Source: Saccharopolyspora phatthalungensis
GTDB lineage: Bacteria; Actinomycetota; Actinomycetes; Mycobacteriales; Pseudonocardiaceae
DNA: 64,000 bases
Reading direction: 5' to 3'
Assembly: GCF_014203395.1 (NCBI RefSeq)
Contig: NZ_JACHIW010000003.1
Span: forward strand, 206,887 to 270,886
Position numbers and translations under genes: made by a program. The notes under the pieces were generated by a model that ran no database searches, was not told the DNA's origin, and was given only the letters and a program-made list of their open reading frames with translations. Of the stretch, positions 1-64,000 are shown in pieces. Position 1 is the first letter of the stretch. The number at the start of each line of letters is the position of its first letter.

Positions 1-299
1 AGGGTTCATTACGAATCTTCGTACATCCGCCGAATTTGAACTGCGCTAGAAGTGTAGGAGCACTCGATGGTATGGGTCGGCGGGGGCGGCAAGTCGCCTA
101 TGGACTAATCGATCATCGAGGCGGTGTCCCGGGTGGATGTTCGACTGTGCGGGCGCACCCGCACCCGCACCCGCGGCCGGGCTCATCGAGGCCGTTCCCG
201 AGAAGAGCGCAAACCGCTACCACGCAACTACTAATATGAGAAGTCGACCGGGCCGGATTCCGTTTCGGGCGGGGAAGATCCTCCGCAAGTCCGCCGCCG
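1..299. other. Left-edge non-coding stretch
   Basis: I see no convincing gene here. Short open frames on the plus strand are arginine- and proline-rich and lack a ribosome binding site. The stretch lies downstream of the minus-strand ACP gene. Confidence 0.4.
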
Positions 300-566
300 T
301 CACCTCGGCGTCACCTCCGACAGGTCCGCCACCATCGTGGAGATGGCGTGCACGTCGTGAAACTCGTCCCGGTTCACGCGCTGGTACGGGATTTCGACGG
401 CAAGCTCGGTACGAATGAAGTTGATCAGCATCGCCAGTCGCAGCGAGTCCAGCACTCCGTCTTCAAACAGAGCAGTGATGTGGGTGAATTCCTCGGGTTC
501 TCCGTCGGTCAGCAGTCGCTCGCGGATGAAGTTGCACAACCTGTCCTCGACCTCGTCTACGCGCAT
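300..566 (-). CDS. Discrete acyl carrier protein
   Basis: An 88-residue stand-alone acyl carrier protein, expected to carry an acyl or aryl chain as a thioester on a phosphopantetheine arm in the cytosol. The attachment site is Ser41 in the motif GVLDSLRLA, on an acidic helical protein of usual ACP length. The ATG start at 566 has a strong ribosome binding site (GGAGG, about 6 bases upstream). It is divergent from the KASIII-type gene at 745. A discrete ACP beside a KASIII homologue and an iterative type I PKS fits loci where an aromatic acid is moved from the PKS to a separate carrier and then to an acceptor. The partner assignment is inferred from position. Confidence 0.85.
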   Translation of the reverse strand: MRVDEVEDRLCNFIRERLLTDGEPEEFTHITALFEDGVLDSLRLAMLINFIRTELAVEIPYQRVNRDEFHDVHAISTMVADLSEVTPR

Positions 567-744
567 TATTTCCTCCCGAAAGTGTGCCGTGTCGCCACGG
601 TCGCCGGGTAATCAAGGCTCGCAGGGAATCGTTTGTCCGTACCAAACGGAAAGCGAGATGACGGGATGCGACGCTACCCGACCACTGTAGAGCGGCGCAA
701 GAAGAAAATGTATTTCCGGGTGCGGTTTCAGGAGGGGTGCACGC
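567..744. promoter_or_regulatory. Divergent promoter region, ACP / KASIII
   Basis: About 180 bases between two divergently transcribed genes must hold both promoters. Ribosome binding sites flank it: GGAGG before 566 on the minus strand and GGAGGGG at 731-737 on the plus strand. I could not assign clear -35/-10 boxes. Confidence 0.4.
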
Positions 745-1779
745 ATGCGTGCTTCCGACATGTTCATCAGCGGTCTTGGTGCGTACGTCCCTGATCAAGT
801 AAGTGTGGCAGACGCGGTGCGGCAGGGCTGGTATTCCGACGAGCTGAGCCGGCTTCAGGAGTTCGTCAGCATCGCGGTCGCCGGTGGGATCTCCGCACCG
901 GAGATGGCATTGCGCGCCGCGCGTGATGCGATCGAGGGCAGCGCGCATGCGCCTGACGAGCTGGACCTGTTGCTGTACTGCGGAGTGTGGCACCAGGGCC
1001 CCGACGGCTGGCAGCCGCAGTATCTCCTGCAACGCGAATTGATCGGCGGAGACGCGCTGGCGGTGGAGATCCAGCACGGCTGCAACGGCCTGTTCAGCGC
1101 GCTCAGCCTCGCGGTGGGCCATCTGCACGCCGACCGGGACCAGCGGGCCGCGCTGCTGGTGGGTACCGACAATTTCGGCACCCCGCTGATCGACAGGTGG
1201 TCGGTGAGCACGGCATTCGTCGTGGCCGACGCGGCTAGCGCCCTGGTGCTGAGCAAAAAGCCGTCCGCGGTGCAACTTCTGTCGGTGAACCTGCTGACGG
1301 TGCCGGAGGGAGAGCAGACCCACCGCAGCGGCGAGCCCCTGTTCCCGCCCGGGGCCACCGTGGGGCGCGTATTGGACTTCAACGCGCGCGCTGAGCATTT
1401 CCAGAGGGCATCCCAGCGGGACAGCGGTGGCACCCTGATGTCGTTGAAGATCCGGCAGCGCTTGCTACAGACCGTCCACCGAACCTTGGTGGAAGCCGGT
1501 ATCGACATCAGCGACATCTCCCGGGTAGCTTGCGCGCACTATTCGCGGGAACTGGTCGAACAGTGGTTCCTGAGTGCCGTGAACATGCCGTTGTCGCGGT
1601 CGACGTGGAACTACGGCAGAACCATCGGTCATGCCGGCTGCAGTGACCAGTTCCTCGCGTTGCGCAATCTCATCGTCTCGGGGCAAGTGCACCAGGGAGA
1701 TCACGTGTTGCTGCTGGGCGTCGGCCCGGGAATCACCATCGCCGCCGCGGTGGTCAGGATCGCTGACTCGGTCAAGTGA
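745..1779 (+). CDS. KASIII-family acyltransferase (FabH-like)
   Basis: A 344-residue thiolase-fold protein of the 3-oxoacyl-ACP synthase III family. The nucleophile is Cys113 in HGCNG and the histidine is His265 in ACAHYSREL. The FabH Asn segment is replaced by GHAGCSDQF (residues 295-303). This is reminiscent of KASIII homologues that transfer acyl groups rather than condense them, such as CerJ, ChlB3 and PtmR, which move aryl acids including 6-methylsalicylate. The gene starts at an ATG behind GGAGG (spacing 9) and is followed 64 bases later by the iterative PKS. The likely role is to move the PKS product to the discrete ACP or to a sugar, aminocyclitol or alcohol acceptor. The acceptor is not visible here. 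A true condensing role cannot be excluded. Confidence 0.8.
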   Translation: MRASDMFISGLGAYVPDQVSVADAVRQGWYSDELSRLQEFVSIAVAGGISAPEMALRAARDAIEGSAHAPDELDLLLYCGVWHQGPDGWQPQYLLQRELIGGDALAVEIQHGCNGLFSALSLAVGHLHADRDQRAALLVGTDNFGTPLIDRWSVSTAFVVADAASALVLSKKPSAVQLLSVNLLTVPEGEQTHRSGEPLFPPGATVGRVLDFNARAEHFQRASQRDSGGTLMSLKIRQRLLQTVHRTLVEAGIDISDISRVACAHYSRELVEQWFLSAVNMPLSRSTWNYGRTIGHAGCSDQFLALRNLIVSGQVHQGDHVLLLGVGPGITIAAAVVRIADSVK

Positions 1780-1843
1780 GAACTGCGGCACCCGTCGGTC
1801 ACCTGATCTTGACGGGACACACGACCGTCGAAGGGAAACCGCA

Positions 1844-4800
1844 ATGAACACGCAGCTGGACCCGACAGAACCGATCGCAGTCGTGGGAATCGGGTGCCGT
1901 TTCCCCGGTGCGGCAAGCTCTCCGGACGCGTTCTGGGACCTGCTCACCGCCGGTCGCGACGCCGTGGGACAAGTGCCCGACGACCGCTGGCGGGACTACC
2001 TGGCCATGGGTGCGGCCCACGCGGCGGCCGCTCAGCGAGCACCCAAGCGCGGCGGCTATCTCGGTGACCGTGACATCGCCTGCTTCGACAACGAGTTCTT
2101 CGGCTTCACGCGCCGAGAGGCCGAGACGATGGACCCGCAACACCGGATGATGCTGGAGGTCACTTGGGAGGCCCTGGAACACGCCGGTATCCCGCCCCTG
2201 ACGCTGACCGGCCGGCAGGTCGGCGTGTTCACGGGAGTGATCAGCGACGACTATGGCCGCCGACTGCTGGAGAACTTGCCTGACGTGGACGCGTGGGTGG
2301 CGAGCGGGGCGTCGAACTGCGGCGCGGCCAATCGCGTGTCTTACGCCCTGGATCTGCGCGGCCCCAGCCTCGTCGTGGACACCGCGTGCTCCGCCTCGCT
2401 CACCGCGGTACACCTGGCCTGCCAGAGCCTGCGGTCGGGGGAGACCGAGCTCGCGCTGGCCGGTGCCGTCAACATCATCGCCGCCCCCGGCTGGTCGCTA
2501 TCGCTGGAGGCGGCGGGCATGTTGTCACAGGTGGGGTTGTCCAAGGCCTTTTCCGCTGACGCCGACGGCTACGTGCGCGGCGAAGGCTGCGGCGTGCTGG
2601 TGCTCAAGCGGCTCGTCGACGCCGAACGCGACGGTGACCGGATCATGGCTGTGGTGCTGGGTACCTCGGTGATCCACGACGGTCGCACCGAGAACTTCGT
2701 GGCGCCCAGCGAGACCGCCCAACAGGCCATGGTGCGTAATGCCTGCGCGCAGGCGGGGGTCGAACCGGCCACAGTGGACTACGTCGAGGCGCACGGAACT
2801 GGCACGCGGCGCGGCGACTACACCGAGGCCACCGCGCTGAGCGCCGTCTACGGGGCTGAGCGTCCCGCGGACGATCCATGCTTGATCGGTTCGGTGAAGA
2901 CCAACATCGGCCATCTGGAAGCCAGTGCGGGAATGGCCGGGATCATCAAGGCCGTGCTGGCCTTGGGGCACGAGCACATTCCGCCCAGCCTCAACGTTTC
3001 GTCGCTCAACCCGTCGATCGACTGGGCGACGGCGGGCCTCAGGGTGGCCACGCAGCCGACGGCGTGGCCGCAGCGCGCTCACCCCCGGCGCGCCGCGGTA
3101 TCCAGCTTCGGATTCGGCGGCACCATCTCGCATGCGGTCCTGCAACAGGCCCCCGCTCGCCGCCCAGCAGCGATCGAGTCTCCCAGCATGCCCGCGAACA
3201 CGAACGCGGTGTACCCGCTGTCGGCGCGGTCCGAGTCCGGGCTGCGTCACAATGCGGCCCGGCTCGCCGACTGGCTGGACGGCCCCGGTGCTGCCACGCC
3301 ACTGGCCGATGTCGGCCACACGCTGGCCCTGCGACGCTCACACCTGACACACCGGGCCACCGTGGTCGCCGCGGACCGCGATGAACTGATCACCAGGTTG
3401 CGCCACATCGCCGACGGCGAGCTGGCTCCCGGGATCGCCACCGGAACCGCCGAGGACATTCCTCGTGTGGTGTGGGTGTTTTCCGGGCATGGCTCGCAAT
3501 GGGTGGGCATGGGGCGTGAACTGCTGGCCACGCAGCCGGTTTTTGCCGACGTGATCGACCAGATCGAGCCGGTGTTCGCCGAGGAGGGCGGTTTTTCGCT
3601 GCGTGCGGCCCTGCGCGACGGCGAGTTCGCCGGCGCAGGCCCGACTCAGATGTTGATCTTCGCGATGGAGGCGGCGCTGGCCGAGGTGTGGCGCGCCCAC
3701 GGTGCGACCCCGGACGCGGTCATCGGGCACTCGATGGGCGAGATCGCCGCGGCGGTTGTGTCCGGCGCGTGCACCCTTGAGGTAGGCGCGCGGCTGATCA
3801 GCAGGCGCTCCCGCCTGCTGTGGCGCGCCGATGGCAAGGGCGCGATGGCCACCGTCAATCTGCCGTTCGACGAGGTTGTCGCCAAGCTGGCCGGTCGGCA
3901 AGATGTGGTGGCCGCGATCTCGTCGTCGCCGACGGCTTCGGTGATCTCCGGCGAGACGGCTGCGGTCGAGGCGCTCATCGCGGAGTGGGAGGCTGAGGGC
4001 CTCTTGCCGCGCAAGATCGCCGTGGAGATCGCCTCCCACAGCCCGGCCATGGATCCGCTGCTGACCGAACTCCGGGAGTCCGTCGCCGACCTTCCTCTTG
4101 TTCAGCCGCTGATCCCGATGTACAGCACCAGTGCCACCGATCCTCGGGCGAAAGTCGCGCTGGACGGCGACTACTGGGCGAACAACCTGCGGCAGCCGGT
4201 GCGGCTGCGGGAGGCCGTCGAGGCAGCCGTGGCCGACGGCTATGGCGCGTTCCTCGAAGTCGCGCCGCACCCGGTGGTGTGCAACCCGATCATCGAGACC
4301 CTATCCGCGTTGGGGCGCGATGACGCTTTCGCGGGGCTTACCCTCCGCAGAGGGCACCCCGAGCTTGAGACCTTGCTGAACAGCATCGGCGAGGCGCACT
4401 GTCGTGGCATCGAGGTGGACTTGGGACGGCTGCATCCCGGCGGTGCACTGGTGACTCTGCCGTCCATGCAGTGGCAGAATCAGCCGCATTGGCGCGATTT
4501 CGCTCCGTCGGGCGCCGTCGAGCAGGCCAACCACGTCGCGGACTCGCACTCGTTGCTGGGTGCGGCTACCACTGTCGCGGGCCATTCGCTGCGGCTGTGG
4601 CGGACCTTCCTGGACGGTGACAACCGCCCCTACCCCGGCAGCCATCCCGTCAACGGCGTTGAGATCGTGCCCGCCTCGGTGCTGGTCAACACCTTCCTGG
4701 AGGCCGCCAACGGAGTCTCGCCCGGCGTGCTGACGGATGTGCAGTTCCGGCTGCCGCTGGTCGCCGACGACCAGGGCAAGGAGGTCCAGGTCGTCCACGA

Positions 4801-7036
4801 TCACCGGTTGGCGCTCGCTGTGCGCGATCATGGCGCTGCCGAGCACTGGCGCACCTGCGTCACCGCGTCGATTCCCACGCAATCTCCGCACGGAGCGTTG
4901 CCCGCCACCCTGCCTGAGCCGCCGGATGAGTTCGTGCCCGGCGACCCCGACGAAATCCATGCCGGCATGGCCAGGACAGGGGTGGGCGGTTCGGCATTTC
5001 CCTGGCAGGTCGAGCAGTTATCCCGTGCGGGGCGGGCGCTGCGCGTCAGCGTGCGGCACGACTCCACCACCACCTGGGCGCCGATGCTGGACGCGGCGCT
5101 GTCGGTCGCCGCTGACGCCCTGTCGGATGGCACCACGCTGCGGATGCTCGCGCACGTCGCCGAGGTGCAGCTCACCGGCGGGCCGCCCGCGTACGCCGTG
5201 ATCCAGGCGAGCGTCGACCAGGATCGCGACACGGCAACCGTGCTGGTCGCCGACCGCGACGGCACCGTGCTCGCGCGGATCAGCGGCGTTGGCTGCGCCG
5301 AAGTCGGCGCGGGCACGCTGGGCTCGGTCAACCCAGCGAGTCTGGTGCACGAGCTGGCATGGCGACGGTTGGAGCTCTCATCCGCACCTGAGCCGCCGAC
5401 CGGCGTGGTGTTCGTCGGCGCGGACATGCTGCGCGAACCCCTTGCCGCTGCGGGCGTGCACTGCACGGTCGTCAGCAAGCCCGACGAGCTGGTCGCCGTG
5501 CTCGACTCGGCGTCACACGTCTGCGTACTCCCACCGTTGCCGGACAACGATGACGAGGTGCCGGACGCCGCCGCGCAATCGGCGAACCTACTCATCGAGA
5601 CGGTGCGTACGGTGGCCGGCGCGGAACTGACGAGGAAGCCCCGGTTGTGGTGCCTCACCGCCGGGGTCAGGGACATTGCAACGGAAACCCGCCTCGCGCA
5701 TGCCCCGTTGTGGGGCGTCGGGCGCATCGTGGCTGTCGAACACCCGGAGCTGTGGGGCGGCATCCTGGACGTGGATCCCGAGGACCCCAACGGCGTGGCC
5801 ACGGCGCTGGCCGACATCCTGTGCGCCGGCCCCCGCGAAGACGTGATCAGCGTCCGCCGCGACGGCCCGTCGGTCGCGCGACTGGTACCCACGACCAAGG
5901 AACCGGCGGGTGAACCGGTCCGCTGCCGCCCGGACGGAACCTATCTGATCACGGGTGGGCTCGGTGGGCTCGCACCCGACATCGCGCAGCGGCTGATCGA
6001 CCACGGCGCGCGCCGCATCGTCCTGGCCAGCAGGCACCGGTTCCCCGAACGAAGCACGTGGGACCGCCTGACCGACGCCGAAGTGTGCGGCCAGATCGAG
6101 TGGATCCGCGCGCTCGAAGCCCAGGGAGTCACCGTCAAGATCGTCGCGCTGGACATAGCCGACGCCGCGGCGGCGGCCCGTGAGCTGGCTCCGGGCGCAC
6201 TGGGGTTACCGCCAATCAGGGGCATCGTCCACGCGGCAGGGGTGATCGGCGACCGGTTGGTGGACGAGATCGACGGCCAGGAGCTGGTCGATGTGGTGCG
6301 CCCCAAGGTATCTGGTGCGTGGACGTTGCACAGGCTCTTCCCGCCGGGAAGCCTGGACTTCCTCGTGCTGTTCTCCTCCAACGGCTATCTGACCGGCATG
6401 CCGGGGCAGGCCATGTATGCGGCCGGCAACGCGTTCCTGGACGCCTTCGCCACGCTCCGCGGATTTAGCGGTGCAGGGGACACCGTCAGCATCGGCTGGT
6501 CGCTGTGGCGAGGCAAAGGCATGGCGGGCAACAAGGTTGTCGAGAGCGAAATGCGTGCCCGGGGCATCGCCGACACCTCGGCAGCGGAGGCTCTGCAGGT
6601 GTGGGACCACATCGACCGACGCGGGCGCGGCTTTTTCGCGGTGCTGCGCACATTGCCACCCGACGACGAAGCACATGTGTCGCTGCCACTGCTCAGCGAG
6701 GCCATGGACCTGCAGGCGCTGGCCGCGGCGGAGCCGGACTCGGCTGCTTACCAGCACCTTGAGCCGGAGCAGTTGCGCGAGTGGCTGACCGGCGAGGTTG
6801 TCACGCTCATCGCGGCGGAGATGCGGGTGCCCGCCAGCAAGCTGGACCCGCAGGCGTCGTTGGTCAACCAGGGACTGGATTCGGTGATGTCGCTGGTGTT
6901 GCGCAGGAGGCTGGAAAGGCAGTTCGGCCAGAGCCTGCCCGCTAGCCTGCTGTGGCATAAGCCGACGGCCGCCGCGATCGTCGACCATCTGTCTGGTCTG
7001 TTGTCCAACAGCGTGCAGGAGGGCGCAGCGTCATGA
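1844..7036 (+). CDS. Iterative type I PKS, 6-methylsalicylate synthase type
   Basis: A 1730-residue single-module PKS of normal 6-MSAS length. The domains in order are: KS, about 9-430 (Cys182 in DTACSAS, His317 in EAHGTGT, a second His in NIGHLEA); AT, about 540-850 (Ser630 in GHSMGE); DH/thiohydrolase, about 905-1180 (His934 in HPVNGVEIVP); KR, about 1365-1560 (TGGLGGL, YAAGNAF); and ACP, about 1645-1720 (Ser1680 in GLDSVMS). This KS-AT-DH-KR-ACP order without ER or thioesterase matches ChlB1, PokM1, PtmQ and NcsB. Product identity (6-methylsalicylate or a naphthoate) is not settled by the sequence. I chose the ATG at 1844 because it has an AAGGGA site and begins directly before the KS; the frame is open upstream to 1631. 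The P450 start overlaps the stop (ATGA), so the two are probably translationally coupled. Confidence 0.92.
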   Translation: MNTQLDPTEPIAVVGIGCRFPGAASSPDAFWDLLTAGRDAVGQVPDDRWRDYLAMGAAHAAAAQRAPKRGGYLGDRDIACFDNEFFGFTRREAETMDPQHRMMLEVTWEALEHAGIPPLTLTGRQVGVFTGVISDDYGRRLLENLPDVDAWVASGASNCGAANRVSYALDLRGPSLVVDTACSASLTAVHLACQSLRSGETELALAGAVNIIAAPGWSLSLEAAGMLSQVGLSKAFSADADGYVRGEGCGVLVLKRLVDAERDGDRIMAVVLGTSVIHDGRTENFVAPSETAQQAMVRNACAQAGVEPATVDYVEAHGTGTRRGDYTEATALSAVYGAERPADDPCLIGSVKTNIGHLEASAGMAGIIKAVLALGHEHIPPSLNVSSLNPSIDWATAGLRVATQPTAWPQRAHPRRAAVSSFGFGGTISHAVLQQAPARRPAAIESPSMPANTNAVYPLSARSESGLRHNAARLADWLDGPGAATPLADVGHTLALRRSHLTHRATVVAADRDELITRLRHIADGELAPGIATGTAEDIPRVVWVFSGHGSQWVGMGRELLATQPVFADVIDQIEPVFAEEGGFSLRAALRDGEFAGAGPTQMLIFAMEAALAEVWRAHGATPDAVIGHSMGEIAAAVVSGACTLEVGARLISRRSRLLWRADGKGAMATVNLPFDEVVAKLAGRQDVVAAISSSPTASVISGETAAVEALIAEWEAEGLLPRKIAVEIASHSPAMDPLLTELRESVADLPLVQPLIPMYSTSATDPRAKVALDGDYWANNLRQPVRLREAVEAAVADGYGAFLEVAPHPVVCNPIIETLSALGRDDAFAGLTLRRGHPELETLLNSIGEAHCRGIEVDLGRLHPGGALVTLPSMQWQNQPHWRDFAPSGAVEQANHVADSHSLLGAATTVAGHSLRLWRTFLDGDNRPYPGSHPVNGVEIVPASVLVNTFLEAANGVSPGVLTDVQFRLPLVADDQGKEVQVVHDHRLALAVRDHGAAEHWRTCVTASIPTQSPHGALPATLPEPPDEFVPGDPDEIHAGMARTGVGGSAFPWQVEQLSRAGRALRVSVRHDSTTTWAPMLDAALSVAADALSDGTTLRMLAHVAEVQLTGGPPAYAVIQASVDQDRDTATVLVADRDGTVLARISGVGCAEVGAGTLGSVNPASLVHELAWRRLELSSAPEPPTGVVFVGADMLREPLAAAGVHCTVVSKPDELVAVLDSASHVCVLPPLPDNDDEVPDAAAQSANLLIETVRTVAGAELTRKPRLWCLTAGVRDIATETRLAHAPLWGVGRIVAVEHPELWGGILDVDPEDPNGVATALADILCAGPREDVISVRRDGPSVARLVPTTKEPAGEPVRCRPDGTYLITGGLGGLAPDIAQRLIDHGARRIVLASRHRFPERSTWDRLTDAEVCGQIEWIRALEAQGVTVKIVALDIADAAAAARELAPGALGLPPIRGIVHAAGVIGDRLVDEIDGQELVDVVRPKVSGAWTLHRLFPPGSLDFLVLFSSNGYLTGMPGQAMYAAGNAFLDAFATLRGFSGAGDTVSIGWSLWRGKGMAGNKVVESEMRARGIADTSAAEALQVWDHIDRRGRGFFAVLRTLPPDDEAHVSLPLLSEAMDLQALAAAEPDSAAYQHLEPEQLREWLTGEVVTLIAAEMRVPASKLDPQASLVNQGLDSVMSLVLRRRLERQFGQSLPASLLWHKPTAAAIVDHLSGLLSNSVQEGAAS

Positions 7037-8259
7037 TTACCGACACCAAGAACGTTGATCGCCTCGGTTTTCTCGCCGAGGCAGCGCTGGGGTACAACCC
7101 GGTCGATCCCGACTACCACGGCAACGCGCACGAGCGCCACCGGCGGATGGCCGAGCGTGGTCCGTTATTCCGCACCGACGGCGGGATGTGGGCCGCCGTG
7201 TCCCACGAGGCGTGCGCAACCATCCTTCGCGACGCCAGGTTCGGGCACGACCCCGGCAGCCCGGCGCAGAACCTGTTCGATTCGACGCAGCGGCCAAGCG
7301 TGGCGCTGCGCTCGTTCGAGTTCATGGACGGCCCCGAGCATGACCGGCTGCGCAAGCTGGTCAACCGCGCGTTCACCGCGCGCCGCGTGGAGCGGCTGCG
7401 CCCGGCCGTGGAAACGCTGGCCACTCGGCTGCTCGCCGGTATGAGCGGCCGGATCGACGTGCTCGCGGACTTCATCCTGCCGCTGGCGATGACGACGATC
7501 GTGGACATGCTGGGGGCCCCGGCCGAGGACCACCACCGGTTCCGGGTGTGGGCGGAGGCCATCGTTCGCGGGCTGGATCCGGACTTCCTGCTTTCCCCCG
7601 CGGAGCTGGCCGCGCGGGAACAGGCCAACGCCGAGTTCGCCGAGTACTTCAATCATCTGGCCGCGCTGCGCCGGGCCGAGCCGAAGGACGACCTGATCAG
7701 CGCGCTGGTCACGGTCGAGGACGACGGTGCCGTCCTGAGCAGCGACGAGCTGGTCGCCATGTGCATGCTGCTGCTCGCCGCCGGGCACGAGTCCATCATG
7801 CACCTGGTCGGAAACGGCACGGTGGCCTTGCTGCACAACCCCGACCAGCTCGACCACTTCCGCGCCCACCCCGGCGAAGCGGCGAACGCCATGAACGAGT
7901 TGCTGCGCTACGACCCGCCTGTAGTGCTGCTGGTGCGTACTGCGCTCGCCGACGCCGAGGTGCTCGGGCAGCGCATCCGCCGTGGCGAGATCGTGTGGTT
8001 GCAGATCGGTGCGGCCAACCGGGACCCGGCCGTCTTTCCCGCGCCGGACCGGCTCGACCTCACCCGGGACACCAGCGGCAGCCTGGCCTTCGGGTTGGGT
8101 GCGCACTTCTGCATCGGGGCCTCGCTAGCCCGGCTGGAAGGCCAGGTCGCGTTGTCGGCCCTGCTGCGCCGCGACGTCGCCCTCGCCGAGGAACGGCTGA
8201 TCCACCGGAAGAACGTCGTCGTCCGCGGATACGAGGCGGTGCCCGTGGTCCTGAGATGA
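7033..8259 (+). CDS. Cytochrome P450 (bacterial class I type)
   Basis: A 408-residue soluble P450. The haem-ligating Cys360 lies in FGLGAHFCIG, the K-helix ExxR pair is Glu289/Arg292, and the I-helix oxygen-activation segment reads LLAAGHES (about 247-254). The residue after the acidic position is Ser instead of the usual Thr, a variation seen in some biosynthetic P450s. The ATG overlaps the PKS stop codon, so it belongs to the PKS transcript and probably hydroxylates the aromatic acid or the final product. No ferredoxin or reductase gene is adjacent, so electrons must come from partners elsewhere. Confidence 0.92.
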   Translation: MITDTKNVDRLGFLAEAALGYNPVDPDYHGNAHERHRRMAERGPLFRTDGGMWAAVSHEACATILRDARFGHDPGSPAQNLFDSTQRPSVALRSFEFMDGPEHDRLRKLVNRAFTARRVERLRPAVETLATRLLAGMSGRIDVLADFILPLAMTTIVDMLGAPAEDHHRFRVWAEAIVRGLDPDFLLSPAELAAREQANAEFAEYFNHLAALRRAEPKDDLISALVTVEDDGAVLSSDELVAMCMLLLAAGHESIMHLVGNGTVALLHNPDQLDHFRAHPGEAANAMNELLRYDPPVVLLVRTALADAEVLGQRIRRGEIVWLQIGAANRDPAVFPAPDRLDLTRDTSGSLAFGLGAHFCIGASLARLEGQVALSALLRRDVALAEERLIHRKNVVVRGYEAVPVVLR

Positions 8260-8403
8260 GGCCTCGACGGAGATCAAGCCCTCGCCACCGCTTAAGACGA
8301 AAGAGTGTCCAAAGTGGATGATACAGGGAGGAATATAGACTAAATCTCGTTCAGGGCGCCACCGATATTCTTCGCCCTGCCGCGCGGGGCGGCGGCGCTT
8401 CGA
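8260..8403. other. Convergent intergenic region P450 / LuxR
   Basis: About 145 bases between convergent stops. A modest GC-rich inverted repeat near 8375-8395 (CGCCC and GGGGCG arms) may terminate transcription. No gene is seen. Confidence 0.3.
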
Positions 8404-10791
8404 CTACATATCGCGTGTGCGTTGCTGGGTGTATGCCCAAGCGGCCACCTGGGAGCGGGAGGTGAAACCGAGTTTGCGGAGGATGTTTTCGACGTGGGTT
8501 TCGGCCGTGCGTAGGGAGATGACGAGCGCGGCGGCGATTTCCTTGTTGCTGTGTCCTTGGGCGACTAGGTCGGCGACTTCTCGTTCGCGGCGGGTCAGCA
8601 GGGCCGTGACCTGTCCGGCCGGTGCCGGTTCCGGCCGCTTCTCCCCGAGAACGTATGCGAGCATGCCCTCATACGTGAGATTGCGACCGCGCTCCACGGT
8701 GTCCTCGAATACGGTGTCGGCCAGTGCTTCGCGCGTTTCCTGCGCACATGTTTGGTGAAAGCCAACCAAATGTTTGAAAGCGCGGAACGACGTGCCGACG
8801 TCGCGGAAGAGGGCTCCGGCGGCGCCGAGCAGGGTGGCGGCCCGTTGGTACTGTCGCTGCTTGGCTGAGACCCAGGCCAGCACCTCCAGGGACCGCGCAG
8901 CGGCGAGCGGATTGAGGCCTTGTTCTTGGCTGAAGCGGAGGTATTCCTCTTGGTAGTGGCCGGCTTCGGTGGTGTTGCCGTCGGCCCAGGCGGCGACTCC
9001 GACGAGCCACATGGCCTGGCGGAATGCGGGTCCTGCGTGGGTGATGGTGAGGATGTGCCGGCGGCATTCCTGGACGAGGTCGTGGTCGCCTTGTAGTCCG
9101 GCGGTGACGCCGGAGGGCAGCAGGGTCAGCAGGGTGAGGTTGGGGTCGGGTTCGTCGGTGTGGGCGAGGATCGTGCGTGCTCGGTGCAGGGCGTGGGCGG
9201 CGGCGGGTAGGTCGCCGGCGAACAGGGCGCCCATGCCTTGGACGTGGGCGGCGTAGGCGAGGGTGAGGGGGTCGCCGAGTCGTTGGGCGAGTCGGTTTCC
9301 TTGGTCGAGTAGTCCTTGGGCGATGTCGGTGTCGCCTTGGGCGATGGCCAGTTCGGCGTCGAGGAGGAGGGCTTTGGCGCGGACGACGGTGGGTTGGGGT
9401 GCTTGGGCCAGGGCCAGGTGGAGCCAGCGTCGGCCTTCGGTGAACAGGCCCAGGCCCCACCAGCAGGGCCAGGGCAGGGTGACGACCAGGCGCATGGCTT
9501 CGTGGGCTTCGCCGGGTTGGCCGAGGCAGAATTCGACGGCGGCGCGGAGGTTGGACAGTACGCTGCGGATGCGGTTGAGCCAGTGTCCTTGCTGGTCGCT
9601 GACCCATTCGGCGCGTGCGCGGGCGACCAGGTTCTGGTACCAGTCGCGGTGGCGGCGGCGCAGGGTGTCGTATTCGCCGGTGTGGTGGAGGTGTTGTTCG
9701 CCGTAGTGGTGGACGGTTTCCAGCATGCGGAAGCGTTTGGTGGTGCCGTGGTCTTCGCAGATGAGGATGGATTTGTCGATGAGTCCGGCGATGACGTCCA
9801 GGAGGGCGGCTTGGGGGAGTTCGTCGTCGGTGCAGATGCCTTCGACGGCGTCGAGTTCGCAGCCGCCGACGAAGACCGATAGGCGGCTCCAGAGGGTGCG
9901 TTCGGGTTTGGTGCAGAGTTCGAAGGACCAGTCCAGGCAGGCTCGGAGGGTTTTCTGGCGGTCGGGTGCGGTGCGGCTGCCGCGGGTGAGTAGGAGGAAT
10001 CTGTCGATGAGGCGGTCGAGGATCTGTTGGGGGCTGAGTGTGGGGAGCCAGGCTGCGGCGAGTTCGATGGCCAGGGGTACGCCGTCGAGGCGGTGGCAGA
10101 TGCCGGCTACGGCGCGGTAGTTGGTTTCGGTGAGTTCGAAGGTGGGCACGGCGGCTTTGGCGCGGGTGGTGAACAGGGCGGCGGCTTCGGATTCGATGAG
10201 GTCGGCCAGGGTGGGTTGGTTGTCGGGGTGTGGGGTGGACAGGGGTGGTACGGGGTAGGTCATTTCGCCGTGGATGCGCAGTGGTTCGCGGCTGGTGGCC
10301 AGGATGCGCAGGCGTGGGCAGGTGCGCAGTAGGGCGTTGGCCAGCAGTCCGCATCCGGGGATCATGTGTTCGCAGTTGTCCAGGATCAGCAGGAGGTCTC
10401 GGTCGGCGAGGTGGTCGAGTAGTCCGGGCAGGGTGGGTTCGGCTGCGCCTAGTTCCATGGCCACGACGTGGGCGACGAATTCGGAGCTGTCCATTTCCCA
10501 GCCCAGTAGTTCCGGGTCGCGGATCTTGGTCAGGTCGACGAACCACACGCCGTCGGGAAAGGCGCGGCGGGCCTGGGCGCCGACCCGTAGCGCCAGGCTG
10601 GTCTTGCCCACGCCGCCGACGCCGGTCAGGGTCACCAGCCCGGAGTTGCCCAGGATCGTCCGGATCTCGCTCAACTCACGCCTACGCCCGACAAAGCCGC
10701 ACAGATCCGCAGGTAGCTGCCCACTGGGGCGCGTGCCCATCGCCGAGGCGCGGTCGTGCGCGTACTCAGAGTCGGAACGACACGTAGGCAT
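8404..10791 (-). CDS. LuxR-family transcriptional regulator with N-terminal ATPase
   Basis: A 795-residue regulator. The N-terminus has an AfsR/NB-ARC-like ATPase with P-loop GVGGVGKTS (about residues 57-65) and Walker B LLLILDNCEH. A long TPR-like helical middle follows, and the last 60 residues form a LuxR/GerE helix-turn-helix beginning LTRREREVADLVAQG. The start at 10791 is preferred because GGGGGAGG lies 6 bases upstream; the frame is open further to 10839. It is convergent with the PKS-P450 operon and is a plausible pathway-specific regulator. The third codon position is rich in G and C, and an antisense frame of 625 codons (Arg/Pro-rich) overlaps it; I regard that frame as an artefact. 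Confidence 0.9.
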   Translation of the reverse strand: MPTCRSDSEYAHDRASAMGTRPSGQLPADLCGFVGRRRELSEIRTILGNSGLVTLTGVGGVGKTSLALRVGAQARRAFPDGVWFVDLTKIRDPELLGWEMDSSEFVAHVVAMELGAAEPTLPGLLDHLADRDLLLILDNCEHMIPGCGLLANALLRTCPRLRILATSREPLRIHGEMTYPVPPLSTPHPDNQPTLADLIESEAAALFTTRAKAAVPTFELTETNYRAVAGICHRLDGVPLAIELAAAWLPTLSPQQILDRLIDRFLLLTRGSRTAPDRQKTLRACLDWSFELCTKPERTLWSRLSVFVGGCELDAVEGICTDDELPQAALLDVIAGLIDKSILICEDHGTTKRFRMLETVHHYGEQHLHHTGEYDTLRRRHRDWYQNLVARARAEWVSDQQGHWLNRIRSVLSNLRAAVEFCLGQPGEAHEAMRLVVTLPWPCWWGLGLFTEGRRWLHLALAQAPQPTVVRAKALLLDAELAIAQGDTDIAQGLLDQGNRLAQRLGDPLTLAYAAHVQGMGALFAGDLPAAAHALHRARTILAHTDEPDPNLTLLTLLPSGVTAGLQGDHDLVQECRRHILTITHAGPAFRQAMWLVGVAAWADGNTTEAGHYQEEYLRFSQEQGLNPLAAARSLEVLAWVSAKQRQYQRAATLLGAAGALFRDVGTSFRAFKHLVGFHQTCAQETREALADTVFEDTVERGRNLTYEGMLAYVLGEKRPEPAPAGQVTALLTRREREVADLVAQGHSNKEIAAALVISLRTAETHVENILRKLGFTSRSQVAAWAYTQQRTRDM

Positions 10792-10839
10792 CACCAGCCT
10801 CCCCCGCCTCATCAAAGAAGGCCCGAGCCGCCCTGTCAC

Positions 10840-11124
10840 TGACGATGCAGACAGTCACTGAGGGTTCCACGCTGTTTGACCGCATGTCAATTCGGCCCCG
10901 GGCCTGGCTCGCCACGGTCGCCGCGTTCCGCCTGGTCGAGGGGATCACCGGGTGCATACAGTCGACGATCTGCCTGGCACGGCCGACGGCCCCGAGACCT
11001 ACCGCGCCGCCTTCCACGTACCTGAAATCCAAGCTGCTCAACGGTCTCACGCTCGGCCCCGACGACCCGCGCGCCCACCGCTGCGCCGCCCCCGGCCGCA
11101 ACCCCGCCGGGAAATCTGGGGCAA
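10840..11124. other. Intergenic, upstream of the LuxR gene
   Basis: About 285 bases with no supportable gene. It must contain the LuxR promoter, but no boxes are clear. The right side merges into a transposase remnant. Confidence 0.3.
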
Positions 11125-11299
11125 CCTCGCGGGTTTCGTGGGGTGTTCGGTGGACGAGTGTGCAATGTAGACGGTCGTGGTGGTAGGAGCCGAGGTAGGA
11201 GACGACGTCCCGCCTGGCGTCCGTGCGGAAGGCCCACAGGGTGGTGCCAATCCGGCTCTTGTAGCGACGAACGACTCCGCGCCCGCGTTGGCGCAGCAC
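11125..11299 (-). pseudogene. IS3-type transposase C-terminal remnant
   Basis: About 58 codons on the minus strand read like the end of an IS3-family OrfB integrase core: an ARRDVVSYLGSYHHDRLH segment followed by a TLVHRTPHE segment. Intact relatives carry a conserved stretch of the form YNRRRLHSTLGYRTPAE here. The catalytic DDE residues and the terminal inverted repeats are absent, and the frame continues into unrelated sequence. This is a dead fragment of an insertion sequence. Confidence 0.5.
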
Positions 11300-11311
11300 G
11301 CGATTGGCCGA

Positions 11312-11758
11312 CTACAGGGCTTCTAGTTCGTCATGTCCGCCTTGTTGCGATACGACGCTGAGGGCCACATTGCTGAACTTCCAGCCGCTAGCCGTCCTCG
11401 TGAGGCGGCAGTCATAGATGCCTTCGACGATCCACGGATCGGTGTCGGCTTCAGAGCGCCAGTGCACGGAGTGGAGCTGGGCCCGCAGGGTTCCGCGGTC
11501 GCCGTCCTGGGTGATCACATGGTCGCGGGTGGTGTGCTGGGTGCGGGGGAACTTCGCCAAGTTGGCGCTGACGGCCTCGGCGAGACCCTCGCGGCCCTCA
11601 TGCTGGCCCCAGGGAAGTTCGAGGATGCCGTCCTCGGTGTAGCAGTCGGCGTAGGCGTGGAAGTCTTTCTCATCGAGCGCCGTGGTGAAGCGATGGAGCC
11701 TGGCCGAAATCTGTTCGCGGTCTGTCTTGGAAAGTGCCGGGTCGAGAGGATGAGACAT
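11312..11758 (-). CDS. SnoaL-like (NTF2-fold) protein
   Basis: A 148-residue protein of the SnoaL/NTF2-like cone fold, with an N-terminal helical part (SKTDREQISARLHRF), then HAYADCYTEDGILELPW and a mixed beta region ending in WKFSNVALSVV. Such proteins serve as cyclases, isomerases, dehydratases or small dioxygenase subunits in polyketide and aromatic pathways. The ATG at 11758 is chosen because GGAGGG lies about 6 bases upstream; the frame is open to 11902 but the added residues are low-complexity. It stands alone between a transposase remnant and a decayed oxidase. No catalytic assignment is possible. Confidence 0.75.
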   Translation of the reverse strand: MSHPLDPALSKTDREQISARLHRFTTALDEKDFHAYADCYTEDGILELPWGQHEGREGLAEAVSANLAKFPRTQHTTRDHVITQDGDRGTLRAQLHSVHWRSEADTDPWIVEGIYDCRLTRTASGWKFSNVALSVVSQQGGHDELEAL

Positions 11759-11997
11759 CGCGTGCCCTCCGGATCGCTGACTGGTTCGTGGGGGCGATCC
11801 TAGAGTGTAGCGGCGCCGCGAGCTCCCCGGCACGGTCCTCGGCAGTGAAGACGGCGTCGAAGGTTTGCGCGAGTAGAGCTCCACGGTGCACCCATCGTCC
11901 ACACTGGACGATTCGCGGTGTTAGGAGAGTTGATCTTGAAGCGCCCCTGGTGTCTTACTTGGGGATACCCGTGGGTCTGTGTCTGGACTCGCGGGTG

Positions 11998-13282
11998 TCA
12001 GCGGGTCGCGCGCTCCACGAGCTCAAGGATGTGGACGTAGGGCTGCCCGGTGGCGCGGGTCATTCCTAGCTCGCAGGTGCGGTTGCAGGAGGCGAAGGCC
12101 TGGTGCTTGCCGTCGGTGATCTCCGCGGCCTGGTCATGGGTCGCCGACGCGGTGAGTTCGGGGCCCGATGATCGGCAAGGCCTCCAGTGCGGGTCGTGCC
12201 GTCTCGGCCAGCTCGTCGACGTCGGCCCGTGTCGCGGCCTGGTACTCGACGAGCAGTGCGGCGTGCTTATCCACCGCGAGGGTCCGCAGCAACTCGTCGG
12301 CGGCGGGATCACGTTGGCCGACACGCAGCGACGTGGCGTCGAGCAGTTCGATCGACACGGGGCCCGAGGCGACCAGTCCGGGCAGCGCACCCGTCGCCGC
12401 GGCGAGGTCGTCGAAGACCAGCAGTCCGGTGCGGGTGTGGGGCAGTACCGGCACGGTCCGCATGACGATGGAGGCGATGAACGCCAGCGTTCCCTCGCTG
12501 CCCACGACCAGGTGGGCCAGGATTTCCGCGGGGAGGGAGAAGTCCAGCAGCGAGTTGATTCCGTAGCCCATCGTGTTCTTCATGGCGAACTGCTGCTCGA
12601 TCCGTTCCCGCAGAACGGGGGAGTGGCGCACCTGGTCGCGGAGGCGCCCGAGACCGGCGTAGAGCGCCGGTTCGCAGGCGCGCAGTTTGTCATCGGCGTC
12701 CGGGGCTCCGGTGTCGATGACGGTGCCAGAGGGTAGGACGAGGACCATCGATTCGAGCGTCGCGTAGCTGTTGGCCGTGGTGCCGCAGGCCATGCCGCTG
12801 GAATTGTTGGCGACCGCGCCGCCGAGAGTGCAGGCGATCTCGCTCGCCGGGTCAGGCCCGAGCTTGCGCCCGTATCGGGCAAGTCGGGCGTTGACCTGGC
12901 GGATGGTCGCGCCCGGCCCGACGCGCACCCGCAGGCCGTCGTCGAGAACCTCGATCGACCGGAACCGGGATCGGGTGTCGACCAGAATCCCGGTGGTCCC
13001 GGCCTGGCCGGACAGGCTCGTGCCACCGGAGCGGAACGTCAGTGCGATCCCGACGGCCTTTGCCGCGGCGAACAGACGGCCGACGGCTGCGGCATCGTTC
13101 GGTGTGGCGACCGCGGTCGGCACGAGGTGGAAATGCGAAGCGTCATGGGCGTAGGAGAGCCGGTCGGTCGCGCGGTCGAGCAGCGACCCGTCCCCGGCGA
13201 GGGCTCGCCGCAGCGTTGCCAGGGAGCCGGTCGCTGCCGCCTCGTTGAGACCCGTTCTCCTCAGCCACTTTCGCATCGTCAT
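11998..13282 (-). pseudogene. Decayed FAD-linked oxidase / Fe-S protein (lactate/glycolate type)
   Basis: From ATG 13282, 382 codons encode an FAD_binding_4 domain (RSGGTSLSGQ, IACTLGGAVANNSSGMACG) and the beginning of the FAD-oxidase C-domain (VGSEGTLAF). The frame then stops at 12134 in the middle of the C-domain. In another frame, 11998 to about 12130 carries a conserved tail (CNRTCELGMTRATG, YVHILELVERATR) like the end of the Fe-S half of fused FAD/Fe-S D-lactate or 2-hydroxyacid oxidases of roughly 950 residues. The simplest reading is an internal deletion of well over 1 kb plus a frameshift. The identity of the tail is a family-level judgement from memory. The promoter side and the divergent GntR regulator look intact. 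Confidence 0.65.
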
Positions 13283-13295
13283 GTTGTATGACAAC
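13283..13295. promoter_or_regulatory. GntR/FadR-type operator
   Basis: GTTGTATGACAAC is a perfect 5-base-arm inverted repeat with 3-base centre. It fits the TTGTnnnACAA pattern of FadR-subfamily GntR regulators. It abuts the start codon of the FAD oxidase gene and lies 90 bases from the divergent GntR gene at 13386, so binding would block the oxidase start region. Confidence 0.65.
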
Positions 13296-13385
13296 CTGAC
13301 TACCACGTCAATACCGGGCGAGGTACGGCTGGGGAAGCGGCGGATATCCTGACCGTCGTAGCGAGCGGAAGCGCGGGTAGGTGAC

Positions 13386-14051
13386 ATGGGGCGACTCGAG
13401 ACGATCTCGGTCACTACCTTGTTGGTCGACACGCTTCGGGCGCAGATCCTCGACGGGAAGGTCGAGTCGGGTCGCGGCCTGGCGGAGAACGATGTCGCCG
13501 CCGAGTACGAAGTTTCCCGCCCGACCGCCCGGGTCGCGATCACCCAGCTCGTGCAGGAGGGCCTGCTGCGCCGCAACGGGCGCCAGCAGCCGGCTCGCGT
13601 CCCGCAACTGACCGCGGCCGATGTCGAGGACCTATTCGTTGTCCGGCTGCCGCTCGAACTTGAGGTCGTCCGGCTCGTGGCGGGGCGCCCGGACGCGCAC
13701 GGTCGGGCCGCGCGGGCGGTCGATGACCTGCGCGCCATCGACTCCGGCCGGCCGCACAGTGCCTTCGTCGAGGCGGATCTGCGCTTCCATCGGGCCCTTG
13801 TCGATGCAATCGGCAGCCCGCGGATGACCAGCCACTACGAGCGGCTGAGCGGCGAGATCCATCTCTCGATGGTTCAGTCGCGGCTGGTGCTCGGCCGCGA
13901 CCGCATCGTGGCCGAGCACAGCGCGATCCTCGCCGCGATCGTCGCCGGCGATGTCGCGCGTGCGCACGAGTTGATGGAATCGCACCTCGCCGGTGCCCGG
14001 GACGCGATGGTGGCCAGTCTGGGTGCCGACTCGCTCGTCAGCGGGCAGTGA
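13386..14051 (+). CDS. GntR-family transcriptional regulator (FCD/FadR subfamily)
   Basis: A 221-residue regulator with an N-terminal winged helix (about 10-70; LAENDVAAEYEVSRPTARVA with the following QLVQEGLLRR) and a C-terminal all-helical FCD ligand domain (about 90-210; DLRFHRALVDAIGS and EHSAILAAIVAGD supply the Asp/His metal-binding positions). It is divergent from the FAD-linked oxidase, and the palindrome at 13283-13295 is its likely operator. FCD regulators of this type usually sense the carboxylic acid substrate of the adjacent pathway, for example lactate or glycolate. Because its target is decayed, the regulator may now be an orphan or control other genes. Confidence 0.9.
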   Translation: MGRLETISVTTLLVDTLRAQILDGKVESGRGLAENDVAAEYEVSRPTARVAITQLVQEGLLRRNGRQQPARVPQLTAADVEDLFVVRLPLELEVVRLVAGRPDAHGRAARAVDDLRAIDSGRPHSAFVEADLRFHRALVDAIGSPRMTSHYERLSGEIHLSMVQSRLVLGRDRIVAEHSAILAAIVAGDVARAHELMESHLAGARDAMVASLGADSLVSGQ

Positions 14052-14160
14052 GCACCATGCGGAAGCGCGCGGCGACGGAGATCATCTTCTGGTACGCGTC
14101 ATTGGCTTGGTTCAGCGGGAGAATCTCGATCACCGGGCGTATTCCGTGCAGGAGGTGCCG
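14038..14160 (-). pseudogene. Zinc alcohol dehydrogenase C-terminal remnant
   Basis: About 40 minus-strand codons read HGIRPVIEILPLNQANDAYQ and then KMISVAARFRMVL before a stop at 14038. This is the characteristic C-terminus of zinc-dependent medium-chain alcohol dehydrogenases. The rest of the gene is missing. The stop overlaps the 3' end of the convergent GntR gene by 14 bases. Confidence 0.6.
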
Positions 14161-14196
14161 CGATGGGGGGCGAGCGCCTCGCGGGTCTGTCGGGCC

Positions 14197-14475
14197 TCAA
14201 TAGGAACCGACCGTGCCGTCGGTCCATTCGTCCAGGTCGTCCAGGCGCGTTCCGACGTGACCAGGGAAGTCCTCAAGGGAGTGCAGGCGCCGATGGATTT
14301 CCGCGCGGACGACGAGCACTTCGCGGCGGTGCCGTTGCACGAGGTCCCAGCACTGCTGTTCGAGCGCGTGGTTCATGCAGAGCTCGGCGAGTTTGGCGCG
14401 GCGATCAAGTTCGTCCAAGAGGCAGGATGCCAGTGACGCACTGTGAGATTGCTGGATGAGCTGGGACATGGTCAC
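14197..14475 (-). CDS. Small helical protein of unknown function
   Basis: A 92-residue predicted soluble, mostly helical protein with charged amphipathic segments such as LDELDRRAKLAELCMNHALE and RREVLVVRAEIHRRLHSL. It has a GTG start at 14475 or ATG at 14469, with a weak GGGGTG site. I do not recognise a family. The charge periodicity and GC-rich third positions support a real gene over chance. No neighbour suggests its role. Confidence 0.45.
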   Translation of the reverse strand: MTMSQLIQQSHSASLASCLLDELDRRAKLAELCMNHALEQQCWDLVQRHRREVLVVRAEIHRRLHSLEDFPGHVGTRLDDLDEWTDGTVGSY

Positions 14476-14894
14476 ACCCCGATTTCATCGGTGGATGTCT
14501 GGTGGGTCGACCTGTTTAGGGCACTTTCCACTGTGACGTCCGGACCAGAGTCAGGTACGGGGCGAACTACTTAACACGCAGTCACATTTGGCTTGAGTAG
14601 TGCACCGGTCTGCCGTGCTGGGCTAGCGGACGATCGACCGGCGCTGGCGGCAGGCCCGGTGGGGGTCAAGTGTTCGAGGGGGACTTGCGCGTTGACCACA
14701 CGCCTAGTTGTTGACGATGGCGCCCGTCCCGGTAGTAGCCCGGATGCCCGCGAGGCCCGTGGGAGGTCTTCCTGGACCCTCGGCATCGCCGTACGCGGCG
14801 TCGCTGCTTCGGGAGGAGCTTGTCCGTCCACAACGGACAAATAAAAGGCAAGGAGAGCACCACTGCCTGCCACCTTCAACATATAGCGCACTGG
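14476..14894. other. Intergenic, upstream of the rox control region
   Basis: About 420 bases without a supportable gene. Both-strand open frames are short and unlike known families. Confidence 0.3.
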
Positions 14895-14913
14895 GGGCCT
14901 TGCGGCAAGACCC
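14895..14913 (+). promoter_or_regulatory. Rifamycin-associated element (RAE)-like site
   Basis: The 19-base imperfect palindrome GGGCCTTGCGGCAAGACCC has 9-base arms with one mismatch. It closely matches the rifamycin-associated element that precedes rifamycin-inactivating or -protecting genes (rph, rox, helR) in actinomycetes. It lies about 160 bases upstream of rox on the same strand. TTGCGG inside it could serve as part of a -35 region, with CAGAAT about 19 bases further as a weak -10; that is inference. Confidence 0.8.
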
Positions 14914-15059
14914 GGGTCGTGCCGCAGAATTCGTCGGCCGAAGCCAGTACTTGGGGAAATGGGAGTCGCGACGTGCGTGTGTTGTTGTCGACGTATGGGG
15001 GCCGCGGGGGACGCGCCGCCGGACTGCGCGGAGCAGCCGACCGAAATTCATCTCGTTAA

Positions 15060-16499
<1,440 letters not shown>

Positions 16500-16531
16500 G
16501 TTCGCAGGCGTGGCCGGAAGGGGTGTGACGC

Positions 16532-16555
16532 GGCCGGTGCGGTAGCGCACCGGCC
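16532..16555 (+). terminator. Hairpin terminator after rox
   Basis: A perfect inverted repeat, GGCCGGTGCG and CGCACCGGCC around a GTAG loop, begins 33 bases after the rox stop. It has no T-tract, as is common in actinomycetes. Confidence 0.7.
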
Positions 16556-16642
16556 CAGTCCCCGGATCGACGGTGTCCGGTCACAGACCTCTGGCCCGTA
16601 CATCACCGGACCGGCGCTTCGCGACTTGCGTACGGGGGCAGT

Positions 16643-16679
16643 GAGTCCTTTTGGGCAGCCACAGCTACCCAAAAGACTC
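16643..16679. terminator. Second stem-loop in the rox / giant gene A gap
   Basis: The GAGTC-C-TTTTGGG arm pairs with CCCAAAAGACTC with one bulged base, and the inner loop contains AGC/GCT. It can fold on either strand and may be a terminator or transcript stabiliser. Confidence 0.55.
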
Positions 16680-16795
16680 GTGCCTGCGGACCTGCGCGCC
16701 TCCGGATGAGCACAGGAGGGCCCTTTTGTTGGGTTTTGAGAAACGGCACACGCAAAATCATTGCGCGTGTCGGGGGTGCCTGGTTCAAACGGGCG

Positions 16796-16812
16796 GTATG
16801 GCTGGTTCATAC
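16796..16812 (+). promoter_or_regulatory. Palindromic motif shared upstream of giant genes A and C
   Basis: GTATGGCTGGTTCATAC has GTATG/CATAC arms and is followed by TACC. It is repeated with only two changes at 56877-56893 before giant gene C. In both cases it sits 60-76 bases before the start codon, where an operator or promoter element would be expected. No other part of the two upstream regions is as conserved. Confidence 0.6.
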
Positions 16813-16871
16813 TACCCAGCGCGGTAATCGTTTCGGCCAGGTTTCGAACTTGATCTGATTGGGTGGACCGT

Positions 16872-19800
16872 GTGTCTGTGTTGGTGCCGGAGGAGGTGCG
16901 GCGGCTTTTTCAGGTGTTGACTGGTGAGGATATGACGGATGCGGATGAGGATGCGTTGTTTGCGGTGGCGGAAGGGTTGGAGTCGGGTGCGGCGACGGTG
17001 GAGGAGCTGGGTCCGGTGGTGCGGGAGGTGGTGGGTCGGGTACGGGGTGGGTTTTCGGGCAAGGCGGCGGATCGGTTTGCGGAGCGGTTGGCGGGGTTTG
17101 GTCCGGTTTTGGAGTCGGGTGGTGTGGGGTTGCGGGAGTTGGCGGGGTTTGTGCGGGGTTTGGCGTTGCAGGTGCAGTATTTGAAGTTTGTGACGGTGGG
17201 CGGGTTGGTGTTGCTGTTGGGGGAGGTGGCGTGGGCGGTGTCGATGGCGGGGCTGACGGCGGGGGCGAGTATGGCGTGGTTGGCGGCGCGGTTTGCGGTG
17301 ATGCGGTTTCTGTTGTCGCGGTGGTGGGGGCAGCTGTTTATGCGGCTGGCGGTGGCCCAGGTCGTGGGGATCGGGATGCAGTTGGTGGTGGAGGTGGGTG
17401 CGCAGGGTGCGCAGTTCGCGTTGGGGACACGGAAGAAGTGGGATGGGCAGCTGACGACCATGGCAGTGGGGGTGGGTTCGTTCAGCGCGTTGTTGGCGGT
17501 GCCGTTGTCGGCGTTGGGCAATGTGGTGGGTAATGCGATTACCAAGGTGTTGGTGCGGGGTTTGGGTGACAAGATCGATGCTGAGGTGTTGGCAGCGGCG
17601 GCGAAAAATGCTGCGGAGGAGCACGCGGTGCAGTATCCGTTGTCGTCGATGGCGAAGTTCGCCGATATGGTGTCCAAGAGTGTGGATGATTACGCGGGGA
17701 TGTCGGTGCGGGCGATGTGGGCGGCGCGGTTCGGTCACGGTCTGGGGGAGTCGCTGGAAGAGGGCTTGACCGAGATGTTCGGCGAGGCGGGGTATGGCGC
17801 GCTGAGTGGTCAGGGGGCGCAATGGAATCCCTTCTCGTTCACCGCGGGGTTGTCGGAGGCGGTAGGTTCGGGTATTGGCAACCTGGCGGGTCTGGCGATG
17901 CGTGGTGAGTTGGTTCCGGCGGGCCGGGCCCGGAATGCCGCCGACGGCGAGAAGGACTCCGCCACTGTAGACACCAATGCGTACACGACGGAGGAGCTGA
18001 AGACCGATTCCGCTTTGCAGCCGGGAGAAAAGTCCGGCTTCCTGAGCAGCCTGTCCGGTGCGGACTCCGAGGCGTCCAAGGTCGGCGCGTATGAGACGCG
18101 GCGGGACAACGCGCCGTTGCTATGGCGTGAGGGCGATGCGAATGCGCAGGCCGCGCTGTGGGATCAGAGCAGGCCGGGCACGCCGCCGCCACCCTACAGT
18201 CAGCCTCAGGACGAGGACCTCGTCCACAGCGATCCACCGGGTTCCGGTGGCGCTTCCAGGGAGGGCGATTCCCGTGCCGGTATGCCGCCGCCTGCATACG
18301 GTGCGGTTACTGGCGATGTCCATGCCGATGTCGAGTCGTCTGGTGTGGACGTTACACGGGAATACCGTGGCAGCGCATTGGTTTCTGACCACGTTGTCTC
18401 GGTTGGGGATTCCCGTACCGATTCGCCGCACCGCGACGACCGTCTCGTCGCCGAAACCTCCCAGGCGGATAGCCAAGAGGCTGTCGACGATGTGCAAGTG
18501 ACAGAGCCGCTGTTCCACGTGAATGACGCTGCTGTTCCTGAGGTGTCCGCCAGGGCGGATTCGGTTGCGGGGAATGCGGATTCGGCTCGTTTGAGCGATG
18601 GTGGGCCGCACGCGCAAATGCCGCCGGACCCGTCTGGGGCCATGGCTTCGGGTGATCCTGTGTTGGTTCCGGAGCCGGTGGGGTTACCTGCGGATGCGGT
18701 GCGGGTGTCGGTGCCGGCTGAGGTGGTTTCCAGTGCTGGGCTTGTGGGTCTGGTGCGTGGTCGGGCGGGGGATGTGGGTGTGGGTCCGGTGGTTTTGGTG
18801 TCGGGGGAGGGTGTGGGTGTTGCGGTGGCGTCGTCTGCTCAGTCGTCGCGGGTGGCGCGCGAGGTGGGGCGTGATGTTGTGGCGTTGATGCCGGGGAGTG
18901 GCTGGCGCGGTCCGCGGTGGATGCAGTTCGCTCCCGACGGTTCCCGTCCCCGCCCGTTGGGCGAGCCCGGCCGGATTGCGGCCTTGCCGCAGGTCGGCGG
19001 GGGGCGCTTCGGGCTGGATGATTTGGCGAGTTCGTCGACTGCGGTCCCCGGAAGCCCCGCCGAGGCTGTGGTTGCGGGACCGGGTGAGGCGGGGAGTGCT
19101 GCGACGGCGCCGGGTGCCGATTCCACGGCTGCCGGCACGCCTGAGTGGACGGAGTCGGATCTTCGTAGTGCGGTTGAACGGGCTCGGTCCTTGGGTGGGA
19201 ACCGTGATGTTGCGGTGGGGATCGTGCGGGGCACGCATGATGTGGTGGCGCTGGCGCGTGGAGATGCGGGTGTGCCGCTGGATGACGTGGTGGCTTTGGT
19301 CGCGGTGCGGGCTGATGCGGTCGGTCATGACGAGGCGGTGCGGTTTTCCCGGGAGTTGGCGGCCAGACTCGGTACGCAGGGGACGGGCTTGGGCGTTCGT
19401 GCGGGGGCGGGGCCGGATTCGCGGGCAGCGGCGAAGGAGTCCGAGGAGCTTGCGCGCGGCGAGCACGCCGGTGGACCCGAGGAGTCGGGTGTTCCGATGA
19501 CGTGGGGGTTTGATCCGGGCTTGGAGTCTGCGTTGGATTCGTTGGGTGTGGCGGGATGGTCGTGGGGTGGTGTGTCGAGGGACGGGGAGGAGGCAGGGCT
19601 GGCGGCTTTCGGCGTGGATGCGGGTGATCGTGGTGCTGATGGGGTGGATTCGGTCGGTGCGGGCAGTGGGCGTAAGCGGGGTCGTGAGGATGGTTCGGTC
19701 GATGAGGGCGCGGCGCGCCGGGCCGCGGGTCCGGAGGATTTCCCGGTTTTGCCGGATTCATTGGATGGTGCGGGTTGGTCGTGGGGTGTCGGTGATGTGC

Positions 19801-22800
19801 CGGGTGCGGATCCGTTGGATTTGGCGGCCAGGGCTGAAAATCTGGATTTGCTGGGGTTTGGTACGGACGCGGCGGTTTTCGGTGATGTCGGAGGTGCGGA
19901 TTTGATTGCTGGGGGTGCTGCATCGTGGTCGGTCGCACTCGGTGGCACGGAGGTGGATTCGGCACTGGAAGCGGTAGACACGGCCGAGAATGCGGCTAGC
20001 GTGGAGTCGTTGAAGGAGGCGGCGCGGGTGGAGGCGCGGCGTGCTCGTGATGCGGGTGAGCCCTACACCGGTGCGGAGTTGGGGAAGAGGCTCGGCAGGA
20101 GCAAGTGGTGGGGGCAGGCGCGGCTTGCGGAAATCAGAGGGGAGAGTGGTCCGGCACAACGTTCCTTGCAAGGTCCGGAGGGGGAGCGGTTGCGGGAGGC
20201 GGCGCGGGTGGAGGCGCGTCGTGCTCGGGAGGCCGGTGAGTCCTACACCGGTGTGGCGTTGGGGAAGAGGTTCGGGATGAGCGTGGCGTGGGGTAAGGAG
20301 CGGCTTGCGGAGATCAACTCTGTGGATGGCGTGGCCGGGCGGGCTGCGCAGGAACAAGAGCGGAAGTGGGCGCAGGAGCGGGAGGCGGGGCGGGTGGAGG
20401 CGCGTCGTGCTCGGGACGCGGGTGAGCCCTACACCGGTGCGGAGTTGGGTGAGAAGTTCGGGAAGAGCACGGCGTGGGGGGCGCGCCTGGTTGCGGAAAT
20501 CAGGGCTGAGGGTGATGCGGGACGGTCTGCTTCGCAGAGGACGGGGGAGCGGTTGCGGGAGGCGGCGCGGGTGGAGGCGCGTCGTGCCCGGGACGCGGGT
20601 GAACCCTACACCGGTGCCGCGTTGGGGGTGAAATTCGGAAAGGGTTCGACGTGGGGTGGGCTGCGGCTTATGGAAATCAAGGCCGATGGTCGTGCGAGCG
20701 GTACGGCTTTGCCGGAGCAGGTGCAGGGGCGGGGGCCGGATCCGCAGTCGGAAGTTCCGCTCTCCGAGGGGCCTGTGAGTAGAGGTCAGGCCGGTGGTAC
20801 GGCCACCGACCCGATTGATGATCTGGCCTGGTGGGGGCTTGGTCCGGCCGTCGAGTCCGCATTGGATTCGCCGGAGGTTGGGGGATGGTCGTCGGGTGAT
20901 GTGGCGGGGACGGGGTCGAATAACGCGGGATTGTTTGCTTTCGATGTGGACCTCGATCTGGACGCGGTTGGTCCTGGTGTTGGAGGGATGGGTTCGTTTG
21001 GTGAGAGTAGTGGGCGTGAGTGGGGTCGTGACGATGGTTCGGCCGACGAGGCTGTGGGGATCGGGCCCTCGGGTCGGCAGGGCTTCTCGACTTTGCCGGG
21101 CTTTGCGGGCGGTAGTGCGGCCGTTGGTGGCTTGTCGGAGGGGCCGTTGTCGTGGGGTGTTGATGAGGTGCCGGGTGATAGTGGCGGTTATCTGGATCCG
21201 GGTGGAGTGGGGTTGTTCGGGTTTGGGGTGAGCCTGGCTGATGGTGATGCTGGCGCACTTTCGACCGTTGAAGGTCCGGCGGAGTTGTCGGTGGGTTCCG
21301 GTGGCGTGGCGGGTTCGGTGCCGGAAGGGCCGGATGCGGCCGAGCGGTCGGAGCGTGCGGAGTTGTTGAGAGAGACGGCACGGGTGGAGGCGCGTCGTGC
21401 TCGTGACGCGGGTGAGCCCTACAGCGGTGTTGCGTTGGGGAAGAAGTTCGGGATGAGCCGGTCGTGGGGGGAGACACGACTTGCGGAGATCAAGAATGAG
21501 GGCGGTGCGAACCGGCAGACATTGCGGGAGCAGGAGTGGGCGGAGGAGCGAGAGGCGGCGCGGGTGGAGGCGCGTCGTGCTCGGGACGCGGGTGAGCCCT
21601 ACACCGGTCCAGCGTTGGGGAAGAAGTTCGGGAAGACCGATAGGTGGGGACGGGCCCGGCTTGATGAGATCAGGAGTGCGGGTGATGTGCCCTGGTCGGC
21701 TGGGAAGGGGGCGGAGGAGGAGCGGTTGCGGGAGGACGCGCGGGTGGAGGCGCGTCGTGCCCGGGACGCGGGTGAGCCCTACACCGGTCCAGCGTTGGGG
21801 AAGAAGTTCGGGATGAGCCGGTCGTGGGCGGATACACGACTTGCGGAAATCAAGGATGAGGTTAATGAAGTCCGGCGGGCCATGCGGGGAGGAGAGCAGG
21901 AGTGGGCGCGGGAGCGGGAGGCGGGGCGGGTGGAGGCGCGTCGTGCTCGGGACGACGGCGAGCCCTACTCCGCGGCCGCGTTGGGGAAGAGGTTCGGGAA
22001 GAGCAAGGCGTGGGGGCAGAAGCTACTTGAGGAAATCAAGCCTGAGGGTGGTGCGATCTGGTCGGCTGCGGGAGAGCGGCAGGCCGGGCAGGTGCGGGAG
22101 GCGGCGCGGGCGGAGGCGCGCCGTGCTCGTGATGCGGATGAGCCCTATAACGCTGTGGCGTTGGGTGAGGAGTTCGGGAAGAGCGAGATGTGGGGGCAGG
22201 AGCGACTTGCGGAAATCCGATCTGAGGGTGGTGCGCTCTTGTTGTCTGTGCGGGGGCGGGAGGGGGCCCGGGAGGCGGCGCGTGCGGAGGCGCGTCGTGC
22301 ACGTGATGCGGGTGAGCCCTACACCGGAGCGGCCTTGGGGGAGAAGTTCGGAAAGAGCGAAAAATGGGGGCAGAAGCGACTTGCGGAAATCAAGCCCGAG
22401 GATGGCAGCCGACCGGCCGTGCGCGGGCCGGAGAAGGAGCGGTTGCGGGAGGCGGCGCGGGCGGAGGCGCGTCGTGCTCGGGATGCGGGTGAGCCCTGCA
22501 CCGGTGCGGCCTTGGGAAGGAGGTTCGGAAACGGTGAGAGGTGGGGTCGGGAGCGGCTTCATGAGATCAGGAAGGAGACGAGTGGTTCTGCCGGTGGAGC
22601 CTCGGGTTCTGGGGGTGGTGTTCCGGCGGAGGGAGTCTCGTCGGTCGATGCGGCCGAGTGGGTGCAGTCGGGTGTTGAGTCGGGTGGTGTGGCGGGGTGG
22701 TCGGAGTCGGATTTGCGGAGGGAGGTCGAGTTGGCTCAGGTGGTGGGTGGATCACGTGAGGTGGCGATGGGGATTGTGCGAGGCACGCATGATGTGGTGG

Positions 22801-25800
22801 CGCTGGCGTGGGAGGACGCGCGTGTGTCGTTGGATGATGTGGTGGCTTTGGTTGCGGTGCGGGTAGAGGCGGAGGGACATGCTGCGGCGGTGCGGTTTTC
22901 CCGGGAACTGGCGAACCGACTTGGTACCCAGGGGTCGGGGTTGGCCATCCGTGCCGGTGCGGGGCCGGCTCCCCACGCGGCGGTGTTCGAGGTATCTGCG
23001 GCCGACGAGGGGCCCGGTGCTCCGATGACGAGGCGGATCGAACCGGCCGGGGCCGTCTCGGGTTCGATTGATGTCGCGGGGTGGTCGTCGGGTGCTGTGG
23101 CGGGTGCGGATTCATGGGATGGTGCGCCGAGTGCGGCGGCGGAAGACGCGGAAATGCTGGCTTTTGGTGCGGCTGATCGTGGCGTAGGGGGGTTGGGTTC
23201 GGTCGGCGCGGACACCGGGCGCAAGCGGCGTCGTGACGACGATGGTGCAGTCGATGAGGGTGCGGCACGAAGGCCCTCAGGTCCGCAGGATTTCCCGATT
23301 TTTCCGGAATTTGGGAAACCCGGCGACACGACGATCGAGGTAGCACCGGAGGTGATACACGCGGCCGAGGCGGTGGATACTACCGAGTCGTCGAAGGAGG
23401 AGGCTCGCGCCGAAGCGCGTCGTGCTCGTGACGCGGGGCAGCCCTATACCGCTGGGACGTTGGGGAACAGGTTCGGAAAGAGCTCGTCGTGGGGTTGGCG
23501 TCGGCTTGACGAGATCAGGGCCGAGGGTGGTGTGAGCCGGCTGGTTTCGCAGGGGCACGAGGCGGCGCGGGTAGAGGCGCGTCGTGCCCGGGACGCGGGT
23601 GAGCCCGACACCGGTCGCTCGTTGGGGAAGAAGTTCGGGCGGAGCGCGGCATGGGGTGCGCAGCGGCTTGCGGAAATCAGTACTGAGGGCGGTGTGAGCC
23701 GCTCCGATTTGAAGGGGCAGGATGCGGCGCGGGTGCGGGAGGCGGCGCGGGTGGAGGCACGTCGTGCTCTTGCCGAAGGAAAGCCCTACGGCGGTGAGGC
23801 GTTGGGGCAGCGGTTCGGGAAGAGCGGGTCATGGGGCAGGTCCCGGCTTGCGGAGCTCAGCGATGAGGGTAGTGCTGACCAGCCTGTTGCCGAGGTGCAG
23901 GGGCAGGATGCGGCGCGGGTGCGGGAGGCGGCGCGGGTGGAGGCATGTCGTGCTCGTGATGCTGGTGAGCCCTACAGCGGTGGGACGTTGGGAAAGAAGT
24001 TCGGAATGAGCGAAAGATGGGGTCGGGCGCGACTTAAGGAGATCAGAGGTGGGGATGGTGCGACCCCGGAGGCTGTGCGGGCGGAGGAGGGGGAGCGGTT
24101 GCGGGAGGCGGCGCGGGCGGAGGCGCGTCGTGCACGTGCTGCTGGTGAGCCCTACAGCGGTGGGACGTTGGGAAAGAAGTTCGGAAAGAGCGAAAGATGG
24201 GGGCGGGAGCGGCTTCGCGAGATCAGGGCGGCCTTCAGTGGTTCTGCTGGTCGTGCTTCGGATTCTGCGGGTAATGTGCTGGCGGAGGATGTCCCTTCGT
24301 TGGATGTGACTGCGGCTGAGCGGCCGCAGTCGGTTGTTGAGTCGGGCGGTGTAGCGGGTTGGACGGAGTCGGATCTGCGGAGAGAGGTTGAGTGGGCTCG
24401 GTTGGTGGGTGCGCAGCGTGATGCGGCCGTGGAGATTGTGCGGGGCACGCATGATGTGGTGAAGCTGGCGCGTGGGGATGCGGATGTGTCACTGGATGAC
24501 GTGGTGACACTGGTTGCGGCGAAGATCGACGAAGTTGGTCACGACGAGGCGAAGCAGTTTTCCCGCCAACTGGCGGCCAGAATCGGCACACCGGGGACCG
24601 CGTTTGCGATCCGTGCCGCAGCAGGACCCGATCCCCGGGCAGCGGCCGCGGTGTCCGAGGAGTCCGCGGGCAGCGCTTTGGTCGGCGACATGCCCGGCGG
24701 CCCGGCGGAGAGCCCATCGGGTTTTGGGTGGGGCGAGCTTCCGGCTGGTCGAACGGATGATGTGCTGATGACGGACTTTCCGGTGACAGGCACGAATGTG
24801 GTTGTGGCTGAAGGGTTCGCGGATGATCTGGGCGGCTTGTCTTTCCTTGGCGACCCGGAGTCGTGGTTCGTTGACCCGTTGAACGTCGGGAATTTCGGTC
24901 TTGGCTGGGATGAGGTTCAGGACGGTCGAACGGATGATGTGCTAGGGGTGGGCTTGTTCGGAGCGGGGGCGGATCCGCTTTCGATTGAATGGTTTGCGCA
25001 TGATTCGGGTGGATTGTCGTCGGTTGGGGCTGTGGGCGGTTCCGGGGTGGGTGGCCGTAGCAGGCACAAGAGGGCTCGTGTTGATGGCTCGGATAATGAG
25101 GGTGCCGAGTCTGAGCGTCCGTCCCGTCGTCGTGTGCGTCGGGCGGATTCGGCGAAGCGGAAGCGGGCGGCGGAGTTGGAGACAGTGTGGGCGGAGCTGC
25201 GTCGTGCCGGTGAGGCGGGTGAGTCTCACACCGGGGCGACATTGGGGAAGAAGTTCGGAAAGAGTGCGACGTGGGGCTTTGCGCGGCTTAGGGAGTTCCG
25301 GGCAAGTCATGGGGGGACGAGTCGGGCGGATGTGGTGAAGCGGAAGCGGGCGGCGGTGTGGGCGGAGATGCGTCGTGCTCGTGACGCGGGTACGCCCCAT
25401 ACCGGTGAGTCGTTGGGGAAGAAGTTCGGGAAGGGTGTGTCGTGGGGCTGTGCGCGGCTTGCGGAGTTCCGGGCGAGCGAGGGAGGTTTGAGTCGGGCGG
25501 AGTTGTCGCAGCGGGATCGGGACGCGAACTTGGAGACAGTGTGGGCGGAGCTGCGACGTGCTGATGAGGCGGGTGAGTCCCACACCGGTGCGACTTTGGG
25601 GGCCAAGTTCGGAAAGAGCGCGTCGTGGGGTGTGCAGCGGCTTGCGGAGTTCAGGGTGCGGGCAGGGGAGGGCGGCCCGGCGGATGTGGAGCAGAAATGG
25701 GCGGCGGTGTGGGCGGAAGTGCGTCGTGCTCGTGGCGCGGGCGAGCCTCACACGGGCAAGTCGTTGGGGGTTAAGTTCGGAATGAGCCCGACTTGGGGGC

Positions 25801-25910
25801 TGCAGCGGCTTGCTGAATTCAGGAACGCGGAGAGCGCATTGGCGTCTGGGAGTGGTGTGCCCACGGAAGACGCGTCGGCCTCTGGTGCGGTTTGCCCGGA
25901 ATGTCCGTGA
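16872..25910 (+). CDS. Giant gene A: WXG100-like N-terminus plus 20 tandem HTH-like repeats
   Basis: About 3012 residues. Residues 1-355 are a WXG100-like/CpnT-N-like domain with hydrophobic helices (around 106-150 and 160-230), as in actinobacterial polymorphic toxins. Next come a disordered linker with PPPPY and a shared module (about 605-705; GRDVVALMPGSG). Helical modules with GTHDVVALA lie near 758-855, 1942-2037 and 2495-2593. Four arrays hold 4, 7, 5 and 4 repeats (about 1046-1277, 1493-1902, 2173-2456, 2759-2993). Each repeat has EARRARDAGEPYTG, then LGKKFGKS-xx-WG-xx-RLAEI, which looks like a helix-turn-helix. Basic patches such as GRKRGREDGS precede the arrays. I chose GTG 16872 by alignment with B and C; GTG 16863 is also possible. 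The coding strand is strongly G- and T-rich. No catalytic domain or signal peptide is seen; function is unknown. Confidence 0.85.
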   Translation: MSVLVPEEVRRLFQVLTGEDMTDADEDALFAVAEGLESGAATVEELGPVVREVVGRVRGGFSGKAADRFAERLAGFGPVLESGGVGLRELAGFVRGLALQVQYLKFVTVGGLVLLLGEVAWAVSMAGLTAGASMAWLAARFAVMRFLLSRWWGQLFMRLAVAQVVGIGMQLVVEVGAQGAQFALGTRKKWDGQLTTMAVGVGSFSALLAVPLSALGNVVGNAITKVLVRGLGDKIDAEVLAAAAKNAAEEHAVQYPLSSMAKFADMVSKSVDDYAGMSVRAMWAARFGHGLGESLEEGLTEMFGEAGYGALSGQGAQWNPFSFTAGLSEAVGSGIGNLAGLAMRGELVPAGRARNAADGEKDSATVDTNAYTTEELKTDSALQPGEKSGFLSSLSGADSEASKVGAYETRRDNAPLLWREGDANAQAALWDQSRPGTPPPPYSQPQDEDLVHSDPPGSGGASREGDSRAGMPPPAYGAVTGDVHADVESSGVDVTREYRGSALVSDHVVSVGDSRTDSPHRDDRLVAETSQADSQEAVDDVQVTEPLFHVNDAAVPEVSARADSVAGNADSARLSDGGPHAQMPPDPSGAMASGDPVLVPEPVGLPADAVRVSVPAEVVSSAGLVGLVRGRAGDVGVGPVVLVSGEGVGVAVASSAQSSRVAREVGRDVVALMPGSGWRGPRWMQFAPDGSRPRPLGEPGRIAALPQVGGGRFGLDDLASSSTAVPGSPAEAVVAGPGEAGSAATAPGADSTAAGTPEWTESDLRSAVERARSLGGNRDVAVGIVRGTHDVVALARGDAGVPLDDVVALVAVRADAVGHDEAVRFSRELAARLGTQGTGLGVRAGAGPDSRAAAKESEELARGEHAGGPEESGVPMTWGFDPGLESALDSLGVAGWSWGGVSRDGEEAGLAAFGVDAGDRGADGVDSVGAGSGRKRGREDGSVDEGAARRAAGPEDFPVLPDSLDGAGWSWGVGDVPGADPLDLAARAENLDLLGFGTDAAVFGDVGGADLIAGGAASWSVALGGTEVDSALEAVDTAENAASVESLKEAARVEARRARDAGEPYTGAELGKRLGRSKWWGQARLAEIRGESGPAQRSLQGPEGERLREAARVEARRAREAGESYTGVALGKRFGMSVAWGKERLAEINSVDGVAGRAAQEQERKWAQEREAGRVEARRARDAGEPYTGAELGEKFGKSTAWGARLVAEIRAEGDAGRSASQRTGERLREAARVEARRARDAGEPYTGAALGVKFGKGSTWGGLRLMEIKADGRASGTALPEQVQGRGPDPQSEVPLSEGPVSRGQAGGTATDPIDDLAWWGLGPAVESALDSPEVGGWSSGDVAGTGSNNAGLFAFDVDLDLDAVGPGVGGMGSFGESSGREWGRDDGSADEAVGIGPSGRQGFSTLPGFAGGSAAVGGLSEGPLSWGVDEVPGDSGGYLDPGGVGLFGFGVSLADGDAGALSTVEGPAELSVGSGGVAGSVPEGPDAAERSERAELLRETARVEARRARDAGEPYSGVALGKKFGMSRSWGETRLAEIKNEGGANRQTLREQEWAEEREAARVEARRARDAGEPYTGPALGKKFGKTDRWGRARLDEIRSAGDVPWSAGKGAEEERLREDARVEARRARDAGEPYTGPALGKKFGMSRSWADTRLAEIKDEVNEVRRAMRGGEQEWAREREAGRVEARRARDDGEPYSAAALGKRFGKSKAWGQKLLEEIKPEGGAIWSAAGERQAGQVREAARAEARRARDADEPYNAVALGEEFGKSEMWGQERLAEIRSEGGALLLSVRGREGAREAARAEARRARDAGEPYTGAALGEKFGKSEKWGQKRLAEIKPEDGSRPAVRGPEKERLREAARAEARRARDAGEPCTGAALGRRFGNGERWGRERLHEIRKETSGSAGGASGSGGGVPAEGVSSVDAAEWVQSGVESGGVAGWSESDLRREVELAQVVGGSREVAMGIVRGTHDVVALAWEDARVSLDDVVALVAVRVEAEGHAAAVRFSRELANRLGTQGSGLAIRAGAGPAPHAAVFEVSAADEGPGAPMTRRIEPAGAVSGSIDVAGWSSGAVAGADSWDGAPSAAAEDAEMLAFGAADRGVGGLGSVGADTGRKRRRDDDGAVDEGAARRPSGPQDFPIFPEFGKPGDTTIEVAPEVIHAAEAVDTTESSKEEARAEARRARDAGQPYTAGTLGNRFGKSSSWGWRRLDEIRAEGGVSRLVSQGHEAARVEARRARDAGEPDTGRSLGKKFGRSAAWGAQRLAEISTEGGVSRSDLKGQDAARVREAARVEARRALAEGKPYGGEALGQRFGKSGSWGRSRLAELSDEGSADQPVAEVQGQDAARVREAARVEACRARDAGEPYSGGTLGKKFGMSERWGRARLKEIRGGDGATPEAVRAEEGERLREAARAEARRARAAGEPYSGGTLGKKFGKSERWGRERLREIRAAFSGSAGRASDSAGNVLAEDVPSLDVTAAERPQSVVESGGVAGWTESDLRREVEWARLVGAQRDAAVEIVRGTHDVVKLARGDADVSLDDVVTLVAAKIDEVGHDEAKQFSRQLAARIGTPGTAFAIRAAAGPDPRAAAAVSEESAGSALVGDMPGGPAESPSGFGWGELPAGRTDDVLMTDFPVTGTNVVVAEGFADDLGGLSFLGDPESWFVDPLNVGNFGLGWDEVQDGRTDDVLGVGLFGAGADPLSIEWFAHDSGGLSSVGAVGGSGVGGRSRHKRARVDGSDNEGAESERPSRRRVRRADSAKRKRAAELETVWAELRRAGEAGESHTGATLGKKFGKSATWGFARLREFRASHGGTSRADVVKRKRAAVWAEMRRARDAGTPHTGESLGKKFGKGVSWGCARLAEFRASEGGLSRAELSQRDRDANLETVWAELRRADEAGESHTGATLGAKFGKSASWGVQRLAEFRVRAGEGGPADVEQKWAAVWAEVRRARGAGEPHTGKSLGVKFGMSPTWGLQRLAEFRNAESALASGSGVPTEDASASGAVCPECP
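20006..20700 (+). repeat. HTH-like repeat array A1 (4 units)
   Basis: Four in-frame tandem units, about 58-62 codons each, with a conserved 42-codon core. The variable dipeptide between the conserved Ser (or Gly) and Trp reads KW, VA, TA, ST in order. Confidence 0.85.
21349..22575 (+). repeat. HTH-like repeat array A2 (7 units)
   Basis: Seven in-frame tandem units. The variable dipeptide before the conserved Trp reads RS, DR, RS, KA, EM, EK, ER. The framework EARRARDAGEPYTG and LGKKFG is nearly constant at DNA level, so neighbouring units could recombine. Confidence 0.85.
23389..24237 (+). repeat. HTH-like repeat array A3 (5 units)
   Basis: Five in-frame tandem units. The variable dipeptide reads SS, AA, GS, ER, ER. 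The last two units share most of their core sequence at DNA level. Confidence 0.85.
25147..25850 (+). repeat. HTH-like repeat array A4 (4 units, divergent class)
   Basis: Four in-frame units of a distinct subclass: each begins with VWAE(L/M/V)RRA, has HTG in place of YTG, and ends LAEF or LREF in place of LAEI. The variable dipeptide reads AT, VS, AS, PT. The array is preceded by a Lys/Arg-rich stretch (SRRRVRR, KRKRAA). Confidence 0.8.
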
Positions 25911-26073
25911 TGTCCGCTCAGAGTTGCTAGTGAAGCTCGCGCTGCTCCAGCGGCCGCGGGCCGACCCGCGTGCGCTGCTGCGTGAGCAGCGCAGGGTCCT
26001 GGAGACGATCAGCGCGGGCCTGAGCGCTCAGCAGCAGCGGTCGGTCTGGAACGAGGGGGAACACTGTGGCTAA
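25899..26073 (+). pseudogene. PadR-family regulator C-terminal remnant
   Basis: A reading frame overlapping and following the stop of giant gene A encodes DVRSELLVKLALLQRPRADP and then ALLREQRRVLE. This is the typical C-terminal effector segment of PadR-family regulators. The winged-helix part is missing, and giant gene A's 3' end occupies its place. This suggests a rearrangement that joined A to a pre-existing gene. Confidence 0.55.
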
Positions 26074-28150
26074 AGCCGTCACGACCTCGGTGCGAACGGT
26101 GTGTACGTACTGCGGGGTTGGATGCGGGGTCGTGCTGGACGTGGCGGACTCTGACGGAACGCCTCGGGCGGTGAAGGCGTCCGGGGATAAGTCGCATCCG
26201 GCGAACGCGGGCCGGTTGTGCACCAAGGGTGCGACGAGCGCGGAGTTGTTCGCGGCTAGCGGGAGGTTGCGCACAGCGCTGGTGCGGCCGGAACGGGGCG
26301 CGGAACTGGCGCCGCAGCCGGTGGACGAGGTGATAATCGAGACTGCGCGGCGGTTGCGGGACATTCTGGACAAAGATGGCCCGGACGCGGTGGCGTTCTA
26401 CGTGTCCGGGCAGATGAGTCTGGAGGCTCAGTATCTGGCGAACAAGCTGGCCAAGGGCTACGTGCGCACCAACCAGATCGAGTCGAATTCCCGGTTGTGC
26501 ATGGCCAGTGCGGGCACCGGGTACAAGCTCTCGCTCGGGGCGGACGGCCCGCCGGGTTCGTACGAGGACTTCGATCACGCGGATGTGTTCTTCGTGATCG
26601 GCGCGAACATGGCTGACTGCCACCCGATTCTGTTCCTGCGGTTGATGGACCGGGTCAAGGCGGGCTCGAAGCTGATCGTGGTGGATCCCCGCCGCACGGC
26701 CACCGCCGACAAGGCCGACCTGTTCCTCCAGATCAAGCCGGGTACGGATTTGGCACTACTGAACGGATTGCTGCACCTCCTGGTGGCGAACGGGCAGATC
26801 GACACGGAGTTCATCGCGGAAACCACCGAGGGATGGGAGGAAATGCCCGCGTTCCTGGCCGACTACCCGGCCGCACGGGTCGCGGAGATCACCGGTATCC
26901 CGGAGGCCGACATCTGCCGGGCAGCGGAATGGAGTGGTGCGGCTGGCAACTGGATGAGTTGCTGGACGATGGGGTTGAACCAGAGCACCCACGGCACGTA
27001 GAACACCAACGCCCTGATCAACCTGCACCTGGCGACCGGCGCGATCTGCCGGGCGGGCAGTGGGCCGTTCTCGCTGACCGGACAGCCCAACGCGATGGGC
27101 GGCCGGGAGATGGGCTACATGGGACCGGGCCTGCCGGGCCAGCGGTCGGTGCTCGTGGCCGAGGACCGCGCCTACATGGAGAACCTGTGGGGCCTGCCCT
27201 CCGGCACGCTGCGCACCGAAACCCGGCGCGGCACGGTGGAGGTGTTCTCCCAGCTCGCCGAGGGCTCGATCAAGGCATGTTGGATCATCTGCACTAACCC
27301 GGTGGCCACGGTCGCCAACCGCAAGACCGTGATCACCGGGCTTGAGGCCGCCTCGGCCACCGGGACCTGAAAACCCTGCTGCGCCCGGACAACAAGGGCG
27401 AACTGGCCAAATGGGCCTGGGGCCGTCAAGCCGTTGACGTCGCCGCCGAATACCCCGTTCGCGCCACCGCGCAGGACTGGGCCGATGTGTTCAAGAGGCT
27501 GCAACCCCGGGTACTCGATCTCCTCCAGTCCGCTGACCAATCCCGGCCGGCTCAGCCTCACCGTCTCGGTGATCCGCTACGACAGCCCCAGCGGGAGACC
27601 GCGCAAGGGAGTCTGCTCCGCCCTCCTTGCCGATGCGCCCACTGCGACCATCTTCCCGGTGCTGGTCCGGCCCGCCGAGCATTTCGGCCCACCCGCCGAC
27701 ACGGCAACACCGATGATCATGGTCGGGCCTGGCACCGGCATCGCCCCCTTCCTCGGCTTCCTAGACCACCGCCGAGCCCGCGGCGACCACGCCCCCAATT
27801 GGCTGTTCTTCGGGGAACAACACCAAGCCACCGACTTCTACTACCAGGACGAACTCGCCAGTCTGCGCCGCGACGGCATCCTCACCGACCTCGACCTGGC
27901 GTTCTCCCGCGACCAGCGCACCAAGATCTACGTCCAGGACCGGATGCGCCAACAAGGAGCCAAGCTGTGGTCCTGGCTGAAGAACGGCGCCCGCCTCTAC
28001 GTCTGCGGCGACGCCACCCGCATGGCCAAAGATGTCGACCGAGCGCTCCGCGAAATCATCGCCCAGCACGGCAACCTGAGCCCCGCCGACGCCGGCGCCT
28101 ATGTCAAGCAACTCAGCATCGACAAGCGCTACGTCCGCGACGTCTACTGA
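26066..28150 (+). pseudogene. Decayed nitrate reductase / sulfite reductase flavoprotein fusion
   Basis: The first 311 codons are the N-terminus of a molybdopterin oxidoreductase of the assimilatory nitrate reductase type, with a 4Fe-4S cysteine motif (CTYCGVGCG) and GRLCTKG. An in-frame TAG at 26999-27001 interrupts NQSTHGT-stop-NTNALINLHL, where relatives usually have Trp. The frame then continues (SGPFSLTGQPNAMGGREMGY) to about 27369, after which much of the protein is missing. The region 27370-28150 encodes the flavin/NADPH end of a CysJ-like reductase (YSISSSPLTNPGR, GPGTGIAPFLGF, YVCGDATRMAKDV, ending KRYVRDVY), with at least one more frameshift near 27510. An intact fusion would be about 1350-1400 residues, so more than 2 kb has been lost. 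Confidence 0.85.
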
Positions 28151-28263
28151 CTTCTCCGGGCCGGTGTCCGTATCGCGAAACGGCGTCGTGGGTGGTCACC
28201 GGGCGGTGCGGTCACAACGCGCTTACCCTCGTGCCGACACGGAGCTGTTGGCAGGGGGAACCC

Positions 28264-28482
28264 ATGCGACTGTCCACACGCAACCAGCTATCCGGGACCG
28301 TCAGCGCGATCGAATCCGGCGGCGTGATGGCCGTGGTGAAGGTCATCCTCGACGGAGGCCAGCAGGTCACCGCATCGATCACCAACGACGCCGTCGACGA
28401 CCTCGCCCTCAAACCCGGCACGCCGGTCACCGTCCTCGTCAAATCCACCGAGGTCATGCTGGCCGTCGACGGAGACGGCTAG
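28264..28482 (+). CDS. Molbindin (Mop/TOBE domain, molybdate-binding)
   Basis: A 72-residue single Mop/TOBE domain protein beginning MRLSTRNQLSGTVSAIESG and containing VKVILDGGQQVTASIT and LKPGTPVTVLVKSTEVMLAV. Molbindins bind molybdate or tungstate oxyanions as hexamers in the cytosol for storage or homeostasis. The ATG has GGGGGAA upstream. It sits 113 bases after the decayed nitrate reductase gene, a molybdoenzyme, so it may be a survivor of a molybdenum-linked operon. Its 3' end overlaps the convergent DUF5997 gene by 29 bases. Confidence 0.85.
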   Translation: MRLSTRNQLSGTVSAIESGGVMAVVKVILDGGQQVTASITNDAVDDLALKPGTPVTVLVKSTEVMLAVDGDG

Positions 28483-28873
28483 CGTCCGGGATGACACGGC
28501 GTTCCGCGTTTTTCTCCTTGATTCGCACCGCTTCCTTCCGGACTTCGGCCTGAATGGCGCGTTCCTGCTGAAGCCACTCGGGACTGTCCGCCTTTAACGC
28601 GTAAATCTGCTCCGTGGTGAGGGGGTCGGTGATTCCGTTGCGCGCGAGAGCGCCGATGGAGATGCCCAGCCTCGCCGCGACGACCTGTCGCGGGTGGGGG
28701 CCGTTGCGGCGCAGTTCCCGCAGCCACTCCGGCGGGTTGGCCTGCAGGGCGTTCAATTCGTCGCGAGAGACGACACCCTCCTGGAACTCCGCGGGGGTGG
28801 CTTCGAGGTACACGTTCAGCTTCTTCGCCGCGGTCGCGGGCTTCATCGTCTGGGGGGTCTTCTGCGACGTCAT
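28454..28873 (-). CDS. DUF5997 family protein
   Basis: A 139-residue protein, MTSQKTPQTMKPATAAKKL followed by LNVYLEATPAEFQEGVVSRD and GISIGALARNGITDPLTTEQ. This is the conserved actinobacterial family DUF5997, whose function is unknown. A short HTH-like stretch (RQVVAARLGISIGALARNG) may bind DNA; that is inference. The start at 28873 is chosen because the conserved family begins there; the frame is open to 29194. It is divergent from the LysR-substrate-domain gene, a pairing common in actinomycetes, with 60 bases between them. Confidence 0.8.
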   Translation of the reverse strand: MTSQKTPQTMKPATAAKKLNVYLEATPAEFQEGVVSRDELNALQANPPEWLRELRRNGPHPRQVVAARLGISIGALARNGITDPLTTEQIYALKADSPEWLQQERAIQAEVRKEAVRIKEKNAERRVIPDASRLRRRPA

Positions 28874-28933
28874 GCCGTAAAGGGTATCGACCGCGCGGAA
28901 GCTACCTGCGATGACGCCAGGTAATCTGACCTC

Positions 28934-29689
28934 GTGACAGGCTCGGACGGATATCCGTCTTTCACACTCGCGTACGTCCCGGGTGTGACACCAGGCAAGT
29001 GGGTGCGGACATGGAACAACCGGTTGCCCGAGGTTCCGCTGACCCTGATCCAGGTTTCCGCGGCCGAAGCCGCCGGCGTGGTGCGAGACCGTGACGCCGA
29101 TGCGGCCCTGCTCCGGTTGCCGACAGACCGGACCGGCCTGCATGCGATCCCGCTCTACACCGAGACGACCGTGGTCGTTGTCCCGAAGGACCACCTCGTG
29201 GCCACGGCCGAAGAGGTCTGCGCCGACGACCTGGCCGACGACATAGTGCTGCAGCCCCGCGACGACACCCTCGACTGGGAACAGCCGCCCGGACGGCCGG
29301 CGATCGAGCGCCCGGCCACGACCGCGGATGCCATCGAACTGGTCGCGGCCGGGGTGGGGCTGCTCGTCGTGCCGCAGTCACTCGCCCGACTGCACCACCG
29401 CAAAGACCTCGCCTACCGGCCAGTCACGGATGTCCAGCAGTCGCGCGTAGCGCTGTCGTGGCTGGAGGAGGAGACCACCGACTTGATGGAGCAGTTCATC
29501 GGGATCGTCCGCGGGCGCACTGTCAACAGCACGCGTGGGCGCCAACCGGCCTCTCCGCCGGCGAAGCGCAAGCGTCCCGCTGGCGATGGCAACAAGGCTG
29601 CCGTCCGCAAATCGGCCGGTGGGAATCGACGACTAGGTTCCGGCACGCCTAACAGCCGCAAACGCGGGAAACCGCGCCGCCGATCGTAG
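28934..29689 (+). CDS. LysR substrate-binding-domain protein without HTH
   Basis: A 251-residue protein made of a LysR-type effector domain (LAYVPGVTPGKWVRTWNNR, VPLTLIQVSAAEA, DAALLRLPTD, AAGVGLLVVPQSLARL). It has no N-terminal helix-turn-helix and ends in a Lys/Arg-rich tail (about 205-251, AKRKRPAGDG and KRGKPRRRS) that may bind nucleic acid. GTG start. The divergent DUF5997 gene is its usual partner. The missing HTH is normal for this group and is not a truncation. Confidence 0.8.
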   Translation: MTGSDGYPSFTLAYVPGVTPGKWVRTWNNRLPEVPLTLIQVSAAEAAGVVRDRDADAALLRLPTDRTGLHAIPLYTETTVVVVPKDHLVATAEEVCADDLADDIVLQPRDDTLDWEQPPGRPAIERPATTADAIELVAAGVGLLVVPQSLARLHHRKDLAYRPVTDVQQSRVALSWLEEETTDLMEQFIGIVRGRTVNSTRGRQPASPPAKRKRPAGDGNKAAVRKSAGGNRRLGSGTPNSRKRGKPRRRS

Positions 29690-30031
29690 CGCTCGTCAAC
29701 CTTGGGCCAGCAGCGATGGATTCACCCACACGGACTGTGGGCCTCCAGGAGGCACGGTTGTTCAGGCTCGACTATCCATGCCGCGTCAGGCAAAATCGGG
29801 AAACCGCGCCCTGCGCCTCAATCACGCTCCGCATCCGGCCGACCACCACGTGCACGGCCGGAGCGGCCCACCATCCAGCTGACTAGGACGCCGACGCGAC
29901 GGGCACAAGGAACATCGTTCGAGACGTGCGCACCGCACCTGATCTGACTGGGCCCTCCCGCTCGCAGACGGGCGCGGCCGGTCCGCCGGGCGGGTCCGGC
30001 AGTTCCTCCCCGGCGGGCGGCGAAGGAGAAC
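29690..30031. other. Intergenic, upstream of LysR
   Basis: About 340 bases with no supportable gene. Two short copies of CGGGAAACCGCGCC, one close to 29670 and one close to 29795, are the only repeats seen. Confidence 0.35.
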
Positions 30032-30925
30032 ATGTTCTCACTGCTCCAGTTGAACGGCTTCGTCGCCGTGGCCGAGGAACTGCACTTCGGGCGCGCCGCC
30101 GAACGACTCCGCATGACCCAGCCACCCCTGAGCCGCCAGATCCAACTGCTGGAAAACGAACTCGGCGTCACGCTCTTCGACCGCAGCAACCGCACGGTCC
30201 GGTTGACCAGGACCGGCCGCGCCTTCCTTCCGGAGGCGCGGCGTCTGCTCCGCCAGGCCGAGCAGGCCGCGCGGACGGCCCGGTCCGCGTCCTCCGGGGA
30301 GATCGGCAGCCTGGCGCTCGGTTTCACGGCGGCCAGCGCCTACCGCACCCTAGGTGCGGTGCTGGACGTGATCCGGAAGAACCTGCCCGGGGCCGAGATC
30401 ATTCTGCGCGAGATGGCGAAGAACGAACAGCTGGAGGCGCTTTCCGACCGCAGCCTCGACCTCGGAATGATGGTCCGCCCACCCATCCGGCGGCACGATC
30501 TCGAATCGCGAATCTACGTGCGGGAGCCGCTGGTCGTCGCCATTCCGGTGGGGCATTCGCTGGCGAAATCGCCGGGCCCCGTCACGGTCGCCGATTTCGA
30601 CGGAGAAAGCGTCATCATGTATCGGCCGGCGGAATCAAGATATTTCCATGACCTACTCATCAGCGTTTTTCGAAATGCCGGATGCACCCCGGTGTTCTCC
30701 CACTACCTGAGTCAGATCCACTCCGTTCTGGCGCTGGTCAACACCGGCTTCGGGCTGTCCCTGGTGCCCGCCGCGGCCACCCAGCTGCGCTATCCGGACG
30801 TGGTCTTCCGGCCCATCGAATTGTCCGAGTCGAGCCAGGTGGAACTCAGCCTCGTCTGGCGACGCAACAACGACAACCCCGTGTTAACGGCATTGCTCGA
30901 TCATTTGTTTGCAACAGGAGGGTAA
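30032..30925 (+). CDS. LysR-family transcriptional regulator
   Basis: A 297-residue LysR regulator with an N-terminal winged helix (AEELHFGRAAERLRMTQPPL, then SRQIQLLENELGVTLFDR) and a full periplasmic-binding-like effector domain (about 90-297). The ATG at 30032 has AAGGAGA 5-6 bases upstream. It lies 138 bases before, and in the same direction as, an operon for an M24 peptidase, an aminotransferase, an MHS symporter and KdgD, which it very probably controls. The inverted repeat at 30937-30954 between them is a candidate binding site. Confidence 0.92.
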   Translation: MFSLLQLNGFVAVAEELHFGRAAERLRMTQPPLSRQIQLLENELGVTLFDRSNRTVRLTRTGRAFLPEARRLLRQAEQAARTARSASSGEIGSLALGFTAASAYRTLGAVLDVIRKNLPGAEIILREMAKNEQLEALSDRSLDLGMMVRPPIRRHDLESRIYVREPLVVAIPVGHSLAKSPGPVTVADFDGESVIMYRPAESRYFHDLLISVFRNAGCTPVFSHYLSQIHSVLALVNTGFGLSLVPAAATQLRYPDVVFRPIELSESSQVELSLVWRRNNDNPVLTALLDHLFATGG

Positions 30926-30936
30926 TCGATTCAATC

Positions 30937-30954
30937 GTTGGATCGGAACATCCA
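30937..30954. promoter_or_regulatory. Candidate LysR-box
   Basis: TTGGAT-CGGAAC-ATCCAA is a perfect 6-base-arm palindrome in the gap between lysR and the M24 peptidase gene. It has the T-N11-A spacing expected of LysR sites. A partial second site (TTGGACATCCCGGAA) follows about 10 bases later. Confidence 0.55.
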
Positions 30955-31063
30955 AACGAAGTATTGGACATCCCGGAATCGGCTCGCCTAGCGTGTGCAC
31001 ATCGGTCGGACGTCAGCAGTTCCAACAGGAACGGCTTCTGCGGTGTAGAGCGAGGAGTGCCCG

Positions 31064-32707
31064 GTGCGGCTCATCACGGATTGCGATCAAATCGCGGGCG
31101 AGTTCGGATTCCATCCGATCAAGCAGTTGCTCACGCCTGGTATTCGAATGGACGCGCCGAAAATGGTCACGCCGCTGATCGCGGACCGCAATGGCGAGCG
31201 GTTCCTGCTGGCCCGCGAGCAGGAGACCGGCAACCTCCGCGCCCACGGCATCCCGGCCGACCGGCTCCGGTTCTTCGAGCGGTATGTCAGCTTCGACAAC
31301 ATGGTGAACGGCTCGTCGGCGGCCGAGTCGCTGGCCGATGCGGTCGCGGAACTGGCCGGGTCCGACCCGATCATCGTCGGCGCAGACCTGCCATATGGCC
31401 GCTACCTGGACCTGCACGAGCAGTTCGGCGATCGCCTGCGCGTCGAAGCGTCCGCCCCGAGCGGTCCGGTGCTGCTCTACCGGCTCGCGGTCAGCGACGT
31501 GCATGACCGGTTCGCGCGGCTGCGCTCGGGTGGCGCCGAGGCGGCGGCGCGAGTGCTCCGCGACCGTCCGCACCTGCGCGGTCTGGTCGACGAGATCGAT
31601 CGCGCACCGGCGGACACCCGTTTCGAGTTGCTGGAGAGCAAGCTGAACGCGGACGCGGTGCTCGCTGCCGCGCCACCGAATGTTGGTGAGCTGACGGGGC
31701 TGGCACCGCGTGCCGGGCTCGCCGTCCTGTGGGCCCGCGGGTCCGAGCACCTGTACTGCATCGCTGCTGCCGATGACTACACGATTCCCGGCGAGGTCGT
31801 CGGCGCCCACGCCTCGGTGCCGGCGGCGGTCCGCTCCGTCGTGGACGGTGGCCGACTCGCGATCGAGGAACAATGGCTCGACACCGGCACCGCGTTGGCG
31901 TTGCGGGACGCGGGATTCGAGGTCGTCCCCGCATCGCGGGAGCTGTCGCTGTGGCGCGAAGAACGGGACAGCACGGACCTGGCGTTCATGGTCATCGCCG
32001 CCCAGGCCAGCCGCTACTGCATCGAAGGCGCGCTCCAGCATGCGCGGCAGGCGCTCGACGAGGGCGCCGCGCTCACCGAACGCGACGTCTTCCGGCGCTA
32101 CCTCGAACTGATTCCGGAATTCCGCGCCGAATTCGGCATCCCGTTCGCCATCGCACCGTTCTTCGTCAACTGCCATTCCGCCGACCGCACGATCTACCCG
32201 GCCATCCCGACGGAACACGCGTTGACCGCCGCTACCACGACGCTCAAGTTCGATGCCGGTGTGAAGATCACGGTGGACGGCGTCGTGATGGCCACTTCGG
32301 ACATCGCGCGCTCCCTGGTCCGCACCCCCGGAGGGCGGCAGGCGTACCGGATCTTCACCGACGTGATCCGCGACGGCGTCATCCCGAACATGCGTCCCGG
32401 CACGGTGTGCGAAAAGGTCCACCAAGACTGCGTGGATCTGCTGCTCGAACACGAGGCGGAGCTCGTCGAATCCGGGCTCATGCCCGCGGGCATCGACCTG
32501 CACGCGGAGTACGGGCGCCGCAACGTCGGCCACCTCATGGGCAAACAGGAGTCCTTTCTGACCGAGTTGCGTCCGGGCCATGCCTACGTGCTCGCCGAAG
32601 GATCGTTCGGCGCCTGCGAGATCCAGTGGCCCTACCGCGACCACTCCATCGCCTCCGAGGACCTCTGGTACGTCGGCCGCGACGCGACGTACGCCATCAG
32701 CTCCTGA
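31064..32707 (+). CDS. M24-family metallopeptidase (creatinase/aminopeptidase P fold)
   Basis: A 547-residue pita-bread-fold protein. The N-terminal creatinase-type domain spans about 1-300 and the C-terminal M24 catalytic domain about 310-540. Candidate metal ligands are Asp in KFDAG and SDIAR, His in GRRNVGHLMG, and Glu in AEGSFGACE. M24 members include dipeptidases, creatinase, ectoine hydrolase and DMSP lyase DddP, so the substrate is open. The GTG start at 31064 follows GAGGAG. It is the first gene of an operon with an aminotransferase, an MHS carboxylate symporter and KdgD, which suggests hydrolysis or elimination of an imported amide or amino acid derivative. Confidence 0.82.
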   Translation: MRLITDCDQIAGEFGFHPIKQLLTPGIRMDAPKMVTPLIADRNGERFLLAREQETGNLRAHGIPADRLRFFERYVSFDNMVNGSSAAESLADAVAELAGSDPIIVGADLPYGRYLDLHEQFGDRLRVEASAPSGPVLLYRLAVSDVHDRFARLRSGGAEAAARVLRDRPHLRGLVDEIDRAPADTRFELLESKLNADAVLAAAPPNVGELTGLAPRAGLAVLWARGSEHLYCIAAADDYTIPGEVVGAHASVPAAVRSVVDGGRLAIEEQWLDTGTALALRDAGFEVVPASRELSLWREERDSTDLAFMVIAAQASRYCIEGALQHARQALDEGAALTERDVFRRYLELIPEFRAEFGIPFAIAPFFVNCHSADRTIYPAIPTEHALTAATTTLKFDAGVKITVDGVVMATSDIARSLVRTPGGRQAYRIFTDVIRDGVIPNMRPGTVCEKVHQDCVDLLLEHEAELVESGLMPAGIDLHAEYGRRNVGHLMGKQESFLTELRPGHAYVLAEGSFGACEIQWPYRDHSIASEDLWYVGRDATYAISS

Positions 32708-32743
32708 CCCACCCACTCAACCTCGAACGCACAGGAATTTTCC

Positions 32744-33922
32744 ATGACCGCAGTGGCATTGCAGATGGAGCCAGGCCCGACCCTGGTCGACGACCGGGTC
32801 ATCCAGGCGCTGGCGGCACCGCCGATGTACCACCAAAGCGCCGAGTTCGCCGAGGTGATGGACGAGACCTGCGAACTGCTCAGGCGGATCTACGGCACCG
32901 CGGGCGAAGTCGTGGTGCTGCCGGCGAGCGGCCGGGGCGCCGTCGAGTCCGCGCTGGCCAGCGCGGACCACGTCGGCCGGACCCTCGTGGTCCCGACCAA
33001 CGGCACGTTCGGCCGCATGATGGCCGCCATCGGCCGGTCGCTGGGGATGCGGGTCGTGGAGCTCAAGCACGATTCCGGGCAGCCGCTGGCGGTAAGCGAC
33101 ATCAAGGCCGAGCTGGACCGGCACGACAGGCCCGTTCTCGGTGTCGTGCACAACGAGACTTCCACCGGCATGGTCAACGACCTCGCCGAGTACGCCGACC
33201 TGGTGCACCGGCGGGACGGGCTGCTGCTGGTCGACGCGGTGTCCTCGCTCGGCGGCACCGCGATCGACTTCGACGACCTCGGCATCGACCTGTGCGCCTC
33301 GGCGGCCCAGAAGTCGGTCGGCGCGCCGCCCGGGCTGGCCTTCGTCGCGGTCAGCGAGCGCGCCCTCGGCGAGATCGAAGGCCGCTCGCGGCCGCCGCTT
33401 GGCTACTACCTCGACCTGCTCCGGTGGTGGGACCAGTGGGTTCCCCTGGAGAAACGAGGCCGGTTGAAGTCCGGGTACCGCCGATTGCCTTGGACCATGC
33501 CGACGAACCTGGTGGTCGCGTTGCGCCGCGCGCTTGAGCTGACCGCCGAGGAAGGCATCGAGCAACGCTGGGACCGCCACCGCCGCAGCGGCACCGGCCT
33601 GCGTGCGGCGATGGCCGCGCTCGGGATGCGCCCGGTGGCGCCGCCGGGCGCGGAGTCGGACACCGTCGGCGCTTTCCGGCTGACGGGAGTCGATGCCCCA
33701 ACCCTGCGCCGCGGGCTGGCGCAGCGGCACCGTGTGCACATCGCGGGAGGAATGGATGGTGACGCCGCCACCGTGATCCGCATCGCGCACATGGCGGAGT
33801 CGGCCCGACCGGGGCCGCTGCTACACACCATCGCCGCGATCGCCCACGAGCTCAACGATCTCGGCGTCCGGGTCGCGACCGACCCAACGCAGGAATTCCT
33901 CAAGGCGTGGTGCGCCGAATAA
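32744..33922 (+). CDS. Class V PLP-dependent aminotransferase
   Basis: A 392-residue fold-type I aminotransferase of class V (alanine/serine-glyoxylate or pyridoxamine-pyruvate aminotransferase-like). The PLP lysine is Lys190 in SAAQKSVGAPPG. The preceding LLLVDAVSSLGGTAIDFDDL supplies the cofactor-binding Asp, and VVLPASGRGAVESAL is the phosphate-binding segment. It starts 36 bases after the M24 gene and is followed 45 bases later by the MHS symporter. It probably transfers an amino group from an intermediate of the operon's substrate to pyruvate or glyoxylate, or the reverse. The exact amino donor cannot be read from sequence. Confidence 0.88.
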   Translation: MTAVALQMEPGPTLVDDRVIQALAAPPMYHQSAEFAEVMDETCELLRRIYGTAGEVVVLPASGRGAVESALASADHVGRTLVVPTNGTFGRMMAAIGRSLGMRVVELKHDSGQPLAVSDIKAELDRHDRPVLGVVHNETSTGMVNDLAEYADLVHRRDGLLLVDAVSSLGGTAIDFDDLGIDLCASAAQKSVGAPPGLAFVAVSERALGEIEGRSRPPLGYYLDLLRWWDQWVPLEKRGRLKSGYRRLPWTMPTNLVVALRRALELTAEEGIEQRWDRHRRSGTGLRAAMAALGMRPVAPPGAESDTVGAFRLTGVDAPTLRRGLAQRHRVHIAGGMDGDAATVIRIAHMAESARPGPLLHTIAAIAHELNDLGVRVATDPTQEFLKAWCAE

Positions 33923-33967
33923 CCCCATCCCATCCTCGCGGTACCAGCCCGGAACGGAGTCACCAGC

Positions 33968-35290
33968 GTGAGCCAGCCAGTTGCCGACGCCGAGGTCAGA
34001 TACGTCTCCTCGGCCACAACAAACAAGTCGTCCCTGCGCCGGGTCATGGCCGGCACCGCCGCGGGCCAGTTCGTCGAGTGGTACGACTACGGGATCTATG
34101 GATTCCTGACGGTTCCGATCGCGGCCAACTTCTTCGCCAGCGATGACACGAGCGGATTGATCAGCACCTTCGCGGTGTTCGCCGTGACGTTCGTGTTCCG
34201 GCCCTTCGGCGGTATCGTCGGCGGGTTTTTCGCCGACCGGTTCGGCCGCCGCAAGGTGCTGATCGCCTCCCTGATGACCATGTCGCTGGCCACGGCGGCT
34301 GCCGGGCTATTGCCCACCGCGGCAACGATTGGTATCGCGGCACCGCTGCTGCTAGTGCTGCTGCGCGTGGTGCAGGGCCTGTCCGCGGGCGGTGAACTCG
34401 GCAGCGTGATGTCGTTCGCGGGCGAGCACGCCCCGTGGAACCGGCGCGCATTCATTGTGTCCTTCGCCCAGATCGGCTCGTTTTCCTCGCTGCTCACCGG
34501 AAGCGTCATCGGCCTGTTGCTCACCGAGGTGCTGAGCAAACAGCAGCTGCACGGTTGGGGCTGGCGCATCCCGTTCTTCGTGGCGCTCCCGCTAGGCATC
34601 GTCGGGCTCTACATCCGCAGGAAGGTGGAGGAGTCCCCGGCGTACCGGGAGATCTCCGAAGCGGGTGAGGTCGCGAGCCAGCCGGTGCGCGAGGCGCTGA
34701 CATCGCGAGTCGGCCGCCGGGCGATCCTTGTCTGCGCGACGTTGTCGCTACTCAACAGCTCCGGGTATTACGTGCTCACCAGCTACATGCCGTCGTATCT
34801 GCAGAAGTCGCTGCACTTCGACCCCACGGCGTCCTTCGGCACCACGGCCGTCGGCATCCTCGCGCTGCTGTGCACCGTGCCGCTGACGTCGCGCTGGTCG
34901 GACCGGATCGGCCGCAAGCCGGTGCTACTGACCTCGTCGATCGCGACGTGCGTCGTGGTCTACCCCTGCTTCCTGCTGGTTGACCACAGGGGAGCGCTCA
35001 GCATCGCCGGAATGGCGATCATGTTCGTCTGCTTCGCGATGTACACCTCGGTCATTCAGTGCGTCCTGGTGGAGCTGTTCCCGACCCGGATCCGGGTGAC
35101 CGCTTACTCCATCGGCTACAACATCTCGACCGCGATCTTCGGCGGGGCCGCTCCGCTCTTCCTCACTTATTTCATTGACGTGACCGGCGACAGCCGCGTC
35201 CCCGCCTACTACATCATCGCCACCGCGATCGGGACCCTGCTCACGACGCTGACGATCCCCGAAACCGCCAAGAAGAAGCTCCAACGCTGA
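33968..35290 (+). CDS. MHS-family proton symporter (MFS)
   Basis: A 440-residue membrane protein of the metabolite:H+ symporter branch of the major facilitator superfamily. It has about 12 transmembrane helices, the signature GQFVEWYDYGIYGFL near residue 35, and the MFS loop FFADRFGRRKVL between helices 2 and 3. Family members import carboxylates, betaines and related small polar compounds such as shikimate, alpha-ketoglutarate and proline-betaine. GTG start. It lies inside the lysR-M24-aminotransferase-kdgD operon and is the probable uptake system for that pathway's substrate. Confidence 0.9.
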   Translation: MSQPVADAEVRYVSSATTNKSSLRRVMAGTAAGQFVEWYDYGIYGFLTVPIAANFFASDDTSGLISTFAVFAVTFVFRPFGGIVGGFFADRFGRRKVLIASLMTMSLATAAAGLLPTAATIGIAAPLLLVLLRVVQGLSAGGELGSVMSFAGEHAPWNRRAFIVSFAQIGSFSSLLTGSVIGLLLTEVLSKQQLHGWGWRIPFFVALPLGIVGLYIRRKVEESPAYREISEAGEVASQPVREALTSRVGRRAILVCATLSLLNSSGYYVLTSYMPSYLQKSLHFDPTASFGTTAVGILALLCTVPLTSRWSDRIGRKPVLLTSSIATCVVVYPCFLLVDHRGALSIAGMAIMFVCFAMYTSVIQCVLVELFPTRIRVTAYSIGYNISTAIFGGAAPLFLTYFIDVTGDSRVPAYYIIATAIGTLLTTLTIPETAKKKLQR

Positions 35291-35311
35291 CAACGAAGGA
35301 ATTGTGATCCC

Positions 35312-36226
35312 ATGGTGACGAGTTCTCCCGAGGACGTCATGCGACGGCTGGGCAGTGGTCTGCTGTCCTTCCCGGTCACGACGTTCCACGACGACTTCTC
35401 GTTCGACGAGAGGTCCTACCGGGACAACATCGGCTGGCTCTGCCAGCACGGCGCGACGGGGCTGTTCGCGGCGGGCGGCACTGGGGAGTTCTTCTCGCTC
35501 ACTCCGACCGAGGTCGAGCGGGTGACCGCCGCTGCGGTGGCCGAAGCCCCGGACGACTTCCCAGTGATCGGGGCTGCGGGCTACGGAACCGCGACCGCGG
35601 TGGAGATGGCCAAGGCATGCGCCCGCGCGGGCGCGGCGGGGATCCTGCTGCTGCCGCCCTACCTGACCGGCAGCCCGCAGGATGGTCTCGCCGCGCACGT
35701 CCGCGCGGTGTGCGACGCCACCGATCTGGGCGTGATCGTGTACAGCCGGGCCAACGCCGTCTTCCGCGAGGACACGCTGGCAGGACTTGCCGAAACCTGC
35801 CCGAACCTGGTCGGGTTCAAGGACGGCGTCGGTGATCTGGAGTTGATGACCCGGGTGTACGCGCGGCTCGGCAACCGTTTCACCTACATCGGTGGGTTGC
35901 CCACCGCCGAGATGTTCGCGCTGCCGTACACGGAACTGGGCGTCACGACCTACTCCTCGGCGATCTACAACTTCGTCCCGAAATTCGCGGTGGAGTTCTA
36001 CCACGCGGTGCGTGCCGGGGACCGGGACCGCATCTACCGCGACCTCAACGAATTCGTGATTCCCTACTGCAAGATCCGCGATCGCGGCGCCGGATACGCG
36101 GTCAGCATCGTGAAGGCGGGTGTTCGGGCGATCGGCCGACCGGCCGGTCCCGTCCGGAGTCCGCTGCGAGATCTGACCCCGGGTGAATTCGCCGAGCTGA
36201 CCGAACTCATCGCCAAGCTCACCTGA
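35312..36226 (+). CDS. kdgD: 5-dehydro-4-deoxyglucarate dehydratase
   Basis: A 304-residue member of the DHDPS/N-acetylneuraminate lyase TIM-barrel family, matching KdgD (EC 4.2.1.41). KdgD converts 5-dehydro-4-deoxy-D-glucarate to 2,5-dioxopentanoate with loss of water and CO2. Diagnostic stretches are [28 protein letters not shown], and [15 protein letters not shown], in which Lys170 forms the Schiff base. [20 protein letters not shown] is near the end. It is the last gene of the operon, 21 bases after the symporter. No glucarate dehydratase or semialdehyde dehydrogenase is nearby, so it may serve a related keto-acid in this setting. A strong hairpin follows. Confidence 0.88.
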
Positions 36227-36290
36227 CCCCGACGATCCCTGTGATGCGTGAGGCGTCGTCGCTGGTAGTGACTGTGGCGGGCGCCAGTTT

Positions 36291-36343
36291 GCGGGCGATT
36301 TCAATGGAAATCAACGGGCTGATTTCCCATTGAAATCGCCCGC
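36291..36343. terminator. Long hairpin after kdgD
   Basis: A stem of 23 base pairs with one bulge (GCGGGCGATTTCAATGG/AAATCA pairing with TGATTTCCCATTGAAATC/GCCCGC) and a 6-base loop. It ends the kdgD operon, 65 bases after the stop codon, and precedes the next promoter. Confidence 0.8.
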
Positions 36344-36377
36344 ACCGCCAGCCGGTGGGGCTCCGGCCATGTGGCAG

Positions 36378-36393
36378 ACTTGAGATCTCAAGT
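36378..36393. promoter_or_regulatory. GAGATCTC palindrome upstream of the C69 dipeptidase gene
   Basis: ACTTGAGATCTCAAGT is a perfect 16-base palindrome, 30 bases before the TTG start at 36424. The core TTGAGATCTCAA recurs three times before the AbrB-fusion gene (37900-37938), so the two genes are probably co-regulated. Confidence 0.75.
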
Positions 36394-36423
36394 CCGCCCG
36401 CGCCCACCGCATTGGAGGCAACT

Positions 36424-37845
36424 TTGCATCCGTGGAGTTGTGACACCTTCGTCGCGATGCCCGACGTGACACCGAATGGCCATGTGCTCGTCGGCAAGAA
36501 CAGCGACCGGCCGGTCTCCGACGCCCAACCGTTGTGCTTCTACCCTCAACGACGACCAACGGCCGGGGACAAGCTGGCGCTGGCCTATGTAGAGATCGAC
36601 GACGCCGCCTCCTATGCCCACGTGGGTGGGTCCCCGTACTGGTGCTGGGGACACGAGCTGGGCCTGAACGAATGGGGAGTCGTCGTCGGCAACGAGGCGC
36701 TGTTCACCCGCGACTGGGCCGCCGGGGTGGCGATGGACCGCGCCGGAGCGCCGGTGGACCCCGGGGTGCTCGGAATGGAACTGGTGCGCCTGGGGCTGGA
36801 GCGCGGACGAACCGCCGAGGAGGCGATGACCGTCATATGCGCGCTTGTCGAGCAGTACGGGCAGTGGGGGGCGGCGGTGCCTGGCAGCCCGTCCCGTTCC
36901 GGCGCCTACGACAACTCGTTCGTCATCGCCGACCCGCACGAGGCCTGGATCGTGGAGACCTCCGGCCGCCAGTGGGTCGCTCGCCGGGTCCGGGAGGGGA
37001 CCTGGGCGATCTCCAACCAGGCCACCATCCGGACGCAGTGGGACCGCGCCAGCGAGGATCTGGTGGCGCATGCGGTCGGCGCCGGCTGGTGGAATGCCGG
37101 GCAGGAAGGCGAGTTCGACTTCGCCCGCGCTTACACCGACCCGGGCACCCCGCTGCAGGTTTCGCACATCCGGCTGCAGCGGTCGCGGCAGTTGCTGCGG
37201 GAAATCTCGGCGAAGGGCGGGGTGGACGTCGAGGGGGCGAAACGGATTCTCCGTGACCACTACGAGGACACCTTCCTGGACGGGCCGTACTTCAACGCCG
37301 CCCTGCCGGACTTCCTCAGCCTGTGCATGCATTCCCATCCGTCGGGCTTTACCTGGGGCAATACGGCGAGTTCGGCCGTGTTCGTGCTGCCCGCCGGAGA
37401 TGAGCCGCTGCCGTATCTGTGGTGGACGCCCGTGACTCCGTGCACCGGTGTGTACCTGCCGGTGTTCGTGGGTGCGGGCCGGGTGCCCGCGGCTTTCGCC
37501 ACGGCCGGTTCGGCGGGTCGGCTGCCGCGTTGCCCCGTGGATGCCCCCGAGGACACGTTCGATGAGGGTTCGTACTGGTGGCGGTTCCGGCTGCTGCTCG
37601 ACCGCGTCAAAGGCGATGAATCTGGCGGGATGTTCGCCGAGCGGCAGCCGATCGTCCGCAGCGCGTTCGACGAGCTCGAACGTCGCTGGGCCAAGGAGCT
37701 TCCCCAAATTCAGGACGAAGCGCTCCGGGTGCGCCGCGATCGCGGGGATGCGGCGATGGCCGAGACACTGGCAGCTTTCACCGATTCTTGTGCCAGTCAG
37801 GCATGGCAGGCCGCCGAGGAGTTGATCGCCGGTTTCGGCGGCTGA
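36424..37845 (+). CDS. C69-family dipeptidase / secernin-like Ntn hydrolase
   Basis: A 473-residue Ntn-fold hydrolase of the C69/secernin group. The nucleophile would be Cys6 in HPWSCDTFVAMPDVT, freed by autoprocessing, and GHVLVGKNSDRP follows as usual for the family. The start is TTG 36424 because GGAGG lies 5 bases upstream and this places the Cys near the N-terminus; the frame is open to 36355. C69 enzymes cleave dipeptides or related amides, and secernins have unknown substrates. The palindrome at 36378-36393 lies in its promoter. The AbrB-fusion and permease genes follow in the same direction, suggesting hydrolysis of a compound imported by that permease. Confidence 0.85.
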   Translation: MHPWSCDTFVAMPDVTPNGHVLVGKNSDRPVSDAQPLCFYPQRRPTAGDKLALAYVEIDDAASYAHVGGSPYWCWGHELGLNEWGVVVGNEALFTRDWAAGVAMDRAGAPVDPGVLGMELVRLGLERGRTAEEAMTVICALVEQYGQWGAAVPGSPSRSGAYDNSFVIADPHEAWIVETSGRQWVARRVREGTWAISNQATIRTQWDRASEDLVAHAVGAGWWNAGQEGEFDFARAYTDPGTPLQVSHIRLQRSRQLLREISAKGGVDVEGAKRILRDHYEDTFLDGPYFNAALPDFLSLCMHSHPSGFTWGNTASSAVFVLPAGDEPLPYLWWTPVTPCTGVYLPVFVGAGRVPAAFATAGSAGRLPRCPVDAPEDTFDEGSYWWRFRLLLDRVKGDESGGMFAERQPIVRSAFDELERRWAKELPQIQDEALRVRRDRGDAAMAETLAAFTDSCASQAWQAAEELIAGFGG

Positions 37846-37899
37846 AACGCAGGACGTCGGATCGGCTCTTGACAGCGCGTCCCGCCGCATTCACCCTGT

Positions 37900-37938
37900 T
37901 TGAGATCTCAAGGTTGAGATCTCAGATCGAGATCTCAA
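37900..37938. promoter_or_regulatory. Three tandem GAGATCTC operators
   Basis: TTGAGATCTCAA (37900-37911), TTGAGATCTCAG (37914-37925) and TCGAGATCTCAA (37927-37938) stand in a row just before the AAGGAAAGG ribosome binding site of the AbrB-fusion gene. A TTGACA -35-like box lies at 37869-37874. The centres are 14 and 13 bases apart. The position fits autoregulation by repression. Confidence 0.78.
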
Positions 37939-37954
37939 GGAAAGGTCAGGACCC

Positions 37955-39439
37955 GTGGATCGCCCCGAGACCGCCTACATCAGAAGCAACGGCCAGGTAA
38001 CCCTGCCCATCCAGGTTCGCCGCGCCGCCGAGCTGCAGGAAGGCGACGTCGTTGAGGTCGCCCTGCAGAGCGACGGAACGATCCTGCTGCGTCCGATCGC
38101 CGTATTGGACCGCCGGCAAGCAGACCTACAGTTCCGGTTCGAGGACCAGCCGTCCGCCGAGCCGACCGAGGACGACATGCGCGACCGGGTCCGCGGTCTG
38201 CTCCGCCGTCGTCAGCTCCCCGTGACGACCGGCCGCAAGCTCGACGGTCTGGTCGAGCGCTATCAGCGCGGCGACCTCACCCGCAAGGCGTTCATCGGCG
38301 AGGCGATCATGCTCGGCCTGCCGGCCGCGTCCATCGCCTCGCTGTTCCCTGGAACGAACGAGCCGGCCGCGGAACCCGGTCCCACCCAATCCTCTGCGAC
38401 AAGCCGCGTCGCGGAGCCGGCCTCCGGCGGCAGGTGGTCCGGCGTTGTGCGGATCACGGAGGCGTTCCACTCGCTGCTGTACCTGCCGCTGTACATCGCA
38501 TACGACGTCGGCTTTTTCGAGGACGAAGGGCTGGATGTCGAGATCACCGCGGCCGGCGGCGGCACCGAGGCGTGGTCTGCGGTGGAAAGCGGTCTGGCGG
38601 ACTACTCAGTGCACGACCCGGTGTTCGTGATGCGCGCGCACGAGCAAGGCGTTGAAGACGCCGTCGTGGTGGGAACGCTCTGCAACGGACAGGCAATTCT
38701 CGCGCTCGCCGAGGATGCAGGCATAGAAGCCACAGACGATCCCCGGACATTCGTCACCGAGACGATCGTCGGCCGGACCGTCTCCACCCAGCCCCAGCCG
38801 GACTCGCAGTGGGCCCTGTTGCGATTCCTGCGATTCCTCTACGAAGCCGATCCGGAGCAGGCCCATCGCGTCCTCCAGGTGCCGATCGGCACGGAGCCCG
38901 AGCCGGTACTCGCGGGAAAGGCCGATATCTGCCTCGCGTTTCCCCCGCAGGCCGACATCGCCATCGCGGCCGGACTGCGTGAGGTCTTCGATTTCTCCCG
39001 GTTCTTCGGCCCCTACCTGCTTTCGGCGCTCGCCAGCCGCCGCGAGGTGATCCAGGCGGATCCCGACCGGCACGAAGCGGTGATCACCGCGTTGGAAAAG
39101 GCGTGCCAATACGCCCATGCGTTCCCTGCCGAGGCAGTGCGGGTCGCGCAGCGAGAGTTTCCCGACCTCGACGCCGACGCGATCGACCGCGCGACCCGGC
39201 GGTGTCTCCGGCGGAACTTCCTGCCCCGGCACCTGGCGGTGGACGGGGAAGCGTGGCAGGAAAACGGGGTCCTCAACAAGTTTGTGGGCACGATCCAGCA
39301 CTACCGGACCACGACTGAACTGGTCGACAACGAAATGGCGCTGAGGGCCTACCGGACCCTCGGCAACCTGCAGATGGTGTGGAACGAACCGCGTTCGATC
39401 ACGCGTGTTGTCGGTCCCACGAAAAACGTTGTCCGTTAG
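37955..39439 (+). CDS. AbrB-type DNA-binding domain fused to SsuA/THI5-like binding domain
   Basis: A 494-residue protein. Residues about 5-50 (AYIRSNGQVTLPIQVRRAAE, LQEGDVVEVALQSDGTILLR) are an AbrB/MazE/SpoVT swapped-hairpin DNA-binding domain. Residues about 60-155 form a charged helical linker. Residues about 160-480 are an NMT1/THI5/SsuA-type periplasmic-binding fold (RITEAFHSLLYLPLYIAYDV, GFFEDEGLDVEITAAGGGTE). There is no signal peptide or lipobox, so it is cytosolic. This looks like a one-component regulator that senses a small molecule, perhaps a pyrimidine- or amine-like ligand, through a domain normally used for ABC import. The GTG start follows three GAGATCTC palindromes, its likely operators. 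The NCS1 permease gene follows 64 bases later. Confidence 0.88.
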   Translation: MDRPETAYIRSNGQVTLPIQVRRAAELQEGDVVEVALQSDGTILLRPIAVLDRRQADLQFRFEDQPSAEPTEDDMRDRVRGLLRRRQLPVTTGRKLDGLVERYQRGDLTRKAFIGEAIMLGLPAASIASLFPGTNEPAAEPGPTQSSATSRVAEPASGGRWSGVVRITEAFHSLLYLPLYIAYDVGFFEDEGLDVEITAAGGGTEAWSAVESGLADYSVHDPVFVMRAHEQGVEDAVVVGTLCNGQAILALAEDAGIEATDDPRTFVTETIVGRTVSTQPQPDSQWALLRFLRFLYEADPEQAHRVLQVPIGTEPEPVLAGKADICLAFPPQADIAIAAGLREVFDFSRFFGPYLLSALASRREVIQADPDRHEAVITALEKACQYAHAFPAEAVRVAQREFPDLDADAIDRATRRCLRRNFLPRHLAVDGEAWQENGVLNKFVGTIQHYRTTTELVDNEMALRAYRTLGNLQMVWNEPRSITRVVGPTKNVVR

Positions 39440-39503
39440 CAACGAAGTCATCTTCGCACTTCGATGATCCCGCCCGTGGATCCGTCACAAGACAAGGTTC
39501 ATC

Positions 39504-40934
39504 ATGGGAATCCTTGAGAAGTTTCGTGGGCCAGCCACCTCCATCGACGACCAGATCGAGAGCTTCGCGATCGATCGAGTGCCCAGCGGCCAGCGATGGC
39601 CGATTCCGGCGATCAGCCTGGTGCTGCTCGGTAACGCCACGGCAATGTTCTTCTTCTCCTTCGGTGCCCAGCAGTCATTCCTGGTGGGCTGGCCGCGCAT
39701 GCTCGCGCCGATCGGCTACTTCTTCTTCGGTGCCGTGTTGATCGGCATGCTGACCATGCGGATGGCAAGCCGGGAAGGTCTCTCCCAGAACCTGCTCAGC
39801 CGCGGCCTTGGGTTCGGCAGCCACGGTTCGGCGGTGACCTCCTTCATCTATGCCGTCAACTACATCTATTACTTCCTTTTCGAGGGGACGATCGTTTCCC
39901 ACGCCATCGCGCACTACTTCGACGTGCCGATCAACTCGATCGGCGGCATCGGGATCTTCGCCGTCGTGGGATTGGTGACGCTTCTGCTCGTCTGGCGCGG
40001 AATGCACGCGATGTCGTTCCTACAGTCCTGGGGCTTTCCGCTGTTCTTGCTGCTGTTGGCCTGGGGCCTGTACAAGCTGGGTACCGAGCACACCGCTGCC
40101 GGTCCCGCTGACTGGCATGCGACGGCGCCGGTGGACTCTGCCGCGATGTGGACCGCGTTCAGCCTCGCCAACGGCCAGATGATCTTCCAGGGGCTGATGG
40201 CGACGGACTACGGCAGGTTCGCGGCCCGCGACATCCGATACCGCGGAACCGCGGGAATCATGCTGGGCGAGCTGATCCCGATGTTCGCCGTCATCTTCCT
40301 CGGCGCGTTCATCGGCTCCACGATTCTCGGAGGATTAACCGGACCGGACGGGCAGGTATTGGCGCAGGATCCCGGGTTCATGTTCGTCTATCTCATGGGC
40401 GGCGCCGGGGTCGTGTTCGCCATCGTCACGCAAATCCGCATCAACGTCATGAACCTGTATTCCGGGTCCATCGCGCTGTCCTCCGGATTCGATGTGGCAG
40501 CGAAATTCCGGCCGGGACGTCAGTGGTGGATGTTCCTGGTGCTGATATTGGGTGTGGTGTTCTATGCGTTCAATGTGATCAACCACCTGGACACGTTCCT
40601 CGCGATCACCGGCGTGCTCACCAATACCTGGGTGCTGATCATCCTGGCCGACTACTTCGTCTGCCGCCGCTGGCTGCGTCTTGGCCGCAGCGAAGACATC
40701 GAGTACCGCGAACACGAAGTGCGTGCCTGGAATCCGTGCGGCCTGAGCTCGCTCGGTATCGCCGTATTCGTCGGCGGCCTCGGTATCGTCGGCCTATACC
40801 CGGACTACTACGCCTCGTTCATCGCGATGGTGCTCGGCCCGCTCCTGCACATCGTGTTCACCGTCGCCACCAAGGGCCGTTGCTACCGGCCCGAAAACCG
40901 ACCCGGAGCCGAAGCATCGTCCCTGGTCAACTGA
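39504..40934 (+). CDS. NCS1-family purine/cytosine-type permease
   Basis: A 476-residue membrane protein with about 12 hydrophobic helices, of the nucleobase:cation symporter-1 family (CodB-like). The N-terminus (GPATSIDDQIESFAIDRVP) and the first helices (ISLVLLGNATAMFFFSFGAQ) match the family. NCS1 carriers import cytosine, purines, allantoin, hydantoins or thiamine-type compounds. It is downstream of the AbrB-fusion gene, probably in one transcript, and forms an uptake-sensing-hydrolysis set with the C69 enzyme. The substrate is not identifiable. Confidence 0.88.
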   Translation: MGILEKFRGPATSIDDQIESFAIDRVPSGQRWPIPAISLVLLGNATAMFFFSFGAQQSFLVGWPRMLAPIGYFFFGAVLIGMLTMRMASREGLSQNLLSRGLGFGSHGSAVTSFIYAVNYIYYFLFEGTIVSHAIAHYFDVPINSIGGIGIFAVVGLVTLLLVWRGMHAMSFLQSWGFPLFLLLLAWGLYKLGTEHTAAGPADWHATAPVDSAAMWTAFSLANGQMIFQGLMATDYGRFAARDIRYRGTAGIMLGELIPMFAVIFLGAFIGSTILGGLTGPDGQVLAQDPGFMFVYLMGGAGVVFAIVTQIRINVMNLYSGSIALSSGFDVAAKFRPGRQWWMFLVLILGVVFYAFNVINHLDTFLAITGVLTNTWVLIILADYFVCRRWLRLGRSEDIEYREHEVRAWNPCGLSSLGIAVFVGGLGIVGLYPDYYASFIAMVLGPLLHIVFTVATKGRCYRPENRPGAEASSLVN

Positions 40935-41108
40935 CCGCACGCACCCACTGACATGCTCCCCTTCGGCCGGCTCGGACCGCACGCCACCGCTGCGGGCACG
41001 AAGCCGTAGATCTGGACCGTCTCGCCGCGTGGCCAGACGAGATCAAGAAGGGAGTTACCTGGGACGACATCGTGGCCCCCTGTACCAACTCCCGGTGGCC
41101 TGTCGTTG
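40935..41108. other. Intergenic between the permease gene and the phosphotransferase remnant
   Basis: No gene is supported. A short coding-like stretch (AVDLDRLAAWPDEIKKGVTW) on the plus strand near 41010-41070 could be a relic, but no family is evident. Confidence 0.3.
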
Positions 41109-42004
41109 TTAGGAGGCAATCCAGTTCCAGGGCCGCGGGCCGTAGTGCCCGCGAAGGCAGTCGATGCGGTAGCGGGTTTCGGCTCCGATCCGGTCGCTTT
41201 GGTCTGCGCGGTTGGCGAGCCAACTGGTCATGCGGAGCTCACGAATGTCGCGTAGCAGCGCATATGACGGGCTGGCGAGGACGTCGAAGCACGTCGAAGC
41301 CGTAGGCGTCAGCGAACTACTGATATTCAGCTGGGCTGACCCAGCTGAAGCTGTCGTATTCGATCGCCACGAGTGTGAGATCCCATTCTAGCGGGCCTAT
41401 CGCGAAGCGTTCGAGGTCGAGCGCCAGGACGGTGCCGTCGTCGGTGGCAACGATGTTGTTATCGTGCGGGTCGCCGTGGACCACGGCCAGTCCGAGCATG
41501 AAAGTGGCCGTCTTCCACCGGGTTTTGAGATCGCCGAGGCGTTCATGCAGGAACTTCTTGTCGTCGGCCAGGATCCGGGCGGCGTCGATGCGCTCGGCGA
41601 CCCTTACGAAAGGTCGCAGCGCCGCAAGTAGGCCCTCCGCAGGTGGTGGCGTGCCGTGCAACTTGCGCAGGAACTGGCCGATTTCGGCTGGGGTTGCGGG
41701 CCGGTGTGGAGGCAGTTCGTGCCAGAAGGTCACCACGGTGTCGTTCAGCTCGACCGGTTCCTCGACGGGCCGCACCACCGGGATGTGGGCGCTGTGCAGC
41801 CACGATGACATGGCGACTTCCCGCAAGGCGGTATCGCGCTGACTTGCCGTTCGGGTCACACGGGCGACGAGTTGGTGTGGCAGCCGGAAGGTCGCTGTCG
41901 CCCAAGCTGAGAAGAACGGCGTCTGCACCGTCTATGCCCCTCTGGGCACAGGCCGCTTGCAGGGCCTGGGTCTCGGCTTGGGCACGGTCGTTCGGGGTGG
42001 TCAT
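41109..42004 (-). pseudogene. Decayed aminoglycoside/choline-kinase-type phosphotransferase
   Basis: An APH-fold kinase gene broken at three points. The N-terminus (MTTPNDRAQAETQALQAACA) starts at ATG 42004, then the frame shifts near 41915. The central frame keeps ATFRLPHQLVARVTR, the catalytic loop VVHGDPHDNNI and the metal Asp in LALDLERF, then meets a TAG at 41317-41319. Beyond it an exact 10-base tandem duplication (ACGTCGAAGC twice, 41281-41300) shifts the frame again. The C-terminus (LLRDIRELRMTSWLANRADQ and RYRIDCLRGHYGPRPWNWIA) ends at 41109. It follows the XRE-TPR gene, a common actinobacterial pairing. No kinase can be made. Confidence 0.75.
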
Positions 42005-42121
42005 GGTGTTAGCCCTGCATCGTCTTGGCGATCTGGTGACGGAGCTCGACTACGTCATCGAGCCGCGCATGGGGCTTGGTCGCGATGTGCAGGTCGCGGA
42101 GGTAGCTGCGGACACGGGGGC

Positions 42122-43453
42122 CTACGCGGAGTTTCGGAGGGATCGGGCCAGGCGGCCCTGCAGTTCTTTCGCGTCGGGCAGGTCTCGGTGTTTGACGAGC
42201 GCGCGCTGAATCCGGGCCAGGTCATCGCGCGCTCGTCGGGACGACAGCCGGTCGTCGGTGTTGATGGCTTGCCGGCCGTAGTCGATGCCTTGCTTGACAT
42301 CACCGCGGGTGAGTTCCAAGATCGAGAGTTTTCCCAGTACAAAGGCGCGTGCTCGAACGTTGTTGTGATCGTAGGCGGCCAGAGATCGGGCCAAGCGGTC
42401 GCGGGTAGCAGAGACGTGGTTGCCCGTGAGCGCGACGTCGAGGAGTGCATGCCCATTGTCCCCGTCCAGTTCGGCTTGGCTGAAGTACCGGATCCACGTG
42501 GGATCGTTGTCGGGTTCGCTGTCGCTGAAGTGATCTTCAGACCGGAGGACAGCACCATAGGCGTCGTCACCCTGTCCTTTGGCGGCGAGAGTTCGGGCGC
42601 GCACGACCGACAGCATGGCCTGTGCGGTCGGGGTAAGCCGGTCCTGGCGAACCTGAGCGAGCTCAATAAGCGTAAGAGCGTCTTCGACTGTGCCGATGTA
42701 GATGGCTTGGCGCGCCATATCGGAAAGCACGTTGGCGCGTAGGCCCCAGTCGCCAGCAATCTCAGCGCAGGCCAGGGCATCGTTGAAGTAACCGCGGGCT
42801 CGCGCATGTTGTCCAGCGTCGAAGGCACCCCAACCCGCGACGTTGGCCATGAACCCCACTGCTGAATGCAGGTCACGTATCGTTGTCCGGCTGCCGCGGG
42901 CCTGCAACAGGCTGGTCGCCCAGGCCAGGTGACCCGCGATGGCATCCATGCAGGCACCGCCGCCGCGCCGGTCCTGCCAGTCTCCGAAAAAATCGACCGA
43001 CTCAGCGACCTGCCGCACGTCATCTGTGCCCACCCGGGTAGGTGAGGGGCCCGCGACGGTGGCACGAACGGCCGCCTCAGCGACCGGGGCACTGAGCGTC
43101 ATTCCGGTTACTGATGCCGCGACCCCACGGAGAAATGCTTGGCGCTTCACGTCCTCACCCACCTCTGGCTCGTCTCTCCCGACGGTAGCGGTCTGACGCC
43201 GTGGTGGATAGAAACCGAGCGCGTCGTCGTCGGCTGCCCCGAGAGTGATCCGCAGTGCCTGACGAACGGCCCCGCGCGGCCACCGGACACGTCCACGTTC
43301 CAGCCTGGAGATGTAGTGGTCGGTCGCAGCGCCGGGCGTCCCTGTATCTCGCAAAACCTGTTCGTTGACCAGCTGTGCCAGGGCTTCTTGCGTGAGCCGA
43401 GCTTCTTCACGCGCTGCGGTCAGTTGCGTGTTGCGCTCATGGCACTGACTCAC
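42122..43453 (-). CDS. XRE-family regulator with TPR-like C-terminal domain
   Basis: A 443-residue cytosolic regulator. The XRE helix-turn-helix is at about 8-70 (LTQEALAQLVNEQVLRDTG, DHYISRLERGRVRWPRGAVR), followed by a long TPR-like helical region (about 130-440; AGQHARARGYFNDALACAEI). Proteins of this design occur widely in actinomycetes beside phosphotransferase or effector genes. The GTG at 43453 has AGAAGGGAA upstream, and a 22-base palindrome (43466-43487) overlaps this region. After the stop at 42122 another frame continues with RSYLRDLHIATKPHARLDDV and ends 4 bases before the kinase remnant, so the true C-terminus may have been frameshifted. Confidence 0.85.
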   Translation of the reverse strand: MSQCHERNTQLTAAREEARLTQEALAQLVNEQVLRDTGTPGAATDHYISRLERGRVRWPRGAVRQALRITLGAADDDALGFYPPRRQTATVGRDEPEVGEDVKRQAFLRGVAASVTGMTLSAPVAEAAVRATVAGPSPTRVGTDDVRQVAESVDFFGDWQDRRGGGACMDAIAGHLAWATSLLQARGSRTTIRDLHSAVGFMANVAGWGAFDAGQHARARGYFNDALACAEIAGDWGLRANVLSDMARQAIYIGTVEDALTLIELAQVRQDRLTPTAQAMLSVVRARTLAAKGQGDDAYGAVLRSEDHFSDSEPDNDPTWIRYFSQAELDGDNGHALLDVALTGNHVSATRDRLARSLAAYDHNNVRARAFVLGKLSILELTRGDVKQGIDYGRQAINTDDRLSSRRARDDLARIQRALVKHRDLPDAKELQGRLARSLRNSA

Positions 43454-43465
43454 GACTGTTCCCTT

Positions 43466-43487
43466 CTGTGATCACCGAGGATCACAG
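43466..43487. promoter_or_regulatory. Palindromic operator before the XRE gene
   Basis: CTGTGATC-ACCGAG-GATCACAG is a perfect 8-base-arm inverted repeat, 12 bases upstream of the XRE start and next to its ribosome binding site. It is well placed for autoregulation. Confidence 0.7.
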
Positions 43488-44110
43488 AGTAGCGGCGAAC
43501 AAATGTCCATGCGGCCACGAACGACATCTCGCAATACCAATCCGCCCAGTTGATTGCTCAGTTGTCTGCCCGGTCATCTGCCCTTCCGGCTCGTACGGAT
43601 TTGGACGACGCTCGGTGTCCAGTCCGTGAGCCCGCGCCCCCAGTAAGGACGTCTGTGCTTCCACCTTCCGTAGGCCGCCGCCGTAGCGCACCGGAGCCCT
43701 GATTGTTCGCGCCCAGGGATCCGTTGACCTCGATTCGCGTGTAGGCGGCGGTGTCGTGCACCGGCTGGAGGCGGTGTTCGACATGACGTTCGACGTGCTG
43801 GACATCAACCATCGCAGGCTGTCCTGGCCGGGCTTGGCCAGCGGATCCGTCCTGATGTTTCTGAATAGCTCCGGGGGATGATGCCAATGTTCCGTGACCG
43901 ATCTGGCGTGGTTCCGGGGAAATGGGGCCGGAGTGCACGCCGTGCAGTACTGGCTCCGCCTTGGTGCAGGAGACCGGCCGGACCGGGGGACGTGCCCCGC
44001 TGCTGCGCCCCGAAGGTGCCGGACGGGCGAGTCATGCCGCTGGCCGGGGTGGGGAACGTACTAGACGTTGCGGCCGGTGGTTGCCCTGTCGGTGGGTGGT
44101 GGTGGGCGGC
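43488..44110. other. Intergenic, coding-like but unassigned
   Basis: About 620 bases. Minus-strand frames contain short plausible stretches (MVDVQHVERHVEHRLQPVHD near 43760-43815), but no family or ribosome binding site supports a gene. It may hold decayed sequence. Confidence 0.3.
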
Positions 44111-44707
44111 ATGAGAGGGGTTGTTCTTGCCCGCCGCCGGGGCGCTACCTTGGCGCTCGGCGGTCCGCCGCAGGTCCATGCCTATCGTGTGCCCGGCGAT
44201 TCTGCTTCGACCGCGACGCGGGTCTTGAACGCCGGTGGGGGTGCTCCGAGCGAGATCGACCAAGCTTCGGGCGGCGATGATCCGGTCGTGTGGGTGGCCG
44301 TGTGCGGCGACCGGATCACACCGGACGATGCGGAGATTGTCGACCGTTTCACGGGCATGCCGTGCATTCTGTGCTTCATGAGTGCGGTACTCGCCAGCGA
44401 CGTGCCGTCGGTGAGCCGCGCGCAGGTCGAAGGCATGCCTTCGGCAGGGCAGGCACCCGCGCAACCATCGACGCAAGACCTCGGGGTCGCTGAGGTGAGA
44501 CGAACGATCCAGTTTGCGCCCTCCTGGCGGGAACGCGTCGTTCATCTCGCGTACTCCGGTACGACGCAAGCGGATTACGAGGGCGGAAAGGTCGTGCTCG
44601 GATTCTGTGGCCAGATCGGTTGGGGGCCCAACGAGCGCCCGCCGGAAGGGTGGCAGTTGTGCGAGGAGTGTTACGCGATCGCGAATGACAGGAATGGGGA
44701 ATCGTAG
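44111..44707 (+). CDS. Unknown protein with two zinc-ribbon-like cysteine sets
   Basis: A 198-residue protein. The first half has VAVCGDR followed about 25 residues later by MPCILC. The second half has VLGFCGQIGW followed by WQLCEECYAIANDR. Each set resembles half of a small zinc-binding fold. I do not recognise a named family, although similar short FCG...LCxxC proteins are common near actinobacterial mobile elements. The ATG at 44111 has only a weak GGTGGGCGG site; the frame is open upstream to 43922, but those residues look random. The next gene starts 3 bases after the stop. Confidence 0.55.
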   Translation: MRGVVLARRRGATLALGGPPQVHAYRVPGDSASTATRVLNAGGGAPSEIDQASGGDDPVVWVAVCGDRITPDDAEIVDRFTGMPCILCFMSAVLASDVPSVSRAQVEGMPSAGQAPAQPSTQDLGVAEVRRTIQFAPSWRERVVHLAYSGTTQADYEGGKVVLGFCGQIGWGPNERPPEGWQLCEECYAIANDRNGES

Positions 44708-44709
44708 AC

Positions 44710-44997
44710 ATGGTAGGGAAACATCACGGGACGGGAATCATCGCTGGCGGTGTCTTGTGGACGGGTGAGCTCTCCGAAGAACCCGGCCGGGACTGGTTCA
44801 CGCCCACCGTCATCGGGCCCGACGGTCCGGCACGGCGGACGCAGGACGTCGACCTCGACGCGGCAAGCGGGGGAACGGGGGAGCGGTGGCTGGCCGCGCA
44901 GCAGGGTTGGCGATTTCGCGCGAAATTGACGGCCTGGGTGCGGAGTTGGCGGCGATTTCGCGCGAAATCAGCCGTCACCCGCTGCCGGCGGCGGTGA
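44710..44997 (+). CDS. Small unknown protein
   Basis: A 95-residue frame starting 3 bases after the zinc-ribbon-like gene: MVGKHHGTGIIAGGVLWTGE, then WFTPTVIGPDGPARRTQDVD. The N-terminal 65 residues look like protein. The C-terminal 30 are encoded by two copies of a palindrome-containing DNA element (TTTCGCGCGAAA) and read WRFRAK twice, so the natural gene may have been extended by that repeat. No function is assigned. Confidence 0.4.
   Translation: MVGKHHGTGIIAGGVLWTGELSEEPGRDWFTPTVIGPDGPARRTQDVDLDAASGGTGERWLAAQQGWRFRAKLTAWVRSWRRFRAKSAVTRCRRR
44903..44968. repeat. Paired TTTCGCGCGAAA elements beyond the 3' end of giant gene B
   Basis: Perfect 12-base palindromes at 44914-44925 and 44956-44967, centres 42 bases apart. 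The first has the same 11-base left flank (AGGGTTGGCG plus one base) as the copy at 56070-56081 upstream of gene B, in the same orientation. Confidence 0.6.
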
Positions 44998-45001
44998 CCC
45001 G

Positions 45002-55918
<10,917 letters not shown>

Positions 55919-56524
55919 GCAAAAGCACCCATCCGTCTCGCATTCGGACTAGCCCAAAATGATCATAGCGCCAGCACCACAAGGCCGATCAAGCCGTTGG
56001 ACCAAACGGTGCGCCCGCACCTATGCAACTGTGCCCGTTCCCATCAAACCTGCGACGAAGGGTTGGCGGTTTCGCGCGAAATGGCGTTTCCCGGGGCAAC
56101 CCGGACAGTGCGGCGGGTTGCCCTCCCGGCGTGATCTATACCTCAACCAAGGTTTCTGGGCGAAGCATGAGTGTACCGGGAGTGCGTGGCTCGGTCGCCC
56201 GGATCGCGGCGAGGATGCTCGACTGCGCATTGCTGAGGATGTTGTCGGCGTCGGCGATCCTGCCCTCGGCAAGCGCGCTTACCGAATCCAGGCGACGAAA
56301 GCTGGGAAATCACCGCGGTTCCCACTGAACCTTTCCAGGTAAGCAGTGTCGCTCTGGGTAGTCGTCGTGGCTGCGGCTGGTGCCGGTGGCGTGAGATGTC
56401 CACGTTGTTGGGCTGCAAAGCAAAAGGGCGAGACCTGGTATAAATGACCCTTCCACAGATCAACTTCACGGGAGTTCCGCGCCTGATGAGTGTGACATTC
56501 ACCCCGGTCTGCACCTCTGGCCCG
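55919..56524. other. Divergent B / C intergenic region, left part
   Basis: This region contains the gene B promoter, one TTTCGCGCGAAA palindrome (56070-56081), and a minus-strand coding-like fragment at about 56152-56308 (DSVSALAEGRIADADNILSN, then QSSILAAIRATEPRTPGTL) that is cut by an upstream stop and belongs to no family I recognise. Confidence 0.4.
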
Positions 56525-56770
56525 ACCCTTGGCTTGGATCTCAGGTGGTCAGGTAAGCACGGTCATCGTGGCGGGAACATCCACGTCAGCATCGCCCCGG
56601 CGGATGGCGGCGCCAGGGCTCTCTGAGGTGCGCCCGGGTCGCGAGCACGACACCACCGCACTCCGCGCTCACCACGACATCATGCCGCGCCTGGACGAGC
56701 TAGGCCACGAAGGTGTGTCCGGCACCATCACCATCGCGTTCAAGCAACAGGGCCATCCACGGCAACAAAC
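56525..56770 (+). mobile_element. IS5-family (DDE_Tnp_4) transposase remnant
   Basis: Two adjacent frames read WSGKHGHRGGNIHVSIAP and then EVRPGREHDTTALRAHHDIM. Both are hallmark segments of IS5-type transposases in actinomycetes, here separated by a frameshift and lacking both gene ends. The remnant lies in the gap between giant genes B and C. Confidence 0.72.
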
Positions 56771-56876
56771 CTCTACTCTGAAAGGCTCGCCGGCACAACA
56801 GGAACACCCGTTAATTCCAATCTTGATGACTGAACGCGCAAAGTTGCTGCGTAAGTGGGTCCTGCTTTACCGGGTT

Positions 56877-56893
56877 GTATGGCTAGCTCATAC
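56877..56893 (+). promoter_or_regulatory. Palindromic motif shared upstream of giant genes C and A
   Basis: GTATGGCTAGCTCATAC followed by TACC, 60 bases before the gene C start. It differs from the copy before gene A (16796-16812) at only two positions. Confidence 0.6.
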
Positions 56894-56953
56894 TACCGGC
56901 TTAATGGTCTTGTTCGGTCTAGTCCGCGTCGGTAGTCGGGTGGGAGTTTTCGC

Positions 56954-58205
56954 GTGTCCTTGATGGTGCCGGAGGAGGTGAGGCGGCTTTTTCAGGTATT
57001 GACCGGTGAGGACATGACGGATGCGGATGAGGATGCGTTGTTCGCGGTGGCGGCGGCGTTGGAGTCGGGCGCGGCGACGGTGGAGAGTTTGGCACCCGTG
57101 GTGGTGGATGTGGTGGGGCGGGTGCGGGGTGGGTTTTCGGGCAAGGCGGCGGACCGATTCGCCCAGCGGTTGGACGCGTTTGGTCCGATGTTGGAGTCGG
57201 GGAGCGTGGGGCTGCGGGAGCTGGCGGAGTTCGTGCGGAATCTGGCGTTGCAGGTGCAGTATTTGAAGTTCGTCACGGTGGGGGGTTTGCTGCTGCTGGT
57301 GGCCGAGATCGCCTGGGCGGTGGCGATGGCCGGTCCCACGGGTGGGGCCAGTATGGCGTGGCTGGCGGCGCGGTTCGCGGTGATGCGGTTGCTGCTGACC
57401 CGGTGGTGGGGCCAGTTGTTCATGCGGCTGGCGATGGCCCAGATCGTGGGCATCGGGCTACAGGTGGTGATGGATGCCGGGGCCCAAGGGTTGCAGTTCG
57501 CGTTGGGGACGCGGAAGAAGTGGGATGCGGCGATGTCGGAGATGGCGGTGGGGGTCGGCTCGTTCAGCGGGCTGCTGGCGGTGCCGCTCTCGGCGCTGGG
57601 CAATGTGGTGGGCAACGCGATCACCAAAGTCCTGGTACGGGGCTTGGGTGACAAGATCGATGCTGAGGTGCTGGCGGCGGCGGCGCGGCAGGTGGCCGAG
57701 GAGCATGCGGAGCAGTACCCGGTGGCTTCGATGGCGAGATTCGCCGATGTCGTGGCCAAGAACCTAGAGGATTACACCGGCATGTCGGTGCGGGCGATGT
57801 GGGTGGCCCGCTTCGGCCACGGCCTCGGCGAATCCCTGGAAGAGGGCCTGACCGAAATGCTGGGCGAGGCAGGGTATGGCGCGATCAGTGGTCAGGGGGC
57901 GCAGTGGAATCCGTTCTCCTTCACCGCCGGGGTGTCGGAGGCGATCGGTTCGGGTATCGGGAATCTGGCGGGCCTTGCGGTGCGCGGCGAGCTGATCCCG
58001 GCGGGCCGAGCACGCGACACCGGGGAGAAAGACTCCACCAGCACCGACACCGACACCGACACGGCCGAAGAGTCGACGACCGAGACTGGGATACAGACAA
58101 GCGAAAAGCCCGGCTTTGCCGAGACTGTCAGCGAGAAACCCAGCCCCCCGAAGGACATGCCCGACGTGCAATCCCGCGCGCCGGCACCGGATTCCGAAAA
58201 GATGG
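56954..58205 (+). repeat. Right arm of inverted repeat (5' end of giant gene C)
   Basis: It pairs with 54655-55918. Identity is very high from about 57207 to 58170, with essentially single-base differences (for example near 57750), and lower before 57200. Confidence 0.85.
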
Positions 58206-61200
58206 CCACTGAACCGGAGAAGGGCTCGGCATCGGTGGGCTCGGATGTTCCGCTGACGTCGGACATCTTGCCTGCTGGCTCCGGCATTGAAAAGGCGCCG
58301 CTGGGTGGTGGTGTGTCCGGTGCACGCGAAAATGGCTCGATAGTGAAGGAAACGGCGGCTGGTTTGTCTCCGTCCCCGGACATGCCGCCGGATAGCCCGG
58401 CTCACGGGGCCTCGGCACCGGATACCGATGCCGTGGTGGGGCAGGACTCCAAGGCCAGCGTGCGTGAGGCGCGGAACGACAACGCGCCGTTGTCGTGGCA
58501 CGGGGGTGGTGCGATTGCGCCGGCTGGGCTGCGGGGCCAGGACAGGCCGGGCACGCCGTCGCCCCCTTACAGCTCGCCTCAGGCAGATGACCTCTTCGGC
58601 GATTCCCCGGGTACCGATGATGCGGCTCGGGAGGGGGGTTCCCGTGCCGCTATGCCGCCTGCGTATAGCGCGGTTGCGGGCGATGTCCGCGCTGATGTCG
58701 CATCGTCTGGTGTGGACAGAGCCGGTGAGTACCGGGGCAACTCACTGGGTTCTGACAGCGGTGCCACGGTGGGGGATTCCCCTTCCGATTCGGCGCACCG
58801 CGACTACTATCATGCCGCCGAAACCCCCCAAGTGGACAGCCAAAAGGCCGTAGACGATGTGCGAGTGGTGGAGCCGCAATTCCAGGCGGGCGACTCTTCC
58901 ACGGAGAATTCGTCGAACGGCGCCGCTGAGGTGTCCGGTCAGTCCTCGGATGTCGTGACTCCGGGGATGCGTCATCCGGTGGCTGGGCCGGTTGCGGGTA
59001 CCGGCGGCGAAGCCATAGTGCCGGGACACGGGCCGGTGTGGGATGGCCCGGCTGTTCCTGGAGCGTTTGCCGGGGCGGATTCGCTTGCGGGGGATGCGGA
59101 TGTGGCTCGCTTGGGCGATGGTGCGCGCCAATGGGCAACGCCGCCGGAGTCGTCCGGGGTGGTGGGTTCGGGTGGTCCGGGGTTCGGTGCGGGGCCGGTA
59201 GGGATGCCAGCGGATGCGGCGCGGGTGTCGGTGCCGGCGGAGGTGGTGTCCAACGGTGGGGTTGTGGGGTTTGTGCTTGGCCGGGCGGCGGATGTGGGTG
59301 CTCCGGTGGTGTTGGTGGCGGGTGAGGATTCGGGTGCTCCGGTGGTGTCGTCGGGGCAGGCGTCGCGGGTGGCGCGCGAGGTGGGGCGTGATGTTGTCGC
59401 GTTGATGCCGGGGAGTGGCCGGCGTGATCCGCGGTGGATGCGGTTCGCTCCGGACGGCTCCCGTCCCCGCCCGGTCGCTGGGCCCGGCCGGACTACGACC
59501 CCGCAGCAGGCCGGCGAAGGGCGCGTCGGGCTGGATGGTGTGGCGAAGCCGTCGGCCGCGGTTCCCGAAGGTCCCGTGGTTGCGGGACCGACCGAGGCAG
59601 GAGGTGCTGAGACGGCATCGGTTGATGCTGATTCCACGGCTACCGGCGCGGCTGAGTCGCGCATGCCGAGCCATGCCGGGGAACAACCGGATTCGAGCAG
59701 CGTGGCTGAGTGGACGGAGTCGGATCTCCGGCGGGAGGTTGAGCGGGCTCGGTCGGTGGGTGGGCCGCGTGAGGCCGCGCTGGAGATCGTGCGGGGCACG
59801 CACGATGTGTTGGCGCTGGCTCGGGGCGACGCGGCTGTGTCGCTTGATGATGTGGTGGCTTTGGTTGCGGTGCGGGTTGATGCGATGGGGCGTGCTGGGG
59901 CGGTCCGCTTTTCCCGAAAGTTGGCGGACAAACTTGGTACGCAAGGGACAGGGTTGGATATTCGTGCCGGGGCGGGGCCGGATCCCCATTCGGAGGTTCC
60001 GGTGTCCGAGGAATCGGTGGGCAGCGAACAGGTTGGTGGTCTGAGCGCTGAGTCGGTGGATATCCCCATGGCGTGGGGGTTGGATCCGACCGCCGCCGAG
60101 TGGGCGGATGGATTCGGGGCGTGGTCGTTTGATCCGGCGGCCGTTGAGCAGACCTTGGGTCCTGGGTGGGATGTGCTGGAGCCTACGGTGAACGCCGAGG
60201 GGGGCGGGTCGGAGGGCGTGTCGGGGATGGATGGTGAGCGGTCGCGGTTGGTTGCTGAGTTGGGTGAGTTGGTGGCTGTGTTGCGGCGGCTGCTGGCGGG
60301 TGCGTCGCAGGGTTATTTGCCCGGGTTGCGGGGGCGGGTTGAGCATTGGTCGCAGACGTTGGCTCGCGGCGGGTTTGATGGCGTGGACGTGGTGGCGTTG
60401 CGGAAGCGGGTGAGCGATGCGGGGGCGTTGGTGGGGCGGTTGCGTCGCGATGGGTTGGTTGATGCCGCCGCCGGTGATGGTGGTGTGGGGGTCTCGGAGA
60501 TCGGCGTGATTGGCGGTGGGTCCGTTGATACCGGGGAGGCGGTGGTTGCGCGTGTGGATGCGGCTGATCGCGGTGTGGGCGCGGTGGGTTCGGTGGGTGA
60601 AGGCGAAAGTCGGAAGCGGGGCCGTTCGGGAGATTCGTCGGATGAGGGTGCGGTACGGGTACGTCGGTCGGTGGGATCCGGTGAGGCGGCGGTGGGCCCG
60701 GAGCCGGAGGCGGTGGACGCGGCCGGGGTCGAAGACCCGGCGCTGAACGAGGCGGGGCGGGCGGAGGCGCGTCGTGCCCGCGACGCGGGCCAGCCCTACA
60801 GCCAAGGGGCGTTGGGCAAGAAGTTCGGAAAGAGCAAGCAATGGGCTCGGCGACGACTTGCGGAGATCAGCGGTGAGGGCGGGGCGAGCCGGTCGGATTT
60901 GGAAGAGCGGTTGCGGGAGGAAGGGCGGGCGGAGGCGCGTCGTGCTCGTGACGCAGGTCAGCCCTACACCAGCGCGGCGCTGGGGGAAAAGTTCCAGAAG
61001 GGTGCGAAGTGGGGGTTGACGCGGCTTGCGGAAGTCGACCGAGAGGTGGGTGAGGGCTGGGCGACTTCGGCGGAGGGGTCGCGGGAAACGGTGCGGGTGG
61101 AGGCGAATCGTGGTTCCGATGCGGACGATGCTAATCGTGCTGAGGAACTGGGGAAGAAGTTCGGCAAGGGCAGGACGCGGGGTCAGGCGCGGGTTGCGGA

Positions 61201-64000
61201 GATCGGCGGTGAGGATGGCGAGAGCCGGTCGGCCAAGGCGGAGCGGTTACGGGAAGCGGGGCGTGCGGAGGCGCGACGCGCTCTCGCCGAGGGCAAGCCG
61301 CACACCGGTAGAACGTTGGCGGAGCTGTTCGGCAAGAGCATGGACTGGGGGAAGCTTAGGCTAGTCGAAGTCAAGGGTGAGAGCGGTGTGAGCCGGTTGG
61401 ATTTGGCGGAGCGGTTGCGGGAGGCGGCTCGTGTGGAGGCGCGGCGCGCTCGTGACGCGGGTGAGTTTTATTCCGGCGCGGCGTTGGGGACGAAGTTCGG
61501 CAAGAGCTCTGATTGGGGCCTCCGACGGCTTCGGGAGGTAAAGAACGAGGTGGGTAGTTCTGCCGGAAATGCTTCGGATTCAGGGGGTGATCTCGCGACG
61601 GAGGATGTCGCGTCAGGGCGTGGGATGGAGTCGATTGACCCGGGGCCGCAGGCGGACTCCCCGACTTTGCCCGAACTTTCGGACAGCGGTGCGGCCGGAC
61701 GTATCGCCGCTGACTCGGCGGATGAGGGGTGGTCCTGGTGGCCTGGGTGGGATGTTGGAGCAGCGGCAGGTGTGGGTGGCCTGGATCGGGGGAGCGGCGA
61801 ACATCTGAATGTGGCTGAAATCGGGTTGTCGGGGGCTGCCGACGCCGCTGCTCGTGGTGTCGGAGAAATGGATTTGATCACGTTGGAGGCGGGTTTTCCT
61901 GGCGGTGCAGCCTCCGGTTCTGCGGGCGGTGTGTCGATGGGGGGTGGCCCGTCGACGAATGTGGCTTCGAATGAGTGGTCGCAGACGGGTGTTGGGTCGG
62001 TTGATGCGGCGGGATGGTCGGAATCGAAATTGCGGGTGGAGGTCGAGTGGGCGCGGTTGGTGAATGGGTCGCGTGATGTCGCGGCGGGGATCGTGCAGGG
62101 CACGCACGAGGTGTTGGCCCTGGCCCGTGGGGATGCGGGTGTGTCGTTGGATGACGTGGTGGCCCTGGTTTCGGTGCGGGTGGATGAGGTGGGGCGTGAT
62201 GAGGCGGTGCGGTTTTCCCGGGAGTTGGCGGCCAGGCTTGGTACGCAAGGGACGGGGCTGGGTATTCGTGCTGGAGCGGGTCCGGATCCCCAGCCGGAGG
62301 TTCCGGCATTGGAGGAATCCGTGGCTGCCGAACCGGCGGACGGCCTGGCGTCGGGTGCTTTTGATCCGGGCGTTGCGGCTGAGTTCGATCCACTGGATGT
62401 TGGGGGGTGGTCACGGGGTGAAGTGGCGGGTGTGGCGCCGCGGGGTGGTGTGCCGGGGGCGGGGTCGGATGATGCTGGGTTGTTGGGGTTTAGTGCGGAC
62501 GTGGCTGACCGTGGTGCCGGGGAGTTGGGTTCGGTCGGTGAAAGCAGCGGCCGTAAGCGGGGTCGCGAGGATGGTTCGGTGGATGAGGGTGCGGCGCGCA
62601 GGGCCTCAGGTCCGCAGGGTTTCCCGGTTTGGCCGGAATTTGGAGGGGACAGTGCGTCGTGGGGTGTTGATGATGTGCCGGATGCGGCTGCTTTGGATCC
62701 GGCGGCTAGCGGCGGGTATCTGAATCCGGATGAATTGGGATTCTTGGGTTTTGGTGCGGATCCGGGTTTGAGTGATGTCCTAGGAGGGGATTCGTCGATC
62801 CCCGAAGGTGCTGTGCCGTTGTCGGTGGAGGCCGAGGGCGCAGCAGTGGACCCGCTATTGGAAGCGGTAGACCCGGCCGAGAATGTGCGGAGTGCGGGGG
62901 CGTCGAAGGAGGCGGCGCGGTCGGAGGCGCGTCGTGCTCGTGCCGCGGGCGAGCCCTATACCGGTGCGGCGTTGGGGAAGAAGTTCGGGAAGAGCACGTC
63001 GTGGGGTTCGCAGCGGCTTGTGGAAATCAAGGTCGAGGATGGTGAGCCTCGGTCCGATTCGAAAACGCAGGAGGGGGAGCGGTTGCGGGAGGCGGGGCGT
63101 GCGGAGGCGCGTCGTGCTCGGGACGCGGGCGAGCCTTATACCGGTGTCGGGTTGGGGAAGAAGTTCGGGAAGAGCCAGGCGTGGGGTAGGGACCGGCTTG
63201 CGGAAATCAAGGCTGCGGATGGTGTGACCCAGCGGCCTTTTCCGGAACAGGAGCAGGAGTGGGAGCGGGAGCAGGAGGCGGCGCGTGCGGAGGCGCGTCG
63301 TGCTCGGGACGCGGGCGAGCCTTATACCGGTGTCGCGTTGGGGAAGAAGTTCGGGAAGAGCAAGGCGTGGGGTTGGGACCGGCTTGCGGAAATCAAGGCT
63401 GCGGATGGTGTGACCCAGCGGGCTGTTCCGGAACAGGAGCAGGAGTGGGAGCGGGAGCGGGAGGCGGGGCGGGTGGAGGCGCGTCGTGCGCGTGATGCGG
63501 GGGAGCCTTATACCGGTGTCGGGTTGGGGAAGAAGTTCGGGAGAAGCGACACGTGGGGGAAGTCTCGGCTTGCGGAAATCACGGCTGAAGATGGCGCGAT
63601 CCAGCGGGTTGTGCGGGAACATGAGCGTGGTTGGGCGCGGGAGCGGGAGGCGGGGCGGGTGGAGGCGCGTCGTGCTCGTAATGCGGGGGAGCCTTATAGC
63701 GCTGCGGCGTTGGGGAAGAAGTTCGGGAAGAGCAAGGCGTGGGGTAGGGACCGGCTTGCGGAAATCACGGCTGAGGGCGGCGCGACCCAGCGGGCTGTAC
63801 GAGAACAGGAGCGGGAATGGGAGCGGGAGCGGGAGGCGGGGCGGGTGGAGGCGCGTCGCGCGCGTGATGCGGGGGAGCCTTATACCGGTGTCGGGTTGGG
63901 GAAGAAGTTCGGGAGAAGCCACGCGTGGGGGAAGTCCCGGCTTGCGGAAATCACGGCTGAAGATGGCGCGATCCAGCGGGTTGTGCCGGAACAGGAGCGT
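56954..64000 (+). CDS. Giant gene C (partial): WXG100-like N-terminus plus at least 11 HTH-like repeats
   Basis: The reading frame is open from GTG 56954 (GGGAG 7 bases upstream) to the window end, 2349 codons, so the 3' end is missing. Residues 1-365 match the B chassis, almost identically from codon 85. A linker with PPY motifs and the shared module GRDVVALMPGSG follow. GTHDVLALARGD helical modules are at nt 59710-59997 and 62014-62298, and a coiled helical stretch (ELVAVLRRLLAGASQGYLPG) is near 60250. Basic patches are ESRKRGRSGDS and SGRKRGREDGS. Two arrays of HTH-like units occupy nt 60745-61560 (five) and 62896 onward (six so far). The architecture equals gene A. It is divergent from B across 1035 bases. 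Function is unknown; see findings. Confidence 0.85.
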   Translation, partial: MSLMVPEEVRRLFQVLTGEDMTDADEDALFAVAAALESGAATVESLAPVVVDVVGRVRGGFSGKAADRFAQRLDAFGPMLESGSVGLRELAEFVRNLALQVQYLKFVTVGGLLLLVAEIAWAVAMAGPTGGASMAWLAARFAVMRLLLTRWWGQLFMRLAMAQIVGIGLQVVMDAGAQGLQFALGTRKKWDAAMSEMAVGVGSFSGLLAVPLSALGNVVGNAITKVLVRGLGDKIDAEVLAAAARQVAEEHAEQYPVASMARFADVVAKNLEDYTGMSVRAMWVARFGHGLGESLEEGLTEMLGEAGYGAISGQGAQWNPFSFTAGVSEAIGSGIGNLAGLAVRGELIPAGRARDTGEKDSTSTDTDTDTAEESTTETGIQTSEKPGFAETVSEKPSPPKDMPDVQSRAPAPDSEKMATEPEKGSASVGSDVPLTSDILPAGSGIEKAPLGGGVSGARENGSIVKETAAGLSPSPDMPPDSPAHGASAPDTDAVVGQDSKASVREARNDNAPLSWHGGGAIAPAGLRGQDRPGTPSPPYSSPQADDLFGDSPGTDDAAREGGSRAAMPPAYSAVAGDVRADVASSGVDRAGEYRGNSLGSDSGATVGDSPSDSAHRDYYHAAETPQVDSQKAVDDVRVVEPQFQAGDSSTENSSNGAAEVSGQSSDVVTPGMRHPVAGPVAGTGGEAIVPGHGPVWDGPAVPGAFAGADSLAGDADVARLGDGARQWATPPESSGVVGSGGPGFGAGPVGMPADAARVSVPAEVVSNGGVVGFVLGRAADVGAPVVLVAGEDSGAPVVSSGQASRVAREVGRDVVALMPGSGRRDPRWMRFAPDGSRPRPVAGPGRTTTPQQAGEGRVGLDGVAKPSAAVPEGPVVAGPTEAGGAETASVDADSTATGAAESRMPSHAGEQPDSSSVAEWTESDLRREVERARSVGGPREAALEIVRGTHDVLALARGDAAVSLDDVVALVAVRVDAMGRAGAVRFSRKLADKLGTQGTGLDIRAGAGPDPHSEVPVSEESVGSEQVGGLSAESVDIPMAWGLDPTAAEWADGFGAWSFDPAAVEQTLGPGWDVLEPTVNAEGGGSEGVSGMDGERSRLVAELGELVAVLRRLLAGASQGYLPGLRGRVEHWSQTLARGGFDGVDVVALRKRVSDAGALVGRLRRDGLVDAAAGDGGVGVSEIGVIGGGSVDTGEAVVARVDAADRGVGAVGSVGEGESRKRGRSGDSSDEGAVRVRRSVGSGEAAVGPEPEAVDAAGVEDPALNEAGRAEARRARDAGQPYSQGALGKKFGKSKQWARRRLAEISGEGGASRSDLEERLREEGRAEARRARDAGQPYTSAALGEKFQKGAKWGLTRLAEVDREVGEGWATSAEGSRETVRVEANRGSDADDANRAEELGKKFGKGRTRGQARVAEIGGEDGESRSAKAERLREAGRAEARRALAEGKPHTGRTLAELFGKSMDWGKLRLVEVKGESGVSRLDLAERLREAARVEARRARDAGEFYSGAALGTKFGKSSDWGLRRLREVKNEVGSSAGNASDSGGDLATEDVASGRGMESIDPGPQADSPTLPELSDSGAAGRIAADSADEGWSWWPGWDVGAAAGVGGLDRGSGEHLNVAEIGLSGAADAAARGVGEMDLITLEAGFPGGAASGSAGGVSMGGGPSTNVASNEWSQTGVGSVDAAGWSESKLRVEVEWARLVNGSRDVAAGIVQGTHEVLALARGDAGVSLDDVVALVSVRVDEVGRDEAVRFSRELAARLGTQGTGLGIRAGAGPDPQPEVPALEESVAAEPADGLASGAFDPGVAAEFDPLDVGGWSRGEVAGVAPRGGVPGAGSDDAGLLGFSADVADRGAGELGSVGESSGRKRGREDGSVDEGAARRASGPQGFPVWPEFGGDSASWGVDDVPDAAALDPAASGGYLNPDELGFLGFGADPGLSDVLGGDSSIPEGAVPLSVEAEGAAVDPLLEAVDPAENVRSAGASKEAARSEARRARAAGEPYTGAALGKKFGKSTSWGSQRLVEIKVEDGEPRSDSKTQEGERLREAGRAEARRARDAGEPYTGVGLGKKFGKSQAWGRDRLAEIKAADGVTQRPFPEQEQEWEREQEAARAEARRARDAGEPYTGVALGKKFGKSKAWGWDRLAEIKAADGVTQRAVPEQEQEWEREREAGRVEARRARDAGEPYTGVGLGKKFGRSDTWGKSRLAEITAEDGAIQRVVREHERGWAREREAGRVEARRARNAGEPYSAAALGKKFGKSKAWGRDRLAEITAEGGATQRAVREQEREWEREREAGRVEARRARDAGEPYTGVGLGKKFGRSHAWGKSRLAEITAEDGAIQRVVPEQER
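60745..61560 (+). repeat. HTH-like repeat array C1 (5 units)
   Basis: Five in-frame units, more diverged than in the other arrays. The dipeptide before the conserved Trp reads KQ, AK, RT, MD, SD. Unit 3 has lost the Trp (Arg instead). Confidence 0.8.
62896..64000 (+). repeat. HTH-like repeat array C2 (6 units, continues beyond window)
   Basis: Six in-frame units. The last five have an exact 186-base (62-codon) period, with the GAGGCGCG landmark at 63104, 63290, 63476, 63662 and 63848. The dipeptides read TS, QA, KA, DT, KA, HA. Confidence 0.88.

Follow-up and report, generated by a model that had tools for sequence, protein, structure and literature searches.

Two genes of the window, that is, of the whole 64,000-nucleotide stretch of Saccharopolyspora phatthalungensis DNA that was analysed, are members of a family of giant proteins that has expanded inside its own genome. 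Most of these proteins carry, behind a head of toxin type, arrays of a repeated unit that very probably adopts a helix-turn-helix (HTH) fold, and the variation among the repeats peaks at HTH positions 12, 13, 16 and 17, which is new in this analysis. The family, the array, the predicted helix order and the selection pattern were all computed directly. The explanation favored here over several rivals, with a probability of about one half, is that the arrays are DNA readers of diversified specificity mounted on a secretion-type chassis; the strict chain of steps described further below is less probable than this general reading. The relevant features of the window are the following:

16804..16874, plus strand: upstream stretch common to the paralogues, TTCATACTA ... 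GTGTC start region (alignment of 39 paralogue upstreams)
16863..25910, plus strand: gene A, a single ORF of 3015 codons without stop; WXG100_2-type head, then four HTH-like repeat blocks
16938..17294, plus strand: WXG100_2 domain of gene A (residues 26-144; PF25547, 31.3 bits, cut-off 27)
19671..19691, plus strand: basic motif RKRGRED, which precedes block 1 of gene A
20013..20687, plus strand: gene A block 1, 4 repeats (repeat starts at residues 1051-1232)
21369..22577, plus strand: gene A block 2, 7 repeats (repeat starts at residues 1503-1862), the first two modelled with AlphaFold2
23220..23240, plus strand: basic motif RKRRRDD, which precedes block 3 of gene A
23394..24233, plus strand: gene A block 3, 5 repeats (repeat starts at residues 2178-2414)
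25065..25085, plus strand: basic motif HKRARVD, which precedes block 4 of gene A
25176..25829, plus strand: gene A block 4, 4 repeats of the HTGxxLGxKFG subtype (repeat starts at residues 2772-2946)
45002..55918, minus strand: gene B, 3638 codons, with the same head as genes A and C and two repeats only
51701..52012, minus strand: repeat pair of gene B, of which the second is weak
~56951..64000, plus strand: gene C, with the same head as gene A (PF25547, 42.3 bits); the frame is open at the window end
60746..61549, plus strand: gene C block 1, 5 repeats, with a degenerate core motif in two
62906..63961, plus strand: gene C block 2, 6 repeats seen, four of them modelled with AlphaFold2

According to the repeat profile, the 20 repeats of gene A fall into four blocks (4, 7, 5 and 4), and 26 residues separate the end of its last block from the stop codon. 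Eleven repeats are visible in gene C, a lower limit because the window ends with contig C3 and the gene is cut there. The first-pass annotation had attributed to both genes a common toxin-type head followed by 20 and at least 11 copies of a core of ~42 residues; the head and the counts stand, and the repeat is real with a core that measures ~44 residues. To these two genes the present analysis adds gene B. The start of gene A is likelier to be the GTG at 16872 than the codon at 16863, as the former fits the start region common to the paralogues. The upstream stretches of the 39 paralogues in the genome keep TCATACTA and the GTGTC start region, which suggests that the family is under common control. 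The G over C skew is strong (0.28-0.40) along the array genes (16000-26000 and 60000-64000), and their third-position GC (0.71-0.73) is below that of the neighbouring genes. Directly behind gene A (26066-27370), ORF pieces of what seems to be one gene lie, by eye, in different frames; we take them to be pieces of a molybdopterin oxidoreductase gene that appears broken.

The extent of the family was studied with a query of the first 400 residues, run against the window's own assembly (6 contigs, 8.54 Mb). It matched 40 places: 33 at 77-100% identity, 6 at 62-66% and one fragment with an internal stop. The 39 places that were read, five of which run into contig ends, contain 622 repeats distributed over 33 paralogues, with 1 to 62 repeats per protein. 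The largest arrays are found in g39 (62 repeats, open at the contig end), g32 (61) and g19 (54), and six paralogues are devoid of repeats (g08, g09, g11, g23, g24 and g38). Among the latter, g11 (L018-L020) has the same head at the front of a 13,644-residue ORF; no Pfam family scored above cut-off in two large pieces of it. The presence of the repeat in 33 of the 39 paralogues and the purifying selection on its core codons establish that it is real and not due to chance. Blocks contain 1-14 repeats, which follow each other with a median period of 58 residues across all paralogues; within blocks, the start-to-start period peaks at 56 and 60 residues and is mostly 56-62, while linkers are mostly 12-18 residues long. 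Neighbouring repeats resemble each other more than random pairs do (0.68 vs 0.57 overall, 0.23 vs 0.12 at the four variable columns), which is what array growth through local duplication would produce. A stretch of ~90 residues between blocks is also repeated, with 1-10 copies in 31 of the 39 paralogues and two in a giant protein from a related genus (G033, see below). The only named relatives recovered by the pattern search were two loci of Saccharopolyspora spinosa.

Two AlphaFold2 models of moderate confidence, one of two repeats and one of four, predict three helices per repeat (2-17, 24-30 and 35-48). The first-pass annotation had read the repeat as an HTH and contemplated a plain helical solenoid as the alternative; the models are not of the solenoid kind. 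Among the fold matches listed, HTH or winged-helix proteins predominate, including winged-helix RNA binders (SelB), but these matches are weak and not significant. The Pfam search that the annotation had also proposed was negative: none of 51 repeats searched matched an HTH family above cut-off, and the window repeats matched neither a Pfam family, one with another role included, nor a PDB sequence family. Gene A shows a weak match to birA_repr_reg (E = 0.11). Units related to the repeats were more informative. An alignment of 32 of 41 non-redundant units, the most regular ones chosen by eye, weakly matched five HTH families, none of which were matched by shuffled controls of the same 32, and a comparison of the two repeat sets gives a 98.8% probability that the related units and the window repeats are homologous. 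Prediction, related units and selection pattern together make the HTH fold very probable, even if the window repeats themselves have no clear family match. The mean net charge of the repeats is positive (+2.4). DNA binding by the repeats is probable.

The variability of the repeats was evaluated on the 586 gapless copies out of 624. Variability is highest in columns 35, 36, 39 and 40 (3.42, 3.40, 3.59 and 3.24 bits, column 47 tying with column 40 at 3.24), and E11, R14, A15, L27, F31 and W37 are 95-99% constant. The four columns correspond to HTH positions 12, 13, 16 and 17, presumably the textbook base-contact sites of the recognition helix, and 536 of 620 four-letter combinations at these columns are distinct; since the positions were named after inspecting the repeats, no chance probability is attached to this correspondence. 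Nonsynonymous (N) and synonymous (S) changes were counted on 519 unique DNA sequences from 521 full copies, crudely, along the edges of minimum spanning trees that ignore transition bias and recombination. In close copies (41 edges), N:S is 48:4 at the four columns vs 139:73 elsewhere. Relative to a neutral expectation, the crude omega of the four columns exceeds that of the rest of the core whether 475 edges (1.44 vs 0.30), 189 edges (1.72 vs 0.30) or 41 edges (2.33 vs 0.41) are considered. Codon changes of more than one base were set apart here, 578 of them in the four columns and 913 in the remaining core. Columns 25 and 29 of helix 2 have a crude omega of 1.41. Some columns count against a clean contact story: columns 7 (1.37) and 10 (1.79) of helix 1 evolve as fast as the four variable columns, column 43 reaches 1.02 and column 34 (HTH position 11) is not variable. 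On balance, the codon pattern suggests that selection drives the repeats towards different contacts.

Another possibility is that the array serves as an exchangeable spacer or stalk linking the head to the C-terminal part. Its units would have multiplied owing to their easy folding, and their outer residues would have drifted under weak constraint. The lack of repeats in six of the 39 paralogues and the wide variation in block and linker lengths among the others would agree with such a role. Yet relaxed drift should produce an omega close to 1 and no face preference, whereas the crude omega exceeds 1 along a single face of helix 3 and is only 0.06-0.29 at the helix-1 surface columns 13, 14, 16 and 17. 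Moreover, many arrays terminate the protein and leave nothing to be spaced, as the frame stops 2-35 residues past the last repeat in 9 stop-bearing paralogues.

Relatives from other genomes bear on the same question. The repeat is present at E = 0.001 or better in at least 16 of 61 genomes (own genome included; at most 118 candidates scored per genome) and at 1e-8 or better in at least 10 of 249 genomes of the family (at most 29 candidates scored per genome). The head has at least 25 matches, with at most 30 candidates scored, in a sister species (G006), 20 of them with a frame of more than 1000 residues. In the 12 of these proteins that were read, seven HTH-like units occur over five proteins, with one or two each. 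A 51-residue charged helical repeat, unrelated to the HTH-like unit, is found in three of the 12 (in G006j, from L110, it has 20 copies with the core LEASKKQGPLTDEQEKELAELRPKAQQWQKKKE), a ~310-residue repeat in two others and an 85-residue repeat in one. The head can thus be followed by arrays of different kinds, in agreement with a role as spacer or in display.

In G033, an 11,795-residue protein combines this head (353 residues at 66% identity) with the repeat, of which seven strong copies occupy residues 9298-9690. It also contains three tandem Xre-type HTHs that match HTH_3 (4.8e-30), two further Xre-type HTHs found with a profile of the first three, and a Gln_amidase domain ~260 residues from its end (27.8 bits, cut-off 24.1). 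The tandem Xre-type HTH_3 domains lie at L080:6948-10847. The same head has thus gathered two kinds of HTH arrays and a toxin domain, and the presence of textbook HTH_3 domains in this position is a further argument against the spacer, which we regard as unlikely. Giants bearing the repeat are also found in G004, G008, G014 and G018, in stretches that start or end inside these proteins.

In keeping with the annotation, which had mentioned single copies of similar segments in actinobacterial DNA-binding proteins, some relatives have a single repeat. Four of the five that were scanned with Pfam are DUF2637 proteins over cut-off and the fifth is a weaker match; the DUF2637 proteins with a single homologous unit have hydrophobic segments. 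They illustrate a scenario in which the giants would not be exported but would bind DNA within the cell, anchored to the membrane or in the nucleoid (chromosome tethering, silencing), just as DUF2637 proteins join an HTH to membrane segments. Long hydrophobic stretches can be seen by eye in the head of gene A, and no common immunity gene was found in the stretches downstream of 34 paralogues (up to 2.6 kb, some short). In these stretches, no gene was common to more than one non-neighbouring pair, the similar pairs being g23-g29, g11-g35, g16-g22 and, weakly, g30-g35 once neighbouring paralogues are set aside. Nevertheless, the head is of the WXG100_2 type, diversifying contacts would be odd in a housekeeping role, and toxin domains are found on proteins with the same head, namely the Gln_amidase of G033 and a Scabin-like domain in g38. 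Such an intracellular role appears rather improbable.

The protein g38 (L053) has the same head and no repeats, and its C-terminal domain is a Scabin-like ADP-ribosyltransferase (PF22596, 27.8 bits, cut-off 27). It is the only toxin domain detected with Pfam in 13 non-repeat pieces from 12 paralogues. In gene A, neither Pfam nor NCBIfam recognises a toxin domain, and for that reason the protein was not classified as a polymorphic toxin. The modular DNA-binding effectors envisaged in the first-pass annotation are therefore supported in part: the toxin-type head, the very probable HTH units and the single copies elsewhere agree with them, but no toxin domain is recognised in gene A and the sister species places other repeats behind the same head. 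The genome has two EccB genes, one of them (C1:10892-12259) ~6 kb from g26 at a contig end; they indicate only that ESX systems exist in this genome. The odds that the protein is exported or displayed seem evenly poised.

The array-only genes could also be decaying polymorphic toxins that lost their C-terminal domain. Their C-termini end at many different points, one of the 40 head places is broken and, by eye, the gene adjoining gene A looks broken as well. However, the core omega of 0.3 denotes upkeep, and in the 34 downstream stretches no family sequence continues in another frame, apart from neighbouring paralogues and a few pieces (short ones at g10 and g28, and one of 271 residues 1.8 kb behind g37). 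We consider decay very improbable.

Alternatively, the HTH units may bind proteins or RNA instead of DNA, for instance in adhesion or recognition between kin, for which they would be diversified modules. Variable outer residues would also suit a protein interface, and the SelB matches mentioned above are RNA binders. Yet the positive net charge of the repeats, the location of the variable columns on the recognition-helix face and the HTH_3 domains of the G033 giant all speak for DNA, which makes this alternative improbable.

The last element of the arrays is the basic motif that precedes some of the blocks. Its strict form, RKRxR, has 39 sites in 21 paralogues, and the next repeat is located at a median of 40 residues and within 150 residues of 37 of them; conversely, only 40 of the 142 blocks have a strict motif within 250 residues. 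The low N at three positions (N:S of 1:5, 0:5 and 0:13) is partly built in, as the strict pattern itself requires K/R, R and R/K there. The first R, which the pattern does not demand, is kept in 36 of the 39 sites with an N:S of 2:11. Of the 16 other positions that were counted, 14 have more N than S. When the motif was masked and sites were located by their flanks alone, 64 sites were obtained in 27 paralogues, 47 of which are basic at K, R and R. The looser K[KR]x[KR] occurs 64 times, in 26 of 33 proteins, vs 6.4 times in shuffled non-repeat parts, although this shuffle ignores shared ancestry. RKRxR can be read as a nuclear signal and equally well as a basic DNA-binding patch.

The reading of the arrays as DNA readers draws on the PF25547 head, the EccB genes, the HTH-like models, the matches of the related units, the single copies in DUF2637 proteins and the selection pattern, as well as on the G033 giant (HTH_3, the same repeats and Gln_amidase) and the conserved basic motif ahead of the blocks. 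The head is of the kind that substrates of type VII (ESX) secretion and polymorphic toxins have, and in this reading the middle part would be a string of three-helix HTH domains on flexible linkers. The third helix of each HTH probably enters the major groove of DNA and may read a few base pairs through positions 12, 13, 16 and 17. Selection would have diversified the contact residues from repeat to repeat and given each protein its own combination of contacts, so that the protein could hold DNA through many weak, partly specific contacts simultaneously. We infer DNA binding, readout by the four variable residues and export; the protein would most likely be exported or displayed as the DNA-binding part of a toxin-type system. 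As for the target, our guess is that it may grip or block the DNA of competitors or DNA outside the cell. In a much bolder extension, which we see as a long shot, the HTH arrays would be a natural class of modular DNA readers in their own right, the second after the TALEs and of separate origin, with a readable code of four residues per unit and ESX-type delivery. At its boldest, they would be actinomycete analogues of TALEs that enter eukaryotic cells and reach the nucleus by means of RKRxR.

The arrays can be compared with several known systems. TAL effectors and TALE-like proteins (RipTAL, BurrH/Bat, MOrTL) resemble the arrays in their way of working, with long tandem repeats, a bacterial protein of secreted type and a few varying fixed positions, which in the arrays would determine DNA specificity. 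The TALE repeat is 33-35 residues long, and its hairpins build up a superhelix. Unlike TALEs, the repeats described here mostly have a period of 56-62 residues, predicted three-helix HTH units and four main variable columns, and they do not have the 33-35-residue repeats with two variable residues that define TAL effectors. Multi-zinc-finger proteins also string many small DNA-reading domains on linkers and diversify them at contact residues. The arrays would only work alike, since they are of HTH type, have no metal site, are bacterial and are far larger. DUF2637 (PF10935) proteins with an added HTH share a single homologous unit, found by profile, but have ~300-430 residues, no WXG100_2 head and no array. 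The glutamine-deamidase giant of G033 shares the head and the repeats, but its HTH_3 and Gln_amidase domains are absent from gene A. Polymorphic toxins with a WXG-type head, as covered in passages of Zhang et al. 2012 (PMC3482391), resemble the family in their head and in their many paralogues per genome, and some proteins with the head studied here also have toxin domains (g38, G033). The same passages deal with C-terminal toxin domains rather than HTH arrays: they name a Tox-HTH domain and Ntox38, with 9 copies in S. spinosa, and remark that toxin nucleases do not have the array of DNA-binding domains known from restriction systems. The motif listed there for Tox-HTH (RxxY, R, [ST]) was not found as such in the repeats. 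The PMC literature searched, including passages of PMC3482391 and the abstract of PMC5472282, yielded no account of HTH arrays behind a WXG-type head.

The novelty of the family hinges on the DNA-reading part; should the array be a spacer, these genes would be a variation on known giant toxin-type proteins. If the favored reading is correct, a single genome would contain over 600 naturally occurring versions of one DNA-reading domain, arranged in arrays from the outset and, it appears, diversified at their contacts by selection. They would be an HTH counterpart to the zinc-finger and TALE arrays and a data set for the recognition rules of HTH domains. The family would also represent a new route by which a toxin-type system may act on DNA without an enzyme.
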